This document shows positions 1 through 51,604 of a DNA stretch of 51,604 bases, piece after piece. The notes beneath the pieces were generated by a model that was given only the letters and a program-made list of their open reading frames with translations, was not told the origin of the DNA and did no database searches. Source of the stretch: a virus; IMG/VR virus record IMGVR_UViG_3300036861_000596, positions 1-51,604 of that record; one strand, given 5' to 3'. Each line of letters begins with the position of its first letter. Positions within the stretch are counted from its first letter, which is position 1. The position numbers were made by a program, and so were the translations under genes.

Positions 1-63
1 AATCAGGACTTCGAGAATGTCGGCGACGACGATGGGGACCTGCGTGTAGACCTTGTTAGCCAT
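1..63 (-). CDS. Small virion protein, N-terminal part cut by window edge
   Basis: The first 21 codons of the protein given in full at 51307-51540. It begins at an ATG (complement of 61-63) directly after the stop of the glycine-rich fibre gene and runs off the left edge. It is the duplicated copy created by the terminal overlap, not a second gene. Confidence 0.85.
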   Translation of the reverse strand, partial: MANKVYTQVPIVVADILEVLI

Positions 64-127
64 TTAGAGTACCCATTCCAGGAGGACAAAGCCTGCGGCC
101 CCAGCTCCACCCGTGGTCGAGCCCGCC
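1..127. repeat. Terminal direct repeat, left copy
   Basis: These bases are identical to the last 127 bases of the window (51478-51604). An exact repeat of this length at both ends of a contig is what an assembler leaves when it closes a circle, so the molecule is circular or circularly permuted. The repeat lies inside tail genes, not in a packaging-site-like region, so a true short terminal repeat is less likely. Confidence 0.95.
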
Positions 128-837
128 GCGCCACCCCCGCCCCCACCTCCGGCCCCGCTGTTCGCGGCCGCGGGCGCTGAGCCGCCCGCGCCGCCATTGC
201 CGCCGGTCCCGCCTTGGCCCCAGAGGGTCGTCGCCCCGCCCCCGCCCCCGGCTTGCGAGGCGGTCGTGGTCCCCGCGCTGCCAGCTACAAAGGCGCTGCC
301 AGTGGTCTGCCCGCCATTCCCGCCGTTTGCAGCCGTGGTGTTCCCGGCCCCTCCACCGCCGGCCCCCGGAATCCCGAACGGGGTCGAGACGTTTGCGGCG
401 CCTCCCGCAGTGCCAGGGTTTCCTGCCGCTCCACCAGCCCCCGCCGTCCCGACCCCGGCCGACCCAGCTCCGCCGACGCCCGCATTCGTCCCGCCGTTGC
501 CACCTTTCGCGGTGATGGTGGTCGTCCCCGCCACACTCGAATCACCCCCGGCGCCGCCGCTCGCGGCCGACGCGGCGGTGCCCCCAGCCCCGACCGTGAC
601 CGTGAGCACCTGGCCCGACGTGGTCGAGAGAGGAACCCGCGTGCCGAGCCCGCCCGCCCCGCCCCCGCCCCCGCCGAGCGCCGCCGCCGCGTTGCTGCCG
701 CCGCCGCCTCCGCCGCCGCCCTGGATTGTGCAGTGGAGAAGCGACACGTTACCGGGCACGACAAACGTGTTCGCCCCCGTCGTCGTAAAGCGTTGCGACT
801 GGGACTTGGATGAGCCGGGGTGGTAGAGCACAGACAT
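64..837 (-). CDS. Glycine-rich tail fibre/adhesin-like protein
   Basis: 257 residues. A short N-terminal beta-type region (about 1-38) is followed by long Gly/Ala/Ser-rich runs such as GGGGGGGG and GGAGG up to about residue 245, then a hydrophobic closing segment FVLLEWVL. Such low-complexity glycine sheets are known from receptor-binding adhesins of tailed phages, where polyglycine helices pack together and the loops carry specificity. The gene sits at the end of a run of fibre-like genes and directly upstream of small tail proteins in the same transcription direction. Role in host recognition is inferred. A proline-rich frame on the opposite strand (113-826) is the mirror of the glycine codons and is not a gene. 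Confidence 0.75.
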   Translation of the reverse strand: MSVLYHPGSSKSQSQRFTTTGANTFVVPGNVSLLHCTIQGGGGGGGGSNAAAALGGGGGGAGGLGTRVPLSTTSGQVLTVTVGAGGTAASAASGGAGGDSSVAGTTTITAKGGNGGTNAGVGGAGSAGVGTAGAGGAAGNPGTAGGAANVSTPFGIPGAGGGGAGNTTAANGGNGGQTTGSAFVAGSAGTTTASQAGGGGGATTLWGQGGTGGNGGAGGSAPAAANSGAGGGGGGGAAGSTTGGAGAAGFVLLEWVL

Positions 838-855
838 GGTGCGGGAACCTCGTGT

Positions 856-1152
856 TTAGCGGATGTAGACGAAACCGATCGTGCTGGAGGCGGTCGTGCT
901 GAGCTGGACTTTGACGGTCCCGCTGATCCGTAGAGGGACGCTGGTCTCATCCGCCCCCGCCCCACCCGTCTGGAGTCGAGAGATACGGTTGGTAGCGTTC
1001 GTGCCACCCTGGTAGAGAGTAATGGTCGCCGCCGCCCCCGACGAGAGCCGCATCGTCACGTAGGCACCCCCGCTCACCACCGGGACGGTCACGAGGTTGG
1101 CGTGGTTCAAGAGGGTGGCGAGGTTGAAGCCGACGAGGGTACCGATAGGCAC
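856..1152 (-). CDS. Small beta-rich virion-associated protein
   Basis: 98 residues, no family recognised. It is rich in Thr, Ser, Ala and Gly with alternating hydrophobic residues, like the other small proteins in this fibre block, and ends in FVYIR. It lies 13 bases after the repeat protein (1166-1537) and 18 bases before the glycine-rich fibre, in one transcription unit. A minor tail or fibre-associated role is an inference from position and composition. Confidence 0.6.
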   Translation of the reverse strand: MPIGTLVGFNLATLLNHANLVTVPVVSGGAYVTMRLSSGAAATITLYQGGTNATNRISRLQTGGAGADETSVPLRISGTVKVQLSTTASSTIGFVYIR

Positions 1153-1165
1153 GAGGGAGGCCCCC

Positions 1166-1537
1166 CTAAAGTAGGGAACAGCGGACGTGGGAGCCCTTAC
1201 GGAAAGTGTAGGGATCTCCGGGGAGTTGCAACTCAGCGAAGCCGACGTCGGCGGTGCGAGGCGCGAGGGGCGTCTCGAACTCGGTCCAACTCAGGACGGC
1301 GAAGCGATTGGCCGTGGGAGTCTCCGCCTCCCCCCAGGAGATGCGGAGGCGGCGGGCCGCGAGGGGAGTCTCCGTCTCGGCCCACGAGACCAGCGCCCGG
1401 CGTGGAGCTAGCGGCGCCTCGACCTCGGCCCACGAGACCCGCACGCGGCGCGGCGCCGTCGGCATCTCCACCTCGGCCCACGCCACCTGCGCGCGATTTT
1501 GGGCCGGGGCCGCACCCCCGACGAGGAGCAGCAGCAC
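1166..1537 (-). CDS. Tandem 16-residue repeat protein (SWAExExP repeats)
   Basis: 123 residues starting at GTG, whose first base overlaps the stop of the upstream gene (TAGTG). A short hydrophobic start (MLLLLVGGAAPAQ) precedes six consecutive 16-residue repeats, approximate consensus RRVRVSWAEVETPLAP. The central aromatic is at residues 20, 36, 52, 68, 84 and 100 (Trp five times, then Phe), an exact period. The tail ends TFRKGSHVRCSLL. Each repeat predicts one or two beta strands, so a beta-solenoid or fibre shaft is plausible. The hydrophobic start could be a signal peptide, which would be odd for a virion protein. I do not recognise a named family. Confidence 0.75.
   Translation of the reverse strand: MLLLLVGGAAPAQNRAQVAWAEVEMPTAPRRVRVSWAEVEAPLAPRRALVSWAETETPLAARRLRISWGEAETPTANRFAVLSWTEFETPLAPRTADVGFAELQLPGDPYTFRKGSHVRCSLL
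1212..1498 (-). repeat. Six 48-bp tandem coding repeats
   Basis: DNA encoding the six 16-residue repeats of the gene at 1166-1537. The unit length is 48 bp and units are diverged, most conserved around the Trp-Ala-Glu codons and the Pro codon. Unit-number change by recombination would keep the reading frame. Confidence 0.75.
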
Positions 1538-2199
1538 TATTCGAGCGTGAAGGCGACGAGAACTGACACGCTCCCGACGCTAGCGACCGCTCCTTGCTTG
1601 AACAGCACGCCACTGTTCTCCCGCACGGTGAGCTTCTGGCCGTAGAAGAACTGCGGGATGAGGTTCTGCCACTGTGTCAAGTAGCCCATGCTGGTGTTGG
1701 TCTCTTCAGGGGCTACGTTCGACGGGAACAGCCACCGGCTGATGGTGGCACCCCCCGTCGGGGCGACCCGGGCGGTGATTTGGGCGGGGATGGCCGCGTT
1801 GGTCTCGTCGAACTTGGTGAAGTTGCCCCCGCCTACGTCGAGGGTGGCGCTATCCACGGAGGCGGCGGTGCCGCCAGTCCCGACCGCCGACGTGCGATAC
1901 ATGTCCACGCGGACAGCGACGACTCCGGTAACGCCCACATCCAACTTCGGGATCAGCCACACACCCCGAATGTCCAACACCTTGCCGCTGCCGGTCGCGT
2001 TGAACAGATCGACGAGGAGCTTGCTGGCCCCGACCGCAACAGGGGGCGAGCAGTAGAAGTAGGTCGGGAGCGAGCCGGAGATGTGACCCGATTCGTCGGC
2101 GAGGATGACGACCTGGTGCTCTTTGCTGCCGAGGGTGTGGGTGGCGACGGTCGCCCCCGAGCCGGGGGTAACGAGGATGGAGTCGTTAGCGAGGGTCAT
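1537..2199 (-). CDS. Virion structural protein, probable fibre/appendage
   Basis: 220 residues from the ATG at 2199, which overlaps the stop of the preceding gene in ATGA. A longer frame upstream to 2319 exists but would overlap the 133-residue gene, so the internal ATG is preferred. The protein is beta-rich with a C-terminal segment (QFFYGQKLTVRENSGVLFK) typical of small phage structural proteins, and ends SVLVAFTLE. No enzyme motif is seen. It resembles in style the proteins at 8454-8969 and 47205-47798, which also end in beta-rich LVV/LVA strands. Confidence 0.7.
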   Translation of the reverse strand: MTLANDSILVTPGSGATVATHTLGSKEHQVVILADESGHISGSLPTYFYCSPPVAVGASKLLVDLFNATGSGKVLDIRGVWLIPKLDVGVTGVVAVRVDMYRTSAVGTGGTAASVDSATLDVGGGNFTKFDETNAAIPAQITARVAPTGGATISRWLFPSNVAPEETNTSMGYLTQWQNLIPQFFYGQKLTVRENSGVLFKQGAVASVGSVSVLVAFTLE

Positions 2200-2597
2200 A
2201 CCTGATTCGCCGTGAAGTGGAGACGGAGGTTGGCGTAGTTGGTGATGCTGTCGGCTTGCGCCCCGCTCAACGTCTGAGCCTGCGTGACCCACCCATTCGC
2301 AATATCCGTGTGCGACCACGACGCGATGGACGTGCCGCCTTGCATGAGCGCCACCGTCAGGTTGATCTGGGCACCTCCCGCGGCGTCCTTCTGGTAGCGA
2401 TAGCGGACGATGTGGCCGCTGCTGGACTGCGGGTCTTCCACGTCGCTGAGTCCGACTTGGAGCGTGGCGTTGGAGGGGGCGAGGGCTGATTGGGTGAAGT
2501 CCCCATCGTCTACGGCGCTCTCATCGATGACGCTCCAGGAGGGGTCGCTCCACCCGTTGAGCGCCACGTCGCTGTCGGGACGGGCAAACTGGGCCAT
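2196..2597 (-). CDS. Putative fibre or minor structural protein
   Basis: 133 residues. The sequence looks like a beta-sandwich domain (VRYRYQKDAAGGAQINLTVAL, with alternating strands and a W in WSHTD), of the kind found in carbohydrate-binding-like domains of fibres. No catalytic motif. Coupled by ATGA overlap to the downstream gene and starting one base below the small gene at 2598-2729. Function is inferred from neighbourhood only. Confidence 0.65.
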   Translation of the reverse strand: MAQFARPDSDVALNGWSDPSWSVIDESAVDDGDFTQSALAPSNATLQVGLSDVEDPQSSSGHIVRYRYQKDAAGGAQINLTVALMQGGTSIASWSHTDIANGWVTQAQTLSGAQADSITNYANLRLHFTANQV

Positions 2598-2729
2598 CTA
2601 CCGTGTCACCTGCCATCCGTGCTGGCGGCACCAGTGGACGTGGAGGGTTTTGGTCAAACGGAGGCTAAACCCCCAACTCGGGGCCCACCGCAGGTAGGAC
2701 TCACCGGCTCCGATGTAGTTACGGGGCAT
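2598..2729 (-). CDS. Small protein, unknown function
   Basis: 43 residues, MPRNYIGAG... ending HGWQVTR, from an ATG that overlaps the end of the glycosyltransferase gene (2719). It fills the gap between the last sugar-cassette gene and the first fibre gene with overlap on one side and no spacing on the other, the pattern of a coupled real gene. It has a basic, aromatic composition with HVHW and no recognised motif. Confidence 0.5.
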   Translation of the reverse strand: MPRNYIGAGESYLRWAPSWGFSLRLTKTLHVHWCRQHGWQVTR

Positions 2730-3402
2730 AGTCGGGGAGAGGGGCGCGCCAGAAGTCGGGCGGCTCGTTGGGGTCACCACCATGTTTCCAGTGGTAGCGC
2801 AGCCGATTCGCCATGAAGAGCAGGTCCTTTCGAGCGGCCCACGGGCAGGCCGTTACGACCTGGCGGGAGCCCGTGCGCGTCACGTTGGCCGCGGGGACAC
2901 TCACGAGCTGCACGCCGCTGAGGAGGGCCCGCTTGAAGAAGTCGGTGTCCTCGTACCAGGCCGGCACGAACGTCTCGTCGAAGGGGCCGACTTGCTCGGC
3001 CACCGACCGCGAGACGGCCCAGCACCACCCGCTGATCCCGAGCCCGTAGGGCTTGCTCCCGCCGGTGAGGGGGAAGGCGATGTGGCCCATGAGGGCAGCG
3101 TCGTAGAGGGGGCGGTCCCAGCCCGGCTCGACATGCGTCGTGGTGGTGACGAAGGCGAACACGTCGCCGTGGGCGAGCCGGCGCCCCTCGTTCCAAGCGG
3201 GAGCGATGCCACGGTTGGTGGGCCAGAGCGTCGCGGCGCTCGTCCGCAGGGGTCGGCGGTGAGGCGAGCCGTTATCGACGACGATGACTTCGAGGGGGAC
3301 CTCGGCGGTGTCCCAGATACGCTCGATATTGGCGTGGGCCATCTGTGCCAGTTCGGGAGTAACGTTCCAAACCGGGACAATCACGCTCAGCATCTTCGGC
3401 AC
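2719..3402 (-). CDS. GT-A fold (family 2-like) glycosyltransferase, metal motif altered
   Basis: 227 residues from GTG at 3402 (an in-frame ATG lies at 3393). The N-terminus MLSVIVPVWN and the VIVVDNGSPH strand (Asp43) are the nucleotide-sugar-binding start of family 2 glycosyltransferases. NRGIAPAWNEGRRLAHGD matches the next conserved block, and WYEDTDFFKR (about 145-154) matches the catalytic ED region. Where these enzymes normally carry the DxD metal-binding motif this protein reads FVTTTTHVEPGW (TTTT at 86-89). It may therefore be metal-independent, altered in activity or inactive. Last gene of the sugar cassette. Confidence 0.8.
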   Translation of the reverse strand: MPKMLSVIVPVWNVTPELAQMAHANIERIWDTAEVPLEVIVVDNGSPHRRPLRTSAATLWPTNRGIAPAWNEGRRLAHGDVFAFVTTTTHVEPGWDRPLYDAALMGHIAFPLTGGSKPYGLGISGWCWAVSRSVAEQVGPFDETFVPAWYEDTDFFKRALLSGVQLVSVPAANVTRTGSRQVVTACPWAARKDLLFMANRLRYHWKHGGDPNEPPDFWRAPLPDYAP

Positions 3403-3506
3403 TCCGGTCGGGGGCAGACCGTCCCCACCCAGTGGAGATGGTCGTCGGCCACCCCGGGCGGGCGGGCAGCGACGATTCCGCGCGGCTCGACGACTTGCGA
3501 CTTCAT
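3387..3506 (-). CDS. Possible 39-residue coupled small protein
   Basis: An ATG at 3506 overlaps the stop of the mutase-like gene (ATGA), and the frame continues 39 codons to a TGA inside the start of the next glycosyltransferase. It ends HWVGTVCPRPECRRC, with three cysteines. It accounts for the otherwise empty 100 bp between two tightly packed genes. It could equally be a leader segment only, and no homologue is known to me. Confidence 0.35.
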   Translation of the reverse strand: MKSQVVEPRGIVAARPPGVADDHLHWVGTVCPRPECRRC

Positions 3507-4420
3507 AGAAACAACTCCGCCCACACGTGCATCGCCCGCTTCAACGTGCGCCAATAGCCGCTATCCGGCAGGACGAGCTTGTCGGCCAGCTCGTAGTAGC
3601 ACCGGGCCACGCTATCCTGCGTCAGGCGCACCTCGTCCACCCGCTCCCACAGCCACTCATTCGCCGCCTTCGGCTCGCGCTCCTTGATGAGGTTGATGTG
3701 GGGGTCGCTGGCCCGCTCGTGGCGTACCCACGGGCTCCCGCTGCGAACGGCGAAGCCGAGGTGATCGCACACCTTCTTCGACATGACCCCGGCCCATATA
3801 TCGCCGAAGCGGTCGTAGCCCCACGGCACGTCGTAGAGGAGGTGCGTGCCCATGAGCATGAAGTACATGGCCGGCACCATCTCCCGGCGGAAGGCGAGGT
3901 TCATGCCGCTCATCGGGTAGTAGCTTCCCGCCCCGATCCATCCCCTGATTCCTTCGTACTGGTAGGGCGGCGGGCTGGCGAGTTGCGTCTCAGCGTCTAG
4001 ATCGGGGATATGCGACCAGAGCCCGTGGTTGATGTGGGTTGGTCGGAGGCCCCGGTTCTCTGGCATGCCACGCGGCTTGATCGTGACGGTGGGCTTCCAA
4101 CGAGGCTCATCCGTCTCTAACCACTCGACGTGGTGCTTGAGCCAACGCCCGTCGGGATAGCAATCGTCGTCAATGGTGAGGATGTAGTCGGCCCCATCCC
4201 GCCACGCACGCCAGAACCCGTAGCTGCGAATACAGTCCGTCTGGCGGGGGATGATCCAGGCAGAATTCTTACCCAGCGCGTGGGTGATTTCTAACCACGT
4301 CTCCGGCTCGTCCAGCACCTCGTACACGCGCACGTCGAGGCGGTCGAACTCGGCCTTCCACTCTCGTCGCCACCGTTCGAGGCTGTCGGGGCGGTTGCTG
4401 GGACAGACGACGGCGATCAT
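3503..4420 (-). CDS. RGP/GT75 family protein, UDP-arabinopyranose mutase-like
   Basis: 305 residues from ATG 4420 (ATGA overlap with the upstream methyltransferase). Several blocks match the plant reversibly glycosylated polypeptide / UDP-arabinopyranose mutase family as I remember it: TDCIRSYGFWRA, the metal motif TIDDDCYPD, NHGLWSHIPDLDAETQL, YPMSGMNLAFRREM, PAMYFMLMG and DIWAGVMSKKVCDHLGFAV, followed by HERASDPHINLIKE. Characterised family members interconvert UDP-arabinopyranose and UDP-arabinofuranose. Here it would supply an activated sugar for the neighbouring transferases, or act as a transferase itself; substrate is not shown by sequence. Family-level call is strong, reaction is inferred. 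Confidence 0.8.
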   Translation of the reverse strand: MIAVVCPSNRPDSLERWRREWKAEFDRLDVRVYEVLDEPETWLEITHALGKNSAWIIPRQTDCIRSYGFWRAWRDGADYILTIDDDCYPDGRWLKHHVEWLETDEPRWKPTVTIKPRGMPENRGLRPTHINHGLWSHIPDLDAETQLASPPPYQYEGIRGWIGAGSYYPMSGMNLAFRREMVPAMYFMLMGTHLLYDVPWGYDRFGDIWAGVMSKKVCDHLGFAVRSGSPWVRHERASDPHINLIKEREPKAANEWLWERVDEVRLTQDSVARCYYELADKLVLPDSGYWRTLKRAMHVWAELFL

Positions 4421-5016
4421 CTCGTCGGCACCTTCACCGCCTCGACCCGCACCGTCGGGATCTGGGCGGCATGGTAGTCCTTCCCCGGCCCCGTCACGTA
4501 TCGCAAGAACCCCCCAAGCATGACGAGCAGGCCGAGGGAGTCGGCGGTATAGCCGTAGTAGTGCCCATCGATGAGGGGGTTGTCGTAGCCCCCGTAGATC
4601 CCCCCCACCATGATCCCGACGTTCCCCGCGAGCCACTCCTGGCACATGCGCCGCATGTCGGGGGTCTCGGCGATGAATAGGCCGTTGGGGCGCAGGACCC
4701 GGTGGGCCTCTCGGGCGATGTGGAGCGCGGCGACGGGCGGGACGTGTTCGAGCGCCTCGAACATCGTCACCTTGTCGTAGGTGGCATCCCCGAGGGGCCA
4801 GGGCTCGCGGAAGTCGAAGGCGAGGTCCTGGGCAAAGACCGGCTGCACATCGACGTTGGTGGCGCCCGGGATCGGGTTGACCCCCGAGCCAAGGTTGAGG
4901 TGGTCGGGACCGTCGTAGCCGATCCACTTGAGGCGGGGATCCATGCTCGTATCGACGGGCCAGCGGGCCCGCATCGCTTGACCGGCGGCGTAGTAGAGCG
5001 GCGGGTACTCGCTCAC
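4417..5016 (-). CDS. SAM-dependent class I methyltransferase
   Basis: 199 residues. HLNLGSGVNPIPGATNVDV (residues about 39-57) is the glycine-rich SAM-binding motif I with its acidic strand 2 partner. FREPWPLGDATYDKVTMFEALEHV gives motif IV, and AHRVLRPNGLFIAETPD is the typical post-motif strand. This is the pattern of type-11/23 methyltransferases that act on sugars or small molecules. It overlaps both neighbours by four bases in the sugar cassette, so methylation of a glycan or nucleotide sugar is the natural inference. Confidence 0.8.
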   Translation of the reverse strand: MSEYPPLYYAAGQAMRARWPVDTSMDPRLKWIGYDGPDHLNLGSGVNPIPGATNVDVQPVFAQDLAFDFREPWPLGDATYDKVTMFEALEHVPPVAALHIAREAHRVLRPNGLFIAETPDMRRMCQEWLAGNVGIMVGGIYGGYDNPLIDGHYYGYTADSLGLLVMLGGFLRYVTGPGKDYHAAQIPTVRVEAVKVPTR

Positions 5017-5954
5017 AGAAGCGCCCCCATCGCCGCCTTCAGGGCGGCCCGTTCCCCCTCCAGCGGCAGTACCTCCTGCACCCCCCGGCTCATCACCCGC
5101 CCCTCCTCAGCGATCTCGACGACGGGACGGCGGAGGAGCCGCTGCGCCTGGGCGGTGAAGTCGGTCGTGTCGCTCGACAGCACCACGTCCATCCCGCACC
5201 GCCGCATGAGCATGTCGCTGCTGTGCCCGCCGTAGCCGAGCACGTAGCACCCGCAGGCCCCCGCCTCGAACGGGGGGAGTGTCCCGCCCTCGGGATAGCC
5301 GAAGGCGAAGAACACCAGGGACTCTTGCAGAATACGGCTCGTCTCCGCCTCGGACTGCCCGTCGATGGCGACCACGTCCCACCCGTCGAGAGCCCCGCTA
5401 AACCGCAACCACCCGAACACCTGCTGCGCCTCGTCGGGGTGCTTCCGGGGCATCCACGCGATCTGCCGACGCTTGGCCGTGCCGAGCGGGAAGGTGAGGG
5501 GGTCGATCCCGTGGGGGACGACGTGGACGGGGTGGTCGGGGAATACCGCCCGCAGCGCATCCCGACAATAGTCGGTCAGCACCATCGTCCCCACGACGCG
5601 CGGGTCCCGGTAGGGGGTGGCGCAGTCAGGCGGGGGTGGGACTGAGTAGCCCCGGAATGTGTAGTGCGAGTTCTGGTTGAAGACGATGGTCCGCACGCCG
5701 GGCGGGGCAATCTCGGCCGTGTTCGGGCCCATGATCTCGTTGGTGACCAGCACGTCCCCAGCGCGGAGCGCGACGCCGTCCAGGTACGCGACGGGGTAGT
5801 CGTGGCTGATCCAGGGGTACCGAAACCCGGGCGTGACGTGGAGCAGCCGAGCCGACCAGCCCATCTCGTCGAGCAGGCGGACGTGGCGGACGTGGGTCTT
5901 GGTGCCCCCGGAGGGCGGGCGGTGGTCCGCCGCACTGGGCAGGTAGTAGATCAT
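5013..5954 (-). CDS. GT-B fold (family 4-like) glycosyltransferase
   Basis: 313 residues. The start MIYYLPSAADHRPPSGGTKTHVRHVRLLDEMGW matches the N-terminal Rossmann half, with the glycine loop and a helix typical of family 4. VLTDYCRDAL and HVVPHGIDP mark the inter-domain region. AIDGQSEAETSRILQESLVFFAFGYPEGGTLPPFEAGACGC corresponds to the nucleotide-sugar-binding half, with the conserved EG...PPFEA (EX7E-like) motif. Donor and acceptor are unknown. Overlaps both neighbours by ATGA. Confidence 0.8.
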   Translation of the reverse strand: MIYYLPSAADHRPPSGGTKTHVRHVRLLDEMGWSARLLHVTPGFRYPWISHDYPVAYLDGVALRAGDVLVTNEIMGPNTAEIAPPGVRTIVFNQNSHYTFRGYSVPPPPDCATPYRDPRVVGTMVLTDYCRDALRAVFPDHPVHVVPHGIDPLTFPLGTAKRRQIAWMPRKHPDEAQQVFGWLRFSGALDGWDVVAIDGQSEAETSRILQESLVFFAFGYPEGGTLPPFEAGACGCYVLGYGGHSSDMLMRRCGMDVVLSSDTTDFTAQAQRLLRRPVVEIAEEGRVMSRGVQEVLPLEGERAALKAAMGALL

Positions 5955-7048
5955 CGCGCAGTCTCCACGCGGCCCTCATAACCGGCCGCCCTCACCTTCT
6001 CCGTTATCTCGTCCTCGAAGTTCCACGGCAACACCAACAGCTTCTCAACCGGCTCGTCGAGGAGGGTCTGGAGCGGGACGACCGGCACGTTGTAGGGGGT
6101 GATGAGACCCTGCTTGGCCGGGGTCTCATCCACGACGTATCGTAGGTAGGACGGCCCCAGTCCCACGACGGTGCAGAACACCGTCCCCTTCGCCGCCGCA
6201 CCGAACGCGCCCCAGGTATGGCGCTCGGTGTACGTGTCCCACCACCGTCGAATGCGCTCGTCGAGACGGGTGTGGAAGCGCTCGTACGGGGCCGGGGTGA
6301 GCAGTTGCGTCTCGGACGGGTCGTCCTCGGCGCTTGCCCGGGCCTTCATCGCCACGACCCGCACCGACCCCCCGTGGATCGGCAAGTACTCCAGGTTGAT
6401 GATGTGAAGGTCGTGCGCCGCGAGCAGGCGGCGCAGGCTCGTGATCGTCCAGTACGAGAGGTGCTCGTGGTAGATGGTGTCGAAGGCGATCCCCGTCAAC
6501 AGGTCGAGCAGGTACGGCACCTCGACCACGAACACCCCGTCCGGGGCGAGCAGGCGCGCCACCTCCCCGACGAAGGCATGCACCTCATCGACGTGGCCGA
6601 GCACGTTGAGGGCGGTGATGGCGTGGAAGGGGCCGACGAGGCCGAAGGCGGGGAAGGTGCCGCGCCACACGTCCTCATGCTGGGGGCTGGGGTCAATCCC
6701 GACCACGTCCCACCCGGCCGCCTCGGCGGCGACGAGGAGCGTGCCGTCGTTGGCCCCGATATCGAGCCACTTCCCCGGGTGTAGATACCCCCCAACCACC
6801 TCCACGAGGCGCTTGCAGTGGGCCCGGAAGGTGGTGCTCACCCCGCTCCGGTACGGATAGCCCGTGTAGAGCGTGGTAGGCGAGAGCACCGTCGTGAGCT
6901 GGCTCAGCCCACAGGCAGGGCAGCGGGCCACGACGAGGGGATAGGTATCGGGGTAGGGCGCGCTGGGCTTGCGGAGGGCGTTGGCGAGGGGTTGCTTGCC
7001 GAGGTCGAGCCACTCGATCGTCGGGGTCGCGCAGACCCGACACGTCAC
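5951..7048 (-). CDS. Zinc-binding sugar C-methyltransferase-like protein
   Basis: 365 residues from GTG 7048, which overlaps the stop of the upstream gene (GTGA). The frame stays open to 7228 but that would overlap the transferase gene. The N-terminal CRVC and later CPAC cysteine pairs with LANALRKP form the zinc-binding domain of the NovU/TylC3-type sugar C-methyltransferase family. LDIGANDGTLL and VVGIDPS form the SAM site. NVLGHVDEVHAFVGEVARLLAPDGVFVVEVPYLLDLL and IYHEHLSYWT follow, with a C-terminal second Rossmann-like domain (AFGAAAKG). Known members methylate carbon 3 of NDP-deoxysugars; the substrate here is unknown. Confidence 0.85.
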   Translation of the reverse strand: MTCRVCATPTIEWLDLGKQPLANALRKPSAPYPDTYPLVVARCPACGLSQLTTVLSPTTLYTGYPYRSGVSTTFRAHCKRLVEVVGGYLHPGKWLDIGANDGTLLVAAEAAGWDVVGIDPSPQHEDVWRGTFPAFGLVGPFHAITALNVLGHVDEVHAFVGEVARLLAPDGVFVVEVPYLLDLLTGIAFDTIYHEHLSYWTITSLRRLLAAHDLHIINLEYLPIHGGSVRVVAMKARASAEDDPSETQLLTPAPYERFHTRLDERIRRWWDTYTERHTWGAFGAAAKGTVFCTVVGLGPSYLRYVVDETPAKQGLITPYNVPVVPLQTLLDEPVEKLLVLPWNFEDEITEKVRAAGYEGRVETAR

Positions 7049-8040
7049 GACGAGACCCCCAACAGGGCCGTCGTGGTCTCCTGCTGGCCCGGTCCCCTGA
7101 GCCAGTCGAGATACCCCAAGAACGTCCCGTCGCTGTGGGCCTGCGGGAGGATGCGCCGCCAGTACACAACCCCCGCCGCCGTCAACGCTGGCACCCAGCT
7201 CTCCCCGACGGGGGGACGCTGGAAGCACGGACTATCGCCCGGGAGCACGTAGTTGCGGTTGAGCTGGGTATCGAAGTGGCTCAATAGAAGGCCGGTATCG
7301 GCGTAGATGACGCCCCCGGCCTCGTCCCGCATCCGCATCATGAAGAAGCGGTCATGCCCCCAGCGGTTGCGGGTCTTCCCGCCCACGTCGTCGGGGGTGC
7401 TATCCTTGAGCACATCGTCAAACCACGGCCCCTTCAGCTTCCGCACATAGGCCATGTTGACGAGCATGCAGCCCGCCCCGGCGCTATGGATGGGGATGAG
7501 CGCCCCGAGCGGCCAGTCCCAGAAGGCCCCGGCCTCCGCGTCGAGGTAGAGAAGGGGCTCAACGGGCTCGATCTTCGTCGAGTACACCCCCGTGATGACC
7601 GCCGCCTCGGGGTGTTTCCGCATCGCCCCCCACAGCCGATAGAGCGTCGTGTCGGGGAACAGCACGTCATCGTCGAGAAAGCAGACCGTCTCGATGTTCT
7701 CGGCGAGGGCCGTCTCCAGGATGGCGTTGCGGGCGGCGGCCGGGAGCTTGCCCTTCTGCACCGTGTACGACATGGCGGTGTTGAGCGGGTGGAGAAGCTG
7801 GAGCAGGCTGATGAAGAACTCGACGGGGGGGAAGCCCCGCGTCGGGATGCCGATGGTGATGGCGGGCGCGCCCGGGCTCACCTTGATCGGCTCCTTGGCC
7901 CGGTACATGACCGGGTCGGGACCGCGCTCCGTATCGAGACGCCCCAACAACCGGGCGAACAACTCCTCCCCGGTGATCTCGTCGGGGAGGGGGCCCAGGA
8001 ACTCCGTCAGCAGCTTCGTCTGTCTCAGATCCAAGTTCAC
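7045..8040 (-). CDS. GT-A fold glycosyltransferase
   Basis: 331 residues. ITIGIPTRGFPPVEF is the start of the GT-A domain, LPAAARNAILETALAENIETVCFLDDDVLFPDTTLYRL holds the DxD motif (LDDDV), and SAGAGCMLVNMAYVRKL plus WGHDRFFMMRMRD complete the acceptor side. This is the layout of phage- and bacterium-borne glycosyltransferases with intact metal site, unlike the one at 2719-3402. First gene of the sugar cassette, directly downstream of capsid-region genes and in the late unit, so it is likely made when virions assemble. Confidence 0.8.
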   Translation of the reverse strand: MNLDLRQTKLLTEFLGPLPDEITGEELFARLLGRLDTERGPDPVMYRAKEPIKVSPGAPAITIGIPTRGFPPVEFFISLLQLLHPLNTAMSYTVQKGKLPAAARNAILETALAENIETVCFLDDDVLFPDTTLYRLWGAMRKHPEAAVITGVYSTKIEPVEPLLYLDAEAGAFWDWPLGALIPIHSAGAGCMLVNMAYVRKLKGPWFDDVLKDSTPDDVGGKTRNRWGHDRFFMMRMRDEAGGVIYADTGLLLSHFDTQLNRNYVLPGDSPCFQRPPVGESWVPALTAAGVVYWRRILPQAHSDGTFLGYLDWLRGPGQQETTTALLGVSS

Positions 8041-8063
8041 TCAACATCTCCTATCGCGGCGGG

Positions 8064-8450
8064 CTATTCAGGTACTGGCGGCCACTTCGGCAGGTCGGTC
8101 GTCTCCGTGAGGGGCGGGCCCACGGGCCGATACCCCCTCGTGTCGGGCGGGGTTGTCTGCGTCTTTGAGCGCATGCGCTGGAGCCACTGGCGTTCCATCT
8201 CCGCCCGCTGGCGGGCTTGCTGAGCCTGCTGAAAGCGCTCGAACGGCACCACAACCCCACCCCGCCCCGGCAGCGCATTCCCCATGAAGCGGGCGAGGGC
8301 GCTCAGGATATCGATGAAACTCATCGGGTGGGCGGGCTGGAGGCCCTGCGCAGCCCCTTCCGCCGTCGGGTCCGGCGTGAAGAGACCAGCAGGGCTCCCG
8401 CTCGCCTGGAGCGCCCGCACGAGGTCCGGCTCAAGCTCGTACGGGTTCAT
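8064..8450 (-). CDS. Hypothetical protein in capsid region
   Basis: 128 residues. Residues about 70-92 (FQQAQQARQRAEMERQ...) form a short charged helix and the last 30 residues are Pro-rich and probably unstructured. No family recognised. Located between the beta-rich structural protein at 8454 and the sugar cassette, with three bases of spacing on one side. A virion-associated role is possible from position only. Confidence 0.6.
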   Translation of the reverse strand: MNPYELEPDLVRALQASGSPAGLFTPDPTAEGAAQGLQPAHPMSFIDILSALARFMGNALPGRGGVVVPFERFQQAQQARQRAEMERQWLQRMRSKTQTTPPDTRGYRPVGPPLTETTDLPKWPPVPE

Positions 8451-8453
8451 CGG

Positions 8454-8969
8454 CTACTGTTCGAGGTAGATGTAGGTGGTGAGGTCGTTGTTGGCAGGGG
8501 CGAGGTCGGCGGAGGTGATGATGACCGCGCCGATGCGATCCCCGGCGACGACGGTGTCAACGTCCTTGTTCTGGACGGTGACCCAGCTCCGAACGCTCGT
8601 CGCGGCGTTGACGTTCGTGAACACGGTCGAGCCGTTCTTGGTCACGCGGACGCTGACAGTCCCGGCGGTGATGTGCGTGGAGAGGCAACTGGCCACGCCG
8701 ATGATGGAGCCGCCCCGCAGGGTCGGGACGGTATCCTCCGCCCCGGAGATGGCGGCGAGGTCGTGGACGGTGCTCGCCATCGACGTAGTGAGGTTGAGGT
8801 TGACGAAGGGCCCTACCGCCATCAACAGGCCCCCGACGTTCTGCGTGACAACGTCGCCGTTATTCAACAGGCCGGTCCCGACCGTCTGGGAGTCTCCCGA
8901 AGTGGCAAACTCCAGGAGGGTGCTCGACCCAACGAGCTTGAGGGGTGCGGACATGGTCTTACGAGCCAT
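8454..8969 (-). CDS. Beta-rich virion structural protein
   Basis: 171 residues. Alternating strands rich in Thr/Ser/Val/Asn, with TVSVRVTKNGSTVFTNVN and AGDRIGAVIITSADLAPANNDLTTYIYLEQ, characteristic of phage decoration or appendage beta-sandwich proteins. AAG-GACA lies before the ATG and the gene is preceded by a large hairpin that separates it from the major capsid gene. It could be a head fibre or tail appendage; I cannot tell which. Confidence 0.65.
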   Translation of the reverse strand: MARKTMSAPLKLVGSSTLLEFATSGDSQTVGTGLLNNGDVVTQNVGGLLMAVGPFVNLNLTTSMASTVHDLAAISGAEDTVPTLRGGSIIGVASCLSTHITAGTVSVRVTKNGSTVFTNVNAATSVRSWVTVQNKDVDTVVAGDRIGAVIITSADLAPANNDLTTYIYLEQ

Positions 8970-8989
8970 CGATTGTCCTTATGGGAGGG

Positions 8990-9063
8990 CCCCCTCCCTC
9001 CACACACGGGCTGACACGCCGGCACCGGCGTCTCTCCGTGCCTAAAGGGGTGGAGGGAGGGGG
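8990..9063 (-). promoter_or_regulatory. Large nested hairpin downstream of the capsid gene
   Basis: A perfect 14-bp stem is formed by 8990-9003 and 9050-9063. Its 46-nt loop carries a second perfect 7-bp stem (9016-9022 with 9025-9031). It stands in the 137-bp gap between the major capsid gene and the next late gene. There is no T tract after it in the transcription direction, so it is better viewed as an attenuator, processing site or 3' stabiliser of capsid mRNA than as a classical terminator. Confidence 0.6.
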
Positions 9064-9105
9064 GTTGCTTGAATAGCGCGGAAGGCTATTCAGGTGAGCT
9101 TAGAA

Positions 9106-10026
9106 CTAGGCTCCTGGCGAGCCCCACACCTGCCGCCAATCGACGCAGCCCCTCGACCAGCGGGCCCGCACAACCGACAGCATCGTGGTGTTCTTGATAT
9201 CAAAGTCGCTCGACGAGGTGAAGGGCAGGCGGTCGTAGGCCCGCAGTCCCATGTCGTTCACGTCCGAGGGCTTCGCCACGAACCAATACGCGTCCGTGTC
9301 GGTGATCTCGGACCAGAAGACCGGCGTGAGCCCCTCATTCTCCTCGTTGAGGATGTTCTTCTCGTTATCGGTCGTGTAGGGCTTGTCCGGGGACTTGAAC
9401 ACCTCCCCGTACACCCACCGCATCGCGGGGTTGGCCACGAAGTAGGCCGGCTGGGCCCCGATGCGGATGCCCTGGTCGTCGGTCAGGTTGGCGAAGTGGT
9501 TGAACACGGTCTGCGCCGCGCTGATCCCCAGGTCGGCCGCCCCCAGGTTGGAGATGGTGGAGCCGTTGTAGAGGGTGTGCGTGGCACAGATATCCGACCC
9601 GTCGGCCGCATCCTCGGTCCCGAACGAGTTGTTGAAGACGTTGCTGAAGTTGACTTCCTTGGTGAAGCGGTGCGACTTCGCAGCCGCCTTGGCGAGGCTG
9701 GCGACCAGCTCATCCTGGTCGTCGTCCTCCATCTCCTCCGTCACCTGCCACGCCACGCCGAACTTGGTGTGCGTGAACTTCTTGTCGAAGAGCTGCGCGA
9801 CCGAGGCGAGCGGGTAGTCCTCACCCTCCCCAACGACGGAGAAGGTCGGGAACCCGGTGAACCCGGTCACGTTCTCGAACTGACGCTTGCTCTTCTTCCA
9901 GCCGAAGAGCTTCTTCCAGGCGCTCTTCTTCTCGTCCAGGTCGCGCGACTGGATATAGACGGCGTCGATGAACGCCAGCCGACTCGTGAAAATGTCAGGG
10001 TAGTTGTTGCGAACCATCATGGGCAT
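9106..10026 (-). CDS. Major capsid protein
   Basis: 306 residues. The N-terminal MVRNNYPDIFTSRLAFID and the segment SKRQFENVTGFTGFPTFSVVGEGEDYPLAS are followed by FTHTKFGVAWQVTEEMEDDDQ. This matches the E-loop and long helix of HK97-fold capsids of the Mu F/T-like class; ANPAMRWVYGEVFKS and the late SSSDFDIKNTTMLSVVRARW match the P and A domains. Size fits a capsid protein made without a cleaved delta domain because a separate scaffold-like gene lies upstream. Order portal-scaffold-decoration-capsid supports it. Confidence 0.88.
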   Translation of the reverse strand: MPMMVRNNYPDIFTSRLAFIDAVYIQSRDLDEKKSAWKKLFGWKKSKRQFENVTGFTGFPTFSVVGEGEDYPLASVAQLFDKKFTHTKFGVAWQVTEEMEDDDQDELVASLAKAAAKSHRFTKEVNFSNVFNNSFGTEDAADGSDICATHTLYNGSTISNLGAADLGISAAQTVFNHFANLTDDQGIRIGAQPAYFVANPAMRWVYGEVFKSPDKPYTTDNEKNILNEENEGLTPVFWSEITDTDAYWFVAKPSDVNDMGLRAYDRLPFTSSSDFDIKNTTMLSVVRARWSRGCVDWRQVWGSPGA

Positions 10027-10039
10027 CTACATATCCCCC

Positions 10040-10525
10040 TTACACACCGACCCGGCTCTTGCCGGCCAGCCAGTGCTCGCTGATCTTGACGATGAGGGGG
10101 ATGTTCTTCCCGAAGGCCACGTCCGGGTCCTTCCCGATGATGCGGAGCTGGGCGGTCGCGGTCGTGGCGGTGGAGATATCCAGCTCGTGCTGAGACTTCA
10201 GGAACGTTGCATTCCCGGTGGTGGCGAGAATATCGGCGTTGGTGCCGATGGTGGTCTGGGCAGGGGTCCCGGCGGCCCCGTCGTCCTGGATGTAGTACTG
10301 CTGGTCAGGATGGTCGGAGACGAGGACGGTGTTGTAGGTCGCGCTCTTATATGAGAGCGCCATCCCGACGAGGAAGGTGTTGCCGGCGGTGGCGATGGCG
10401 GCTTTGCCATCGACCCGCATGAGAACGGCATCACCCGGATAGATAGCGGCGCTGGTACCGGCGTTGTACTCCTTCATGTGAAGGATGCGCCCCGCCGGCC
10501 AGAACCCGCGAGGGTTGTCAGCCAT
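10040..10525 (-). CDS. Head decoration protein
   Basis: 161 residues. The sequence is beta-rich with the GDAVLMR...GNTFLVGMALS pattern and IPLIVKISEHWLAGK end seen in small head proteins coded directly before the capsid gene in many phages. It starts two bases downstream of the neighbouring stop and is followed 13 bases later by the capsid gene. A decoration or capsid-stabilising role is inferred from position and fold-like composition. Confidence 0.65.
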   Translation of the reverse strand: MADNPRGFWPAGRILHMKEYNAGTSAAIYPGDAVLMRVDGKAAIATAGNTFLVGMALSYKSATYNTVLVSDHPDQQYYIQDDGAAGTPAQTTIGTNADILATTGNATFLKSQHELDISTATTATAQLRIIGKDPDVAFGKNIPLIVKISEHWLAGKSRVGV

Positions 10526-10527
10526 AG

Positions 10528-11046
10528 TTAGGTTGCCTTTTCGATCTCCGCTGCGCTCAGGTCATCAGCGCCCAGGTACACCTTCGGCGGGGTAACCCCA
10601 GCAGAGCGGGAGAGACGAGCGACTTCTTCTTTGAAGCGCTCAGGGTTGCGGGAAGTTTTCGTTTGGTCGATGGTGCGGTCGCGCGTGCGGCGGCGGCGCT
10701 CGCGGGCCAGGCGGCCCGGTATCACGCCGAGGAAGGCGTCCTCGTTCCAGCGGATCAGGTTGTCGACCGAGATGCGAATCCCCGGTGCGCACCGTCCCCG
10801 CTCGATGAGGGCCCTGTCGGCAGCATCCGGCGAGTAGGCTTCGTATCCACGCCACCCGCCGCCACGATCAATGTACGGCTTCGAGAGCCACCGCCATTCC
10901 TTGTCCCCGCTCTTGAACTTGGCGAGGATAGATTTGGGGGGGCTCGGGATGCCGTCTCGATTCCACAACTCCTCTACGTCGATGTACTCACCCGCTTCCA
11001 CCGTCTCGGCAACCACGTCTACTTTCGGCTTCTTCTGAAAGGCCAT
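10528..11046 (-). CDS. Putative head assembly protein, unknown family
   Basis: 172 residues. A charged, partly basic protein with RLARERRRRTRDRTIDQ (about 112-128) and a C-terminal acidic helix DDLSAAEIEKAT. It contains SGDKEWRWLSKPYIDRGG, which suggests a compact N-terminal domain. No family recognised. It sits between the scaffold-like and decoration genes in the head module, so a head function is likely but unproven. Confidence 0.6.
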   Translation of the reverse strand: MAFQKKPKVDVVAETVEAGEYIDVEELWNRDGIPSPPKSILAKFKSGDKEWRWLSKPYIDRGGGWRGYEAYSPDAADRALIERGRCAPGIRISVDNLIRWNEDAFLGVIPGRLARERRRRTRDRTIDQTKTSRNPERFKEEVARLSRSAGVTPPKVYLGADDLSAAEIEKAT

Positions 11047-11050
11047 CTCG

Positions 11051-11860
11051 CTAACTCACCACGATGTTGCGACCCGCCCGCTTTGCAGCGAGGGTCTTGG
11101 CAAAGATTTTGGGGTCCACACCGCCCGCTTCAGCCATGTCGCGCTCCCGCTGGGTCAGCTTCACCTCGTCCCCCTCATCAGCGACGGGGCGACGGGCGCC
11201 ACGCCCGACGTTCTGCGACTCCACCTCGATCGTCTTGTCCACGTTCGAGCGCCGGGCCTTCGGGGCGAGCCCGAGACGGCCAGCGGCCCGCTCTGTCGCG
11301 GTGTAGTGGGCGTTGGGCAGGGCCCGCTCCCAGTCCGTCATCTCCCGGTGGTAGATCTGCATGCCGACCTTGTGCAGCTCACTCGACGTGTCGTAGGCTT
11401 CCGGCCACGCCTCGCGCAGGGCGGACGAGGCCCGCTCGTGCTCCTGGTCGTTGCGGTAGCGGGCGTAGCCCTGTTGGGACGCCTCCTCGATGAGCTGGCG
11501 GCGCTCGTCGGCGGCGACCGCGGTGCGCTTGGCCTCCAGGCGGCGGTACGCCTCGTAGGGGTCGATGCGGGCGAGTTCGCGGAGAGCGGCCTCGTCGTCA
11601 TCGGCCTGGCCGGTCGGCTTCGTTTGCCCCGCCCGCTGATACGCCTCGATAACGGTCTTGGCGACGCCGACGGCCTGCTGGTACTTGGGGAACTCGGTCT
11701 CCAACTGCTGCCAGCGGGCGGCCTTGCCCTTGTACGCCTCGGGCTCATCCTCGATGCCGTACTTCTCCTTGACGTAGCGGCGGAGGGTGGTCTCGTCGGG
11801 CTCGGCGGGGGGCGGTGGGGTGGGCGGGGTGGCGGGTGTGATCTCGATCGGCTCAGCCAT
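11051..11860 (-). CDS. Capsid scaffolding protein
   Basis: 269 residues from ATG 11860; the frame extends to 11890 but the internal start (MAEPIEI) lies just beyond the stop of the upstream gene. The protein is a Pro-rich N-terminus, then almost entirely charged helix (residues about 35-200), then the conserved-looking C-terminal LTQRERDMAEAGGVDPKIFAKTLAAKRAG, the style of scaffold proteins that bind the capsid shell with a basic C-terminus. Position between portal and capsid genes agrees. Confidence 0.75.
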   Translation of the reverse strand: MAEPIEITPATPPTPPPPAEPDETTLRRYVKEKYGIEDEPEAYKGKAARWQQLETEFPKYQQAVGVAKTVIEAYQRAGQTKPTGQADDDEAALRELARIDPYEAYRRLEAKRTAVAADERRQLIEEASQQGYARYRNDQEHERASSALREAWPEAYDTSSELHKVGMQIYHREMTDWERALPNAHYTATERAAGRLGLAPKARRSNVDKTIEVESQNVGRGARRPVADEGDEVKLTQRERDMAEAGGVDPKIFAKTLAAKRAGRNIVVS

Positions 11861-11861
11861 G

Positions 11862-12065
11862 CTAGGCGGTGTCCTTTCTCTGCATCTCACGAAGGCGACT
11901 CAGCGCCATCTCCACCCCTTCCAGGCGACCGAGGGCGAGGGCGTGGTCGGAGGTGGGGGCGCGGGCGGCTCGCTTCAACAGATCGGTTTGGATAGCGGTG
12001 AGGGTGGCGAAGATCGCATGCCAGCCCTCCTCTTGGGCAAAGAACTCCCTCAACGCAACGTCCAT
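11862..12065 (-). CDS. Small helical protein between portal and scaffold
   Basis: 67 residues, all-helical and charged (MDVALREFFAQEEGWHAIFATL..., ending REMQRKDTA). Short helical proteins at this spot occur in several podoviruses with no assigned role. No catalytic or metal-binding motif. Its stop lies one base from the scaffold start codon. Confidence 0.6.
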   Translation of the reverse strand: MDVALREFFAQEEGWHAIFATLTAIQTDLLKRAARAPTSDHALALGRLEGVEMALSRLREMQRKDTA

Positions 12066-12087
12066 TCAGCTTCTCCGGGTAGGGGGG

Positions 12088-14325
12088 CTAGAAGGTGAGC
12101 CCGCCGGGCTGCGGGGGGCGCGGGACCTGTGTGGGCCCGCCGCCGACCCCCGCCGGGAGCCCCGGTTGGGGCTGGGGCTGGGCCGCCATCATCATCTGCT
12201 GCATCTGCTGGGCGAGCATCTCCTGCATCGCGGCTTGCTGGCGGGCTTGGAGCTGGTGCTGCGCGACGAGCCGCACTTCTGGAGCGAGCCCGACCGCGTC
12301 CGGCGACTGGAGGTACCGCCCGAGCTTATCGACGATGACCTGGTGGTTCTCCCCCGGCATCGGCAGCACGTCCTCCCCAGCGAGCACGCGCCCCAACACC
12401 TCGTCAGGGTTGCGGGCGGCCGGCTGGGGCGGGGCCTGGATGATACGCTCGATGTTGGGCACGTCGAACACCTTCAACAACTGGCGGTACCACTCGGCGA
12501 TCCCCTGCGGGGTCATCACGCCCATTTGCATCAGGAATCCCTGGACGTTTGGACCGAGCGGCCCCTGTGCGAAGAAGCTAAAGGTGTTGCGCTCGATTTC
12601 GCGGTCGGTCGAGAGGGAGTTACCGGTGAACTTGAGGTCGAGCAACTTCGACAGGTCGTCACGGGTCACCACCACGTCCGGCGCGCCGAGGGCCCCACGG
12701 ATACGCACCTCGCGCCCGGGCGGCATGTACTGGCGGTAGAGGGCGAGGATCTGCGTGAGGAGGCGCTTGAAGTCCTCCTGGATGCGCCGAACCTGGAGGT
12801 CGTTCCCGATGGCGCTCTGGGAGGCAAGCTGCTGCACGCCCGTCGCGGTCCGCGAGGCACCCTGCGTGTCCCCGGGCCGCCCCATCGTGATATCGTTCAC
12901 CTTCGTGCGCTTCTCGATCAGATCCCAAATGACGCGTTCCTCATCGCGCCGCCACGCCGTATAGTCGGCGGGCTGGGCCATCTTCACCGCGTTCACATCA
13001 TCGACGGGGATCATGACGCCCGGCTCAAGGGGCACACGCTCGGCCGGCAACCCAGCCTGGGGCTGATACCACCCATACGGGGTATTGCCGATGGTGCCCG
13101 CATCGATCCGCTGGTTGTGGATCGTGTTGATCTCGGCTTGCAACCCGTCGAGGATGAAGGGGTACCCGACGGACCAGAAGGCATCGGCAACGGGGAACAT
13201 GCCGAAGGTGACGAAGGGGCGCATCCCGTGCCGGTACACCTCTTCCAGCCGGTTAACCCGCAGCACGATATCGGGCTTCTCCTTGACGACGGTGCCGATG
13301 ATCTCCTCGTCGTACCCATCATCGTTGACATCGTACTTGCGGTAGCTGTCGAGCAGCTCGATCCGGGAGGGGGTACCGACGCGCTGGGTCTCGGCCGCGC
13401 CGGTGATGGCCTCCCGCACTTCCTTCGCCCCGGAGGTGTTGGTGTCGGGGGCCTTGGAGGGGTCCTCCAGCAGCTCCAGGTCCTCCAACTCGGACTTGTC
13501 GAGCTTGCGGAACGTCCCCTTCCGGCACTCCCGCTTGATCTGGTCTAGCGTGAGCCAGTAGCGGTGGGTGACGTGGTCGGCGCGCTGGAGGTCGGCGGGC
13601 GCGTCCGACTCGACGCAGAAGTCCTCGGGGTTCACGTAGGTGATGAGGGGCGCGTCCCGGACCACCTCGTTGCGCTCGGTGAACACGTAGACCTTCGTCG
13701 GGGTCTTCTCCACCTCGACGACGCGCTTGCCCTTCTCGGCCACCATCACGACGTACTCTTGGGCCTGCTCGGGCGAGCCCCCCGTCCGCTGGACCGCCTC
13801 GACGAGGGTCGTCTCGGCCTGGTAGATGGCCTGGAGCGCCTCTTGGAGGGGCGTGTCGGGGGGGAACTCGTGGCGGTCCCGGACGTGGCGAATCTGAAGA
13901 TCCCACGTCACCTTCACCGGCTGGGTCCCCACCACGCACGCGCTGAGCAAGACCCGGTCCATGATGGGGAAGAGGGCACAGTCCTCCCGCACGGCCCAGT
14001 CGAGGAACTGCTCCTGCTTCTTGGCGTATTCCTCGTCGGAGGGGTCCTGGGGCTGGAAGGCGGCGATAGGCTCGGGCTTGAAGAGGGCCGCCATGTAGCG
14101 CGGGTGGGCCGTATCGATGACCGTTGCGGTCACCGGCACGAACAGATTCGACGCCCCCTCCCACGGCTCGTCCTTGGCGACGGGGCGGTTCTGGTACATC
14201 GCCAGCCACTTCGGCAGATCGTCGAGCCACTGCTGCCGGTCGTCGTTATCGTCCTCCCAGTCCTCGACGATGAGTTGGCCGAGTTCGGTCAGCTCCTCCG
14301 CGGGCAACTCGACGTGCTTGGGCAC
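12088..14325 (-). CDS. Portal protein, P22-like size class
   Basis: 745 residues from GTG 14325, sharing one base with the terminase stop (TAGTG). DAPSHGS-equivalent segments TATVIDTAHPRYMAALF and PFVTFGMFPVADAFWSVGYPFILDGLQ with INTIHNQRIDAGTIGNTP resemble the clip and wing regions of long portals from short-tailed phages. The C-terminus is a Gln/Met-rich helix (EMLAQQMQQMMMAAQ) like a portal barrel, then a Pro/Gly tail. As the dodecameric vertex it receives the packaging motor and later the adaptor. The long open frame on the opposite strand is a composition shadow. Confidence 0.88.
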   Translation of the reverse strand: MPKHVELPAEELTELGQLIVEDWEDDNDDRQQWLDDLPKWLAMYQNRPVAKDEPWEGASNLFVPVTATVIDTAHPRYMAALFKPEPIAAFQPQDPSDEEYAKKQEQFLDWAVREDCALFPIMDRVLLSACVVGTQPVKVTWDLQIRHVRDRHEFPPDTPLQEALQAIYQAETTLVEAVQRTGGSPEQAQEYVVMVAEKGKRVVEVEKTPTKVYVFTERNEVVRDAPLITYVNPEDFCVESDAPADLQRADHVTHRYWLTLDQIKRECRKGTFRKLDKSELEDLELLEDPSKAPDTNTSGAKEVREAITGAAETQRVGTPSRIELLDSYRKYDVNDDGYDEEIIGTVVKEKPDIVLRVNRLEEVYRHGMRPFVTFGMFPVADAFWSVGYPFILDGLQAEINTIHNQRIDAGTIGNTPYGWYQPQAGLPAERVPLEPGVMIPVDDVNAVKMAQPADYTAWRRDEERVIWDLIEKRTKVNDITMGRPGDTQGASRTATGVQQLASQSAIGNDLQVRRIQEDFKRLLTQILALYRQYMPPGREVRIRGALGAPDVVVTRDDLSKLLDLKFTGNSLSTDREIERNTFSFFAQGPLGPNVQGFLMQMGVMTPQGIAEWYRQLLKVFDVPNIERIIQAPPQPAARNPDEVLGRVLAGEDVLPMPGENHQVIVDKLGRYLQSPDAVGLAPEVRLVAQHQLQARQQAAMQEMLAQQMQQMMMAAQPQPQPGLPAGVGGGPTQVPRPPQPGGLTF

Positions 14326-15725
14326 TAGCGGACCCGCCGGAAGGCGTAGTAGCGGCCGGCGCGGGGGCTCTTCACCGTGTGGGGGTCTCCTGCGAGGTCG
14401 TAGAGGTGGATGATGATGTAGCGGAGGGCGTCGAAGAGGGGGCTGTAGTCGGGGTCCTGGACGGGCTCGTCCTTATCCGGGGCGTAGACGTAGCGCCCGT
14501 CGAAGCCGGCGATCAGGCGCCGCGTCGAGTCGTCGGGGGAGATGAGGAGGCCCGGCTCGCCGTCGTCCCGCATGTCGAGCAGGTTGCGGATGATGTTGAA
14601 GCCGCGCTCGATCGGGGCGGGCTTGTAGCGGACGGGGAGGCCGTGGGCCCGGAAAATCTGCGCGTCGGTCTCCTTCGCGCTCGATACGCGCCGGTTGGCG
14701 TCATGCCCGCCGAAGCACTCGATTTCCCCGCCCGGGAACCACTCGTCGGTACGGCGCTTGAGCCCAACGGCGAGCTTGTAGGTGTCCAGCTCCCGCGGGG
14801 CCCACGTCTTGAGGATGACGAGGCGGTTGTCGGGGTCGATCTGGGCCCACACGACGCCCGGCGCCCGAAACCCCCAATCCACCCCGACGTAGAGCGGGCG
14901 GTTCTTCTGCCAGCCGAGGGGGGCGCGGGCGACGTGGAGGGTGGGCCGGAACGCGGGGAAGATCGGGCGCTCCTGATCACTCTCAGCCCATTCCCCGTCG
15001 AGGTACTTCTGTATCCAGATCGGGTCGTAGCGGGACCGCAGGTCCTCGATATAGCCAGGCGGGAGGTGCGCCTTGTTCTCGGTGCTGTTCGTCCGGTAGA
15101 TGGTGTAGTGCTCGCGCTGGGCCGGGATGCGGGCCTTCTCCTCGACGAACCACTTGTAGATCCAGTGGCGGCGGCTCGTCGGGTTGTTGGCGAGCAGGCC
15201 CACCCGCGGGTAGCCCAACTGGCGGCACCGGCCGATGAGCATGCTTACCGCCGGCTCGGTCACCTGGTCGGCCTCATCGACGCCGAAGCTGGCGATGTCG
15301 AGGGACTTGTACTTGGTCTCCGCGCCCTCTAGCGACCGAAACTTGATAACCGACCCATTCGGCCACCGATACTCCATCTCCCCGGAGTTCCACACCCCGA
15401 CGCTGAGGGTCGTGCCGGCTGGGGCCTGCGACCGCAGCGCCTCGTCAAGGTCGGCGACGAGGGTGTGGAAGGTGACGAGGGTGGTGTCACGCAGCTCGGT
15501 ATAGTTGAACCGCCCCAGCAGGGTCTTGATACCGGGATAGGCGAGGCTGAGCCCGATCATGGCCCGGCAGAGGTACCAGCTCTTCCCCGACCCGAGCGAG
15601 CCCGTGTAGTCGATCATGCGGACGAAGGGGTCGGCGGGCTGGGCGAGGGCGAGGGTGTCGAGGCACTTCTGCTGGGTTGGGAGGGGGGTCCAGAGCTTGC
15701 CGATATCGAGGGTGATGCGATCCAC
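14325..15725 (-). CDS. terL: Terminase large subunit
   Basis: 466 residues from GTG 15725. ATPase half: Walker A GSLGSGKS at 42-49 and Walker B-like FGVDEAD at 147-153 with the catalytic Glu151, then coupling motif LANNP (177-181). Nuclease half: YLDGEW (241-246) and VGVDWGF with Asp283, the first metal-binding acid of the RNase H-like nuclease. Length matches the family. It packages DNA into the prohead through the portal coded immediately downstream. Confidence 0.95.
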   Translation of the reverse strand: MDRITLDIGKLWTPLPTQQKCLDTLALAQPADPFVRMIDYTGSLGSGKSWYLCRAMIGLSLAYPGIKTLLGRFNYTELRDTTLVTFHTLVADLDEALRSQAPAGTTLSVGVWNSGEMEYRWPNGSVIKFRSLEGAETKYKSLDIASFGVDEADQVTEPAVSMLIGRCRQLGYPRVGLLANNPTSRRHWIYKWFVEEKARIPAQREHYTIYRTNSTENKAHLPPGYIEDLRSRYDPIWIQKYLDGEWAESDQERPIFPAFRPTLHVARAPLGWQKNRPLYVGVDWGFRAPGVVWAQIDPDNRLVILKTWAPRELDTYKLAVGLKRRTDEWFPGGEIECFGGHDANRRVSSAKETDAQIFRAHGLPVRYKPAPIERGFNIIRNLLDMRDDGEPGLLISPDDSTRRLIAGFDGRYVYAPDKDEPVQDPDYSPLFDALRYIIIHLYDLAGDPHTVKSPRAGRYYAFRRVR

Positions 15726-15731
15726 GTCTCC

Positions 15732-16025
15732 TCACGATCCGATGGCCTTGTCGCAGTGCCCGGGGTCTACGAGGCTGCAAATCCAGCACACGAAGCGGGC
15801 CCAACAGGGAGGTTTTATGCCCCTCTCGTGCGCATCCCGTAAACGGCGGCCGGCGTGGCTAGAAATCGTCTCGTCCACCAGCCCATTCAGGACCCACACG
15901 TTGACGAGCTGATCGACGGCAATCCAGCGTCGGCGAAACCAGCTCGCGGCGACGTGGGGGTCGGGGGGGATGCCGGGGCTTAGGTCAGACGATTCGGCGG
16001 TGTACCACCTACGGAGCGAGCCCAA
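15732..16025 (-). CDS. Conserved phage protein with TISS/SHAGRR motif
   Basis: 97 residues from a TTG that overlaps the stop of the small membrane protein. The core AVDQLVNVWVLNGLVDETISSHAGRR resembles a widespread uncharacterised small phage protein that reads like DQLxNxLxxGxxDETxSSRxxR and is usually found near lysis or packaging genes. The C-terminal CWICSLVDPGHCDKAIGS also fits it (H-C-x-x-A). Function unknown. Confidence 0.65.
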   Translation of the reverse strand: MGSLRRWYTAESSDLSPGIPPDPHVAASWFRRRWIAVDQLVNVWVLNGLVDETISSHAGRRLRDAHERGIKPPCWARFVCWICSLVDPGHCDKAIGS

Positions 16026-16146
16026 GGAAGCTGAGAAGGGGCTGGACGAGCCCGGTAGGGAGATAGCCGAGGGCCCCGGCCCCGGCGACCGCGAGCCCAG
16101 CGGCGAGGATGAGGTACTTGCGGGAGTTGGCCAGCAGGTGGTTCAT
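16009..16146 (-). CDS. Small single-span membrane protein
   Basis: 45 residues from ATG 16146 (a longer frame to 16197 overlaps the lipoprotein gene). MNHLLANSRKY is followed by a hydrophobic stretch LILAAGLAVAGAGALGYL, then LVQPLLSFLGLAP. Single transmembrane segment, possibly two short ones. It lies between a lipoprotein and terminase genes. Holin activity is conceivable but the better lysis candidates lie at 38.7-39.0 kb. Confidence 0.6.
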   Translation of the reverse strand: MNHLLANSRKYLILAAGLAVAGAGALGYLPTGLVQPLLSFLGLAP

Positions 16147-16148
16147 GG

Positions 16149-16400
16149 CTACTCGGCGTGGTCGACGACCGGGTTGAACGAGCCGCGCGGCCCGCAATCG
16201 ACGTTCACGTTGAACGTCGAGTCACCGAGGCAGTTCACCTCGATATGGGGCATCGTCGGGCCGGTCACGTCGGCTCGGGTGCCGCCGTTGGTGCCGTCAC
16301 CATCCCCTGTACAGCCGGCGAGGGCCAGGGCGGTTGTGAGCAGAACTAGGGCGACGAGGGCGACCCTCCCGTCGACGGGACCTTTTGGATCGATCTTCAT
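16149..16400 (-). CDS. Small lipoprotein
   Basis: 83 residues from ATG 16400, three bases after the small terminase stop. Basic start MKIDPKGPVDGR, hydrophobic segment VALVALVLLTTALALA, then a lipobox ALAGC at about residue 30. The mature part is Gly/Asp/Thr-rich with three further cysteines (NCLGDST..., VDCGPRG). It would be attached to a membrane by a lipidated cysteine. Roles open: superinfection exclusion, outer-membrane spanin-like, or a moron. Confidence 0.7.
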   Translation of the reverse strand: MKIDPKGPVDGRVALVALVLLTTALALAGCTGDGDGTNGGTRADVTGPTMPHIEVNCLGDSTFNVNVDCGPRGSFNPVVDHAE

Positions 16401-16402
16401 AC

Positions 16403-17017
16403 CTACTCCTTGTCGAGCACTTCCGCCTCGACGACTTGGGCGACGGTGCGGGGGATGACGCGGGGTCCGAAGGTGTTGTCGGTGATCACCACCTCGACAC
16501 GCTTCTGCTGGGGGCCGCGCTCGTTGTAGCGGGGGTCGTGGTTCTTGAGGAAATAGATGAGCCAAGCGGGAATGCGATTCCCGGGGCTGAGCACCTTTCG
16601 CATGAATAGGCCATGCGCCTCCTCGGTGATGATCTGCTCGACCTCCTGTAGGTCGGCGGAGAGGCGGGCGTGGTCCCGTCGCCAATTCACCAGATCGACG
16701 TAGGGGATGGCGAGCGTGCGGGCCACCGCGGCGAGGTTGCCCTGGTGGGTGAAGTAGGCGGCGACGATCTCCTCGTGGCGCTCGGGGGTGTAGGGGACCG
16801 CGGGGGCCCGATACTCCCCCAGCGAGTGCTCCTCCGTCACCCGCTTCAGCATCCGCCCCCGCTGGCGCCGGAGCAGGGGGCTCCGCTCCTTGTGCGGGCC
16901 CGTCGTCGATAGGACGGGGGCCTTCTCCCAGACGGGGGTGAGCAGGGCGAGCGTTGGGGAGGGCACCTTCGGCAGGGGGACGGGGGGCGGGGCTTCGTTC
17001 GGGTTCGGTTGTGCCAT
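16403..17017 (-). CDS. terS: Terminase small subunit-like DNA-binding protein
   Basis: 204 residues. The N-terminal 35 residues are Pro-rich and flexible. TPERHEEIVAAYFTHQGNLAAVARTLAIPYVDLVNWRRDH (about 77-116) is a helix-turn-helix of the kind small terminases use to bind pac/cos DNA. EAHGLFMRKVLSPGNRIPAWLIYFLKNHDPRYNER is a pattern common in small terminases (NxDPRYxxR). First protein gene of the late unit, 700 bp before the large terminase with three small genes between. Confidence 0.75.
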   Translation of the reverse strand: MAQPNPNEAPPPVPLPKVPSPTLALLTPVWEKAPVLSTTGPHKERSPLLRRQRGRMLKRVTEEHSLGEYRAPAVPYTPERHEEIVAAYFTHQGNLAAVARTLAIPYVDLVNWRRDHARLSADLQEVEQIITEEAHGLFMRKVLSPGNRIPAWLIYFLKNHDPRYNERGPQQKRVEVVITDNTFGPRVIPRTVAQVVEAEVLDKE

Positions 17018-17035
17018 GCCTACTTGGTGAAAGTT

Positions 17036-17112
17036 TGGCTGCCGAGGCTGGCCTCGAACCAGCGACCCCCTCGTTAACAGCGAGGTGCTCTACCGGGCTG
17101 AGCTACTCGGCA
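17036..17112 (-). tRNA. tRNA-Asn (GTT)
   Basis: 77 nt on the minus strand with encoded CCA. Acceptor TGCCGAG pairs perfectly with CTCGGCA, D stem GCTC/GAGC, anticodon stem CCTCG/CGAGG with loop CTGTTAA (anticodon GTT), five-base variable loop GGGTC, T stem GCTGG/CCAGC with TTCGAGG loop, discriminator G. All stems pair without mismatch, so it looks functional. It lies just upstream of the small terminase gene in the same direction and would be at the 5' end of the late transcript. Confidence 0.96.
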
Positions 17113-17454
17113 GTAGGCGACCCCCCAGTTAGCCCCCCAGAGCGCGTTCGACGAGGGGGGCGCTATCTCCCTATTGGCTGGCGGGCTGGAGGGGCTTGGC
17201 GGGGCCTGTTCGGTTGGTCGCCAGCCTCCCGAACTGCCACTTTCTGGCCAGTTACGGGGGGCGGGACCTTTTTGGCGGGGGGAAAATTGGGCGGGCTAGC
17301 CCCGCGTCGCACCCCCCACCCCCCTTGGGGTCGGGGCCGGTCTTACCAGGGGCCGCCGGCCGGCCCGCCGGGGGCCTCCAAACAGGGTCATTTCGAGGCT
17401 CGACTCGCCAACCAATCCGCCTGCAACGGCGCCCACTTAGCTAGACACTCTCGC

Positions 17455-17474
17455 CGTATACCGAGCGGTATACG
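17455..17474. promoter_or_regulatory. Operator-like palindrome CGTATACC-GAGC-GGTATACG
   Basis: Perfect inverted repeat with 8-bp arms and a 4-bp centre in the divergent control region. Size and symmetry fit a dimeric repressor or activator site. The cognate protein is not known; the ribbon-helix-helix protein at 19396 is one candidate. Confidence 0.55.
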
Positions 17475-17561
17475 CTCAGCCCCGAGCTGCCCCCCAGGGG
17501 GCAAGGTGTCTGCCCTGTCGGCGAGGTTGGCACGATACTTGCCGGGCCGTTCACCACCCTC

Positions 17562-17576
17562 GTGCCAACTTGGCAC
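17562..17576. promoter_or_regulatory. Operator-like palindrome GTGCCAA-C-TTGGCAC
   Basis: Perfect inverted repeat with 7-bp arms and a 1-bp centre, ending 39 bases before the -35 box of the first early promoter. The half-site TTGGCAC recurs at 17527-17533. Spacing suggests binding next to the early promoter. Confidence 0.55.
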
Positions 17577-17614
17577 AGCGGCCGAGCCCGCGCTGGGGCT
17601 GGCAAAAATAGAGC

Positions 17615-17642
17615 TTGACAACGTGGTCTAGCATGCTAGACT
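17615..17642 (+). promoter_or_regulatory. Early promoter, TTGACA-16-TAGACT
   Basis: -35 box TTGACA at 17615-17620 and -10 box TAGACT at 17637-17642, preceded by TGC (extended form TGCTAGACT). Same form as the promoters at 19314, 20631 and 35647. It drives the first early gene, whose ATG is 45 bases downstream behind AGGAGGAGG. Confidence 0.75.
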
Positions 17643-17687
17643 AGGGGTGTAAGGAACGGCCGATCACCCGAACAGGAGGAGGTCAAC

Positions 17688-17960
17688 ATGATCCGTATCA
17701 ACCTCGCCCCCAAGCCCCGCCCCCACCATTGGATCGGCATGGCCGGCCTGCGCGGCTGCATACCCGCGGCGTGCGCTAGCTACGCCACGTACGATGACGC
17801 CGTGGACGGCCTAGCCGAGACGCACGACCTTGGCCGGAAGCGACGCGCGGCGCTCCGGCGAGACGGCTACTTGGAACTGAGCCGGCACCGCTACGGTAAC
17901 GAGTATGCCGAGATCACGGAGTGCGACTGCAAGACGCCGGAGGAGCATGACGATGGCTAG
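17688..17960 (+). CDS. First early protein, unknown
   Basis: 90 residues with a very strong ribosome site (AGGAGGAGG, then TCAAC, ATG). The sequence has YATYDDAVDGLAETHDLGRKRRAALRRDGYLEL, a short helical basic stretch, and an acidic cysteine tail ITECDCKTPEEHDDG. The tail cysteines could bind metal. Expressed from the first early promoter, so it may act on host functions, but no family is recognised. Confidence 0.7.
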   Translation: MIRINLAPKPRPHHWIGMAGLRGCIPAACASYATYDDAVDGLAETHDLGRKRRAALRRDGYLELSRHRYGNEYAEITECDCKTPEEHDDG

Positions 17961-18330
17961 TCAGACGGCACATACGCCGGGGCCGTGGTCGTTTGGGGGC
18001 AAGAGTCAGGAAGGGCAGACAGTTGTCTACGCTGTCAACCCGCACCACCGGGGCGAGGAATGGGTAGCCGACTGCAATACGGGGCATCACTCCGCGAAAG
18101 AATGCGTGGCCAACGCCCGCCTGATCGCAGCGGCGCCGGAGATGCTCGCCACCGTCGAGAATCTAGCGCGCGTATTAGTGCAGGCGACGGATGCTCGCCA
18201 CATGCCAGACTGCAACATCTACCACTCGTTCACGGCGACCGTATGCGATTGTCCCTACCGTCACATCTGGGCCGGCGCGACGGTCGCACTGGAGAAGGCC
18301 CGCGCCCTGCTGCGCGCCGTGGAGGGGTAG
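17953..18330 (+). CDS. Conserved phage protein with HTPGPW motif
   Basis: 125 residues from ATG 17953 (ATG 17947 is an alternative two codons earlier), overlapping the end of the previous gene. HTPGPWSF near the start and NARLIAAAPEMLATVENLARVL (about residues 49-70) are hallmarks of a very common uncharacterised small protein of phages and prophages. CNIYHS...VCDCPYRHIWAGA may bind metal. Function unknown. Confidence 0.8.
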   Translation: MASQTAHTPGPWSFGGKSQEGQTVVYAVNPHHRGEEWVADCNTGHHSAKECVANARLIAAAPEMLATVENLARVLVQATDARHMPDCNIYHSFTATVCDCPYRHIWAGATVALEKARALLRAVEG

Positions 18331-18332
18331 CC

Positions 18333-18653
18333 GTGAGGCAGCGCGACCCACTACCGCCTCCGTTCCCGGTTGGTGCTCGCGTCCAGTATCTCGGACCTAC
18401 CCGATCCACTTATCTCCAGCCTGGAGACGTCAAGGTGATTGTCCGCGTTCACGCCGGCCGACGTGGGACAGGCCAGCAATTGCGGGATGACGACGGACCA
18501 ATGATTTACGAGGACACCGGCGAGCCGATCCTTGACGAGACACGGGACGGACGGTCGGTGTGGACCTACACCGACGAGCGAGGCCGTGAACAAGGCAGGC
18601 TCATTTGGCCAGCAGACGCGCATACGTGGCGCGCGGTGGAGGGTGCATCATGA
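18333..18653 (+). CDS. Hypothetical early protein
   Basis: 106 residues from GTG 18333 with GGAGGGG seven bases upstream. A beta-rich sequence: FPVGARVQYLGPTRSTYLQPGDVKVIVRVHAGRRGTG resembles an SH3-like barrel, and the second half contains ILDETRDGRSVWTYTDERGREQGRLIW. No family named. Ends in ATGA overlap with the next gene. Confidence 0.65.
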   Translation: MRQRDPLPPPFPVGARVQYLGPTRSTYLQPGDVKVIVRVHAGRRGTGQQLRDDDGPMIYEDTGEPILDETRDGRSVWTYTDERGREQGRLIWPADAHTWRAVEGAS

Positions 18654-18793
18654 AACCCCCACGCTGTCTCGGTTGCGGCCGTCACCCCCGCGTCTGCTGG
18701 ATCATGCCGTGCCTGGTACTCGAAATCGCCCTCGCCAAGGGCCGGCGGGCGACGCTGGCGTGGGGCCGGCAGGCGGGGCTGATGGTGCGCTAG
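18650..18793 (+). CDS. Small cysteine-containing protein
   Basis: 47 residues (MKPPRCLGCGRHPRVC...) starting in an ATGA overlap. C-x2-C followed by C nine residues on suggests partial metal binding. The C-terminal half is basic with two Trp. Function unknown. Confidence 0.6.
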   Translation: MKPPRCLGCGRHPRVCWIMPCLVLEIALAKGRRATLAWGRQAGLMVR

Positions 18794-18808
18794 AGTCCCC
18801 GTCTGGGG

Positions 18809-18882
18809 TAGACTAGGCCGGTACGAGTTGACCACGGTTAACGCATGGCGGGGCCCCACGGGGGGCCCAGAGGAGACAGACT
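18809..18882 (+). promoter_or_regulatory. Repeated leader element, copy 1
   Basis: TAGACTAG at 18809-18816, then AACGCATGGCGGGGCCCC, a GC hairpin with GGGGGGCCC, and AGAGGAGAC as ribosome site before the ATG at 18883. The downstream half is clearly related to the leader at 19054-19106. No good -35 box lies upstream of this TAGACTAG, so promoter activity is uncertain. Confidence 0.6.
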
Positions 18883-19056
18883 ATGGATACCCTCACAACC
18901 CTGAGGCAGACCCTCGAACAGGCCGGCGCCGACGTCGATCCGCACGGTAGCGGCCTCGCCGTCGTCACGCACTACGATACCGAGCGGCTCGCCGCCATCG
19001 CACGCCGGGCGGGGTACACCGTCAGATACACACCGGACGGATTTATCGCCGAGTAG
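18883..19056 (+). CDS. Small protein, unknown
   Basis: 57 residues, starts ATG behind AGAGGAGACAGACT and ends in the TAG of the next TAGACTAG motif. Content is TLRQTLEQAGADVDPHG... and ERLAAIARRAGYTVRYTPDGF, an alpha/beta pattern like a small cone of a DUF with one helix and a hairpin. Too short for length-filtered gene finding, but its own leader supports it. Confidence 0.65.
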   Translation: MDTLTTLRQTLEQAGADVDPHGSGLAVVTHYDTERLAAIARRAGYTVRYTPDGFIAE

Positions 19057-19106
19057 ACTAGACGAACGCACGGCGGGCCCCGCGAGGGGGCCTAGAGGAG
19101 ACTAGA
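19054..19106 (+). promoter_or_regulatory. Repeated leader element, copy 2
   Basis: TAGACTAG (19054-19061), AACGCACGGCGGGCCCC, short loop, GGGGGCC, then TAGAGGAGACTAGA and the ATG at 19107. Aligns with copy 1 over its hairpin and ribosome site with a few changes and small deletions. Confidence 0.6.
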
Positions 19107-19310
19107 ATGACCAGCCAGATCGAGGAAACCCGCTACTACGGTACGGACACCGAGACCTACCGCCTGCACTCGGACGGGCGCGTGGACGTGGTCAGCCACG
19201 AGACCGGACAGACGTGGCAGACGACCCGGGAGCAGATCCCGGCCGCCGCCATCCCTCTTTCCGCTGCGCTGGTGCCCGACGTCGATTGGGGAGACGTAGG
19301 GGGCCACTAG
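19107..19310 (+). CDS. Small protein, unknown
   Basis: 67 residues. YYGTDTETYRLHSDGRVDVVSHETGQTW is a repeated-strand pattern like a small beta-sheet protein. The C-terminal third is hydrophobic-acidic (AALVPDVDWGDVGG). Own leader with hairpin and strong ribosome site. No family recognised. Confidence 0.65.
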   Translation: MTSQIEETRYYGTDTETYRLHSDGRVDVVSHETGQTWQTTREQIPAAAIPLSAALVPDVDWGDVGGH

Positions 19311-19313
19311 GGC

Positions 19314-19342
19314 TTGACACACCGCGCCAACCTTGCTAGACT
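19314..19342 (+). promoter_or_regulatory. Early promoter, TTGACA-17-TAGACT
   Basis: -35 TTGACA at 19314-19319, -10 TAGACT at 19337-19342 with TTGC before it (extended TGCTAGACT). Begins three bases after the previous stop codon. It should drive the ribbon-helix-helix gene and probably the integrase. Confidence 0.75.
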
Positions 19343-19395
19343 AGCGACTAGGGCCCGCGCCGTCGAAGCGGGCCCAGAAGGAGGCGCTGCGACTG
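19337..19395 (+). promoter_or_regulatory. Repeated leader element, copy 3
   Basis: TAGACTAG followed by GGGCCCGC...GCGGGCCC, a stem with a ten-base loop region, then AGAAGGAGG ahead of the start codon. Same architecture as copies 1 and 2 but with a different loop, and here the TAGACT is a real -10 box. Confidence 0.6.
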
Positions 19396-19749
19396 ATGGA
19401 CCGACCCATGCGCAACACCGACTCGCTGTACATCCGCGGGATCCCCGAGGAGATCCGGGAGGCCGTCAAGCTGCGGGCCCAGAACTCGGGCTCGACGCTC
19501 CAGACCGCCGTCGCCGCGCTGTGCGCCGGCTACTTGGCGGGAGAATACACGCCCAACCTCGGCAAGCCGATCCGGTGGGTCATCCCCCCGGAGATGCGGG
19601 AGGCCATCGCCCTCCGCCAGGCTGCGACGGCTCAGCGAGCGGCGGTCCGCTCGCAACTCCGCAAGATTCGTATCGTTTATCGACAACCACGCGGGAGCAA
19701 GCGGCCGCCGTCAACGGCGTTGTACACGCCCCCGTTGAGGGTCATCTAG
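19396..19749 (+). CDS. Ribbon-helix-helix DNA-binding protein, candidate regulator
   Basis: 117 residues from ATG 19396; ATG 19408 is possible. DSLYIRGIPEEIREAVKLRA (9-28) followed by NSGSTLQTAVAALCAGYLAG fits an Arc/ParD-type strand-helix-helix domain, a dimeric DNA binder. The rest is basic. It is expressed from its own early promoter directly upstream of the integrase. No CI-type repressor is seen in the phage, so this is my best candidate for the protein that sees the operator palindromes; antitoxin or Arc-like roles are alternatives. Confidence 0.7.
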   Translation: MDRPMRNTDSLYIRGIPEEIREAVKLRAQNSGSTLQTAVAALCAGYLAGEYTPNLGKPIRWVIPPEMREAIALRQAATAQRAAVRSQLRKIRIVYRQPRGSKRPPSTALYTPPLRVI

Positions 19750-19774
19750 TCCCAGTTGGGACGCCTTCAGAAGC

Positions 19775-19780
19775 TTGACA
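19775..19780 (+). promoter_or_regulatory. Isolated TTGACA before integrase
   Basis: GCTTGACA as in the other early promoters, 35 bases before the integrase ATG, but 17 bases further on there is no acceptable -10 box (GAACAT region). Possibly a weak or regulated integrase promoter. Confidence 0.35.
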
Positions 19781-19814
19781 GGCCTGCACCCCCGCTGCGA
19801 ACATCGCCCCCACG

Positions 19815-20588
19815 ATGAGTCCACTTACCGACTACCAGTACCGGCGATTCGTCGCCCGGTTCAACGAGTACCAGGCGGGCCACCCGTCGCCACTACTGGT
19901 CGAGCAGCTCCGGGAGTGGCTCGCCACTCTCCCGGTGAGCGCTCAGGCACATGCCCGGGCCGCGCTTAAGCGGGCCCTCGGGCGCCTCGTCGAGTGGGAC
20001 GACGTGGGCGTCGCTCGCTATCGTCGGAATCGCGCCACCCTCCAGGCCAGCATCTTGAGCACCCGTGAGCAGGACACTCTCCTCGCCAGTCTCCAGACGA
20101 GCCGGGAGCGGGCGGCCGCACATTGCCTGTTCACGCTACGCCGGGTGGAGGTGGCGCGGATGGCGTGGTCGGATATCGATTGGGCTGAGCGGGTCGCCTA
20201 CATCCCCCGGGGCAAGCAAGACAAGCCGCGGTGGACCCTGTTGTCGGCGGGGGCCGTCGAAGCGCTCGCCATGCTCTACGCCGAGGAGGCGCGCCCCACA
20301 TCGGGGCCGGTGTTCCGGTCGTTGCGGGGCGGCCACCTGCGGCCGAACAGCCTGGGGACGTGGTTCGACGGGCTGGTCCGGCGGGCGGGGCTCAAGCGCC
20401 CCGGCCGTAACTGCCACGCCCTCCGCCGGACGATGGCGACGAGCTACCTCCGGGCCAACCCCGGCGATCTAGACGGCTTGCGGGAGGTGATGGGGCACGA
20501 ATCCATCGCCACGACGGTTCTGTACAACTACCCCCAGCCGGCCGATCTAGCCCCGCGGCTCGCCCGCGCCCTCTCGCACTGCCGATAA
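19815..20588 (+). CDS. int: Tyrosine recombinase/integrase
   Basis: 257 residues. An N-terminal helical core-binding domain (about 1-80) is followed by the catalytic domain. Conserved residues visible: Arg109/110 in FTLRRVEVARMAWSDID, Lys134 in the beta hairpin RGKQDK, His201-x-x-Arg204 in HALRRTMATSYL, His228 in MGHESIATT, and the nucleophile Tyr at 237 or 239 in LYNYPQP. Shorter than lambda-type integrases because it lacks an arm-binding domain. It implies site-specific integration; no attP core could be identified by eye. Coded behind the ribbon-helix-helix gene. Confidence 0.9.
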   Translation: MSPLTDYQYRRFVARFNEYQAGHPSPLLVEQLREWLATLPVSAQAHARAALKRALGRLVEWDDVGVARYRRNRATLQASILSTREQDTLLASLQTSRERAAAHCLFTLRRVEVARMAWSDIDWAERVAYIPRGKQDKPRWTLLSAGAVEALAMLYAEEARPTSGPVFRSLRGGHLRPNSLGTWFDGLVRRAGLKRPGRNCHALRRTMATSYLRANPGDLDGLREVMGHESIATTVLYNYPQPADLAPRLARALSHCR

Positions 20589-20630
20589 CCACGCCCGAGC
20601 AGCCCGAAGGCGGGGGGCAACCCTTACGGC

Positions 20631-20659
20631 TTGACAACGTAGACGATATAGGCTAGCTT
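20631..20659 (+). promoter_or_regulatory. Early promoter, TTGACA-17-TAGCTT
   Basis: -35 TTGACA at 20631-20636 preceded by GGC, -10 TAGCTT at 20654-20659 preceded by GGC. Weaker -10 than its relatives. It lies between the integrase and the run of small early genes beginning at 20704. Confidence 0.65.
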
Positions 20660-20703
20660 GATAGTGCGAACGCAGGAGTGCGCTAGGGAGAACGGAGGAG
20701 AGC

Positions 20704-20877
20704 ATGAAAGCCGAAACGTGCGTCCGAATCGAGCTGACGGGGGAGGAGCTGGCGCGCCTCATCGAATGTGGGTCTGTCTACCTAACCGAGGCCATCGGGG
20801 GAAAGTGCCTCATCGCTGCGTGGTCGGTACCCACGACGGGGGGGCTGATGCTCGAATTTCAGGCAGAGGGAGGATGA
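20704..20877 (+). CDS. Small acidic protein, unknown
   Basis: 57 residues: MKAETCVRIELTGEELARLIEC, then a beta-hairpin region and MLEFQAEGG. ACGGAGGAGAGC precedes the ATG. The strand-then-helix start (VRIELTGEELARLI) resembles small helix-hairpin phage proteins. First gene after the promoter at 20631. Confidence 0.65.
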   Translation: MKAETCVRIELTGEELARLIECGSVYLTEAIGGKCLIAAWSVPTTGGLMLEFQAEGG

Positions 20878-20880
20878 GCG

Positions 20881-21183
20881 ATGGCTGACAGTCTCGCCGC
20901 GTTGCTAGACGGGCTGGGCCAGACGGCGGACGAGGTGGCCGAGTTTCTCCAGGGGCAGGGGTGCATGGGGATACGTGGCCACCCTCACCTGTGTCCCGTT
21001 GCTCACTATCTCGCGCGCATGCACGGAGAGCATTGTGCCGTCGCGTCCCACATTGTCGTCAACGAGACGCACAGAGCCGTCGTCGATACCCCACCTGCCG
21101 TCCGAGACTTCATCGTCCGATTTGACGCGGGAGACTATCCCGAGTTGAGGTATCCCGCGTCAGAAACTGGAACACCCACGTGA
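20881..21183 (+). CDS. Conserved small protein (CP...YL, FDAGDYPEL type)
   Basis: 100 residues. TADEVAEFLQGQGCMGIRGHPHLCPVAHYLARM and the ending AVRDFIVRFDAGDYPELRYP fit a small uncharacterised family seen in high-GC bacteria and their phages, with conserved Cys-Pro and a final Phe-Asp-x-Gly-x-Tyr-Pro. Function unknown. Overlaps the next start by GTGA. Confidence 0.7.
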   Translation: MADSLAALLDGLGQTADEVAEFLQGQGCMGIRGHPHLCPVAHYLARMHGEHCAVASHIVVNETHRAVVDTPPAVRDFIVRFDAGDYPELRYPASETGTPT

Positions 21184-21404
21184 CCTGGGACACCCGCGCC
21201 ACCACCCTCGACCCCGGCCTCACCGCGATCACCCTCCGCGCCCGGCATGAGCAAGCGGGGCACTACGTCGCGGTGCGGGAGTGGGAGCGGCGTCGCCAGC
21301 GCCGACGAGTGCTAGAGGCCCTGGCCGGCGGGCTCGTCCTCATCGCCGTCGTCGGGCTCGTGGGGTGGGCCGTGTACTGCGTGGGAGGGCTCGTACATGG
21401 GTAG
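21180..21404 (+). CDS. Small membrane protein
   Basis: 74 residues from GTG (GTGA overlap). A charged N-terminal half with WERRRQRRRVLEAL, then one transmembrane segment AGGLVLIAVVGLVGWAVYCVGGLV (about 49-72). N-in topology expected from the Arg cluster. Function unknown. Confidence 0.65.
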   Translation: MTWDTRATTLDPGLTAITLRARHEQAGHYVAVREWERRRQRRRVLEALAGGLVLIAVVGLVGWAVYCVGGLVHG

Positions 21405-21606
21405 GCTCGACCCTCGCATCCTCCGCCTCATCTGGAGCCGCTGGACCCCGGAGCGGCCGGAATTGCTCGTGCGGAGGAAACGTGTCGTGAGAACGGACGA
21501 CGACCACGACGACGCCTGTAGCGCCTGCGGGGCTACCTGGACGCACCTTGCGGAGGATCACGAGCCGTGCGGGGACCTGTGCGGGCACTGTCACCAGCGG
21601 GACTGA
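21397..21606 (+). CDS. Zinc-ribbon-like small protein
   Basis: 69 residues overlapping the end of the membrane-protein gene. ACSACGATW and CGDLCGHCHQRD give two Cys pairs about 19 residues apart, plus His residues, a likely zinc-binding fold. The N-terminus is basic. Confidence 0.65.
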   Translation: MGRLDPRILRLIWSRWTPERPELLVRRKRVVRTDDDHDDACSACGATWTHLAEDHEPCGDLCGHCHQRD

Positions 21607-21638
21607 AGCCCGACGGACCGAATCGGGAGGGAGGGTAG

Positions 21639-21944
21639 ATGAACCAGCGTTCAGCCGATGCCTTGATGCGAGCCGCACTCGACGGGGTGCGGCAAATCGT
21701 CGGGAACTACACGGACGGCCGGGGTGGCTATTGCGCGATGGGGGTCATCCAGCGGAACGCTGGGTTTGTACACGACGAGAGTTTGTCCCGTTACGCACGC
21801 GTCTGTCCCGAATGCGGGCCATTCAAGATCCCGTTTCACACCGAACGTGACCTGATCATCCACCTCAACGACCACCACCACTGGGACTTCCTCACCATCG
21901 CCCGCAAGCTCGGCCCGTCGTCGGGATTGGAGGACGAGGCATGA
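21639..21944 (+). CDS. Conserved phage protein with zinc pair and HLNDHHHW
   Basis: 101 residues behind GGGAGGG. GGYCAMGVIQRNAG, VCPECG and LIIHLNDHHHWDFLTIARKL match a common uncharacterised phage protein in which a Cys-x2-Cys and a His-Leu-Asn-Asp-x-His-x-Trp motif probably share a metal. Ends in an ATGA overlap with a 13-codon minicistron. Confidence 0.75.
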   Translation: MNQRSADALMRAALDGVRQIVGNYTDGRGGYCAMGVIQRNAGFVHDESLSRYARVCPECGPFKIPFHTERDLIIHLNDHHHWDFLTIARKLGPSSGLEDEA

Positions 21945-21982
21945 CTTGGCGAGAGCGAATCACTGAGGAGCGCGAACCATGA
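21941..21982 (+). CDS. 13-codon coupled minicistron, truncated copy of next gene start
   Basis: Reads MTWRERITEEREP and stops. Its first six residues equal the start of the next protein (MTWRERLVAARER), and it is joined by ATGA overlaps to both neighbours. It is either a decayed duplicate of the next gene's 5' end or a translated coupling leader. Confidence 0.45.
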   Translation: MTWRERITEEREP

Positions 21983-22308
21983 CCTGGCGGGAGCGGCTTG
22001 TGGCGGCTCGGGAGCGGGGCGCGTTCACCGACGAAGATCGTCTGCTAGCCGCGCATTGGCGTAGTTGCGCGGTCGGTGAACAACACGCGGCGATGCCGAC
22101 GGTCGTGATCTACGACCGTTGGAGGCATCACAATCCTGTCGGATGTAACTGCAATATCTGCCTGTTTCCAGCGGATGCAGAGTTAGTCGCGCTCGGGGGC
22201 CAGAATGGATTCTGCGGCGCGGTCCTTAGCAACGACTTTGCCGCTGCCGAGGGCTCTCTCGACGCGATCGAGGACCGTGTGCTCCAGCTCAAGCGAGGCG
22301 AGCGATGA
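21979..22308 (+). CDS. Conserved phage protein (MTWRER start)
   Basis: 109 residues. MTWRERLVAARERGAFTDEDRLLAAHWRSCAVGE, then a cysteine group GCNCNICLF and a C-terminal helix. The N-terminal pattern recurs in small phage proteins of unknown role. The HNPVGCNCNIC cluster may bind metal. Confidence 0.65.
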   Translation: MTWRERLVAARERGAFTDEDRLLAAHWRSCAVGEQHAAMPTVVIYDRWRHHNPVGCNCNICLFPADAELVALGGQNGFCGAVLSNDFAAAEGSLDAIEDRVLQLKRGER

Positions 22309-22439
22309 TGAGGTGCCCCCGCTGCGGCGCCCGAACCCGCCACCTGTTCCGCCTCGCTGGTCGCCTCGTCTGCCGGCGGTGCGTGCTCCGGGAGATGAAG
22401 ATAAATCCCCCCGCCGTGTACGAACGAGCAACCGGCTAG
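22305..22439 (+). CDS. Small zinc-ribbon protein
   Basis: 44 residues starting in an ATGATG overlap with the previous stop. MRCPRCGARTRHLF...LVCRRC is a clear two-pair zinc ribbon. Basic outside the ribbon. A nucleic-acid or protein contact role is inferred from the fold only. Confidence 0.65.
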   Translation: MMRCPRCGARTRHLFRLAGRLVCRRCVLREMKINPPAVYERATG

Positions 22440-22460
22440 CTTTCCCACGGGAGGGAAAAC

Positions 22461-22835
22461 ATGGCTCATCGTCGCACCATCGACCCCACCGCCAGCCGTC
22501 TCTACGTCATCACGGCGCCCCGTGAGCGCATGGACTCGGCCATACGCCAACAGGTGCAGGATAGCCGCGTCATTCTGTCTGGTGACGCCCGTGAGATAAC
22601 GGAATGGGCGACCCGGATGGGGCTCACCCCCGCGGCCCTCGTCGAGCAGGTGCTCGCGTGTTGGGTCGCCGACCGCCGGAATGAGGGCCATACCGTCGTT
22701 TGTCGGTGCTGTCCCTGCCGGCGGGAGGAGTGGCGGGCTGAACCCGTCGCCTACGCGAAGGCGACCCGGGAGGATGCGTTGGCGCCGCTAGGTTTGGACG
22801 GTCCAGTAGCGCGTCGGGAGCGCGAGGTGCTGTGA
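22461..22835 (+). CDS. Hypothetical early protein
   Basis: 124 residues. REITEWATRMGLTPAALVEQVLACWVADRR (about 48-77) is a helical segment and TVVCRCCPCRREEW a cysteine cluster. GGAGGGAAAAC precedes the ATG. No family recognised. Confidence 0.65.
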   Translation: MAHRRTIDPTASRLYVITAPRERMDSAIRQQVQDSRVILSGDAREITEWATRMGLTPAALVEQVLACWVADRRNEGHTVVCRCCPCRREEWRAEPVAYAKATREDALAPLGLDGPVARREREVL

Positions 22836-23056
22836 CCTACGGCGCTTGCGACGTTTGCTCCCGCCTCGGCCCCGTCACCGCCCTCGTCGTCGCGGAGGAG
22901 ATCGTCGAGGAGTGCATGGCGTGCTATCTGCGGATACGGGCCGTGCGGGGAGAGCCGGCATCCACCCCCGCCCCCGTCGGGCATGTCTGCCAGGACGGCC
23001 GGGTGGTGAGCTACCGGCAGGAGGTGTGTTCGAGGTGTACGGCGTTGGAGGTCTAG
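22832..23056 (+). CDS. Zinc-binding small protein
   Basis: 74 residues from GTG in a GTGA overlap. GACDVCSRLGPV and ECMACYLRIR, then GHVCQDG and EVCSRC provide two candidate zinc sites, resembling a small rubredoxin/zinc-knuckle-type early protein. Last gene before the regulatory gap ahead of the sigma-like gene. Confidence 0.65.
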   Translation: MTYGACDVCSRLGPVTALVVAEEIVEECMACYLRIRAVRGEPASTPAPVGHVCQDGRVVSYRQEVCSRCTALEV

Positions 23057-23130
23057 GTGGGGAGGGCCTGTATCGCCAGGCCCGGGGAGCGAGGGGGCCG
23101 CCCGTAGGCACACAGGCCCCTCTACTATAA

Positions 23131-23143
23131 CCGTTTGCATGAC
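23131..23143 (+). promoter_or_regulatory. Operator half-site CCGTTTGCATGAC
   Basis: Identical over 15 bases (23130-23144) to one arm of the palindrome at 24833-24859. It lies after a possible -10 box (TACTATAA, about 23121-23128) and before the sigma-like gene, so a bound protein would control that gene. Confidence 0.6.
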
Positions 23144-23191
23144 ACCCCCGCCCCGACGGGGGCTCACCCAGGAGGGCTGGATGAGTACGAC

Positions 23192-23698
23192 ATGGACAGT
23201 GCTGAACTGGAAAAGTGCTACGAGACCAATCATATCCGATGGATACGAGTCGCGGTCGAGTGGGGAGCGGGTCGCCAGAGCGCCGAGGACATGGTCCACG
23301 ACGTAATGGTGTGGCTCCTCGAAGGGGTGGACGGGCCTTCCTCAGGGGAGGCGCTAGAGGATGCCGTCGAGCGGCTGATCCGACGGCGCGTCTCGGAGGG
23401 GCGGCGGGAGCAGGAGGAGCAGGCGACCCTGCCACGCACCCCCACGCTCGACCAGCTCGACGAGCGCGGGATCGTGCATGGGGCGGTGGCGGCGCTCTCT
23501 CCGGCCCAGCAGACCGTGGTATGGCGGTGTTTGACACAAGGGGCGACGGAACGGATGGTCGCGCAGGAACTCGGCGTGCATCCGGGGACCGTCCAGGTCC
23601 ATCTCCGGCGGGCGAGGCGGCATCTCCAGACCCAGCTCGAAGGACTGGGCGCGGGGCGTAAGATCCGGCACGAGCGTCGCCCACGACGAGACCGTTAA
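23192..23698 (+). CDS. Sigma-70-like (ECF-type) transcription factor
   Basis: 168 residues from ATG 23192; the frame is open from 23135 (TTG), and GGAGGG at 23171 makes the exact start uncertain. ECF-like layout: GRQSAEDMVHDVMVWLLEG resembles region 2 with the DVMVWL helix, and LSPAQQTVVWRCLTQGATERMVAQELGVHPGTVQVHLRRARRHL is a region 4 helix-turn-helix. A phage sigma-like factor could redirect host polymerase to the late genes, which show no obvious host-type promoter. Region 3 is absent as in ECF factors. Confidence 0.8.
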   Translation: MDSAELEKCYETNHIRWIRVAVEWGAGRQSAEDMVHDVMVWLLEGVDGPSSGEALEDAVERLIRRRVSEGRREQEEQATLPRTPTLDQLDERGIVHGAVAALSPAQQTVVWRCLTQGATERMVAQELGVHPGTVQVHLRRARRHLQTQLEGLGAGRKIRHERRPRRDR

Positions 23699-23701
23699 GC
23701 C

Positions 23702-23757
23702 CGGCCGGTGAGCCGGGTACGGTTAGGGGGAACGGGTCAGCCCGTGGGGGCTGGCCC
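23702..23757. terminator. Hairpin region between convergent genes
   Basis: The gap between the sigma-like gene and the convergent zinc-finger gene holds CCCGGC...GCCGGG and GGGTCAGCCC...GGGCTGGCCC (one mismatch). No T tract is present. It may stop transcription from both sides; low certainty. Confidence 0.35.
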
Positions 23758-24063
23758 GCTCTCGTCTCGGGGATAGGCTCGCCAACCCGGGAGCGTGCCC
23801 GTACAGTCGGGATACTGGCTACACCCGAGGAAGGGCTTGTACGGGCCGTGGCACCACCGCATCGTCTCCCCACATCTGGGACACCGGGGCAACTTCGCCG
23901 CCCAGTACGCCCGCTTGATCCTGGCGATGTAAACCGCCTTCTCGCGGGGCCGCATCGTCATCCTGTCCGGTCCGAGTAGTTGAGTAAGATATTCTTGTTT
24001 CGTATCTCCTGTTGTAGTATGAGAGGGGGGTATTTCTTTTTCACTCGATTTCCTCCGACGCAC
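23737..24063 (-). CDS. Topoisomerase-type zinc-finger protein
   Basis: 108 residues. The second half, CPRCGETMRWCHGPYKPFLGCSQYPDCTGT, is the four-cysteine zinc finger found in tandem at the C-terminus of bacterial topoisomerase I, here alone. The N-terminal half is charged with REKAVYIARIKRAYWAAKL. It overlaps the end of the upstream ATPase gene by 23 bases. Likely a single-strand DNA-binding partner of that ATPase. Confidence 0.8.
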   Translation of the reverse strand: MRRRKSSEKEIPPSHTTTGDTKQEYLTQLLGPDRMTMRPREKAVYIARIKRAYWAAKLPRCPRCGETMRWCHGPYKPFLGCSQYPDCTGTLPGWRAYPRDESGPAPTG

Positions 24064-24811
24064 CCGCCGGGATCGCCTTTAGAATCAACCCCTTACCTGC
24101 CCATGAGGGGTCGATCCTGATGGGGGTCTTTAAACCGAACGCGCGAGATTTATCTGGCTCCAATGTCGTGCGGTAAAGTCCGTCCCGCCGAGCCCGTCCC
24201 CGGTAGCGCGTGTGGTACATGATGGCGTCGGCCATCCCCAGCCACGCCTTCGCCCCCCGCACCGTCCGCCGGTAACCCTCCTCGTGGATCTTCTCGTGCT
24301 TCAGGACGAGGATGGTGGTCTCGTTGGCGGCGGCGTGCTGGACCCGGCGGAGCCCCCGGACGCGGCGGGTCGCCTCGGCGTTGTCGTTCTCGTCCTTGAT
24401 GGCGAGGGCGGGGGTGGCCGTGTCGATGACGATGAGGCCGGGCTTGAAGGTGGCCGCCGTCGCCAGCATCGACGGCTCCCAGTCCTCGGCCAGGGTGAAG
24501 TGTTCGAGCTGGAGCATGGCGTCGAGTTCGGGGGTGGGCGGGCAGCCGAGCCCCTCCCATACCCACCGGCAGTATTGCTCGAAGTCCTGCCGGGCGTTCT
24601 CTACGTCGTAGTAGAGGACCCGGGCCCGCTCGACGGGGTGGGCGAGGAAGGGGAGACCGGCCGCCACGCAGAACGCGAGTTGATAGGCTAGCACAGACTT
24701 CCCGACCCCGGGCTCCCCCGCCAGGACCACCAACGAACCCCGGGAGAGCACCTCTTCCACGACCCACCGCGGTTTCGTCTCTTCCCGCAACAACACCTCG
24801 GACGGCTTCAT
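24041..24811 (-). CDS. RepA/RecA-fold ATPase, probable replicative helicase
   Basis: 256 residues. Walker A GEPGVGKS at 32-39; VLYYDVEN (66-72) is the motif seen in AAA_25/RepA hexameric helicases; Walker B LIVID at 126-130; ILVLKHEKIHEEGYRRTVRGAKAWLGMADAI corresponds to the sensor/switch and subunit-contact region. It would unwind DNA for the phage polymerase. Unlike the rest of the early genes it is on the minus strand, divergent from the nuclease gene and controlled by the 24833 palindrome region. No primase domain is attached. Confidence 0.8.
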   Translation of the reverse strand: MKPSEVLLREETKPRWVVEEVLSRGSLVVLAGEPGVGKSVLAYQLAFCVAAGLPFLAHPVERARVLYYDVENARQDFEQYCRWVWEGLGCPPTPELDAMLQLEHFTLAEDWEPSMLATAATFKPGLIVIDTATPALAIKDENDNAEATRRVRGLRRVQHAAANETTILVLKHEKIHEEGYRRTVRGAKAWLGMADAIMYHTRYRGRARRDGLYRTTLEPDKSRAFGLKTPIRIDPSWAGKGLILKAIPAGASEEIE

Positions 24812-24832
24812 AGACAGACCTCCTCACTCTCA

Positions 24833-24859
24833 CCGTTTGCATGACAGTCATGCAATCGG
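24833..24859. promoter_or_regulatory. 27-bp operator-like palindrome
   Basis: Arms CCGTTTGCATGAC and GTCATGCAATCGG around a central A; 12 of 13 positions pair. It stands between the divergent helicase (start 24811) and nuclease genes and would cover both promoters. The left arm recurs exactly at 23131. Confidence 0.7.
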
Positions 24860-24866
24860 TAAGGGT

Positions 24867-25742
24867 GTGGAGAGTAGCGCGGCCTACAGCCCGACCCAGA
24901 CCGAGACGTGGGCCACCTGCCCCGTCAAGTGGTGGCTCACGTACCAGGAGAAGTGGCGTCCACGGCGCTGGGGAGTGCCCCAGCTCGCCGCGCTCGTCGG
25001 CTCCGCCGTCCATGCTGGCCTCGCCGTCTACTATCGGGACCGCCTCGTCGGGACCCCTCCCCCGGCGACCGGGCGACCGGCCCTCCTCACCACCGCCATC
25101 ATGGCGGCCCAAGCCACGCTTGCGGCCGAGCTGGTGGTGGTGCGTGAGGGGGGCTACGTCGTCCAGCCGCAGCAGGAGGCGAGCCTCGCCGGGCTGCCGG
25201 CCCGGGTGGAGCGCGTGCTGACGAAGTTCGTCGAGCAGGACCCCATCCCGGCCCCGTGGACGATCAAGGGGGTCGAGCTGGAGATGCCCCGTGCAGGCCA
25301 CGCCCGTCTCGACCTGGCGGTCGAGGACGAGATGGGGCCGGCGGTGCTCGATTGGAAGTACAAGGGCACGCTCGATAAGCGGTACTACGACAAGGAAGTG
25401 GCGCGGTATCGACACTCGTGGCAGATGCGGCACTACTGTTGGGGGTATGGCGAGCTGCTGGGCGAGCCGGTGAGCCGCTACTACGTCGGCCTCATCGTCG
25501 GGGACCCCTTCCAGGTCAGCCTGCTCCAGTACGACCTGGCCCCCGAAGACCAAGCAGCATGGCTCCAGTCGGCCCAGCGTATCTGGACCCACATGGACGC
25601 GATGAAGGCGGGGCGGGAGGAGCCGTGGATGAGCCCGACGCACGAGACGGTCTACGGGCCGTGTGAGTTCCAGGACATGTGCCTACGGTGGCGATGGGAT
25701 GAGAACCTGGCCCAAACCGACTACGTGAGGAGGGTGAGATGA
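24867..25742 (+). CDS. PD-(D/E)XK (RecB/Cas4-like) nuclease
   Basis: About 291 residues from GTG 24867 (frame open from 24837, but that start lies inside the palindrome). SPTQTETWATCPVKWWLTY is the first helix of the PDDEXK_1 family with its cysteine. GSAVHAGLAVYY is the conserved GxxxH motif. VEDEMGPAVLDWKYKG (residues near 160) holds the catalytic D...D/E-x-K. RHSWQMRHYCWGY is the late QxxxY-like motif. FQDMCLRW is the fourth cysteine region. Such nucleases resect DNA ends for the recombinase coded two genes on. Confidence 0.85.
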   Translation: MESSAAYSPTQTETWATCPVKWWLTYQEKWRPRRWGVPQLAALVGSAVHAGLAVYYRDRLVGTPPPATGRPALLTTAIMAAQATLAAELVVVREGGYVVQPQQEASLAGLPARVERVLTKFVEQDPIPAPWTIKGVELEMPRAGHARLDLAVEDEMGPAVLDWKYKGTLDKRYYDKEVARYRHSWQMRHYCWGYGELLGEPVSRYYVGLIVGDPFQVSLLQYDLAPEDQAAWLQSAQRIWTHMDAMKAGREEPWMSPTHETVYGPCEFQDMCLRWRWDENLAQTDYVRRVR

Positions 25743-25927
25743 ACGTGGCGTTGGCGAAGAAGTATCTCGACGCAGCCGAGACGCTGCTTTGCAGTTTGGA
25801 GTCGGGAGCAGACTTGCTCGGTTTCAGTGATCTAGCAAACAGCTTGTTTGCAGTGAGGTCTGATGTACATGCGGCCTATTTGTACTTGAACGAGGAGCCC
25901 GAGCCCAACGACGAGGTGCCGTTCTAA
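25739..25927 (+). CDS. Small helical protein, unknown
   Basis: 62 residues in an ATGA overlap with the nuclease gene. LAKKYLDAAETLLCSLESG and later SDVHAAYLYLNEEPEPNDEVPF give two helices and an acidic tail. The EPEPNDEVPF end resembles the acidic tail of single-strand-binding proteins, which might recruit partners. No family known. Confidence 0.6.
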   Translation: MNVALAKKYLDAAETLLCSLESGADLLGFSDLANSLFAVRSDVHAAYLYLNEEPEPNDEVPF

Positions 25928-26641
25928 GTGCGCACCAAATTCGACCTCGACCTCGTCAAGGCGGATCGGCTCACCGTGCTCATCCATGGTGGCTATGCCG
26001 TCGGCAAGACCCACCTCATCGGCGACATGCTCAAGCATGAGAAGCAGGCCGGGGCGGTGGCCTTCGTTAACGTCGCCGGGGAGGATGGCCACCTCTCGGT
26101 ACCGCTCGGGCTGGGGGCGATTGGCGAGACCGTCGAGAGCGTCGCCGACTTCGAGGAGATGCTCGCCGAGTACGGGAAGGCCCCTCGCCACGCCATCGGC
26201 ATCGACAGCATGAAGGCGCTCGTCCGCCTCGTCATGCTGAAGGCGTGCGGGGGGCGCATGCCGGAGAAGACCGACTACATGCAGATCCACTGGATCATGG
26301 AGAACCTCGTCACCAGCCTGCGACGGGTCGCCAGCCTCGTCCTCGCCGTGTGCCCCAGCGACAAGTCGGTGGATAGCCAGATCACGGGGCGCACGATGAT
26401 TACCCCCGATCTGCCGGGGCGGGAGGCGCATGGCTCGGCGGGCTGGTTCGATGCCGTGGGGTACATGACCGCCGACGTGCAGGGGCCTAACAAGGTGGCC
26501 CGGAAGGTCAGCTTCACCCCGAATAGCCAGTACGTGACGCGGCAGCGGTTCCGCCGGCTAGTGCCGGACGTGACGCTGCCGGAGGGCGAGGGCGGGTGGG
26601 CGCGCATCTACGGGGCGGTGCAGGAGGCGCTGAAGAAGTGA
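25928..26641 (+). CDS. Sak4-like RecA-fold recombinase/ATPase
   Basis: 237 residues from GTG directly after the previous stop. Walker A GGYAVGKT at 21-28, then FVNVAGEDGHLSVP (acidic catalytic Glu), Walker B AIGIDSMKAL about 92-101, then SLVLAVCPSDKSVD (sensor). Size and motifs fit phage AAA_24/Sak4 single-strand annealing or recombination ATPases. Grouped with the nuclease at 24867 and the candidate single-strand binder at 27166. Confidence 0.8.
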   Translation: MRTKFDLDLVKADRLTVLIHGGYAVGKTHLIGDMLKHEKQAGAVAFVNVAGEDGHLSVPLGLGAIGETVESVADFEEMLAEYGKAPRHAIGIDSMKALVRLVMLKACGGRMPEKTDYMQIHWIMENLVTSLRRVASLVLAVCPSDKSVDSQITGRTMITPDLPGREAHGSAGWFDAVGYMTADVQGPNKVARKVSFTPNSQYVTRQRFRRLVPDVTLPEGEGGWARIYGAVQEALKK

Positions 26642-26805
26642 CCTGGCAAGTCAAGTCCATCCACTGGATCCCCGACGTGGGGTATGTCCTGGAGATCGAG
26701 GACTTCGGGGAGGACGAGGCGGCGGCCCGCACCTACGCCGAGCTGCTACAGGGGCGGCAGGAACGGGTCCGGGTGGAGCGGGTACATGAGCCAAGTCTGG
26801 CGTAG
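26638..26805 (+). CDS. Small protein, unknown
   Basis: 55 residues from GTG 26638 (GTGA overlap with the ATPase stop). WQVKSIHWIPDVGYVLEIEDFGEDEAAARTYAELLQ is a beta-hairpin followed by an acidic helix. No family recognised. Confidence 0.6.
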   Translation: MTWQVKSIHWIPDVGYVLEIEDFGEDEAAARTYAELLQGRQERVRVERVHEPSLA

Positions 26806-26956
26806 GCGGCGAGCCCCGCCGGTCGAGACGGTGGCGTGCCCGGAGTGTGACGAGCCGGCGTTTCATGTGTACGGGGCGATGTGGCAGTGCAGCCAGTGTC
26901 GAGTGAGTTTCATCCACGAGGCCAAGGAGGCGCGTAGTGTTCAACGTCAGAAGTAA
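26786..26956 (+). CDS. Small zinc-ribbon protein
   Basis: 56 residues from ATG 26786, overlapping the previous gene by 20 bases. Basic N-terminus WRRRRAPP, then CPECDEPAFHVYGAMWQCSQC, two Cys pairs forming a zinc ribbon. It is coded inside the recombination cluster. Confidence 0.7.
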   Translation: MSQVWRRRRAPPVETVACPECDEPAFHVYGAMWQCSQCRVSFIHEAKEARSVQRQK

Positions 26957-27149
26957 GCATCCCGACCAGCTCTTCAAGAAGCTCGACGGGATCAAATCCC
27001 TACTCACTCGTCTCGCGGAAGAGGCGAGCGAGCACGTCGAGCATCACAGCCAGAAGGTTGACGCGCTATCCGCGGCGGTGGTGCAGGCACAGGCCCATAA
27101 AGAGCAGTCGTGGCGGGTGCGGGACGACATTCTCAAACTTCTCGGATGA
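26937..27149 (+). CDS. Small coiled-coil protein
   Basis: 70 residues from GTG 26937 (20-base overlap). Almost entirely helical: LDGIKSLLTRLAEEASEHVEHHSQKVDALSAAVVQAQAHKEQ, heptad-like. Could oligomerise with the ATPase or binder. Function unknown. Confidence 0.6.
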   Translation: MFNVRSKHPDQLFKKLDGIKSLLTRLAEEASEHVEHHSQKVDALSAAVVQAQAHKEQSWRVRDDILKLLG

Positions 27150-27165
27150 AAGCGAGGCGAGGTAA

Positions 27166-27726
27166 GTGAGCGATTTCGACAAGCTCTACGAAGACGTGAT
27201 GAACGCGATCCCGCCCGACACCTTCTCGAAGGAGGCGACGGCGGTGCCGAAGCGCGTGCCGACCGGCACGTACAAGCTCACCATCGCGGAGAAGACCCTG
27301 GAGGTGGGGGAGGAGACGTTCAAGAACGGCAACCCCAACCCGAACGCCGGGCGCGTCATGGTCCGGTGCAAGGCGACGCTGGAGAAGGATGGGGTGAAGG
27401 CGGGGACGGCGTTCCCCGATCTGAGCCCGGTCGAGAAGCGTACCGAGAAGGGACGGCTCGACGCGCCCAGCCAATTGTGGGGCCACGCGATCAAGACCCT
27501 CGATCTGGTCGGCTCGCCCAACCAGGCCGTGTTCGACGCGCTCGGGATGTATCCGTTCAAGTCGCGGGTCGAGCTGACGGTCAAGTCCCCGGACGGGAAG
27601 TTCACGAACTCCCCCCCGGGCAAGACCCAGGACGAGTGGGAGGCCGAGCTGACGAGCGCGGGGTATGACCCGGCGGCGTACGCCTTCTTCAACCAGGTCC
27701 GCAGCTTGGGTAGGTGGGACGGCTAG
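27166..27726 (+). CDS. Candidate single-strand DNA-binding protein
   Basis: 186 residues from GTG. PTGTYKLTIAEKTLEVGEETFKNGNPNPNAGRVMVRCKATLE suggests strands of an OB-like barrel, with FKNGNPNPNAG as a loop. No clear family motif, but the position after a Sak4-like ATPase and PDDEXK nuclease is where phages usually place an SSB. The C-terminus lacks the classical acidic SSB tip. Confidence 0.5.
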   Translation: MSDFDKLYEDVMNAIPPDTFSKEATAVPKRVPTGTYKLTIAEKTLEVGEETFKNGNPNPNAGRVMVRCKATLEKDGVKAGTAFPDLSPVEKRTEKGRLDAPSQLWGHAIKTLDLVGSPNQAVFDALGMYPFKSRVELTVKSPDGKFTNSPPGKTQDEWEAELTSAGYDPAAYAFFNQVRSLGRWDG

Positions 27727-27728
27727 GC

Positions 27729-27995
27729 GTGGCCAAGCCGGGGGGATACAAGCCAAGCCCGGCCGAACAGGAGACCATCATCCGGTGGGATGAGGAGGAG
27801 CAGCGGGTTCACATTTTCTCGTCAAGCCGGAAGACCATGCGGTATGCCGAGGGGGAGCTGGGCCTCCACCCCCTCCGCCGGAGCGAGTGGTCGCGGGTCT
27901 ACCCGGGGGTCCCCCTGGCTGAGTTCCGATGGGGTCTATTTCGCCCGTCTAGGATGCAAAAGGCCCCTCGGCGGTCTGTAAAATCAACAACTTAG
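27729..27995 (+). CDS. Hypothetical early protein
   Basis: 88 residues from GTG 27729. GGYKPSPAEQETIIRWDEEEQRVHIFSSSRKTMRYAEGELGLHPL matches a small phage protein in which an extra-short alpha/beta domain recurs (TIIRWD...V.I.T....). The C-terminal 20 residues are basic. Function unknown. Confidence 0.65.
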   Translation: MAKPGGYKPSPAEQETIIRWDEEEQRVHIFSSSRKTMRYAEGELGLHPLRRSEWSRVYPGVPLAEFRWGLFRPSRMQKAPRRSVKSTT

Positions 27996-28063
27996 AAACG
28001 CGGCGGGACAGCCGATGGAGAAGGGCTATGGACCATAGCCTGCCCGCGCAGGGGGGAGGAATA

Positions 28064-28306
28064 GTGGCGAAGTTCGTGGTTCCGGCATCAGGCGACGTGG
28101 ATGTGGTGGAGTTCATCTTGGGGTACGGCGAACCGTTGGCGGTGCGTGATATCCGAGCCGACCTTAACGTGTTCGCGGCTCAGGTCCAGGTAGAGTGCCT
28201 CGACGACGACGATGATGCCGAGAACGGCGTCCTCGTCTACATCCCGGGGATCACCCTTGGCGAGTTGAGGGGCGAGCCCGAGATCGAGAGGGATAGAGAG
28301 GCCTAG
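28064..28306 (+). CDS. Hypothetical acidic protein
   Basis: 80 residues from GTG 28064, placed five bases after GGAGGAA; an ATG at 28028 in the same frame is an alternative. VVPASGDVDVVEFILGYGEPLAVRDI and VECLDDDDDAENGVLVYIPG give an acidic beta-rich protein. DNA-mimic roles are possible for such acidic early proteins, but nothing specific shows it. Confidence 0.6.
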   Translation: MAKFVVPASGDVDVVEFILGYGEPLAVRDIRADLNVFAAQVQVECLDDDDDAENGVLVYIPGITLGELRGEPEIERDREA

Positions 28307-28488
28307 TCCACCAGGTGGTGGGGAACGGCAAGCGATGGTAGCCGGCTCGGCCGAGCTAGAGTGAGCCGTTTCTCTTATACGCCTAAGGCGGGGTTACCGC
28401 TGAGCGCTCAGCCGCCTAGGTGATTTTCTAACCGAGTACGGCCGGGTCTACCAAGGCCCGGCCGTTCCATCTCTAGAGGGGCACGGCG
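28307..28488 (+). promoter_or_regulatory. Structured intergenic region
   Basis: 182 bases without a gene. It contains the 14-bp palindrome GCTGAGCGCTCAGC (28399-28412), CGCCT-A-AGGCG just before it, and a 9-bp stem hairpin with ten-base loop (28438-28465) followed by TTCCATCTCT. The hairpin ends 23 bases before the Trp-rich gene. It may end the recombination operon or form a leader or small RNA. Confidence 0.5.
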
Positions 28489-28662
28489 ATGGATCTGTGG
28501 TGTGAGCTGTGGGGCAAGGCGGATGGGTTGGGCGAGCTGTGGTATCGCCTGTACTCCCTGCGGGCACCGTGGAGCGAGGTGTCGGCCTACGCGGCGTTCT
28601 GCCAGGGCGGGCTCGTGGATTGGTGGTGGGCGAGGTGGGCCCTCGTCCATATGTGGTCGTAG
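28489..28662 (+). CDS. Trp-rich mini-protein, early copy
   Basis: 57 residues with about ten tryptophans: MDLWCELWGK at the start and CQGGLVDWWWARWALVHMWS at the end. The pattern LWC...GLxxWxWxxWAxxHxWS is shared with a 54-residue frame in the lysis region (38905-39069). Stands between a structured non-coding region and the PP-loop gene pair. An amphipathic or membrane-interfacial peptide is suggested by composition. No family known to me. Confidence 0.65.
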   Translation: MDLWCELWGKADGLGELWYRLYSLRAPWSEVSAYAAFCQGGLVDWWWARWALVHMWS

Positions 28663-28665
28663 GCG

Positions 28666-28989
28666 ATGCAAACCAAGACGGTTGAGACTTTCTGGGCCCG
28701 TATCAACATGAGCGGCCCGATTGATATAGCCAAGCAGACCATCCGAGTAGCCTGCTTACAGAAGGGGCTTTGCGTCACGGTACAACCCACTACGTTCATT
28801 TACACAGGCGGTGAAGAAGTTGGGTTTACCGTTGGTCTGCTTAACTATTCGCGGTTCCCAACGACTTCAGAAGAACTGACGGCGCGCGCACTGGATCTGA
28901 TGCAGCGTCTCCTTGAAGCGACGTGTCAACACTCGGGGCTCCTTATGACACCCGAGGAAACGATCTGGATTAGTAAGCGGAGTGAATAG
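28666..28989 (+). CDS. Hypothetical protein in lower-GC island
   Basis: 107 residues. Codon use and base composition differ visibly from the flanking genes (more A/T, more third-position A/T). VETFWARINMSGPIDIAKQTIRVACLQKGLCVTVQPTTFIYTGGEEVGFTVGLLNYSRFP is an alpha/beta domain like a small phage protein of the type found beside PAPS-reductase-like genes. Overlaps the next start by eight bases. Probably transferred together with it. Confidence 0.65.
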   Translation: MQTKTVETFWARINMSGPIDIAKQTIRVACLQKGLCVTVQPTTFIYTGGEEVGFTVGLLNYSRFPTTSEELTARALDLMQRLLEATCQHSGLLMTPEETIWISKRSE

Positions 28990-29722
28990 GAAATTGCGAT
29001 GGGTAGCGTGGTTCTCCTGTGGAGCAGCAAGCGCGGTCGCCTCTAAGTTGACGGTCGAGCGACATGGTGCGGCCTGTGAAGTGGTCTACTGTGACACGCT
29101 AGCGACCGAGCACCCTGACAATGCCCGGTTTTTCTGCGCGGTTGAGGAGTGGATTGGTCAGCCTATCCGCGTGATCCGCTCATCCACGTATGACACGGTG
29201 GATGCAGTATTCGAGAAGACACATTACATGGCGGGGGTGTGGGGGGCTCGTTGCACGACTGAGATGAAAAAGCTGCCGCGACAACACTTCCAGCAACCTG
29301 GGGATGTTCACATATTTGGCTATACCGCCGAGGAAACAAAGCGGGCCCAGCGATTTGAGACGAACAACCCCGCGCTAGACGTGGAATGGGTGCTCATTGA
29401 GGCGGGAATCACGAAGGCGGAGTGTAAGGAGCGGTTGTCCGCAGCGGGGATTGCACTGCCCGCGATGTATGCGCTCGGCTTCAACAACAATAACTGTCTC
29501 GGTTGTGTTAAGGCCACGTCGCCTGGTTATTGGAATCGAGTTCGACGGCTCTTCCCGGAGGTGTTTGAGCGACGGGCCTGGCAATCCCGAAGCTTAGGTG
29601 TTCGACTTACGCGAGTACGTGGGAAGAGGATCTTCTTGGACGAGTTAGAACTCGAAGCTGATGCACCTGATGACACGGAAATTGATTGTGGGCCGGTGTG
29701 CCAGACCGTTGAGGCGACATGA
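28982..29722 (+). CDS. PAPS-reductase-like PP-loop ATPase
   Basis: 246 residues from GTG. PP-loop WFSCGAASAVASK (about 10-22), VYCDTLATEHPDNARF, GARCTTEMKK, FGYTAEETKRAQRF, ITKAECKERL and NNNNCLGCVKATSPGYWNRVRRLFPEVFERRA form the complete pattern of the phage branch of the phosphoadenosine phosphosulfate reductase family. These proteins bind ATP; some relatives take part in sulfur transfer to DNA, but no companion modification genes are seen. Lower-GC composition marks it as an acquisition. Confidence 0.85.
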   Translation: MNRKLRWVAWFSCGAASAVASKLTVERHGAACEVVYCDTLATEHPDNARFFCAVEEWIGQPIRVIRSSTYDTVDAVFEKTHYMAGVWGARCTTEMKKLPRQHFQQPGDVHIFGYTAEETKRAQRFETNNPALDVEWVLIEAGITKAECKERLSAAGIALPAMYALGFNNNNCLGCVKATSPGYWNRVRRLFPEVFERRAWQSRSLGVRLTRVRGKRIFLDELELEADAPDDTEIDCGPVCQTVEAT

Positions 29723-30162
29723 TCGTTAAGCCCGTCACATGTCAGGGCTGCCCCATGTTCCAGGACGGGCGCGGGTTCGTGCCTGACGAGATCGTGGACG
29801 GGGCGACCACCTTCGTGCTCGGGCAAAACCCGGGCGCGGACGAGGAGCGAGAGGGCCGCCCCTTCGTCGGCAAGTCGGGGGCGCTCATGGAGAAGGTGTA
29901 CTTCCCCATCGCGGGGCTCGTTCGGGGCGAATCGGTGTCGATCGGGAACGTGCTGCGGTGCCGGCTCATCGTCAACGGCAGGCGCTCCAACACGATGCCG
30001 GCGGGGGCCACGCTCAAGGCGGCCGTCGCCCACTGCACGGCGGCGTACCTGCGGATACCGGCGAGTACGAGGCTCGTCGTGGCGCAGGGGGCGTATGCCG
30101 TCAAGCTGATGGGTGGCGAGGATAAGAAGGTGAGCGAGTGGAGAGGGTTCTTGTTGCCATGA
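29719..30162 (+). CDS. Uracil-DNA glycosylase family 4/5-like, short C-terminus
   Basis: 147 residues in ATGA overlap with the previous gene. Cysteines at residues 8, 11 and 85 (CQGC..., LRC) match the iron-sulfur ligands; the motif LGQNPGADEEREGRPFVGKSG (33-53) carries the uracil-pocket residues. The usual second motif, a His-Pro-Ser loop after the next strand, is missing because the frame ends at WRGFLLP. It might be a degraded or divergent enzyme, or a binding-only protein. Related proteins are frequent next to phage DNA polymerases. Confidence 0.75.
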   Translation: MIVKPVTCQGCPMFQDGRGFVPDEIVDGATTFVLGQNPGADEEREGRPFVGKSGALMEKVYFPIAGLVRGESVSIGNVLRCRLIVNGRRSNTMPAGATLKAAVAHCTAAYLRIPASTRLVVAQGAYAVKLMGGEDKKVSEWRGFLLP

Positions 30163-30314
30163 GCTACGTCGTCTATCTCCACATCGTAATCGGGCTCGGC
30201 GTGGCGGCGGCCCGATTCCCTAACGTTGCGACAGCACCCTTCTGGGATATCCTCCTCACCGTTGCGATCTGGCCTGTGCTGATCGGCGGGTGGTTGTGGC
30301 GCACCCTACACTAG
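30159..30314 (+). CDS. Small membrane protein
   Basis: 51 residues starting in ATGA overlap with the UDG-like gene. VVYLHIVIGLGVAAARF and ILLTVAIWPVLIGGWLW form two hydrophobic segments. It overlaps the 5' end of the polymerase gene. Coding potential is moderate; its exact fit between two genes supports it. Confidence 0.5.
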   Translation: MSYVVYLHIVIGLGVAAARFPNVATAPFWDILLTVAIWPVLIGGWLWRTLH

Positions 30315-32236
30315 CCGTCCTCCACACCGCCGAGCTGCTGCGGGACCCGAAGATGGCGGTCCCGACCGCCAGTGACTGGGCGAAGGTGGGGCGGTTCTTA
30401 CGTGGGGAGTGGCCCCGCCGTGTCCCGCCGTCCCTCGTCAACCCAACCAAGCGCGAGCTAGAGGAGTGGTGCCGCTTTGCCGAACAAGCGCCGTTCGTCG
30501 TCATCGACACGGAGTACAACCCCGAGACGCTCTACCTCACGCTCGTTGGGCTCGGCTACCCCGGGGGGCCCGTCGTCCAGCTTGAGTGGCCGCACGTCTG
30601 GGACGGTCGAAAGGCAGTCTACGCCGCTCGACTCCGTGCATTGGTGGGGCATGTGCCCGTCGTGTTCCAGAATGCTTTCGCTGACATTCCGGTGCTCGCC
30701 GGGAACATGGCTATCGCCTATGGAGATTACGGTCGGGTAGACGACCTCATGCTCGCCCATGCGGTCTTGTGGAGCGAGCTGCCGCACGACCTGGGGTTCT
30801 TGGCGAGCCTGTACGGCGAGCACCCGAAGATGAAGCATCTAGCCCATATCGACCCGCTCCGGTACAACCTCGGCGACGTGGTCGATACGGTGAGTGCGTG
30901 GGAGGCGGTCTCGCGGGAGTTGGCGGCGGACCCCCTCAGCAAGCGTGTCTACGAGACCCAGTCCCTCCCCCTCATCCCGAGTCTGATGGAGAGTAAGCGA
31001 CATGGAATACGTATTGACCCTGCACAAGTGGAGCCCGCTTCTCGGCGCTTACGTGCCCGGATGGACAAAGCTCTTTTCACTGGCCACGCCTACACTGGCT
31101 ATCCAGTCAACCTTGGCAGCGACGATCAAGTCGCTTTCTGGCTCTACACCGTCGAAGGGCTCCCCGTCCAGCGCCACAAGGAAACGAAGCGGCCGACGAT
31201 CAACCGGGACGCCCTCACCGAACTCGCCCAAGCGCTCGGCGAGGACCACCCGCTCATCGACGCGCGCCTAGACTATGCCGACGCCCAGCAAGACTACACC
31301 AACTTTGTGGTTAAGGCCCTGCGTGATCCTGGAGGGCCCCTGGATGCAAGTAACGTACTGGACCGCTGGTACCCCAACGTTGCCATTCACGCCCAAGCAA
31401 GCGGACGCCACTCGACGACGGACCCGCCGCTCAGCTCACTACCGGGTGATCTTGAGTCTCTCCTAGTACCCGACGAGGGCGAGGCGTGGATCGACTACGA
31501 CTGGTCCAATATCGAGCCGCTCTTGCTCGCAGCCCTGACGGGAGACACCGCCGAGTATGAAGCGATCATGGCGGGGCACGATCTGCACACTCGTAATACG
31601 TGCGATGCGTTCGGCTTGGCGTATCCCCCGGTGCTGTCTAAGCCCGTGGAGGGGCGCCCCGAGAACCTGGTGTGGATGGAGCACGTGGGGTGGCAGGGGG
31701 AGCATGACTCCCGTCGCCGCTGGACCAAGGCGCTCGCCCTCGCCCTCAACTATGGCAAGAAGCCTGAGAATGCCCACCGTATCCCACGGACGGCCGAGGT
31801 GGGCCTGACCCGACAGACCGCCTACCAGGCGGCCCTGCGGTACATGAGCAAGCGAGGGAAGTGGAGTGCCTGGCGACAGCAAGTCCAGGCCGACATATCA
31901 AGCACCCGTCATCCTGAGTCTCGCACCTTCCTGGGGCGTCGGCGGCGTCTCCTCGGTGGTAGTGAGGTGGCATTCCGAGAGGCGCTTAATCATCCATGCC
32001 AAGGCGGGGTTTCAGACATTTTCAATACCACCCTCCTGGAGATTAAGCGACGCCTGCCTGGGGCTCGATATGTGCGGGGTCAGCATGACCGACAGGTGTG
32101 GGCCGTGCCGATAGGCGAGGCCGACGAGGCCCAGCAGGTGATCCGAGAGGTGGCGGAGCAGCCGTGGCAGATCAACGGGCGAGAGGTGCGGTTCCCGGTC
32201 ACGTTCAAGGCGATACGGAGGGGGGTAGGGGGATGA
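30290..32236 (+). CDS. DNA polymerase, family A, with 3'-5' exonuclease domain
   Basis: 648 residues from GTG 30290 (GTG 30296 or ATG 30353 are alternatives). Proofreading domain: VVIDTEYNP (Asp73, Glu75), then FQNAFADIPVL and DLMLAHAVLW. Polymerase motif A DYDWSNIE (Asp402 region), motif B KALALALNYG (Lys480), motif C QHDRQ with Asp600; the residue after the catalytic Asp is Arg, where cellular enzymes have Glu. No N-terminal 5' nuclease domain. It is the phage replicative polymerase. Confidence 0.93.
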   Translation: MVVAHPTLAVLHTAELLRDPKMAVPTASDWAKVGRFLRGEWPRRVPPSLVNPTKRELEEWCRFAEQAPFVVIDTEYNPETLYLTLVGLGYPGGPVVQLEWPHVWDGRKAVYAARLRALVGHVPVVFQNAFADIPVLAGNMAIAYGDYGRVDDLMLAHAVLWSELPHDLGFLASLYGEHPKMKHLAHIDPLRYNLGDVVDTVSAWEAVSRELAADPLSKRVYETQSLPLIPSLMESKRHGIRIDPAQVEPASRRLRARMDKALFTGHAYTGYPVNLGSDDQVAFWLYTVEGLPVQRHKETKRPTINRDALTELAQALGEDHPLIDARLDYADAQQDYTNFVVKALRDPGGPLDASNVLDRWYPNVAIHAQASGRHSTTDPPLSSLPGDLESLLVPDEGEAWIDYDWSNIEPLLLAALTGDTAEYEAIMAGHDLHTRNTCDAFGLAYPPVLSKPVEGRPENLVWMEHVGWQGEHDSRRRWTKALALALNYGKKPENAHRIPRTAEVGLTRQTAYQAALRYMSKRGKWSAWRQQVQADISSTRHPESRTFLGRRRRLLGGSEVAFREALNHPCQGGVSDIFNTTLLEIKRRLPGARYVRGQHDRQVWAVPIGEADEAQQVIREVAEQPWQINGREVRFPVTFKAIRRGVGG

Positions 32237-32929
32237 GTGAGCGACGCGAGCAAGGTGCTGCTGCTCGATATCGAGGCTAGCAGCCTAGAGGCCGACTTCG
32301 GGCATTGCTATTGTTTCGGATACAAGTGGCTGGGCGAGAAGCGCCCGCGCATCCTCAGCATGACCGACTATGCCAAGCCCTGCACCACCTGCAAGCGGGT
32401 CGATACGATGAGCGATAAGCGGCTCATGCAGACGGTGTACCCGCTGATGAGTCAGGCGGATGTGTGGGTGGGGTGGTACTCGAAGGGGTATGACATTCGC
32501 TTCCTCAACACCCGCATGCTCGATGCGGGGTTGCCGCCCCTCCCGCCCGTCGCCCATGTCGATTTGTACTGGACGGCCCGGTGGCAGCTCAAGTTGTCGA
32601 GCAACCGGCTCGCCAGCGTCCAAGACTTTCTCCAGTTGAAGGCGAGCAAGACCCCGCTCAACAAGCGGGTGTGGCGACAGGCGCAGGCGGGGCATGGGCC
32701 CTCGCTCCGCTATATCGAGGAGCACTGCCTGGCGGATGTAGAAGTGCTGGAGCAGGCGTACGAGAAGCTCCGGCCGCTCGTGCGGTCCCACCCCCATGTC
32801 CGAGGACAGGGACCATGTCGGGTGTGCGGGAGCGAGAAGCTCCAGCGACGGGGGCTCGCCGTGGGGACGTGGGTCAAACCAAGGTATCGCTACCAGTGTC
32901 AGGAGTGTGGTGCATGGCAGACGAGGTGA
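32237..32929 (+). CDS. RNase H-like 3'-5' exonuclease with C-terminal zinc ribbon
   Basis: 230 residues from GTG 32237 (three bases after the polymerase ATGA; an ATG lies at 32233 out of frame). LLLDIEASSLEADFGHCYCFGYKW carries the first acidic pair (DIE). VDLYWTARWQLKLSSNRLASVQDFL and the late ADVEVLEQAYEKL carry further acidic residues of the RNase_H_2/DnaQ-like family. A zinc ribbon follows at the C-terminus (CRVCGSEKLQRRG...YQCQEC). Likely a separate exonuclease for replication or nucleotide recycling. Confidence 0.8.
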   Translation: MSDASKVLLLDIEASSLEADFGHCYCFGYKWLGEKRPRILSMTDYAKPCTTCKRVDTMSDKRLMQTVYPLMSQADVWVGWYSKGYDIRFLNTRMLDAGLPPLPPVAHVDLYWTARWQLKLSSNRLASVQDFLQLKASKTPLNKRVWRQAQAGHGPSLRYIEEHCLADVEVLEQAYEKLRPLVRSHPHVRGQGPCRVCGSEKLQRRGLAVGTWVKPRYRYQCQECGAWQTR

Positions 32930-33198
32930 CAGACGAGGTGATCCTACCTGACGGAGCGGTGGTCGAGCAGACCGCCCGCTACCGGCGTATCACCATCAAC
33001 GCCCCCGAACGGGTCTACGACCAGTTTCTCCAGCTCCAGGAGATGGCGAAGGGGCTGGTCCCGGACAGCGTGGGGGAGTTCGTGTTGGGGCTGGCGGTGG
33101 CGGGGGCGCGGGGGTTCTACGCCCAGCTCCAGCTCCAACGGCGAGAGGAGCAGCGGGTTCAGCTCGCCGGCCGCATCGTCGAGGTGGGGCGTGACTGA
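32914..33198 (+). CDS. Hypothetical protein
   Basis: 94 residues from ATG 32914, overlapping the exonuclease gene by 16 bases. VEQTARYRRITINAPERVYDQFLQLQEMAKGLVPDSVGEFVLGLAVAGARGFYAQLQ is a strand-then-helices pattern like a ribbon-helix-helix-type domain. A DNA-binding role is possible. Confidence 0.6.
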   Translation: MADEVTDEVILPDGAVVEQTARYRRITINAPERVYDQFLQLQEMAKGLVPDSVGEFVLGLAVAGARGFYAQLQLQRREEQRVQLAGRIVEVGRD

Positions 33199-33508
33199 CA
33201 AGGTCAACACGCTCGACCGCGCCCTCGCCAAGCTCTTCCTCACCCACGCCCGCATCGCCAAGGCGGTCCGGGTGGCGAGCTGGGAGCTGGAGGAGGCGGT
33301 GCGGGAGAGCGTCCTCTTCGAGGAGCGGATGTATAAGATCATTAAGATCATGGACCTGTGGGTAGAGGTGCGGAATGGGCAAATCTCCAACGGCGAAACG
33401 GCTGACGATCTGGATCGACAAGGCGTGGGCGATGCACCCCCTTATCAACGCTTTGGAGGAGAAGGGCCACCGCGTGCTGCCGATCCCGACGACGGATCTC
33501 GCCCCTGA
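33191..33508 (+). CDS. Helical protein with long overlap into next gene
   Basis: 105 residues from GTG. The first 60 residues are helical and charged (LDRALAKLFLTHARIAKAVRVASWELEEAVRESVLFEERMYKIIKIMDLW). The remainder reads over the start of the next gene for 134 bases with Gly/Asp/Pro-rich low-complexity sequence, so this tail may be a readthrough after loss of the original stop. Function unknown. Confidence 0.55.
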   Translation: MTDKVNTLDRALAKLFLTHARIAKAVRVASWELEEAVRESVLFEERMYKIIKIMDLWVEVRNGQISNGETADDLDRQGVGDAPPYQRFGGEGPPRAADPDDGSRP

Positions 33509-33617
33509 TTTGGTGTTGAGCGAGGTGGCGCACTATTGGACGACGGCGATGTTCGAGACGAAGTATCTGGACGTGGCGCTCAAACGAGCGCGGGCGAAGA
33601 AGGTGGGGAAGGCATGA
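33375..33617 (+). CDS. Hypothetical protein
   Basis: 80 residues. RLTIWIDKAWAMHPLINALEEKGHRVLPIPTTDLAPDLVLSEVAHYWTTAMFETKYLDVALKRAR has alternating strands and helices of a small Rossmann-like or response-regulator-like fold. Starts inside the previous gene, ends in ATGA overlap with the next. Confidence 0.65.
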   Translation: MGKSPTAKRLTIWIDKAWAMHPLINALEEKGHRVLPIPTTDLAPDLVLSEVAHYWTTAMFETKYLDVALKRARAKKVGKA

Positions 33618-33826
33618 GTAGGGCGAGTGAATTTCTGGCGAAGGTAAGCGAGAGGCCGCGGGTGGAGATCCCGGGTGCAGACGACGACTACAGTACATGG
33701 GCAACGATAACGCTCCGGGATAATGGAGACGTCGAGATATACAATGGGATCCTAAGCAAGCCGACTATCCTCCGTGCCGCCATCATCCCGACCCTACTCG
33801 CATGGCTTAGGGAGACCTTTGAGTGA
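33614..33826 (+). CDS. Small protein, unknown
   Basis: 70 residues in ATGA overlap. DYSTWATITLRDNGDVEIYNGILSKPTILRAAIIPTLLAWLRETFE is a beta-hairpin then helix. No family recognised. Confidence 0.6.
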   Translation: MSRASEFLAKVSERPRVEIPGADDDYSTWATITLRDNGDVEIYNGILSKPTILRAAIIPTLLAWLRETFE

Positions 33827-34242
33827 AACCCGCCCTGAAGCGGCGCCCCGTCGCCGTCCGCTTCCTTGAAATTCCCCTCACCATCTACCGTCTCCACGTC
33901 GTCGTGACGTGGGAGACGACGCTCCAGGAGATTGTCAAATATGCTCGACGTGGACACGTCGAGTTGTCGGCCGGCTGGCGTGCGGACTTCACGCGGATCG
34001 CGGCGAACTCGGCCTGCCAAGGCGTCTGTATGACCCTTGGCGACGGCAACTGCGACCTCCTCGTGTGGCTGCGGCACCGGCCACGCCGCGCCATCCACTA
34101 CGGCACGCTGTACCACGAACTCTTCCACGTCGTCCAAGAAGTCAGCAAGGCACGCAACCTCGGCGCCGAGATCGAATCCCCGGCGTACGTGTACGAATAC
34201 CTCGCGACCGCCTGCAACCGTGCTCTCTGGAATCGGAGGTGA
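33823..34242 (+). CDS. HExxH zinc-metallopeptidase-like protein
   Basis: 139 residues from GTG (GTGA overlap). HELFH at 98-102 within YGTLYHELFHVVQEV is a zincin active-site helix, and ESPAYVYEYLATACNRAL (Glu118) supplies a likely third ligand, as in ImmA/IrrE- or SprT-like phage metallopeptidases. The N-terminus is an antiparallel sheet (FLEIPLTIYRLHVVVTW). Substrate unknown. A second HExxH protein is coded two genes on. Confidence 0.75.
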   Translation: MKPALKRRPVAVRFLEIPLTIYRLHVVVTWETTLQEIVKYARRGHVELSAGWRADFTRIAANSACQGVCMTLGDGNCDLLVWLRHRPRRAIHYGTLYHELFHVVQEVSKARNLGAEIESPAYVYEYLATACNRALWNRR

Positions 34243-34246
34243 TCCC

Positions 34247-34606
34247 ATCAAACCAGCCCTCGACCGCACCATCGCCATCTTCAAAGACCTCGCCGAGGCA
34301 CGGGAGCTATTCCCGAAGGCGACCCACATGGGGGTGTTTAATGGGTCCCACCGGCAGGCGTTTCTCTGTACCCGCGTCGAGCGGGTGGAGGGGGACCTGA
34401 CGGCCTACTACGAGGACGATATCGTCGCGGTGTGGCCATCGGACGTGCCGTGGCTGGTCGTCAACCTGAAGGCTGTCGAGTTGCTGAGCAAGCGGGAGAC
34501 GGAGGAGCGCATTCACGCGGATGGGGTCGCGTCGAAGGCGTTCCATGCGGAGTATGAGGAGGGGGGCGAGGAGGCGGTCGAGTTGGTCCAGCGAGGATAC
34601 CTGTGA
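34247..34606 (+). CDS. Hypothetical protein with unusual start
   Basis: 119 residues if started at ATC 34247, which follows GGAGG at the right distance; the nearest canonical in-frame start upstream is GTG 34220, without a good ribosome site. The ATC-started protein begins with KPAL, like the previous gene. ALDRTIAIFKDLAEARELFPKATHMGVF and the late WPSDVPWLVVNLKAVELLSKRE read as alpha/beta. Either ATC is a genuine rare start or a G was lost in the sequence. Confidence 0.6.
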   Translation: MKPALDRTIAIFKDLAEARELFPKATHMGVFNGSHRQAFLCTRVERVEGDLTAYYEDDIVAVWPSDVPWLVVNLKAVELLSKRETEERIHADGVASKAFHAEYEEGGEEAVELVQRGYL

Positions 34607-34839
34607 AGCTCCCCCGCCGCGTCGTGTTCCCCTTCGGCTACGTCGTGCAGGTTCTCCAGGTCCCCCCGGAGGTGCTGAGTGGGGATAGCGACAGCGAGTG
34701 GAATGCCGACACCCGCACCATCACGATCAACAAGCAGTGTGCGGTTGCCCGGCGGCGGTATCTGTTGCTACACGAGCTGGAGCATGCGCTTAACGATCTG
34801 CACCACTGGGCGATGGATACGGGGGTTGGGAAGAATTGA
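34603..34839 (+). CDS. Small HExxH protein
   Basis: 78 residues from GTG (GTGA overlap). YLLLHELEHALNDL places HELEH at 57-61 in a small zincin fold; LPRRVVFPFGYVVQVLQVPPEVL and SEWNADTRTITINKQ precede it. Similar tiny HExxH proteins occur in phages and are of unknown role. Third ligand is not obvious in so short a chain. Confidence 0.7.
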   Translation: MKLPRRVVFPFGYVVQVLQVPPEVLSGDSDSEWNADTRTITINKQCAVARRRYLLLHELEHALNDLHHWAMDTGVGKN

Positions 34840-35243
34840 GCGACATTCGGGGGATATCCCTTCCAAGTGAATACAACCCCGCTCCGTGTCATACGGGAAT
34901 ATTGATGGGCGAGACGTGTTCTGACCCGATGTGCTGTAAGCCGATGGAATACGACTCCGCTCCAGCAGGGGTGCGACCTTGGGGCGGGATAACAAGCGGG
35001 GTACCCCCAGTCGTCGACGACCCCCGGTGGTCCGCCATCGTGGACGAGGTCGAACACCCGGCCCACTACAACGTGGGGAAGTACGAGGTGCTCGACGTGG
35101 TGCTGGACTGGAAGCTCGACTTCCTGCTGGGCAACGTCGTGAAGTACGTGGCTCGCGCCGCCCACAAGGGGAACGAGCTGGTGGACCTGTGCAAGGCCCG
35201 CGAGTATCTAAACCGGGCGATCAAGGAGCGTACGCAAGCATGA
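34836..35243 (+). CDS. DUF3310-type protein
   Basis: 135 residues from TTG (TTGA overlap). The C-terminal half, VEHPAHYNVGKYEVLDVVLDWKLDFLLGNVVKYVARAAHKGNELVDLCKAREYLNRAIKE (about 72-131), is the DUF3310 domain found in many phages, with the His-Tyr and Lys-Tyr residues. It is sometimes called nucleotide kinase-like but no kinase motif is present. The N-terminal 65 residues are cysteine-containing and unclear. Confidence 0.85.
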   Translation: MSDIRGISLPSEYNPAPCHTGILMGETCSDPMCCKPMEYDSAPAGVRPWGGITSGVPPVVDDPRWSAIVDEVEHPAHYNVGKYEVLDVVLDWKLDFLLGNVVKYVARAAHKGNELVDLCKAREYLNRAIKERTQA

Positions 35244-35470
35244 CCAAGTATGAGATTGCCGAGGGTGGGATCTGGGAAGAGGCAGGCTGGGAGATACTAG
35301 TGGACTATGTGCTGAGCGAGTATGACGAGCGTTGCCAGCATGTTGTAGGCGGGAAGCTGCGCTTCGTCGCGAAGCTCCTCAACGAAGGTGGGTTCAACTC
35401 GACCGGGTTATGCCTAGAGTGTGCAGTCAAGGCGTTGGATGCGGTGGGTGGCCTATCTCTACCTCGATAG
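35240..35470 (+). CDS. Hypothetical protein
   Basis: 76 residues from ATG 35240 (ATGA overlap). IWEEAGWEILVDYVLSEYDERCQHVVGGKLRFVAKLLNEGGFNSTGLCLECAVKALDAV is helical with a CLEC pair. No family recognised. Confidence 0.6.
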   Translation: MTKYEIAEGGIWEEAGWEILVDYVLSEYDERCQHVVGGKLRFVAKLLNEGGFNSTGLCLECAVKALDAVGGLSLPR

Positions 35471-35630
35471 CGAGAAATGGTACTGCGAGCGATGTGGGAG
35501 CCGGTGGATCGGGGGGGACGCGCAGACGATGAGGTGCCTGCGGTGCCGGTACGAGTGGCCTGTCCCGTCTGTGGAGGGCAGCTCGTCGAGTACCACTGCA
35601 AGGCGAAGTGTCGACGGTGCCCGTACTTGA
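35439..35630 (+). CDS. Small zinc-ribbon protein
   Basis: 63 residues from ATG 35439 (GTG 35421 upstream is possible), overlapping the previous gene. WYCERCGSRWIGGDAQTMRCLRCRYEW is a two-pair ribbon. The C-terminal Ser/Arg stretch reads across the next overlapping frame. Confidence 0.55.
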   Translation: MRWVAYLYLDSEKWYCERCGSRWIGGDAQTMRCLRCRYEWPVPSVEGSSSSTTARRSVDGART

Positions 35631-35650
35631 GGGATTGTGGGGACCCTTGA
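35477..35650 (+). CDS. Overlapping cysteine-rich protein (CPxCGG...HCK...C)
   Basis: 57 residues from ATG 35477 in the +2 frame of the previous ribbon; a GTG near 35534 or 35555 may be the real start. ACPVCGGQLVEYHCKAKCRRCPYLRDCGD matches a small conserved bacterial pattern with HCK and a DCxD end that I remember as typical of stand-alone zinc proteins. Only its N-terminal part overlaps the other gene's ribbon. Confidence 0.55.
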   Translation: MVLRAMWEPVDRGGRADDEVPAVPVRVACPVCGGQLVEYHCKAKCRRCPYLRDCGDP

Positions 35651-35675
35651 CGGGGCGGGGTAGGGGTGCTAGACT
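35647..35675 (+). promoter_or_regulatory. Early promoter, TTGACG-17-TAGACT
   Basis: -35 TTGACG at 35647-35652 overlapping the previous stop, -10 TAGACT at 35670-35675 preceded by GTGC. A member of the phage's own promoter set, driving the last block of early genes (35694-38420). Confidence 0.7.
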
Positions 35676-35693
35676 ACGTAGGGAGGGCTGGGG

Positions 35694-36020
35694 ATGAGCG
35701 AGCCGATCAGTAGCCACGACCGAGGGAAGTCAGACCCCGTGGGGACCTGGCTGGTGCAGATGTGCCCCCAGGAGCTTCAGGTACTCGCCGAGGCACCCCC
35801 CGCCGAGCCCCGCGAGGCCGAGCCGAAGGACCCCTACGTCGCCGCCCTGGAGGCGGTGGCACGGGCCGCCCGCGCGCACCTCGAAGAATTGAGGCTGTCG
35901 GGATCATCAGCGAAGGGCAGCCGAGAGCGGGCGAGTCGGACGTTGAGGCTGGAGCAAGCCCTGGCCGCCCTGGACGTAATGCGGCTCAGGGGAGTGCGGG
36001 CGGTGGAGGAGTGGGGATGA
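35694..36020 (+). CDS. Hypothetical protein, paralogue of next gene
   Basis: 108 residues. SEPISSHDRGK at the start and AALEAVARAARAHLEELRL (about 50-68) recur in the following protein as REPISSHDHGN and AALEAVARAAQDFIE. Mostly helical, with acidic Pro-rich linker. ATGA-coupled to the next gene. Confidence 0.6.
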   Translation: MSEPISSHDRGKSDPVGTWLVQMCPQELQVLAEAPPAEPREAEPKDPYVAALEAVARAARAHLEELRLSGSSAKGSRERASRTLRLEQALAALDVMRLRGVRAVEEWG

Positions 36021-36451
36021 GCGTTCGAGAACCAGGATGCCGGGAATGCGAGCGGATGACGAGCGGGGATTGCGGGGGCCACGGAAGCAAACAGGTCGGC
36101 CGCGTGGAGTTCAACGACCCTACGTTCCGGCCTGACCCGACGTTCTGGCCTGTGGTTCGGATCGCTCGCCCCGCCGAGCCCCGCGAGCCGATCAGCAGCC
36201 ACGACCACGGGAACTGTGCGCTGTGCGATGAGATCGAAGCTCGCCTCGCTGCCTTGGAGGCGGTGGCGCGGGCGGCTCAAGATTTCATCGAAAAAGATAC
36301 GGCATACCGACTGATGGATGAGCCTATTTGCTCCCACGGTTCTATGGAAGAGCACAATGCTGCGGTGGATGCGGCAGCAGACGCGCTAGTTCTGCTGAAC
36401 AATCTCAGTCTAGCCGCCCTGGCGGCGGCCCGCCGAGGGGAGGGGGCGTGA
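36017..36451 (+). CDS. Hypothetical protein with N-terminal cysteine motif
   Basis: 144 residues from ATG 36017. CRECERMTSGDCGGHG near the start and CALCDEIE are probable metal sites; EAVARAAQDFIEKDTAYRLMDEPICSHGSMEEHNAAVDAAADALVLL is helical. Shares two segments with the preceding protein, so part of the gene arose by duplication. Confidence 0.6.
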   Translation: MSVREPGCRECERMTSGDCGGHGSKQVGRVEFNDPTFRPDPTFWPVVRIARPAEPREPISSHDHGNCALCDEIEARLAALEAVARAAQDFIEKDTAYRLMDEPICSHGSMEEHNAAVDAAADALVLLNNLSLAALAAARRGEGA

Positions 36452-36648
36452 GACGAAGCATTGTGCTGTTGGCGTGGTTCTTCACGGTCATCGCGTGGCC
36501 GGAGGGTCAGCATCTGCCTTTCGCATTCCACGTTGGGCCATTCGCTGAGTACGCGGACTGTCTAACGGCGCGACAGGCCATACCGTCGAACGGCGGGCCG
36601 TTCGGCATCGGTATGGAGATAACTCGCTGCTGGACGGATGGACGATGA
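36448..36648 (+). CDS. Small secreted or membrane-anchored protein
   Basis: 66 residues from GTG (GTGA overlap). MRRSIVLLAWFFTVIAWPEG is a signal-like start, then FHVGPFAEYADCLTARQAIPSNGGPFGIGMEITRCWTDG with two cysteines that could bond in the periplasm. Function unknown; early exported proteins may change the host envelope. Confidence 0.6.
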   Translation: MRRSIVLLAWFFTVIAWPEGQHLPFAFHVGPFAEYADCLTARQAIPSNGGPFGIGMEITRCWTDGR

Positions 36649-36869
36649 CCCCGCCAACTGACCCGGCCCGTCGGTATCGCTGTGCGGGCTGTGGAGAAGA
36701 GTATCTCGCGGAGAGCGGTAGCCATGGCCGCGTCGTCGTTCGCACGCGAACCGGCTGGGCCCACGATCCGTCCTGCGATGGGCGGTGCCGGTCCTGCCCG
36801 GTGCCGATTCCCGAGCCGTACGAGGATCTCGAAGAGTGCGGCCCGGTGCTGGAGGTGAGCGATGACTGA
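36645..36869 (+). CDS. Small zinc-binding protein
   Basis: 74 residues in ATGA overlap. YRCAGCGEEY and PSCDGRCRSCPV supply four to five cysteines. The end is acidic. Part of the recurrent group of zinc-knuckle early proteins in this phage. Confidence 0.6.
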   Translation: MTPPTDPARRYRCAGCGEEYLAESGSHGRVVVRTRTGWAHDPSCDGRCRSCPVPIPEPYEDLEECGPVLEVSDD

Positions 36870-37140
36870 CCCGGCCCGCGCGGCGGCGGAGCGGGTGGCA
36901 ACGAACTGCCACCACGTCCCTTGGAGGATAAGGATACGCCCACGCCCTCTCTGTCAGTCGTGCGCCGCCGCCGCCCTCACTGCCTACGCCGCCGAGCAGG
37001 TCCGGGCGGAGCGGAAGGCGATCGCCGACCGAATCGAACACATGGCCTTCGAGCCGGAGTCGATGAGTCAGCGACGGCGGTGGTGCGTGCAAGTTGCGGC
37101 CGCCCTCCGGGGGCGCGGCGGGGAGGGGGAGGGGACGTGA
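36862..37140 (+). CDS. Hypothetical small helical protein
   Basis: 92 residues. AAERVATNCHHVPW and LCQSCAAAALTAYAAEQVRAERKAIADRIEHMAF resemble common small phage proteins with a Cys-x2-Cys followed by an EQV/ER-rich helix. Basic C-terminus. Confidence 0.6.
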   Translation: MTDPARAAAERVATNCHHVPWRIRIRPRPLCQSCAAAALTAYAAEQVRAERKAIADRIEHMAFEPESMSQRRRWCVQVAAALRGRGGEGEGT

Positions 37141-37376
37141 AGCGATTGACGGACGGTGAGAAAGCGACGCTGCTGGTCTACATCAGTGAGCATGGGATGC
37201 CCAAGTGGGCGAGCGGGAACCGGCAACACGCTGCCCTTGCGGCGCTGACGGGATGGGGAACGAACCGGGCGAAGGCGGCGCTGAAGCGGGCCGAGGATTC
37301 TGGGTATCTCGATACGGAGAGGGAAAGAGGCCATGCGGCGGCCGCCCGCGCCCGCGGCGGGGAGGCGGGGACGTGA
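37137..37376 (+). CDS. Winged-helix-like small protein
   Basis: 79 residues from GTG (GTGA overlap). KRLTDGEKATLLVYISEHGMPKW and NRAKAALKRAEDSGYLDTERER are the helix-turn-helix and wing of a small winged-helix domain, with the conserved GYL-type turn. Possible DNA-binding regulator. The C-terminal tail is Ala/Arg-rich. Confidence 0.55.
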   Translation: MKRLTDGEKATLLVYISEHGMPKWASGNRQHAALAALTGWGTNRAKAALKRAEDSGYLDTERERGHAAAARARGGEAGT

Positions 37377-37612
37377 GCGCAAATATCTACTGGCTTCCGA
37401 TAACTGAGGGTATTGCCGTGAACTGTTCAACGCCGTCAGCGTTTCGCGCGGCGATGGAAAAGGCCTTTGGGGAGCCACCGTGGGAATTGGATCGGTCGGC
37501 AATCGACACGCTACGTGGCATGGCCGCTGCTTCACACAGCGAGGCTGGCTTTGGGGGTTTGGTTGACGCCCTCTGCGAATATGGTCGCATCCGTGTCTGG
37601 ATGCAGTACTGA
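37373..37612 (+). CDS. Hypothetical protein
   Basis: 79 residues from GTG (GTGA overlap). IYWLPITEGIAVNCSTPSAFRAAMEKAFGEPPWELDRSAIDTLRGMAAAS has an alpha/beta start and acidic middle, and the end VWMQY. Seems slightly less GC-rich than neighbours. No family recognised. Confidence 0.6.
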   Translation: MSANIYWLPITEGIAVNCSTPSAFRAAMEKAFGEPPWELDRSAIDTLRGMAAASHSEAGFGGLVDALCEYGRIRVWMQY

Positions 37613-37655
37613 TGACGCGACTTATGACGGGGGCGGCCCCGAGACGGAGGGGACG

Positions 37656-38420
37656 ATGAGCTGCACTCATGGAGAAAGCAGCGAGCGCCATCCCTGTGAA
37701 CTGTGCCAACTGACCGCCGCGCTGGCCGCCCGGGAGGCCGACGTCACGCGGCTCATCCAGGAGCGGGACTCAGTGGCCATCCAACTCAAGTTTGACAGCG
37801 CGGCGTGGAATCAGTCTATGAGAGACCGGGTGCACGCGCTCCAGGAGGCCCATGCGGAGGCGGCGCGACTCACGGAGGAGCTGCGGGACGCGCAGCAAGC
37901 CGCCGCTTCACACGAGGCAAAGCTGGCCGAATGGCGTGATGATCGAGCGGCTCTCGCGGCCGCGCTGGCCGCCCGGGAGGGGGAGCTGCGAGAGTTCGTC
38001 CACGCTGTCAGCCGGATTTTGGCTGATGGGAGAGAGACAGCCTACCCCACCACGAAGGACTGCCTGGAGGGGCTTGGCCTGTTCATGAAGCTTTGGCTCG
38101 ACGCGATCGCGGTAGCCACGCCACTGTTCCAGTCGGGCGGGCGATGGGCGGATCTCCTGACGCCGGGCCAGTCAATCACCAGCCAAGGACCGCAGGCGCT
38201 CTCCGCCCATGCCGAGGCGCTGGAGGCCGAGGTGACACTGCTCGCGGCGGAGCGGGATGCGGCAGTCAGCGAGGCCGCAGAACTGCGCAGGAGTTTCGAC
38301 GCTCGGCTCGCCGTCTTCGCCGCTGGTGCCCGGGCGGCTCGCGAACGGGATGAGGCCCAGATGAAGCTGGACGTCGCCGAGCGCGAGCTGGCGCGGGTGC
38401 GGGGGGAAGTGGCCCCGTAA
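37656..38420 (+). CDS. Coiled-coil protein with N-terminal cysteine motif
   Basis: 254 residues from ATG 37656. CTHGESSERHPCELC is a possible zinc site; then a long coiled coil from about residue 18 to 110 (LTAALAAREADVTRLIQERDSV..., AEAARLTEELRDAQQAAASHE), a non-coiled middle around 115-160 (SRILADGRETAYPTTKDCLEGLGLFMKLW) and a second coiled coil. Such proteins at the end of phage early operons are common and uncharacterised. Last rightward gene before the shared terminator. Confidence 0.7.
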   Translation: MSCTHGESSERHPCELCQLTAALAAREADVTRLIQERDSVAIQLKFDSAAWNQSMRDRVHALQEAHAEAARLTEELRDAQQAAASHEAKLAEWRDDRAALAAALAAREGELREFVHAVSRILADGRETAYPTTKDCLEGLGLFMKLWLDAIAVATPLFQSGGRWADLLTPGQSITSQGPQALSAHAEALEAEVTLLAAERDAAVSEAAELRRSFDARLAVFAAGARAARERDEAQMKLDVAERELARVRGEVAP

Positions 38421-38444
38421 ACCTGGACGACCCCCAGAAACCAA

Positions 38445-38492
38445 AACGCCCGTTCACGAATCGTGAGGGTTCACGAAACATGAACGGGCGTT
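38445..38492. terminator. Bidirectional terminator hairpin
   Basis: AACGCCCGTTCA (38445-38456) pairs perfectly with TGAACGGGCGTT (38481-38492), 12 bp. The loop region contains TCACGA-A-TCGTGA (38455-38467) and a second TTCACGA. On the minus strand the stem is followed by TTTTGG; on the plus side T-richness is poor. It separates the convergent ends of the early and late units, which is where a terminator is needed. Confidence 0.85.
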
Positions 38493-38511
38493 GGTGTCTG
38501 TGGTGGCGGGG

Positions 38512-38697
38512 CTAGTCGAGGCCGCGGTGCTCCCCCGTACGGTGCTTGACCCCGCACTTGGTACACGTCGGCGCCCCCCGGCGGAGGCGCCGCTGCTCGC
38601 TCAGGCCGACGGCGATCGCCTGCGCGCGGCTCTGGATATGGGGCGAGGCTCCGCGTTTGAGTTCCCGCATAGCATCACCGACGTTGCGGATGGGCAT
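38512..38697 (-). CDS. DUF6496-like small protein with cysteine pair
   Basis: 61 residues from ATG 38697. MRELKRGASPHIQSRAQAIAVGLSEQRRL (10-38) matches the small bacterial/phage protein pattern with KSRKQAIAIALSEAR. The C-terminal CTKCGVKHRTGEH is an extra possible zinc site. Last gene of the late unit. Function unknown. Confidence 0.7.
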   Translation of the reverse strand: MPIRNVGDAMRELKRGASPHIQSRAQAIAVGLSEQRRLRRGAPTCTKCGVKHRTGEHRGLD

Positions 38698-38699
38698 GG

Positions 38700-38861
38700 T
38701 CACTTCTCCAAGCGGTCGAGCCGGGCCTCGTGCTGCTTGAGGCGGCGCTCGACGTGGGCGAGGTGGTTCGACTTGAGCGTGTAGACGACTTGGCCGAGAA
38801 TCAGGGTCGCCCCCCAGTTCCCCAGCACGAGCGTCGTCAACAGGGTCAACAGGTCCATCAT
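38700..38861 (-). CDS. Small membrane protein with coiled-coil tail, lysis cassette
   Basis: 53 residues from ATG 38861 (second ATG at 38858); ATGA overlap with the gene upstream. One transmembrane segment (LTLLTTLVLGNWGATLILGQVVYTL) is followed by the charged helix HLAHVERRLKQHEARLDRLEK. That design fits an inner-membrane spanin subunit or XhlA-like accessory rather than a pore alone. Ends next to the last late gene. Confidence 0.65.
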   Translation of the reverse strand: MMDLLTLLTTLVLGNWGATLILGQVVYTLKSNHLAHVERRLKQHEARLDRLEK

Positions 38862-38968
38862 ACGTACACCGCGCACGGCGCGAGGCTCGCCAGCAGGTAG
38901 AGCCCTACGACCAATAGTGCAGCGACGCCCAGAGCCCCCAGTACCAGGGCAAGAGTCCGGCGTCGCAC
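38858..38968 (-). CDS. 36-residue membrane peptide, holin candidate
   Basis: Starts at GTG 38968 directly after GGGAGG, four bases away. Sequence VRRRTLALVLGALGVAALLVVG is three arginines then a single hydrophobic span, ending APCAVYV. It overlaps the Trp-rich frame by 64 bases. The same frame is open to 39040 but without a ribosome site. Single-span pinholin-like peptides have this form, so a holin role is reasonable but not shown. Confidence 0.5.
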   Translation of the reverse strand: MRRRTLALVLGALGVAALLVVGLYLLASLAPCAVYV

Positions 38969-39069
38969 AGGGCCTCCCACGGGCTCATCGGCCAGTCCCA
39001 GGTCCCCTCCAGCAGGCCCGTTTGCGTCAGGACGCACCACAGGTGGTCGAGCGTGTCAGGGTCCGCCAC
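38905..39069 (-). CDS. Trp-rich mini-protein, late copy
   Basis: 54 residues from GTG 39069, immediately after the Rz1-like stop. Starts VADPDTLDHLWCVL and ends LCDAGLLPWYWGLWASLHYWS. It shares LWC and the GLxxWxWxxWAxxHxWS ending with the early protein at 28489-28662. In a different frame it overlaps the holin candidate. A paralogue surviving at another locus is evidence it is translated. Confidence 0.6.
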   Translation of the reverse strand: MADPDTLDHLWCVLTQTGLLEGTWDWPMSPWEALCDAGLLPWYWGLWASLHYWS

Positions 39070-39255
39070 TCACAAAGCCACCCCCGGGGGGGCCGGCGGC
39101 GCCGGGGCGGCCTCCTCGATCTGGCTGGGGGAGATCGGCTGGCACAACAGCACCATCGTGCCGCCCCCGGCCTGGGCGGCTTGGCAGACGAGCGGGGGGT
39201 GGGTCACGGCGCACCCGGTCACGAGCAAGGCGAGAGCGAGCCACAGGAATCGCAT
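39070..39255 (-). CDS. Rz1-like outer-membrane spanin lipoprotein
   Basis: 61 residues from ATG 39255. MRFLWLALALLVTGC is a signal peptide with lipobox LVTGC, lipidated on Cys15. The mature chain is short and ends with a proline-rich stretch EEAAPAPPAPPGVAL, a hallmark of o-spanins. Located directly after the endolysin gene. It implies an outer membrane in the host. The inner partner is perhaps the protein at 38700-38861. Confidence 0.8.
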   Translation of the reverse strand: MRFLWLALALLVTGCAVTHPPLVCQAAQAGGGTMVLLCQPISPSQIEEAAPAPPAPPGVAL

Positions 39256-39278
39256 GGTCGGAAACTCCCCCTTCGGGG

Positions 39279-39629
39279 CTAGGCGTCGTGGAGGGTTCGG
39301 GCGATCTGGATGTGGATGTGCGGGGCCCACTTCGCCGCCACGACCGGGTCGGCCGGGGGCGTGGTCTCCAACAGCACGTCGTAGCGGAGCCCGCAGGCGG
39401 CCTGGATCTCGGTGGCGAGGGCGTTCCAAATCCCGGGCGGCAGGTGCTTGATGCGGAGGTCGGCCGCCTTCCCCTTCGCGTGAACGTCGGCGGTGTGGAC
39501 CCCGTCGGTGAGGCTGGTGATCCACATGGTGGCAGAGAACTTGCGGTAGACCTCCTTCGCGATGAAGAGGGCGAGGAGGAGTTCGGTCGTAATGCCGGAG
39601 GGGTTGACGGTGGTCAGGAGGCGGGTCAT
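39279..39629 (-). CDS. Endolysin, peptidase M15 type
   Basis: 116 residues. VHAKGKAAD (49-57) is the H-x2-G-x-A-x-D zinc-binding motif (His50, Asp57) and HIHI (104-107) is the HxH ligand/catalytic motif of D-Ala-D-Ala or L-Ala-D-Glu peptidases of family M15. No signal peptide, so it relies on a holin. The position next to the spanin gene fits. Starts in a four-base overlap with the internal virion protein gene. Confidence 0.85.
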   Translation of the reverse strand: MTRLLTTVNPSGITTELLLALFIAKEVYRKFSATMWITSLTDGVHTADVHAKGKAADLRIKHLPPGIWNALATEIQAACGLRYDVLLETTPPADPVVAAKWAPHIHIQIARTLHDA

Positions 39630-40669
39630 TCGGCCGACTCGTAGGGGTTGAGGGTGGGGGAGATCCCGACGGTCCCCCCAGCGAGGAGACTCTCTAGCAT
39701 CGGCTTGGCGGGAGTACGCGCGACCGCCTGGCCCACCTTCGTAGCCCCCATGAGCGCGGCCGGGAGCATGGCCGACGGGTGTCCCGTCAGGGCTCCGGTA
39801 ATCCCTCCGGCAGCAGCACCCCCCTCCAGCATGCCCCAGAGGCCGCGCGATGGGAGCAGGGCCCGCCTGACGTAGAGGTCGGTGAGGTTGGTGAGGAGCG
39901 TCTCAGCGGCCTTCGAGCCCTGTCCCGCGGCCGTTCGTAGGTCTGACATGAGCGCTCCGTATAGCGCTTGCCCCTTCGGGAACCGTAGAAGCTGGCCAAT
40001 CTCCTGTCGGAGATCACTAATCAGCTTGATATCGATAGGCATCTTGGTCTCCAACGCCTTGACCATCCGCTGGATCGCGCCCGAGGCTAGCGGGATCTGC
40101 GAGAACTCTCCCGCCATCTTCGAGGTTTCGGGGAGGGCGATTTGCTCACCGCTGCCAGCGGCGCCCTTGATCGCCGCAGCAGAGCGTCCTGACACAGCGC
40201 GCGTGACGGCTTGGCCAGTTCCCAATAGACGCCCGGCGAGCCCGCCTCCAACTCCCAATAGGGCATCGACACCCGCTTGTGGAACGTTGGGCTGATCCCC
40301 CGCGAGCCCGCCCCCCACGAGAGAACCGATCCCAGCCCCGACACCAGCCCCGACGGGCCCGCCTGCCCCGCCGATGGCAGCCCCCACGGCGGGAGCCCCC
40401 CGGCGGACGAAGTCCTTCGCCGTATCCGTAGTCTCAACGGCGGGGGGGTGGGGGACCGGCGCCGTCAGGCTCGATAGCCAAGCCAGCACGTCCGATGCAC
40501 TTCGTGGCATCCCGGCGGTTTGGGCCCCTCCGGCGAGTCCACCCAGCAGCATCCGCCCTGGCTCGCTTGCGGGGCTGCTGACTTGGCGATACCCGGAAGG
40601 AAGCTCAGTACCGGCTGGTCCCTCATAGACCTGCCCCGTCGAGTCCTGAATGAAGATCGTCTCAGCCAC
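39626..40669 (-). CDS. Internal virion (DNA-ejection) protein candidate
   Basis: 347 residues. Two Gly/Ala-rich hydrophobic segments, GAPAVGAAIGGAGGPVGAGVGAGIGSLVGGGLAG and a later GMLEGGAAAGGITGALTG, could insert into membrane; the middle is charged helix (KTKMPIDIKLISDLRQEIGQ). This resembles ejection proteins of short-tailed phages in composition. Located downstream of the other internal proteins. Confidence 0.65.
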   Translation of the reverse strand: MAETIFIQDSTGQVYEGPAGTELPSGYRQVSSPASEPGRMLLGGLAGGAQTAGMPRSASDVLAWLSSLTAPVPHPPAVETTDTAKDFVRRGAPAVGAAIGGAGGPVGAGVGAGIGSLVGGGLAGDQPNVPQAGVDALLGVGGGLAGRLLGTGQAVTRAVSGRSAAAIKGAAGSGEQIALPETSKMAGEFSQIPLASGAIQRMVKALETKMPIDIKLISDLRQEIGQLLRFPKGQALYGALMSDLRTAAGQGSKAAETLLTNLTDLYVRRALLPSRGLWGMLEGGAAAGGITGALTGHPSAMLPAALMGATKVGQAVARTPAKPMLESLLAGGTVGISPTLNPYESAE

Positions 40670-40670
40670 G

Positions 40671-42359
40671 CTAGCCTCCCACGCGCTTGAAGCCTGGGGG
40701 TGGAGGGAGGGGTACGCCAGCTCCCGTTCGGGACCGATTGTCTAGCGCCGTCAGCTCGTCGAGTCGCTTCTGGACCTGGGACTGGAACGTCGCCATCTCG
40801 CTCGGGCGACCGGCAATCTCCATGATCTTTGCGTGGCGGGCCCCGCTGATAATGTCGTTGATGAGGGCCTTCTTGAGGTTCTTGATTTCCACTGTGTCCC
40901 ACTCACCGGGGATCGCCCCAGCCACGCGTTCGATATCTCGATCCGTAAGGACGCCGCGTTCTCCGCCCACCTCCCGAGAGAGGTTACCGAGGAATGCCTT
41001 GCGGGTCTCAGCGTAGGTGGCGGCGAGGGGATTATCACGGAGCCATTCGGCCCTCTTGAAGTTGCCCACCTGCGCGGCAACCGTAGCCGGGCTCGTGGCC
41101 GTGATCGTCTTGTCGGCGAGGGCGAAGAGACCTACGGTGATATTTTCGGCCCGCTTGAGCCCGGTGAGCATCTTCTTCTGCTCGTCATTCACCTCGACGT
41201 AGGGGCCGGTGTCCACATCACGATTGGTGGCGGCGTGTGGGGGTTGCTGGAGTTCCCCCGTCTGCATCAACACGCCGACGTGGGCGTGGTCGGCTCGCTT
41301 CTTGGCGGGGGCAGGGGCGTCGAGCGCGGCCTCGATATGACCAGCCCCGGTGGCCTTGCCGATCTGGACGGCTTGGGCCGTGTCAAGCGCGAGAGAGTCC
41401 CGAGCGGCCTTCTTCGCCTTCTGCGCCCCGTCGACACCACCACCGAAGAACTGCCCCCACGGCGTTCGGGCCAGATCGAGGTCAGACATGCCGAGGATGG
41501 TGGTCTTCTCGAAGATTTGCAGATTGGCCATCGGGTTGAAGTTGGCGTCGGGGGGCTTGAGCAAGCCGGCGTGGATGCGTGCGGCCGTCTCGTCACCTCC
41601 CGCGACCGGCTTGGGGCCGCCGTTCACGAGGTAGTTGAGCCAGGCCCGCTTGTCGGCCGCGTCGAGCGTCTCGCCCTCGACCTTCGCGGTGGTGGCACGG
41701 GTGTGAGCGAGGGTGGCCTGCTTGGAGGGGCTGCCCTCCTCGATGAGGAGCTTGAAGGCTTCGGCCGGGATCGCTCCGACCCGTTCCGGGGACTGCTTGG
41801 CGAGGGCGTCGAAGAAGGACAGGGCGGGGCGAGTCGTATCGGGCAGCTTCATCTGCCCGGCAGCGTCGAACGCGGACGGGACTTCGGGGACGGTGCGGGC
41901 CGGCAGGGGGCTGGTGATGGGGCCGGTAGGCTCCTGCCCACCCCCGAAGTTGCTCATCCACGAGTTGTAGGGGGCGGGGGGGACGACCTGAGGCTGTTCG
42001 GTGAGACCCGTATCGGGGAGCCGCACATCCGCGCCCGGGACGGTCTGAGGGCTCATGTCGCGGGCCATGCCCGTCACGAACTGGCCGGCGTTCGAGAGCC
42101 GGCGCTGCTCCGCGGCGATCTTGGCCTGCTCGACGGCGTGCAGATAGCGTCCCTTGATGGCCTCCTGAAGCATCGCCATCCGGGACTGCTGCTGCTCCCG
42201 CGCAGCCTGGAGGGCGTTCTGCTGGGCGTACTGGCGCTGTTGGGCCTCCTGCTGGAGGAGGTTCTTGAACAGCAGCTCCATGCCGCCGCCGATCCCCTCG
42301 CCGAGGCCGCTGGAGAAGGCGTAGCCGGGGTTGTCCTGCTGGAGATAGGGGTTCGCCAT
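40671..42359 (-). CDS. Large helical internal virion/ejection protein candidate
   Basis: 562 residues. N-terminal MANPYLQQDNPGYAFSSGLGEGIGGGMELL, then a long Gln-rich helix (QQEAQQRQYAQQNALQAAREQQQSRMAMLQEA, about 36-67) and Ala/Lys-rich helices. AGHIEAALDAPAPAKKRADH and the late DIERVAGAIPGEWDTVEIKNLKKALINDIISGA are helical too. No enzyme motif. Size, composition and gene position point to an ejection protein. Confidence 0.7.
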   Translation of the reverse strand: MANPYLQQDNPGYAFSSGLGEGIGGGMELLFKNLLQQEAQQRQYAQQNALQAAREQQQSRMAMLQEAIKGRYLHAVEQAKIAAEQRRLSNAGQFVTGMARDMSPQTVPGADVRLPDTGLTEQPQVVPPAPYNSWMSNFGGGQEPTGPITSPLPARTVPEVPSAFDAAGQMKLPDTTRPALSFFDALAKQSPERVGAIPAEAFKLLIEEGSPSKQATLAHTRATTAKVEGETLDAADKRAWLNYLVNGGPKPVAGGDETAARIHAGLLKPPDANFNPMANLQIFEKTTILGMSDLDLARTPWGQFFGGGVDGAQKAKKAARDSLALDTAQAVQIGKATGAGHIEAALDAPAPAKKRADHAHVGVLMQTGELQQPPHAATNRDVDTGPYVEVNDEQKKMLTGLKRAENITVGLFALADKTITATSPATVAAQVGNFKRAEWLRDNPLAATYAETRKAFLGNLSREVGGERGVLTDRDIERVAGAIPGEWDTVEIKNLKKALINDIISGARHAKIMEIAGRPSEMATFQSQVQKRLDELTALDNRSRTGAGVPLPPPPGFKRVGG

Positions 42360-42361
42360 CG

Positions 42362-42799
42362 TTACGACATGCCCTCGGGGAACAGGTCCGGTGCGCCGCC
42401 GGAGCCGGGCCAGCCCGACATGGGCTCATCCCCGATCCCGCCGAGGGTGTCCTGGCTGACGCTGTAGGGACCGGGGGTGGGGTTCGCACCGGTCGGGAAC
42501 ATCTTGCTCACCCCGTAGGCGCCGGCCATGCCGATGCCCTGCCCCAGCCCTGGCAGGAGTCCCTGCCACCACGACGGCTGGTTGGCGTTCGCCGAGTTCT
42601 GCTGGAGCTGGTTCGCAAACATCATCTGGTAGGGCAGCAGGAGGGCCTGCATGTAGGCTGGGACGAGGGCGCGGGGGATACCAGCGGGGATCGAGAGGTT
42701 CCCCCCGACGGGGAGCTTGCCGAAGCCACCGTTCTCGTAGGGGTTCCCCCCACCACCGGCGGGCTTCGTCGGCTGCTGCGGAGAGGCGAGACCTGGCAT
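42362..42799 (-). CDS. Small virion protein, Gly/Pro/Gln-rich
   Basis: 145 residues. MPGLASPQQPTKPAGGGGNPYENGGFGKLPVGGNLSIPAG... then LVPAYMQALLLPYQMMFANQLQQN (helix) and QGLLPGLGQGIGMAGAYGVSKMF, a possible membrane-active segment. Ejection-protein-like composition and position. Confidence 0.65.
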   Translation of the reverse strand: MPGLASPQQPTKPAGGGGNPYENGGFGKLPVGGNLSIPAGIPRALVPAYMQALLLPYQMMFANQLQQNSANANQPSWWQGLLPGLGQGIGMAGAYGVSKMFPTGANPTPGPYSVSQDTLGGIGDEPMSGWPGSGGAPDLFPEGMS

Positions 42800-42811
42800 G
42801 GTGGGGGGCTC

Positions 42812-44242
42812 CTATGCTTGGATGAGGGGGTTGGCGAGGCCGCCGGGGAGGGGTTTGTTGCCGGGGTTGGATGGGGGTGGGGTGGGTGGGCCACCCGGCT
42901 TGCCACCGCCGCCCCCGCTGCCCCCTGCACCAGGCGGAGCGAAGGGGTTGGGGAACTCAAGCCCCCCGAAGCCCTCCCACGGCATCCCCGCCGCCTCCAG
43001 CATGGCCTGGATACGCTCCCGCTCCGTTGCGAACTGCTCCTGCGCGTACCACGGCCGGAAGTACTGCTCGAAGGCTTGCTGGCCGAGCTGGAAGGCAGGC
43101 TCGAACATCGTCGGGGTCGCGGCGTAGGTCGAGGCGGCCTTGCCGAAGCGGTCGATATCCTGCTGGCGGCCCTGGAGACCGAGGCGCATCGCCTCGTCGG
43201 TGGCCCGCGCCCCGGACAGGGCCCGCTGGCGATTCATCTCCCCCAGCACCTCCCCGACCGCCCCGGCGTACGCGCCGCTGTTGGCTCGCGTCCCGCCCCG
43301 GCCGAGGAACGACTCGGTGATGGAGCCGGTCTTGCTGCGGAGGGGGGCGTTCGGGTCGCCCCCGCTGAAGGGCAAGCCGGCGGCCGTCAGCATCGCCCCT
43401 GTCGGCACCGTGGACATGCCGGGCACGTTCCCCACGAGCTGCTCGGCTTGGCGGAGGATATCGTCGTCGGCGATCTGCTGGATGCTGGAGCGCATCTGGG
43501 AGAAGTCGGGCGAGCCCAGCAGGGAGCCGGCGGAGGGCATGCCCGTCAGGCGGCTGCCGATATCGGTCATGTTCCCGAAGATGGATTGGCGCTGGTTAAG
43601 CCCCGTCTGCATGAGCTGCTGGAGCACGTCGTTGGTGATGCCGGTGTTCTGGAAGGTGGGGTTGCCGGGCTGGGCGTGGCCGAGGGTGAAGGGGTTGGAC
43701 AGGCTGTTCGGCCCGCCCCCGACGGGGGGAGAGCCGGCGAAGCTCGAATCGTAGACCTGCCCGGCGAGCTGGAGGATGCCCTGCTGGATGGCGGGGTCCA
43801 TGGGCGTGCCGGGGGCGTTGCCCTGGTTCCACCAGTCGGAGATGTTCTGGGTGATGTTGCTAAGGAAGGTACCGCGGTCCTGTCCACCCTGGCGAGCGTT
43901 GGGGATCGCGGACTGGTTGAGGTAGCCGAGCCAGTGCTGGCTGAGCGGGCCGGGCAGCTGGGGGCTCCCGGGCTGCATCGGCTGGGGCGGGCGGATCCCC
44001 ATCGAAGGGGGCATCGGGTCTATCCGGCTCATCTCCGGGCCCATCGTCGGGAACGCGGGATGTGCCGCGTTCGTCCCCATCGTCGGCACGGCGGGGTTCG
44101 TGGCGTTCGTCCCACGAGCCGCGTACGGGTTCTGCGGCATGTTGGTGCGAGCCTGCGTCATGCCGGTCCAGGGGTTGCCCGCCTGGGGAGCCTGGCCCTG
44201 CATGGCGTAGGGGTTCTTAACCGGAGACTGGCCGTAGATCAT
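42812..44242 (-). CDS. Large virion protein with Asn/Pro/Gln-rich N-terminus
   Basis: 476 residues. An NPYAM/NPYA-type N-terminal region with several PTMGTNAAHPAFPTM repeats (about 50-70), a central helical region (DDDILRQAEQLVGNVPGMSTV... and QALSGARATDEAMRLGLQGRQQD), and a Gly/Pro C-terminus. Likely an internal virion or injected protein. The NPYA motif also ends the two proteins at 44239 and 44586. Confidence 0.65.
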   Translation of the reverse strand: MIYGQSPVKNPYAMQGQAPQAGNPWTGMTQARTNMPQNPYAARGTNATNPAVPTMGTNAAHPAFPTMGPEMSRIDPMPPSMGIRPPQPMQPGSPQLPGPLSQHWLGYLNQSAIPNARQGGQDRGTFLSNITQNISDWWNQGNAPGTPMDPAIQQGILQLAGQVYDSSFAGSPPVGGGPNSLSNPFTLGHAQPGNPTFQNTGITNDVLQQLMQTGLNQRQSIFGNMTDIGSRLTGMPSAGSLLGSPDFSQMRSSIQQIADDDILRQAEQLVGNVPGMSTVPTGAMLTAAGLPFSGGDPNAPLRSKTGSITESFLGRGGTRANSGAYAGAVGEVLGEMNRQRALSGARATDEAMRLGLQGRQQDIDRFGKAASTYAATPTMFEPAFQLGQQAFEQYFRPWYAQEQFATERERIQAMLEAAGMPWEGFGGLEFPNPFAPPGAGGSGGGGGKPGGPPTPPPSNPGNKPLPGGLANPLIQA

Positions 44243-44589
44243 GCGTAGGGATTCCCTGCCAAGGGCGGCTTCTGGGGATAGCGCTGCCCGATCTTGTTCA
44301 TGTCCATCATCATCGCCAGCTTGTTTTGCGGGGGCATGCCCATCGCCATCGGGGACTGGCTCGGCTGGGCCAGGCCGCCACCCGGCGGGGCCGGCGGGGT
44401 CGGGCTCGCGCCCCCAGTCCCCATCGGGTTGAAGTCGTTGGCGAAGCTCCCCCCCTGCCAGTCACTCGCGTTGAACTGGCCCACGAGCTGGTTGAAGAGG
44501 GCCATCAGCATCGATGGGTCCAGCCCGCTCATCCCTCCAGCCCCGCCCATCCCGCCTGCGCCCATCATGCCGTACATGCCGTCGTTCAT
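44239..44589 (-). CDS. Met/Gly-rich virion protein
   Basis: 116 residues. Begins MNDGMYGMMGAGGMGGAGGMSG and ends KPPLAGNPYA; the middle is SMLMALFNQLVGQFNASDWQGGSF. Shares the NPYA ending with its neighbours. Probably a structural or ejected component, exact role unknown. Confidence 0.65.
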   Translation of the reverse strand: MNDGMYGMMGAGGMGGAGGMSGLDPSMLMALFNQLVGQFNASDWQGGSFANDFNPMGTGGASPTPPAPPGGGLAQPSQSPMAMGMPPQNKLAMMMDMNKIGQRYPQKPPLAGNPYA

Positions 44590-45179
44590 AGTGTGTAGGG
44601 GTTTCCTTGTGGTGGGGTGTTGAGAGCCTGCATGGCCATGCGACGGCGCATCTCGTCGGACATGCCCATCGCCATCGTCGAGGTGGGGGCCGGTGCACCG
44701 TAGGGCGAGCCGGGGCCGAGGCCGGGATTGTCGAGGGTGTGGTCGGCGGGGGCCGCGCCGAGGCGCCCCGCCAAGGCGCTAAGGGCCTGTACACCAGTAT
44801 TGGCCTTGCTGGCGAACCCCCCGGTAAGGAGGTCGGCGGGGTTCGGCGCCCGCCCCGTCAGGGCCGTCCGCGCCACCTGCCCAAACACCCCGAAAGCCGG
44901 GTTGACGAGTCCGAGGAGGGAGGAGAGGGTCGATAGCCCCGTCAGTCCGAGATCCTTGAGGGCGCGCTCGAAGTCGGCTACTTTCCCATACGTCCCCATC
45001 GCGGCGGCCATCTCGCGGGCCACTCGATTCCCAACCCCGCTGTACTCCGCGGAAAGGTTAGGCCCGAGCCCCTGCGGACCCCCGGTCGGGTTCCCGATGC
45101 CGGGGTCGAGCGAGACGTCATAACCACCGCCAAACCCACCCGGGTCGATACTCGGATCAGGTGCGCCCGCGTCTTCCAT
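44586..45179 (-). CDS. Internal virion protein candidate
   Basis: 197 residues. Gly-rich N-terminus, then helices GNRVAREMAAAMGTYGKVADFERALKDLGL and hydrophobic LSTLSSLLGLVNPAFGVFGQVARTAL; ends QGNPYTL. It is one of four to five consecutive virion proteins of similar composition in the ejection-protein position between tail nozzle and lysis genes. Confidence 0.65.
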   Translation of the reverse strand: MEDAGAPDPSIDPGGFGGGYDVSLDPGIGNPTGGPQGLGPNLSAEYSGVGNRVAREMAAAMGTYGKVADFERALKDLGLTGLSTLSSLLGLVNPAFGVFGQVARTALTGRAPNPADLLTGGFASKANTGVQALSALAGRLGAAPADHTLDNPGLGPGSPYGAPAPTSTMAMGMSDEMRRRMAMQALNTPPQGNPYTL

Positions 45180-45773
45180 CTAACCTCGCAGGTGTGCTTT
45201 CTGGGTGTTCATGGCGCTGTGGGCGCCGAGCTGGGCGAGCTGGGTCTGGACCCGCTCGCCCTTCTGCCGTAGATAGTCGGTGTCCTTGAAGGTGGTGAGG
45301 GGGTAGGGGCGGGGGAGGCGCGTGACGAGGTCGTCGAGGGGGGCGCCGAAGTAGAGGTGGACGGGGAGGCCCGGCACCTCCAGGGAGCCGAGCGGCGGGC
45401 CGAAGTGCTGGGTACACATCGCAACGGCGGCGTCCTGGTCGGCGGGGATGGCCACGTAGAGCCGCTGCCACCCCATCACCTGGAGATCCCGCGCCTGACA
45501 GGCCCGCAGCTTGCTCGCCACGCCTTGTCGGCGGTGGGTTGGGAGCACGGCGAGGCCGAAGTCGTCGGCCACCCCCTCCGGCATGAGCCCGACCGCGGCG
45601 TACCCGACGACCTGCCCCTCCACGACCGCCTTGTGGACGTGGTACACGGGCCAGTGCAGCAGCTCGAAAAGGCCCCCGTCGAGCAGGAAGGGGTTGTATC
45701 GGCGGAGCGCCTGCACCGCCGCCCGATCAGCCCAGCTCGCCATATATACCCGACTAAGCATCCGACTAAGCAT
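45180..45773 (-). CDS. GNAT-family N-acetyltransferase
   Basis: 197 residues from ATG 45773. FGLAVLPTHRRQGVASKLRAC (about 93-113) is the acetyl-CoA motif A (Q/R-x-x-G-x-G/A), preceded by VVGYAAVGLMPEG and followed by MGWQRLYVAIPADQDAAVAMC, the usual GNAT order. A 12-nt tandem duplication (GATGCTTAGTCG twice) encodes the repeated MLSRMLSR start and creates two possible ATGs (45773, 45761). Target unknown; it could acetylate a virion or host component. Confidence 0.8.
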   Translation of the reverse strand: MLSRMLSRVYMASWADRAAVQALRRYNPFLLDGGLFELLHWPVYHVHKAVVEGQVVGYAAVGLMPEGVADDFGLAVLPTHRRQGVASKLRACQARDLQVMGWQRLYVAIPADQDAAVAMCTQHFGPPLGSLEVPGLPVHLYFGAPLDDLVTRLPRPYPLTTFKDTDYLRQKGERVQTQLAQLGAHSAMNTQKAHLRG

Positions 45774-47208
45774 CTCGTCTCCCAATCTTGACGGCGCCCA
45801 TCTCCAACCCGTACGCCGCGAACCCGGTCGTGCTGTTCGTGATCTCGCTCTGGAAGGCCCGCCCGACGATGTGGCCGCCCGCCAGCGCCCCGTGCGCGCG
45901 GTGGAGCTGGAAGTCATACCCCGTCTTGGCCATGGCCACCGTCTCCTTCGTCGTGAAGGTCTGGTTGCCGTCGACGGCGTATTTGATGACGGCGTTGCCG
46001 GCCTGGGCCTTGAGCCACCAGTCCATGTCCCGGAGGCCCCACACACTGCCCGGGTTGCCGAAGACGAACACCTTCGAGCGGGCGCGGCCGACGACGGTGC
46101 TGGCGTTCCAGGTCGTGCCGTTGTCGAATTCCAACACGTACGAGTCGCTCGTCCCGATGTAGACGCGGCGGCGGCCGTTGGCGTCGGGGAGGGACTGGAA
46201 GCTGGTCCCCGTCGTGGTGAAGGGCCAGAAGGCGATATCGTCGTCGGTGAGGGTGTTCAGGTCGAGGATGAGGCCGACGCTGGTGTAGCCGTCGAAGAGG
46301 GTAGCCCCGAGCGACATGACGACCCAGTTCCGCATCGGGTAGTAGGCGGCGGCGCCCTGGTCCACGTTCACCCAGTCCACGCTATCGAGGAGGCGCCGCA
46401 TGCGCCGGGTCGGGAGGATGACCTGCCGGCCCTGGAGGAACCCCGGCCCGCCCTCGGTCCACATGAACAGCCCCTTCGGGGTCCAGCAGATCATGTTCGG
46501 GGCGCGGGAGCCGAGCGTGGCGAGCCGCTTCGGGGCGAAGGTGACGGGGCTGTAGCCGGCCAGGTACCAGACCGACCGGTCCTTCACGAAGAGGTTGTAC
46601 TCATCGACGGGGACGACGGCGTTGATCTGCTCGCCATCGTCGAGGCCGATGTTGACGATGTTGCTGACGGGCCAGGTCGTGGCGGTGGCGGTGTCGCTGT
46701 AGCGCACCTCGGTTCCGTCGTGGCCGGTCGCCAGGATGAAGTCGCCCTGGACGCTGAGGTACTTCGCGGCCGGGGGCGAGCCGGCGAGGGCGTGGAACGT
46801 GCCGGTCGGGCCCCCCCACGCCATCATCGTCCGCCCGTTGGTGATGATGAAGGAGTTGTTGAAGACGATGGATTTGGGCCAGGGGCGCAGGTCACCGTTG
46901 TAGGTGGACGAGAGGCTGGTCCAGTTCCCCGACGTGCGGTAGCCGATCACGTCGTTGTTGCTGGTGGTGATGAAGTACTTGGTCCCGCTGTTCTGCTCGT
47001 ACTTGTGGACGCTGGTGAGCGCCCCCCCACCAGGGAAGGCGGTGCTGACGAGGCGGGCCGCGCCGGGGATGACCTTGAGCCCCTGATCCCACACCACGTT
47101 CTGCGAGTCGGCCAGCTCGTCCTCGGCGAGGCTGAAGGGCGGGTCGGTATAGTTCGGCCCCTGGCGGAAGCTGTGTTGGCGTTGGACGGTCAGCTCTTCG
47201 ACGCTCAT
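45766..47208 (-). CDS. Beta-propeller tail nozzle-like protein
   Basis: 480 residues. Repeated beta motifs such as YFITTSNNDVIGYRTSGNWTSL, IIFNNSFIITNG-like strands, YLSVQGDFILATGHDGTEVRYSDTATATTW and RRVYIGTSDSYVLEFDNGTTWNAS read as blades of a seven-bladed-type propeller. Proteins of this design form the tail nozzle or stabilisation plug (P22 gp10 class) of short-tailed phages. Located downstream of the adaptor gene, as in P22. Confidence 0.75.
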   Translation of the reverse strand: MSVEELTVQRQHSFRQGPNYTDPPFSLAEDELADSQNVVWDQGLKVIPGAARLVSTAFPGGGALTSVHKYEQNSGTKYFITTSNNDVIGYRTSGNWTSLSSTYNGDLRPWPKSIVFNNSFIITNGRTMMAWGGPTGTFHALAGSPPAAKYLSVQGDFILATGHDGTEVRYSDTATATTWPVSNIVNIGLDDGEQINAVVPVDEYNLFVKDRSVWYLAGYSPVTFAPKRLATLGSRAPNMICWTPKGLFMWTEGGPGFLQGRQVILPTRRMRRLLDSVDWVNVDQGAAAYYPMRNWVVMSLGATLFDGYTSVGLILDLNTLTDDDIAFWPFTTTGTSFQSLPDANGRRRVYIGTSDSYVLEFDNGTTWNASTVVGRARSKVFVFGNPGSVWGLRDMDWWLKAQAGNAVIKYAVDGNQTFTTKETVAMAKTGYDFQLHRAHGALAGGHIVGRAFQSEITNSTTGFAAYGLEMGAVKIGRRDA

Positions 47209-47798
47209 GTGCTGGAAGGGATCAACTCGACGACGAGAAGATGGGCGGTGATAGCATCACTCGCATTGGCAAGTTGTCCTTTCACCGCGATCTTGAGCGC
47301 GGCTCCCGTCGAGGTAGCAGTACTCGTCGCAGACGTGTCGGCGGTGAGCCCCACTGAGAAGGCGACGATGCTCGTATCGAATAGGGAGGATCCCACCACC
47401 CGCTGCACGGCCTCGCTGGCTACGTTGAAGAGAGTGGCTTGGTAGAGCCAATCACCCGTAAAACCGACCAGGGTGGCATGCTCCTGGAAGACATGGTCCG
47501 TACCGGCCCCATCAGTGAGGACAAGGCGGACGGTCTTTACGCCGTTCGTGCCGGTGATGGTCCCACCCGCAACGATTCGCAGCCCGCCGGACTTACCGAT
47601 CTGACCCGAGCTGAAATTGATCGACTGGAGCGTTTGAAAGGAGCCGGCCCCTGACGTAGTCCCGGAAGTGGCGTTGAACCCGAGCAACCGGGTGCTCTTG
47701 CGGTACACAAATTCGTACAACGTCCCGTCGGAGACGCTTTTCGGGTTGTAGTCTTGACGGGACAGGAGCAGCGGAGCAGATTCGTCGGCGATGGCCAT
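47205..47798 (-). CDS. Beta-rich virion protein
   Basis: 197 residues. Contains ADESAPLLLSRQDYNPKSVSDGTLYEFVYRKSTRLLGF and TVRLVLTDGAGTDHVFQEHATLVGF; ends HLLVVELIPSST. Ser/Thr/Val-rich beta protein resembling the fibre-block proteins at 1537-2199 and 8454-8969. Its ATG has almost no ribosome site, perhaps because the opposite-strand gene at 47841 was inserted just upstream. Confidence 0.65.
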   Translation of the reverse strand: MAIADESAPLLLSRQDYNPKSVSDGTLYEFVYRKSTRLLGFNATSGTTSGAGSFQTLQSINFSSGQIGKSGGLRIVAGGTITGTNGVKTVRLVLTDGAGTDHVFQEHATLVGFTGDWLYQATLFNVASEAVQRVVGSSLFDTSIVAFSVGLTADTSATSTATSTGAALKIAVKGQLANASDAITAHLLVVELIPSST

Positions 47799-47815
47799 TT
47801 GTATCAGCGATGTGC

Positions 47816-47821
47816 TATACT
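47816..47821 (+). promoter_or_regulatory. Possible -10 box for the moron
   Basis: TATACT, preceded by TGTGC, 20 bases before the moron ATG. No clear -35 hexamer at the proper distance. Weak evidence. Confidence 0.35.
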
Positions 47822-47840
47822 TCTGCTGGGAGGCGGAATC

Positions 47841-48215
47841 ATGAAGAAGATAGCACTCCTTCTACTTCTGGTCGCAGGACCAGCGGTCGCCAACGAGTTC
47901 TACGCGTTCGATCCCGCCTTTCCTGGCGGGGCTCATCCAGCGGACTGTGGCAATATCGACACGTTTGGGAATCGTTGGCTCATCGTGGGAGCCGGGCCTG
48001 GTGGCGAGCCCCGCGTGAACGCCTACGTGATCCGGGGTGGAGAAGCCCAGGGGCCGATCTATTCGTGGTTAGCCTACGACCCGCGGTTTGCCGGCGGAGT
48101 ATGGGTCACGTGCGGGGTGGTAGGGCTCTACACGGTCGTCTGGACCGGTGCGGGCCCGGGGGGCGGCCCTCATATCCGATCATGGGTCATGCCTGGCCCC
48201 CAAATCCCTTACTAG
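47841..48215 (+). CDS. Secreted FG-GAP-like repeat protein (moron)
   Basis: 124 residues from ATG 47841 behind GGGAGGCGGA. A clear signal peptide MKKIALLLLLVAGPAVA with cleavage after about residue 17-19 is followed by YAFDPAFPGGAHPA, two GAGPGG(G/E)P segments (GEPRVNAYV and GGPHIRSWV) and FAGGVW, the signature of FG-GAP/VCBS-type beta-propeller repeats. It is on the strand opposite to its virion neighbours. Its stop TAG and the adaptor stop share a CTAG. A TATACT box lies at 47816-47821, but a good -35 is lacking. Moron-like insertion, role unknown. Confidence 0.7.
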   Translation: MKKIALLLLLVAGPAVANEFYAFDPAFPGGAHPADCGNIDTFGNRWLIVGAGPGGEPRVNAYVIRGGEAQGPIYSWLAYDPRFAGGVWVTCGVVGLYTVVWTGAGPGGGPHIRSWVMPGPQIPY

Positions 48216-48925
48216 GTCGTGTTGATGCGGATCGTCTCGACGGGGTAGGGGCGGGAGTAATACTGGCGGTAGTTGGTCTCGCGGGGGACGAGGCGGGGAC
48301 CCTGTTCCTTGCGCGGCTTGTTGAAGGTGCGGCTCACCTGTCCGAGGAGGCGCTGGTACTCGGCCCACATGAACTGGGCCCGCTTCTCGTCCCGGTCCTT
48401 CAGGCGGCACTTCCAGACTGCGTAGGTGACGATGGGGCGATCGAACCACTCGGGATAGCCGCTGCTTGCCGTCGAGCCGCTCATCCGGGCCGGCCGATAC
48501 GAGTACAGCATGCGTAGCCCACTAGCGAGGGCCGAGGTGGGCTTGGGGTAGAGCCCGATGGTGTTCGAGCGCCAGTACCAGCTCGTGGGGGGTGTGGTCG
48601 CGCCCCCGGTGACGGTGCTGTCTTCCCAGTCGAGTACGTCCCGGAAGAGCGACTCGTATGTCGTCTCCTCCAGCGTGACCCACGATCCCGACCCCCCGTA
48701 GTGGACCTGCTTGACGTTGATGGTGTCGGTGGGGAGGCCATATTCGGCTTGGCTGGCGACCACGTCGGCCGTCGCCGTCGCGACGAGCGGCTCCACCTGC
48801 ACCGCGATATCATCCACGGCATCATAGAGCCACTGGTCGATCTCGGTCAGGGCGAAGAACCCGCTCGTCTCGCCGAGCCGGGCGAGGACTTCGGTCTCCA
48901 TCTCGGCCCGGGTCATGTTCGCCAT
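48212..48925 (-). CDS. Head-tail adaptor protein (gp4-like)
   Basis: 237 residues from ATG 48925. MTRAEMETEVLARLGETSGFFALTEIDQWLYDAVDDIAVQVEPLV, then beta segments (EYGLPTDTINVKQVHY, YESLFRDVLDW) and SYRPARM, ending PYPVETIRINTT. The helical start and the FxxTEIDQWLYDAVxxIA pattern fit the phage adaptor (gp4/tail-completion) class that docks under the portal. A longer frame upstream is a shadow of the tailspike gene. Confidence 0.75.
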   Translation of the reverse strand: MANMTRAEMETEVLARLGETSGFFALTEIDQWLYDAVDDIAVQVEPLVATATADVVASQAEYGLPTDTINVKQVHYGGSGSWVTLEETTYESLFRDVLDWEDSTVTGGATTPPTSWYWRSNTIGLYPKPTSALASGLRMLYSYRPARMSGSTASSGYPEWFDRPIVTYAVWKCRLKDRDEKRAQFMWAEYQRLLGQVSRTFNKPRKEQGPRLVPRETNYRQYYSRPYPVETIRINTT

Positions 48926-48927
48926 GG

Positions 48928-50856
48928 CTAGATGGGGTCCACGGCGAAGCCGAACCCGGAGACCTGCGCCGACGTGCCGGTGGCGTTGTTGACGAACTTG
49001 AGGGCGAGAAAGTCTCCCGCCGAGCAGGTGGCGGTGTTCGCCACGTTGGAGACGGTGCCGAAGGCGGCCCCTGCGGCCACGGTCGCCGCAATCGATGTAT
49101 CGGCGGCGTTGCGCCGAATGGTGGCGACGAGGCTCCCGGACGCGGGCTGCGTGTTGTTGGTGCGGACGTAGAAGTCCCGCATTGTCCCCGCGCGGGGGAC
49201 CATGAAGACCCGGTTGGCCTCGGTCGTGTTGAAGGACTCGGAGCCTTGGCCGCCGTAGGTCGTGGTGCTGGCTGCGATCGTCGCCACCCCCAACGTGCCG
49301 CTGAAGAAGCTGGAGGGGAGACGGACGTTGTTGACGTAGGGGGCGGCGGCGAGGTTGAGGGTGCCGGCGCCCTTGTCGGTGCCGGTGGGGGTCCCGATCT
49401 GGACGCCCGGGCCGATCCGCATGCGCTCGACGAGGGTTGCCGAGCCCGCCGTGGTCGTGGACAGGCGCAGGTGGCTGCCCTGCTGGGTAGTGTTCCACGC
49501 CTCGCTCGCCACCCCGACGATCTGAATGGCGCTGTTGTTGAAGGCGGCCCCGGTGTGGCCTCCGATCTCGATGGCCCCGAGGAAGTCGGACGAGTTGACG
49601 AGGACCGGCGTCGCCGCCGTGCCCCGGGCCTTTCGCAGAATGAGCTGGACCTGGTTCGCGTTGGCCGCGTAGCCGGTCAGGACGAGGTTCCGCAGGGTCG
49701 CGTTGACGGCGTCGTCGACGATTTCCATCGCCCCCGTCGTGGCCCGGATATGCAGGTCTCCCGACCCCGACGTGTGGACGTGGCCCTGTTGGTTGCTGTC
49801 GAGATAGATGAGGTTGCCGACCGCCTTGTCGCTCAGCACCCCGCCGGTCGTGTTGGACTCCACCCACGGGTAGAGCACCACACACCCCTTCGTCGAGCCA
49901 GCGTCGGTCGAGACCCCTAGGCGAATCCCATACGCCCCGTTGCTGCTGTAGATCCCGCCGATGAGGACGAGGCCCTGCCCGCTGTATCGGAGCCCGTCGC
50001 TGGTGTTGGCGTTCGCCTCACACCCCAGCATCAACGGCCCGTTGTTGTCGGCCGAGCCGCTCGCATCCTCAACGATGTTGAAGCCGTGGCCGCCGTTCGA
50101 GTAGGCCGCGCACGCCTCGAAGGTCATCAGGTTGTTGTTGGCGGTCCCGCTCGGGACCCGGACGCCATCGCTCAGGAACCGCTTGATGACCACGTCCTTG
50201 AAGTGGGATCGGTTGCCACCGGCGATGGTGATGCCGATGGCGCCCGCGTTCGCACCGTCGAGGACGAGGTTCTCGATCTGGACGGGAGCCGTGATGGAGA
50301 GCGCGTTGATCGACCCGCTGGTGCGGATGATGGAGCCGTTCGTCACGTCGGCGGCGACGCGGGCGGCACGGGTCCCGATGATCTTCTGGCCCTGGTTGGC
50401 GAGGGTCAGCGCAGTGGTGATAAGATAGATCCCGGCGGGGACAACCACGTCCTTGCCGCTGGCGATGGCGTTCGTCAGGGCGGTCGTGTCGTCGGTGGTC
50501 CCGTCCCCCGTGGCCCCGAACTCCTTCACGTTCGCCCACATCGACTGCACGCCCATCGTCGTGAGGGTGCCGGCAGTGACTCGCAACTCGACGGTCGAGC
50601 CGGCGGCGAAGGACTGCGCGGTGGTGCTCTCCTGGGCGCGGTTCCCCGCGGAGGTGGTCAGCGTGTCGGACGACCGGGCGGTGATCTTGATGATCTCCCG
50701 GTTGGAGCCGTTCTCGACCGTCACCAGGAAATAGTCTCCCCCGGTGGGGCTGGGGAAGGCGGCCCCACCCCCGGCCGCGAGAACAAGCGAGGTAGACCCC
50801 GACGTGATGGCGGTCAGGAGGGTGCTGGAGGCGTTGTTGGAGAGCTTCTGTGCCAT
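48928..50856 (-). CDS. Tailspike with pectate-lyase-like beta-helix
   Basis: 642 residues. Residues 1-105 are a beta-rich particle-binding or neck domain; VKEFGATGDGTTDDTTAL (110-127) is the diagnostic start of the Pectate_lyase_3 right-handed beta-helix. GIYLITTALTLANQGQKIIG, then repeated coils with Asn ladders (GGHGFNIVEDASGSADNNG, NTSDGLRYSGQGLVLIGG) run to about 380; the C-terminal 250 residues form further beta domains. Such trimeric spikes bind or cleave surface polysaccharide and set host range. Confidence 0.88.
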   Translation of the reverse strand: MAQKLSNNASSTLLTAITSGSTSLVLAAGGGAAFPSPTGGDYFLVTVENGSNREIIKITARSSDTLTTSAGNRAQESTTAQSFAAGSTVELRVTAGTLTTMGVQSMWANVKEFGATGDGTTDDTTALTNAIASGKDVVVPAGIYLITTALTLANQGQKIIGTRAARVAADVTNGSIIRTSGSINALSITAPVQIENLVLDGANAGAIGITIAGGNRSHFKDVVIKRFLSDGVRVPSGTANNNLMTFEACAAYSNGGHGFNIVEDASGSADNNGPLMLGCEANANTSDGLRYSGQGLVLIGGIYSSNGAYGIRLGVSTDAGSTKGCVVLYPWVESNTTGGVLSDKAVGNLIYLDSNQQGHVHTSGSGDLHIRATTGAMEIVDDAVNATLRNLVLTGYAANANQVQLILRKARGTAATPVLVNSSDFLGAIEIGGHTGAAFNNSAIQIVGVASEAWNTTQQGSHLRLSTTTAGSATLVERMRIGPGVQIGTPTGTDKGAGTLNLAAAPYVNNVRLPSSFFSGTLGVATIAASTTTYGGQGSESFNTTEANRVFMVPRAGTMRDFYVRTNNTQPASGSLVATIRRNAADTSIAATVAAGAAFGTVSNVANTATCSAGDFLALKFVNNATGTSAQVSGFGFAVDPI

Positions 50857-50863
50857 GGTCCCC

Positions 50864-50992
50864 TTAGAGGGTGCGAATGTTCCAGGTCGTCGAGATGACG
50901 ACGGGCTTGATCCACAGGATCGACGGCCCGTTCACGTCCCCCTGGTGCTGGACGCTGTCGGTGGCGTTGACGGCGACCTTGTTGAGCAGCAT
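50864..50992 (-). CDS. Small tail-associated protein
   Basis: 42 residues, MLLNKVAVNATDSVQHQGDVNGPSILWIKPVVISTTWNIRTL. It fills the gap between the 103-residue protein and the tailspike with three and seven bases of spacing. GGGGACC follows its stop as the ribosome site of the tailspike. Function unknown; too short for length-filtered gene finding. Confidence 0.6.
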   Translation of the reverse strand: MLLNKVAVNATDSVQHQGDVNGPSILWIKPVVISTTWNIRTL

Positions 50993-50995
50993 GGG

Positions 50996-51307
50996 CTAGG
51001 CTTGGAAGTAGGTAACCTGGAGGACGCCGCTCGTACCCGTCGAGCGGATGGTCTTGAACTGGCTCAGGTTGTCGGACCCCCAGATGGTAAACGAGTCCCC
51101 CGAGTTGAGGAGGTGCCCGTTCGTGGCCGCGTTGACCGTGCCCCCGTCGAAGCGGTAGCGGAGCTGGGCTGTCTCAGCGGTCATGAAGGCCCCGATCACC
51201 TGGCCCCCGTTGATAGGGTCGAGCTTCGTGGCGGTGAGCGTGACGACCGTCGAGCCCACCGCGAGGCGCTCGAAATCGACGGCCCGGTACATCTCTCGGA
51301 TGAACAT
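50996..51307 (-). CDS. Small virion protein
   Basis: 103 residues from ATG 51307, which shares one base with the stop of the upstream gene (TAATG). FIREMYRAVDFERLAVGSTVVTLTATKLDP and later TAQLRYRFDGGTVNAATNGHLLNSGDSFTIWGSDNLSQFKTIRSTGTSGVLQVTYFQA is a beta-barrel-like head or tail protein found widely in phages near tail genes, including the NGHLLNxGDSFxIxG pattern. Role probably structural. Confidence 0.7.
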   Translation of the reverse strand: MFIREMYRAVDFERLAVGSTVVTLTATKLDPINGGQVIGAFMTAETAQLRYRFDGGTVNAATNGHLLNSGDSFTIWGSDNLSQFKTIRSTGTSGVLQVTYFQA

Positions 51308-51540
51308 TACGTTCCCTCTGCCGTGTTCGCAGCCGGCACGACGTTCGCGTTCAAGAAGTTGACGAGGGTCGTGATCTGCCCCCCAGAGAGGGGCACGTCC
51401 ACGCGCTTGACCGACCCGAAGTCGGAGCCATCTTGGAGCTTGGGCTGGTAGGCACAACGCACTACGAAATCCCGTCCAATCAGGACTTCGAGAATGTCGG
51501 CGACGACGATGGGGACCTGCGTGTAGACCTTGTTAGCCAT
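51307..51540 (-). CDS. Small virion protein spanning the circle junction region
   Basis: 77 residues: MANKVYTQVPIVVADILEVLIGRDFVVRCAYQPKLQDGSDFGSVKRVDVPLSGGQITTLVNFLNANVV. It lies between the glycine-rich fibre (across the junction) and the next small virion gene, with one-base overlaps. No family recognised; alpha/beta, probably a connector or minor tail protein. Confidence 0.7.
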   Translation of the reverse strand: MANKVYTQVPIVVADILEVLIGRDFVVRCAYQPKLQDGSDFGSVKRVDVPLSGGQITTLVNFLNANVVPAANTAEGT

Positions 51541-51604
51541 TTAGAGTACCCATTCCAGGAGGACAAAGCCTGCGGCCCCAGCTCCACCCGTGGTCGAGCC
51601 CGCC
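51478..51604. repeat. Terminal direct repeat, right copy
   Basis: Exact copy of bases 1-127. Joining the ends restores the 77-residue tail protein (51307-51540) and the glycine-rich fibre gene (64-837) as adjacent genes, with the start of one directly next to the stop of the other. Confidence 0.95.

Follow-up and report, generated by a model that had tools for sequence, protein, structure and literature searches.

Glycosylation of capsid or tail proteins by phage-encoded glycosyltransferases is known (Freeman 2023, as cited in PMC12363180 and PMC11256854), and the mycobacteriophages Che8, Corndog and Myrna are named there as encoding glycosyltransferases that are expected to act on such proteins. 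The GT75 (RGP) mutase class has so far been characterised from plants and two antibiotic-producing bacteria only (PMC9937993), and one account of soil phages lists GT75 and GT2 among their auxiliary genes, with a role in components of the cell membrane (PMC12016548). Here, we analysed the 51,604-nt sequence IMGVR_UViG_3300036861_000596 of an uncultured bacterial virus in full (the window). Like the mycobacteriophages, it encodes glycosyltransferases expected to act on capsid or tail proteins, but its set, which follows the capsid gene directly, adds a predicted GT75 mutase and a predicted sugar C-methyltransferase. The portal and adaptor of this phage are of SU10 type, as identified by family searches. 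The comparison with actinobacteriophages drawn in the initial annotation holds as an analogy, but no link between the window phage and actinobacteria was found. We consider it probable that the cassette serves to glycosylate the virion itself on a putative acceptor, the sugar being furanosyl and possibly also C-methylated.

The record carries an exact 127-base repeat at its ends, which indicates a circular genome map of ~51.5 kb, so that the minus-strand virion block continues across the record ends. The genome encodes a family A DNA polymerase and a tyrosine recombinase (19815-20588); a tRNA-Asn gene lies near the latter (17036-17112), and integration is possible. The six genes had been placed between capsid and fibre genes. 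All six open reading frames proved to be real: each is on the minus strand and has the codon usage of a coding sequence, and the set is flanked by the major capsid gene on one side and tail/fibre genes on the other, as matched by family searches. Pfam and PDB matches also bore out the enzyme identities proposed initially. Two relatives are used for comparison below, one represented by loci L002 and L086 and the other, G001, by loci L006 and L024; gene calls on loci were made with a custom codon-usage script in place of a standard gene finder. In transcribed order, the region comprises:

9106..10026, minus strand: major capsid protein (PF25209, Phage_capsid_4, E 1.7e-12; homologues 59-68%), candidate acceptor
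8454..8969, minus strand: 171-aa Ser/Thr-rich protein behind the capsid gene (L002 homologue 34%), candidate acceptor
8064..8450, minus strand: 128-aa protein between the capsid region and the cassette, no confident family match
8040-7045, minus strand: first cassette gene, predicted GT2/GT-A-like protein, 331 aa (PF00535 E 1e-6; FLDDDVLFPD motif)
7048-5951, minus strand: predicted sugar C-methyltransferase, 365 aa (GTG start; PF08421, PF13489, PF08484)
5954-5013, minus strand: GT-B (GT4-like) glycosyltransferase, 313 aa (three-sequence profile against PDB 8xsg)
5016-4417, minus strand: small class I SAM methyltransferase, 199 aa (PF13489 E 5e-7, PF08241 E 1e-6)
4420-3503, minus strand: GT75/RGP NDP-pyranose mutase homologue, 305 aa (PF03214 E 3.6e-29)
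3387..3506, minus strand: 39-aa putative coding ORF, overlapping both neighbours (C-terminal CPRPECRRC in translation)
3393-2719, minus strand: last cassette gene, predicted GT2/GT-A glycosyltransferase, 224 aa (PF00535 E 1e-7)

The first five cassette genes are linked by four 4-base overlaps, and the sixth is preceded by the 39-aa ORF. No terminator-like sites were found on the minus strand between positions 1 and 18000; as the whole scan gave no more sites than shuffled sequence, this absence is weak evidence. The GC content of the cassette (0.675) resembles that of the rest of the genome (0.661), and third-position GC matches as well, leaving no mark of recent acquisition. Candidate acceptors are the capsid protein, a 161-aa protein (10040-10525) and the 171-aa protein, the last of which has no counterpart in the G001 relative (L006). 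Short cysteine-rich ORFs also occur at two cassette gene junctions of L002 (8782-8968 and 9892-10000; e.g. MTSLVCSPCGMCCYRYDDHICQPKC...), which differ from the 39-aa ORF of the window and show no clear homology to it. Elsewhere in the late block of the window lies a GNAT acetyltransferase gene (45180-45743), with a homologue at 44% identity in L006.

The GT75 protein scored 102.5 bits against PF03214 (cut-off 23.8 bits), and a profile built from three phage GT75 proteins matched the MtdL structures with E 4e-36. We mapped onto it the residues named for MtdL in PMC9937993. The Mn2+ site is kept (DDD as D84-D86, His287 as H234), R117 corresponds to the glycosylated Arg159, and D140, R204 and D207 correspond to Asp195, Arg257 and Asp260; D62 was also mapped. 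Among these, R117, D140 and D207 are unchanged in all 74 homologues that were aligned. The MtdL residues are essential, and the inactive AtRGP5 lacks the equivalents of R257 and H287 (PMC9937993), both of which the window protein retains. With MtdL, Hyg20 and the plant UAM/RGP mutases (PMC9937993; PDB 7xpr, 8cid), it has in common the DDD motif, the glycosylated Arg, the Mn-binding His, the phosphate-binding Arg and the catalytic Asp, whereas the Ser228-Gln229 pair of MtdL is Gly-Met in the window protein. It further differs from these enzymes in being phage-encoded and in adjoining glycosyltransferases in a virion block. Judged by these residues, the window protein is predicted with high confidence to be an active NDP-pyranose mutase.

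In C-methyltransferases of the NovU/TylC3/TcaB9 type, the residues of a Tyr-x-Glu-His segment are catalytic. The product of 5951-7048 has DTIYHEHLSY aligned to DQIYDEH of TcaB9 in this segment. It contains the zinc-binding, SAM and C-terminal domains (Methyltransf_13, 23 and 14; E 5e-14 to 5e-22) and aligns end-to-end with mycarose 3-C-methyltransferase (PDB 4rv9, E 1.6e-51) and TcaB9 (E 3e-43). An earlier start at 7228 would give a longer ORF overlapping the upstream gene and was set aside in favour of 7048. The full three-domain architecture and the DTIYHEH motif are common to the phage enzyme and NovU, TylC3 and TcaB9 (PDB 3ndi, 4rv9), but no dehydratase or aminotransferase partner was recognised among the annotated phage genes. 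Along with the GT75 protein, its prediction as a sugar C-methyltransferase of this type is the strongest assignment in the cassette, and for the initially reported combination of a mutase homologue with such an enzyme both catalytic residues and domain architecture are kept. The small methyltransferase (4417-5016) is the variable member: it has no homologue in L002, where a Methyltransf_24 protein (7600-8103, E 1e-5) replaces it.

The GT-B protein fell below the Pfam cut-off (E 0.0076), and a profile of its three phage homologues, which among the viral contigs occur in the window, L002 and L024 only, matched AmGGT (PDB 8xsg) with E 3.4e-20. Its distant homology to the Actinobacillus Agt/AmGGT GT4 glucosyltransferases spans most of the protein, but similarity is low; Agt homologues of AmGGT extend peptide-linked glucose (PMC12159676). 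The first GT2-like protein (7045-8040) matched PF00535 above cut-off, and its DDD is invariant across three homologues. With only three close viral relatives, it was found in this phage lineage alone. It had no PDB match by sequence, and fibrillarin matches (E 0.02-0.6) were rejected as chance. Structure prediction, which the initial annotation had proposed as a check, gave no usable model here: AlphaFold2 reached pLDDT 52 from three sequences, and 42 from two sequences for the 171-aa protein, values too poor for fold searches. The last GT2 (2719-3393) is present in all three lineage members (51% identity to L002, 36% to L006). Both GT2 assignments are predictions of moderate strength.

A search for the same cassette in other phages, also suggested initially, recovered all but one of the six genes at the corresponding place in the L002/L086 relative, whose capsid and portal proteins are 59% and 53% identical to those of the window. 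The genes lie behind the capsid gene in changed order, at 48-53% identity (C-methyltransferase 50%). Their recurrence in so diverged a relative indicates that the cassette is inherited rather than a chance arrangement, and their identities, close to those of portal and capsid, that it has been kept about as strongly as the virion genes. The L002 cassette is trailed by a hexapeptide acyltransferase-type gene. In G001 (capsid identity 57%), both GT2 genes follow the capsid gene (L006), the homologue of 7045-8040 directly, and in three of three lineage members they are located behind it; GT-B and GT75 are instead encoded between uracil-DNA-glycosylase and DNA polymerase (L024); the C-methyltransferase was not found in this relative. 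L024 also encodes, between GT-B and GT75, a 276-aa protein (9165-9992) without a Pfam match that by eye resembles a glycoside-hydrolase barrel. As the GT75 proteins of all three phages group in a single clade (support 0.97), the location near DNA polymerase in G001 points to a shift of position within the lineage and weakens the argument from position. These comparisons show a cassette passed on within the lineage, though its location is not fixed. The initial placement in a late transcription unit stands only in part: it agrees with the operon-like packing with virion genes, but not with the GT-B and GT75 genes beside DNA polymerase in G001.

Against 50,697 phage records, the nucleotide search gave no match and the protein search a single GT75 match, in a 595-kb uncultured phage; the first GT2-like protein had no match in this protein search. 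A GT75 profile retrieved 70 IMG/VR loci and 11 loci in bacterial genome bins. Direct GT75 neighbours were rich in GT2, NAD-sugar epimerase/dehydratase, Methyltransf_24 and GT1 proteins. Outside the window lineage, one group (L009, L014, L031) has GT75 between the portal and head protease genes, and in others it lies at most ten genes from a major head protein, with glycosyltransferases in between in the L013 group. Enrichment near head genes was nevertheless rejected, as GT75 and a head gene are no more than ten genes apart in 21 of 61 contigs (L002 included), about as many as random placement in a genome of 50-70 genes might yield. Further phages have GT75 in nucleotide-metabolism blocks, where dCMP deaminase and DNA polymerase III-like genes and sometimes a thymidylate synthase-superfamily gene accompany it. 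Among large uncultured phages, GT75 occurs near dCMP deaminase in L034 (4552-5529, 9986-11074), L022 (8170-9129), L015, L035, L037 and L042, which share a 370-aa protein and mostly a DNA polymerase III-like gene; L022, L034 and L042 additionally have a thymidylate synthase-superfamily gene. By analogy, loci of the L034/L022 type may serve DNA furanosylation, recalling the arabinosylation of Mosigvirus DNA.

For the window itself, sugars on phage DNA would mean a hypermodified base bearing an arabinofuranose-like sugar. Mosigvirus, with its arabinosylated cytosine, provides a precedent in which the source of the arabinose donor is unknown (PMC13390438, PMC6024577); phage glycosyltransferase and sugar-nucleotide genes, possibly for a pentose, are common to both systems. 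The GT-B and GT75 genes of G001 adjoin those for uracil-DNA-glycosylase and DNA polymerase, and the other phages described above have GT75 close to genes for dCMP deaminase and thymidylate synthase-superfamily proteins. However, the window, G001 and G002 contain no thymidylate-synthase-superfamily (PF00303) or C5 DNA methylase gene in searches with positive controls, in line with the earlier statement that no hydroxymethylase-type gene is seen. Unlike Mosigvirus, the window thus has no detected base-hydroxylating enzyme of this superfamily, and two of the three relatives have the cassette within their virion block. A search for TET/JBP-type hydroxylases gave no match, and no positive control gave a signal either. 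DNA modification is unlikely here, and we assign it a low probability.

Modification of a host surface glycan, in receptor masking or lysogenic conversion and with no virion target, is a rather unlikely reading. It draws on the tyrosine-recombinase gene, which suggests possible lysogeny, on the O-antigen-like character of the GT-B, GT2 and methyltransferase genes, and on the GT-B and GT75 genes outside the virion block in G001. Two of the three relatives nonetheless carry the cassette amid late virion genes, and it includes neither a recognised membrane glycosyltransferase, flippase or polymerase nor clear membrane segments. The enzymes might also be auxiliary, altering host polysaccharide or metabolite synthesis with no dedicated phage acceptor, as GT75 and GT2 of soil phages have been described (PMC12016548). 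We regard this as improbable: glycosyltransferases, C-methyltransferase and mutase have stayed together behind the capsid gene through ~50% divergence, which a phage product fits better. Glycosylation of the virion is favoured over modification of DNA or envelope by the packing with virion genes, the fixed place of the GT2 genes behind the capsid gene, and the lack of clear membrane segments and of thymidylate-synthase-type and C5-methylase genes. Counted in its favour are the one-strand packing with capsid and tail genes, conservation comparable to that of virion genes, the retained GT75 residues, the kinship of GT-B with AmGGT, the known phage glycosyltransferases that act on capsid or tail proteins, and the occurrence of GT75 with glycosyltransferases among head genes in other lineages; counted against it are the G001 arrangement, a proximity to head genes not clearly above chance, and the moderate strength of the GT2 assignments.

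Starting from the observed gene content, catalytic residues, conservation and packing, we infer substrates, reaction order, enzyme-sugar pairing and a virion acceptor for glycosylation of the particle, which would take place during late gene expression. GT75 would convert a host NDP-pyranose into its furanose form via a glycosyl-arginine at R117; known substrates of the family are UDP-L-arabinose, UDP-galactose, GDP-L-fucose and GDP-L-galactose. A possible task of the C-methyltransferase is to branch an NDP-4-keto-6-deoxysugar of the host, e.g. a rhamnose-pathway intermediate, the keto-sugar having to come from the host since no dehydratase was recognised in the phage. The two GT2 enzymes would then attach and extend the sugar on a structural protein, with GT-B adding a further residue, perhaps the furanose, and the small methyltransferase would cap the glycan. 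That the particle carries a glycan both furanosyl and C-methyl-branched, with the furanose donor supplied by the phage GT75 mutase, is a more tentative proposal. We know of no such sugar form on phage proteins. The enzyme set with its mutase had been called new, and in the literature searched, which includes few subscription journals, no virion-gene cassette that pairs a GT75 mutase with a C-methyltransferase is described; GT75 as such had already been mentioned in soil phages.

If correct, phages would make rare coat sugars with a mutase class known from plants and two antibiotic-producing bacteria, and the cassette would be echoed by other GT75-plus-glycosyltransferase clusters of environmental phages. 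A role in coat building would then fall to some of the phage GT75 genes at present counted among auxiliary genes of the carbon cycle, and coat chemistry, with its effect on adsorption, defence and antibody recognition, would be testable through a defined gene set.

Follow-up and report, generated by a model that had tools for sequence, protein, structure and literature searches.

What would a tailed phage do with a gene related to the UDP-arabinopyranose mutases of plants, and on which sugar would its product act? The window analysed here, the full 51,604 bp of an IMG/VR virus contig, carries such a gene on its minus strand at 3503-4420. That the gene is phage-encoded, as claimed in the original prediction, is borne out by terminase, portal, capsid-region, tail-fibre and PolA genes, which identify the contig as a tailed phage; no cultured phage was matched in a megablast search with its first 25 kb. 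The open reading frame runs from ATG to TGA without internal stops and encodes 305 amino acids; its start codon overlaps the stop of the gene before it (ATGA at 4420-4417). A longer mechanical ORF starting at GTG 4927 was rejected as the mutase gene because homology starts at the ATG at 4420. Its counterpart in a second viral contig (L001) has the same residue at 164 of 303 aligned positions, and codon differences are more frequent at the third position (151) than at the first or second (102 each). This identity, together with the excess of third-position differences, makes the coding reading sound.

Placement of the protein in the plant RGP/UAM family was confirmed by a wide margin. Its match to PF03214 (RGP) scored 102.5 bits (E 3.6e-29; best stretch, residues 127-302), more than four times the gathering cut-off of 23.8 bits, and fold and catalytic residues agree with this assignment; PHROGs and NCBIfam searches gave no family for the protein. 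The two sequence blocks named in the original prediction are present as TIDDDC (residues 82-87; 4160-4177, minus strand), a metal/nucleotide DDD motif in which Asp84-86 correspond to Asp109-111 of the bacterial enzyme MtdL, and GMNLAF (residues 172-177). They are accompanied by the blocks PRG-P, HGLW..PD.DA.TQL, Y.RFGDIWAG and VRH.RASDP, all near-invariant across 86 homologues. A sequence search of the PDB retrieved MtdL, a GT75 enzyme of the A201A pathway of Marinactinospora thermotolerans (E 7e-21; structures 7xpr, 7xps and 7yua), and rice UAM2 (OsUAM2, 8cid; E 5e-12). An AlphaFold2 model built on the 86 homologues (pLDDT 97.4, pTM 0.94) has the GT-A fold, including the core and C-terminal helices specific to the family. 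By VIA-align, six MtdL entries match it at Z 31.8-32.3, the best covering 281 of 305 residues, and OsUAM2 matches nearly the whole chain at Z 30.8; the next fold after the GT75 entries, the GT2 enzyme GlfT2, reaches only Z 14.2. Identification as a FAD-dependent UDP-galactopyranose mutase (GLF, with a Rossmann FAD-binding fold) was rejected, since both Pfam and fold indicate a GT-A protein of GT75. The designation of 3503-4420 as a phage GT75 NDP-pyranose mutase is thus well supported.

Some plant GT75 members are inactive despite having the same fold, which counts against assuming activity. The catalytic residues were examined in an alignment of 91 phage and bacterial sequences, with positions mapped to MtdL numbering (PMC9937993). 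By this alignment the phage residues Asp62, Arg65, Asp84-Asp86, Arg117, Asp140, Gly172, Met173, Arg204, Asp207, His234 and Arg236 correspond to MtdL Asp87, Arg90, Asp109-Asp111, Arg159, Asp195, Ser228, Gln229, Arg257, Asp260, His287 and Arg289. MtdL residues that are essential by mutation or metal binding (Asp87, Asp109, Asp111, Arg159, Asp195, Arg257, Asp260 and His287) are identical in the phage protein, and seven core residues are retained in 87 of the 91 sequences. Three are invariant in all 91: Arg117 (codon 4070-4072, minus strand), equivalent to the autoglycosylated catalytic Arg (MtdL Arg159, OsUAM1 Arg158), Asp207 (3800-3802, minus strand), equivalent to the proposed general base Asp260, and His234 (3719-3721, minus strand), equivalent to the Mn-binding His287. 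Arg123 lies near the position of the second Arg of the family (MtdL Arg166, OsUAM1 Arg165), in a gapped part of the alignment where homologues show no conservation. The sole mutase-essential residue to be lost is Gln229, which is Met173 in the phage protein and Met in 91 of 91 aligned sequences; MtdL Q229A is inactive (PMC9937993). In OsUAM2, listed as inactive in the same work, MtdL Asp111, Arg257 and His287 are replaced by Asn, Thr and Arg. Because the phage protein keeps the catalytic residues that OsUAM2 itself has lost, it looks, as far as sequence can tell, like an active member of GT75.

The residues of the sugar pocket bear on the name originally given to the protein, UDP-arabinopyranose mutase. 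GT75 also takes in GDP-sugar mutases from bacteria, MtdL and Hyg20 (GDP-L-Gal/GDP-L-Fuc; PMC9937993), and the sequence Thr61-Asp62 (Asp62 codon 4235-4237, minus strand) corresponds to Ser86-Asp87 in MtdL, as against Asp-Ser in active plant RGPs. The AtRGP2 S91D mutant yields no detectable mutase product, and MtdL D87S likewise abolishes mutase activity (PMC9937993). Since either exchange abolishes the mutase reaction, the residue found here distinguishes plant-type pockets from those of MtdL type; by sequence the phage pocket is MtdL-type at Asp62. The Thr-Asp-Cys motif occurs in 26 of 91 phage and bacterial sequences and so marks a group wider than this phage. The base site is mixed. Pro7, Gly172 and Met173 resemble the plant enzymes; Asn9, at the position of MtdL Ile15 (described as conserved for base stacking), matches neither them nor MtdL. 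The MtdL/Hyg20 base-recognition set of Thr13, Asn42 and Ser86 is not reproduced, as Pro7 and (by position) Pro39 differ, while Thr61 resembles Ser86. With such a set, the residues assign neither UDP nor GDP, nor dTDP. Neither an arabinose pathway gene nor a PF16363-type NDP-sugar dehydratase/epimerase, a type that would cover UDP-xylose synthase/epimerase, was found in the 51,604-nt contig, and the sugar donor would accordingly come from the host. The name UDP-arabinopyranose mutase is therefore not supported, and neither is the step from it to arabinofuranose.

The mutase is embedded in a set of minus-strand genes for glycan synthesis. It is preceded, in order of transcription, by a GT2 glycosyltransferase (7045-8040; Glycos_transf_2, 29.2 bits; 48% identical to the syntenic L001 gene), a sugar 3-C-methyltransferase of the TylC3/TcaB9 type (5951-7048; Methyltransf_13, 23 and 14), a GT4/GT-B-like glycosyltransferase with a weak match (5013-5954; Pfam E 0.008, below cut-off; PHROG E 0.026) and a SAM methyltransferase (4417-5016; Methyltransf_11/23, 29-30 bits). 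Start/stop overlaps of 4 bases chain these four genes and the mutase, and the cassette is translationally coupled; the start of the C-methyltransferase was set at GTG 7048 from its L001 homologue. Downstream lie an unproven 39-codon ORF (3387-3506), whose ATG overlaps the mutase stop as ATGA, and another GT2 glycosyltransferase (2719-3402; 32.6 bits; 51% identical to the L001 gene). None of the five coupled proteins has a clear membrane span. The closest solved relatives of the C-methyltransferase are TylC3 (D-mycarose 3-C-methyltransferase) and TcaB9, cellular antibiotic-sugar enzymes of branched deoxysugar synthesis (PDB 4rv9, E 3e-52; 3ndi, E 3e-43). Members of this family act on 4-keto deoxysugars, and the cassette enzyme, by its sequence, points to deoxysugars rather than arabinose. 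Beyond the cassette, near the contig end, a glycine-rich domain protein (64-837, minus strand; PF21722, 61.9 bits) is perhaps a tail or appendage protein.

On its other side the cassette follows the head genes, also on the minus strand: terminase large subunit (14325-15725; phrog_2, E 1.7e-30), portal protein (12088-14325; phrog_1216, E 3.6e-39) and the presumed major capsid protein (9106-10026), for which the only match, to a PHROG family of head maturation proteases, covers the C-terminal part of that family. In L001 the corresponding genes, 48-59% identical to those of the window, are arranged as portal, capsid, GT2, C-methyltransferase, GT2, mutase. Mutase (53% identity), portal (53%) and capsid (59%) have diverged to a similar extent, so the cassette seems to move together with the head module, and the comparison suggests that the two have not been parted. 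Elsewhere in the window, a tRNA-Asn (GTT; 17036-17112, minus strand) adjoins the switch between the two transcription directions. An early-looking region includes a Phage_integrase family protein (19815-20588, plus strand), which makes a temperate life style possible. The protein encoded at 23135-23698 (plus strand), in which a sigma-70 region 4 domain scores 39.5 bits, is perhaps a phage sigma-like regulator. A 246-aa ORF (28982-29722, plus strand), which begins ..WFSCGAASAVAS.., is reminiscent of PAPS-reductase-like proteins, though Pfam gave no match and its GC3 is unusually low.

Genes for this mutase are found in at least 44 viral sequences besides the window. A scan with a four-sequence alignment located at least 49 viral loci and at least 49 loci in bacterial genomes, both lower bounds because detection required either of two peptide patterns. 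The bacterial carriers include Patescibacteria, Chloroflexota, Planctomycetota and Acidobacteriota, and their homologues lie in polysaccharide loci that also contain Wzy_C and polysaccharide-export-type genes. The Pfam families seen most often among 149 neighbours of the viral copies include GT2 (14), Methyltransf_24 (8), NDP-sugar epimerase/dehydratase (7) and sulfotransferase (5), tallies that rest on crude gene calling and are pooled over proteins, not per locus. In the 8 kb or so surrounding 15 phage copies, portal, head and terminase families turned up repeatedly, with such genes near the mutase in several cases. The window and L001 are paired (100/99) in a tree of 93 rows, where the viral label requires 9 changes, as against 31 in shuffles; the branch of MtdL is very long, and its placement was left unused. 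A single viral origin was rejected, as viruses never formed one group in bootstrap trees, and the 9 label changes imply several transfers or losses. By this phylogeny, several phage lineages carry the mutase and are interleaved with bacteria. An SDR comes after the mutase in one phage clade (L002, L015, L031, L043 and L046); its closest family is dTDP-glucose 4,6-dehydratase, with a score below the model cut-off. The 595-kb phage LR756511.1 carries a PF03214 protein, with two sulfotransferase-like ORFs and one methyltransferase-like ORF flanking it (6456-11139 of that locus, L004), hinting at sulfated, furanose-containing glycans. A match in Synechococcus phage S-T4 (tblastn E 3e-4) was rejected as a PF03214 member, since Pfam finds no such domain. 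This protein (YP_009810868.1; L005:5830-6738), annotated as hypothetical or as a 'membrane protein family of ancient origin', lies in a sugar gene cluster and has the MtdL-like blocks DDDN, RGFP, DPDIDA, NSQNT and RMDDIWGG; it may be a divergent relative of GT75, encoded by a cyanophage that is in culture.

On balance we think it fairly probable that an active GT75 mutase feeds NDP-furanose to the glycosyltransferases of the cassette, leading to a virion glycan with a C-methylated deoxysugar. Following the mechanism proposed for MtdL, the enzyme would interconvert NDP-pyranose and NDP-furanose without flavin, in a Mn/Mg-dependent reaction. The DDD motif and His234 would hold metal and diphosphate, Arg117 would attack the anomeric carbon of the sugar, and Asp207 would serve as acid/base for ring opening and reclosure, after which NDP-furanose would be released. 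We infer that this product is destined for virion decoration. The neighbouring soluble glycosyltransferases, two of GT2 type and the weaker GT4-like candidate, could take up the furanosyl donor and build a glycan on a virion protein of capsid or tail, presumably during late infection, with the C-methyltransferase making a branched deoxysugar for it. That tailed phages decorate their virions with furanoses made by their own flavin-free GT75 enzymes, here acting on a 3-C-methyl-branched deoxysugar, a class of substrate not known for GT75, is a more specific proposal that we regard as speculative and unlikely.

A true UDP-L-arabinopyranose mutase supplying L-arabinofuranose to a phage glycan, as originally envisaged, would fit the shared Pfam family, the plant-like Pro7, Gly172 and Met173, and a fold in which OsUAM2 is nearly as near as MtdL. 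We think it quite unlikely, as Thr61-Asp62 replaces the plant Asp-Ser in a manner equivalent to the inactivating AtRGP2 exchange, the contig is without a PF16363-type SDR, and the C-methyltransferase of the cassette is of a family that acts on 4-keto deoxysugars. Somewhat less doubtful, though still unlikely, is alteration of the host envelope by a temperate phage, for seroconversion or superinfection exclusion. The integrase-family protein would allow such a life style and bacterial homologues do reside in polysaccharide loci, but the cassette lies within the head gene block, in a position conserved in L001, and its glycosyltransferases look soluble, unlike GtrA/GtrB systems. Phage glycan and altered host envelope had both been put forward, and of the two the phage glycan is the likelier.

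It is also conceivable that the protein is a glycosyltransferase without mutase activity, which autoglycosylates only or uses Arg117 as a primer, in the manner of some RGPs with UDP-Glc. AtRGP2 acts on UDP-Glc solely as a glycosyltransferase (PMC9937993) and the fold is GT-A; however, all mutase-essential residues except Gln229 are retained, Asp62 included, and the cassette already has glycosyltransferases of its own, so that we consider this improbable. Least credible is a sugar supply for phage DNA modification. Phages that add pentoses to DNA are known, as with the arabinosyl-hydroxymethylcytosine of RB69 (PMC6024577), but that paper makes no mention of a mutase, the contig holds no thymidylate-synthase-family (hydroxymethylase) gene, and the cassette lies among structural rather than DNA-metabolism genes.

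Among known relatives, the phage protein shares with MtdL the fold (Z 32), the DDD/His metal site and the counterparts of Arg159, Asp87, Asp195, Arg257 and Asp260. However, the two are only 26% identical over aligned residues, Pro, Asn, Pro, Thr, Gly and Met stand in place of Thr13, Ile15, Asn42, Ser86, Ser228 and Gln229 of MtdL, and MtdL resides in an antibiotic cluster, in contrast to the virion-gene context of the phage mutase. With the plant proteins (OsUAM1, AtRGP1-3 and the solved OsUAM2) it has in common PF03214, TIDDDC, RG.P, GMNLAF and the fold (Z 31), but it is shorter, and the sugar-pocket Ser91 and preceding Asp are Asp62 and Thr61. Phage RGPs are already known as automatic UniProt annotations. 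The best viral structure match, A0A6J5N5Z7 ('Reversibly glycosylated polypeptide (Fragment)', uncultured Caudovirales phage), is likewise phage-encoded but is a fragment with 26% identity to the window mutase; a literature search found no work on it. As of PMC9937993 the characterised bacterial GT75 enzymes were only MtdL and Hyg20, from actinobacteria, with plant members also characterised, and a literature search with few subscription journals in scope found no paper on viral GT75.

The several dozen phage copies, some of them near capsid genes, are small soluble candidates for new NDP-furanose specificities, and the context of the mutase is an invitation to experiment. Our results suggest that furanose chemistry may belong to phage virion glycosylation, and a glycan carried on the particle could influence adsorption or recognition.
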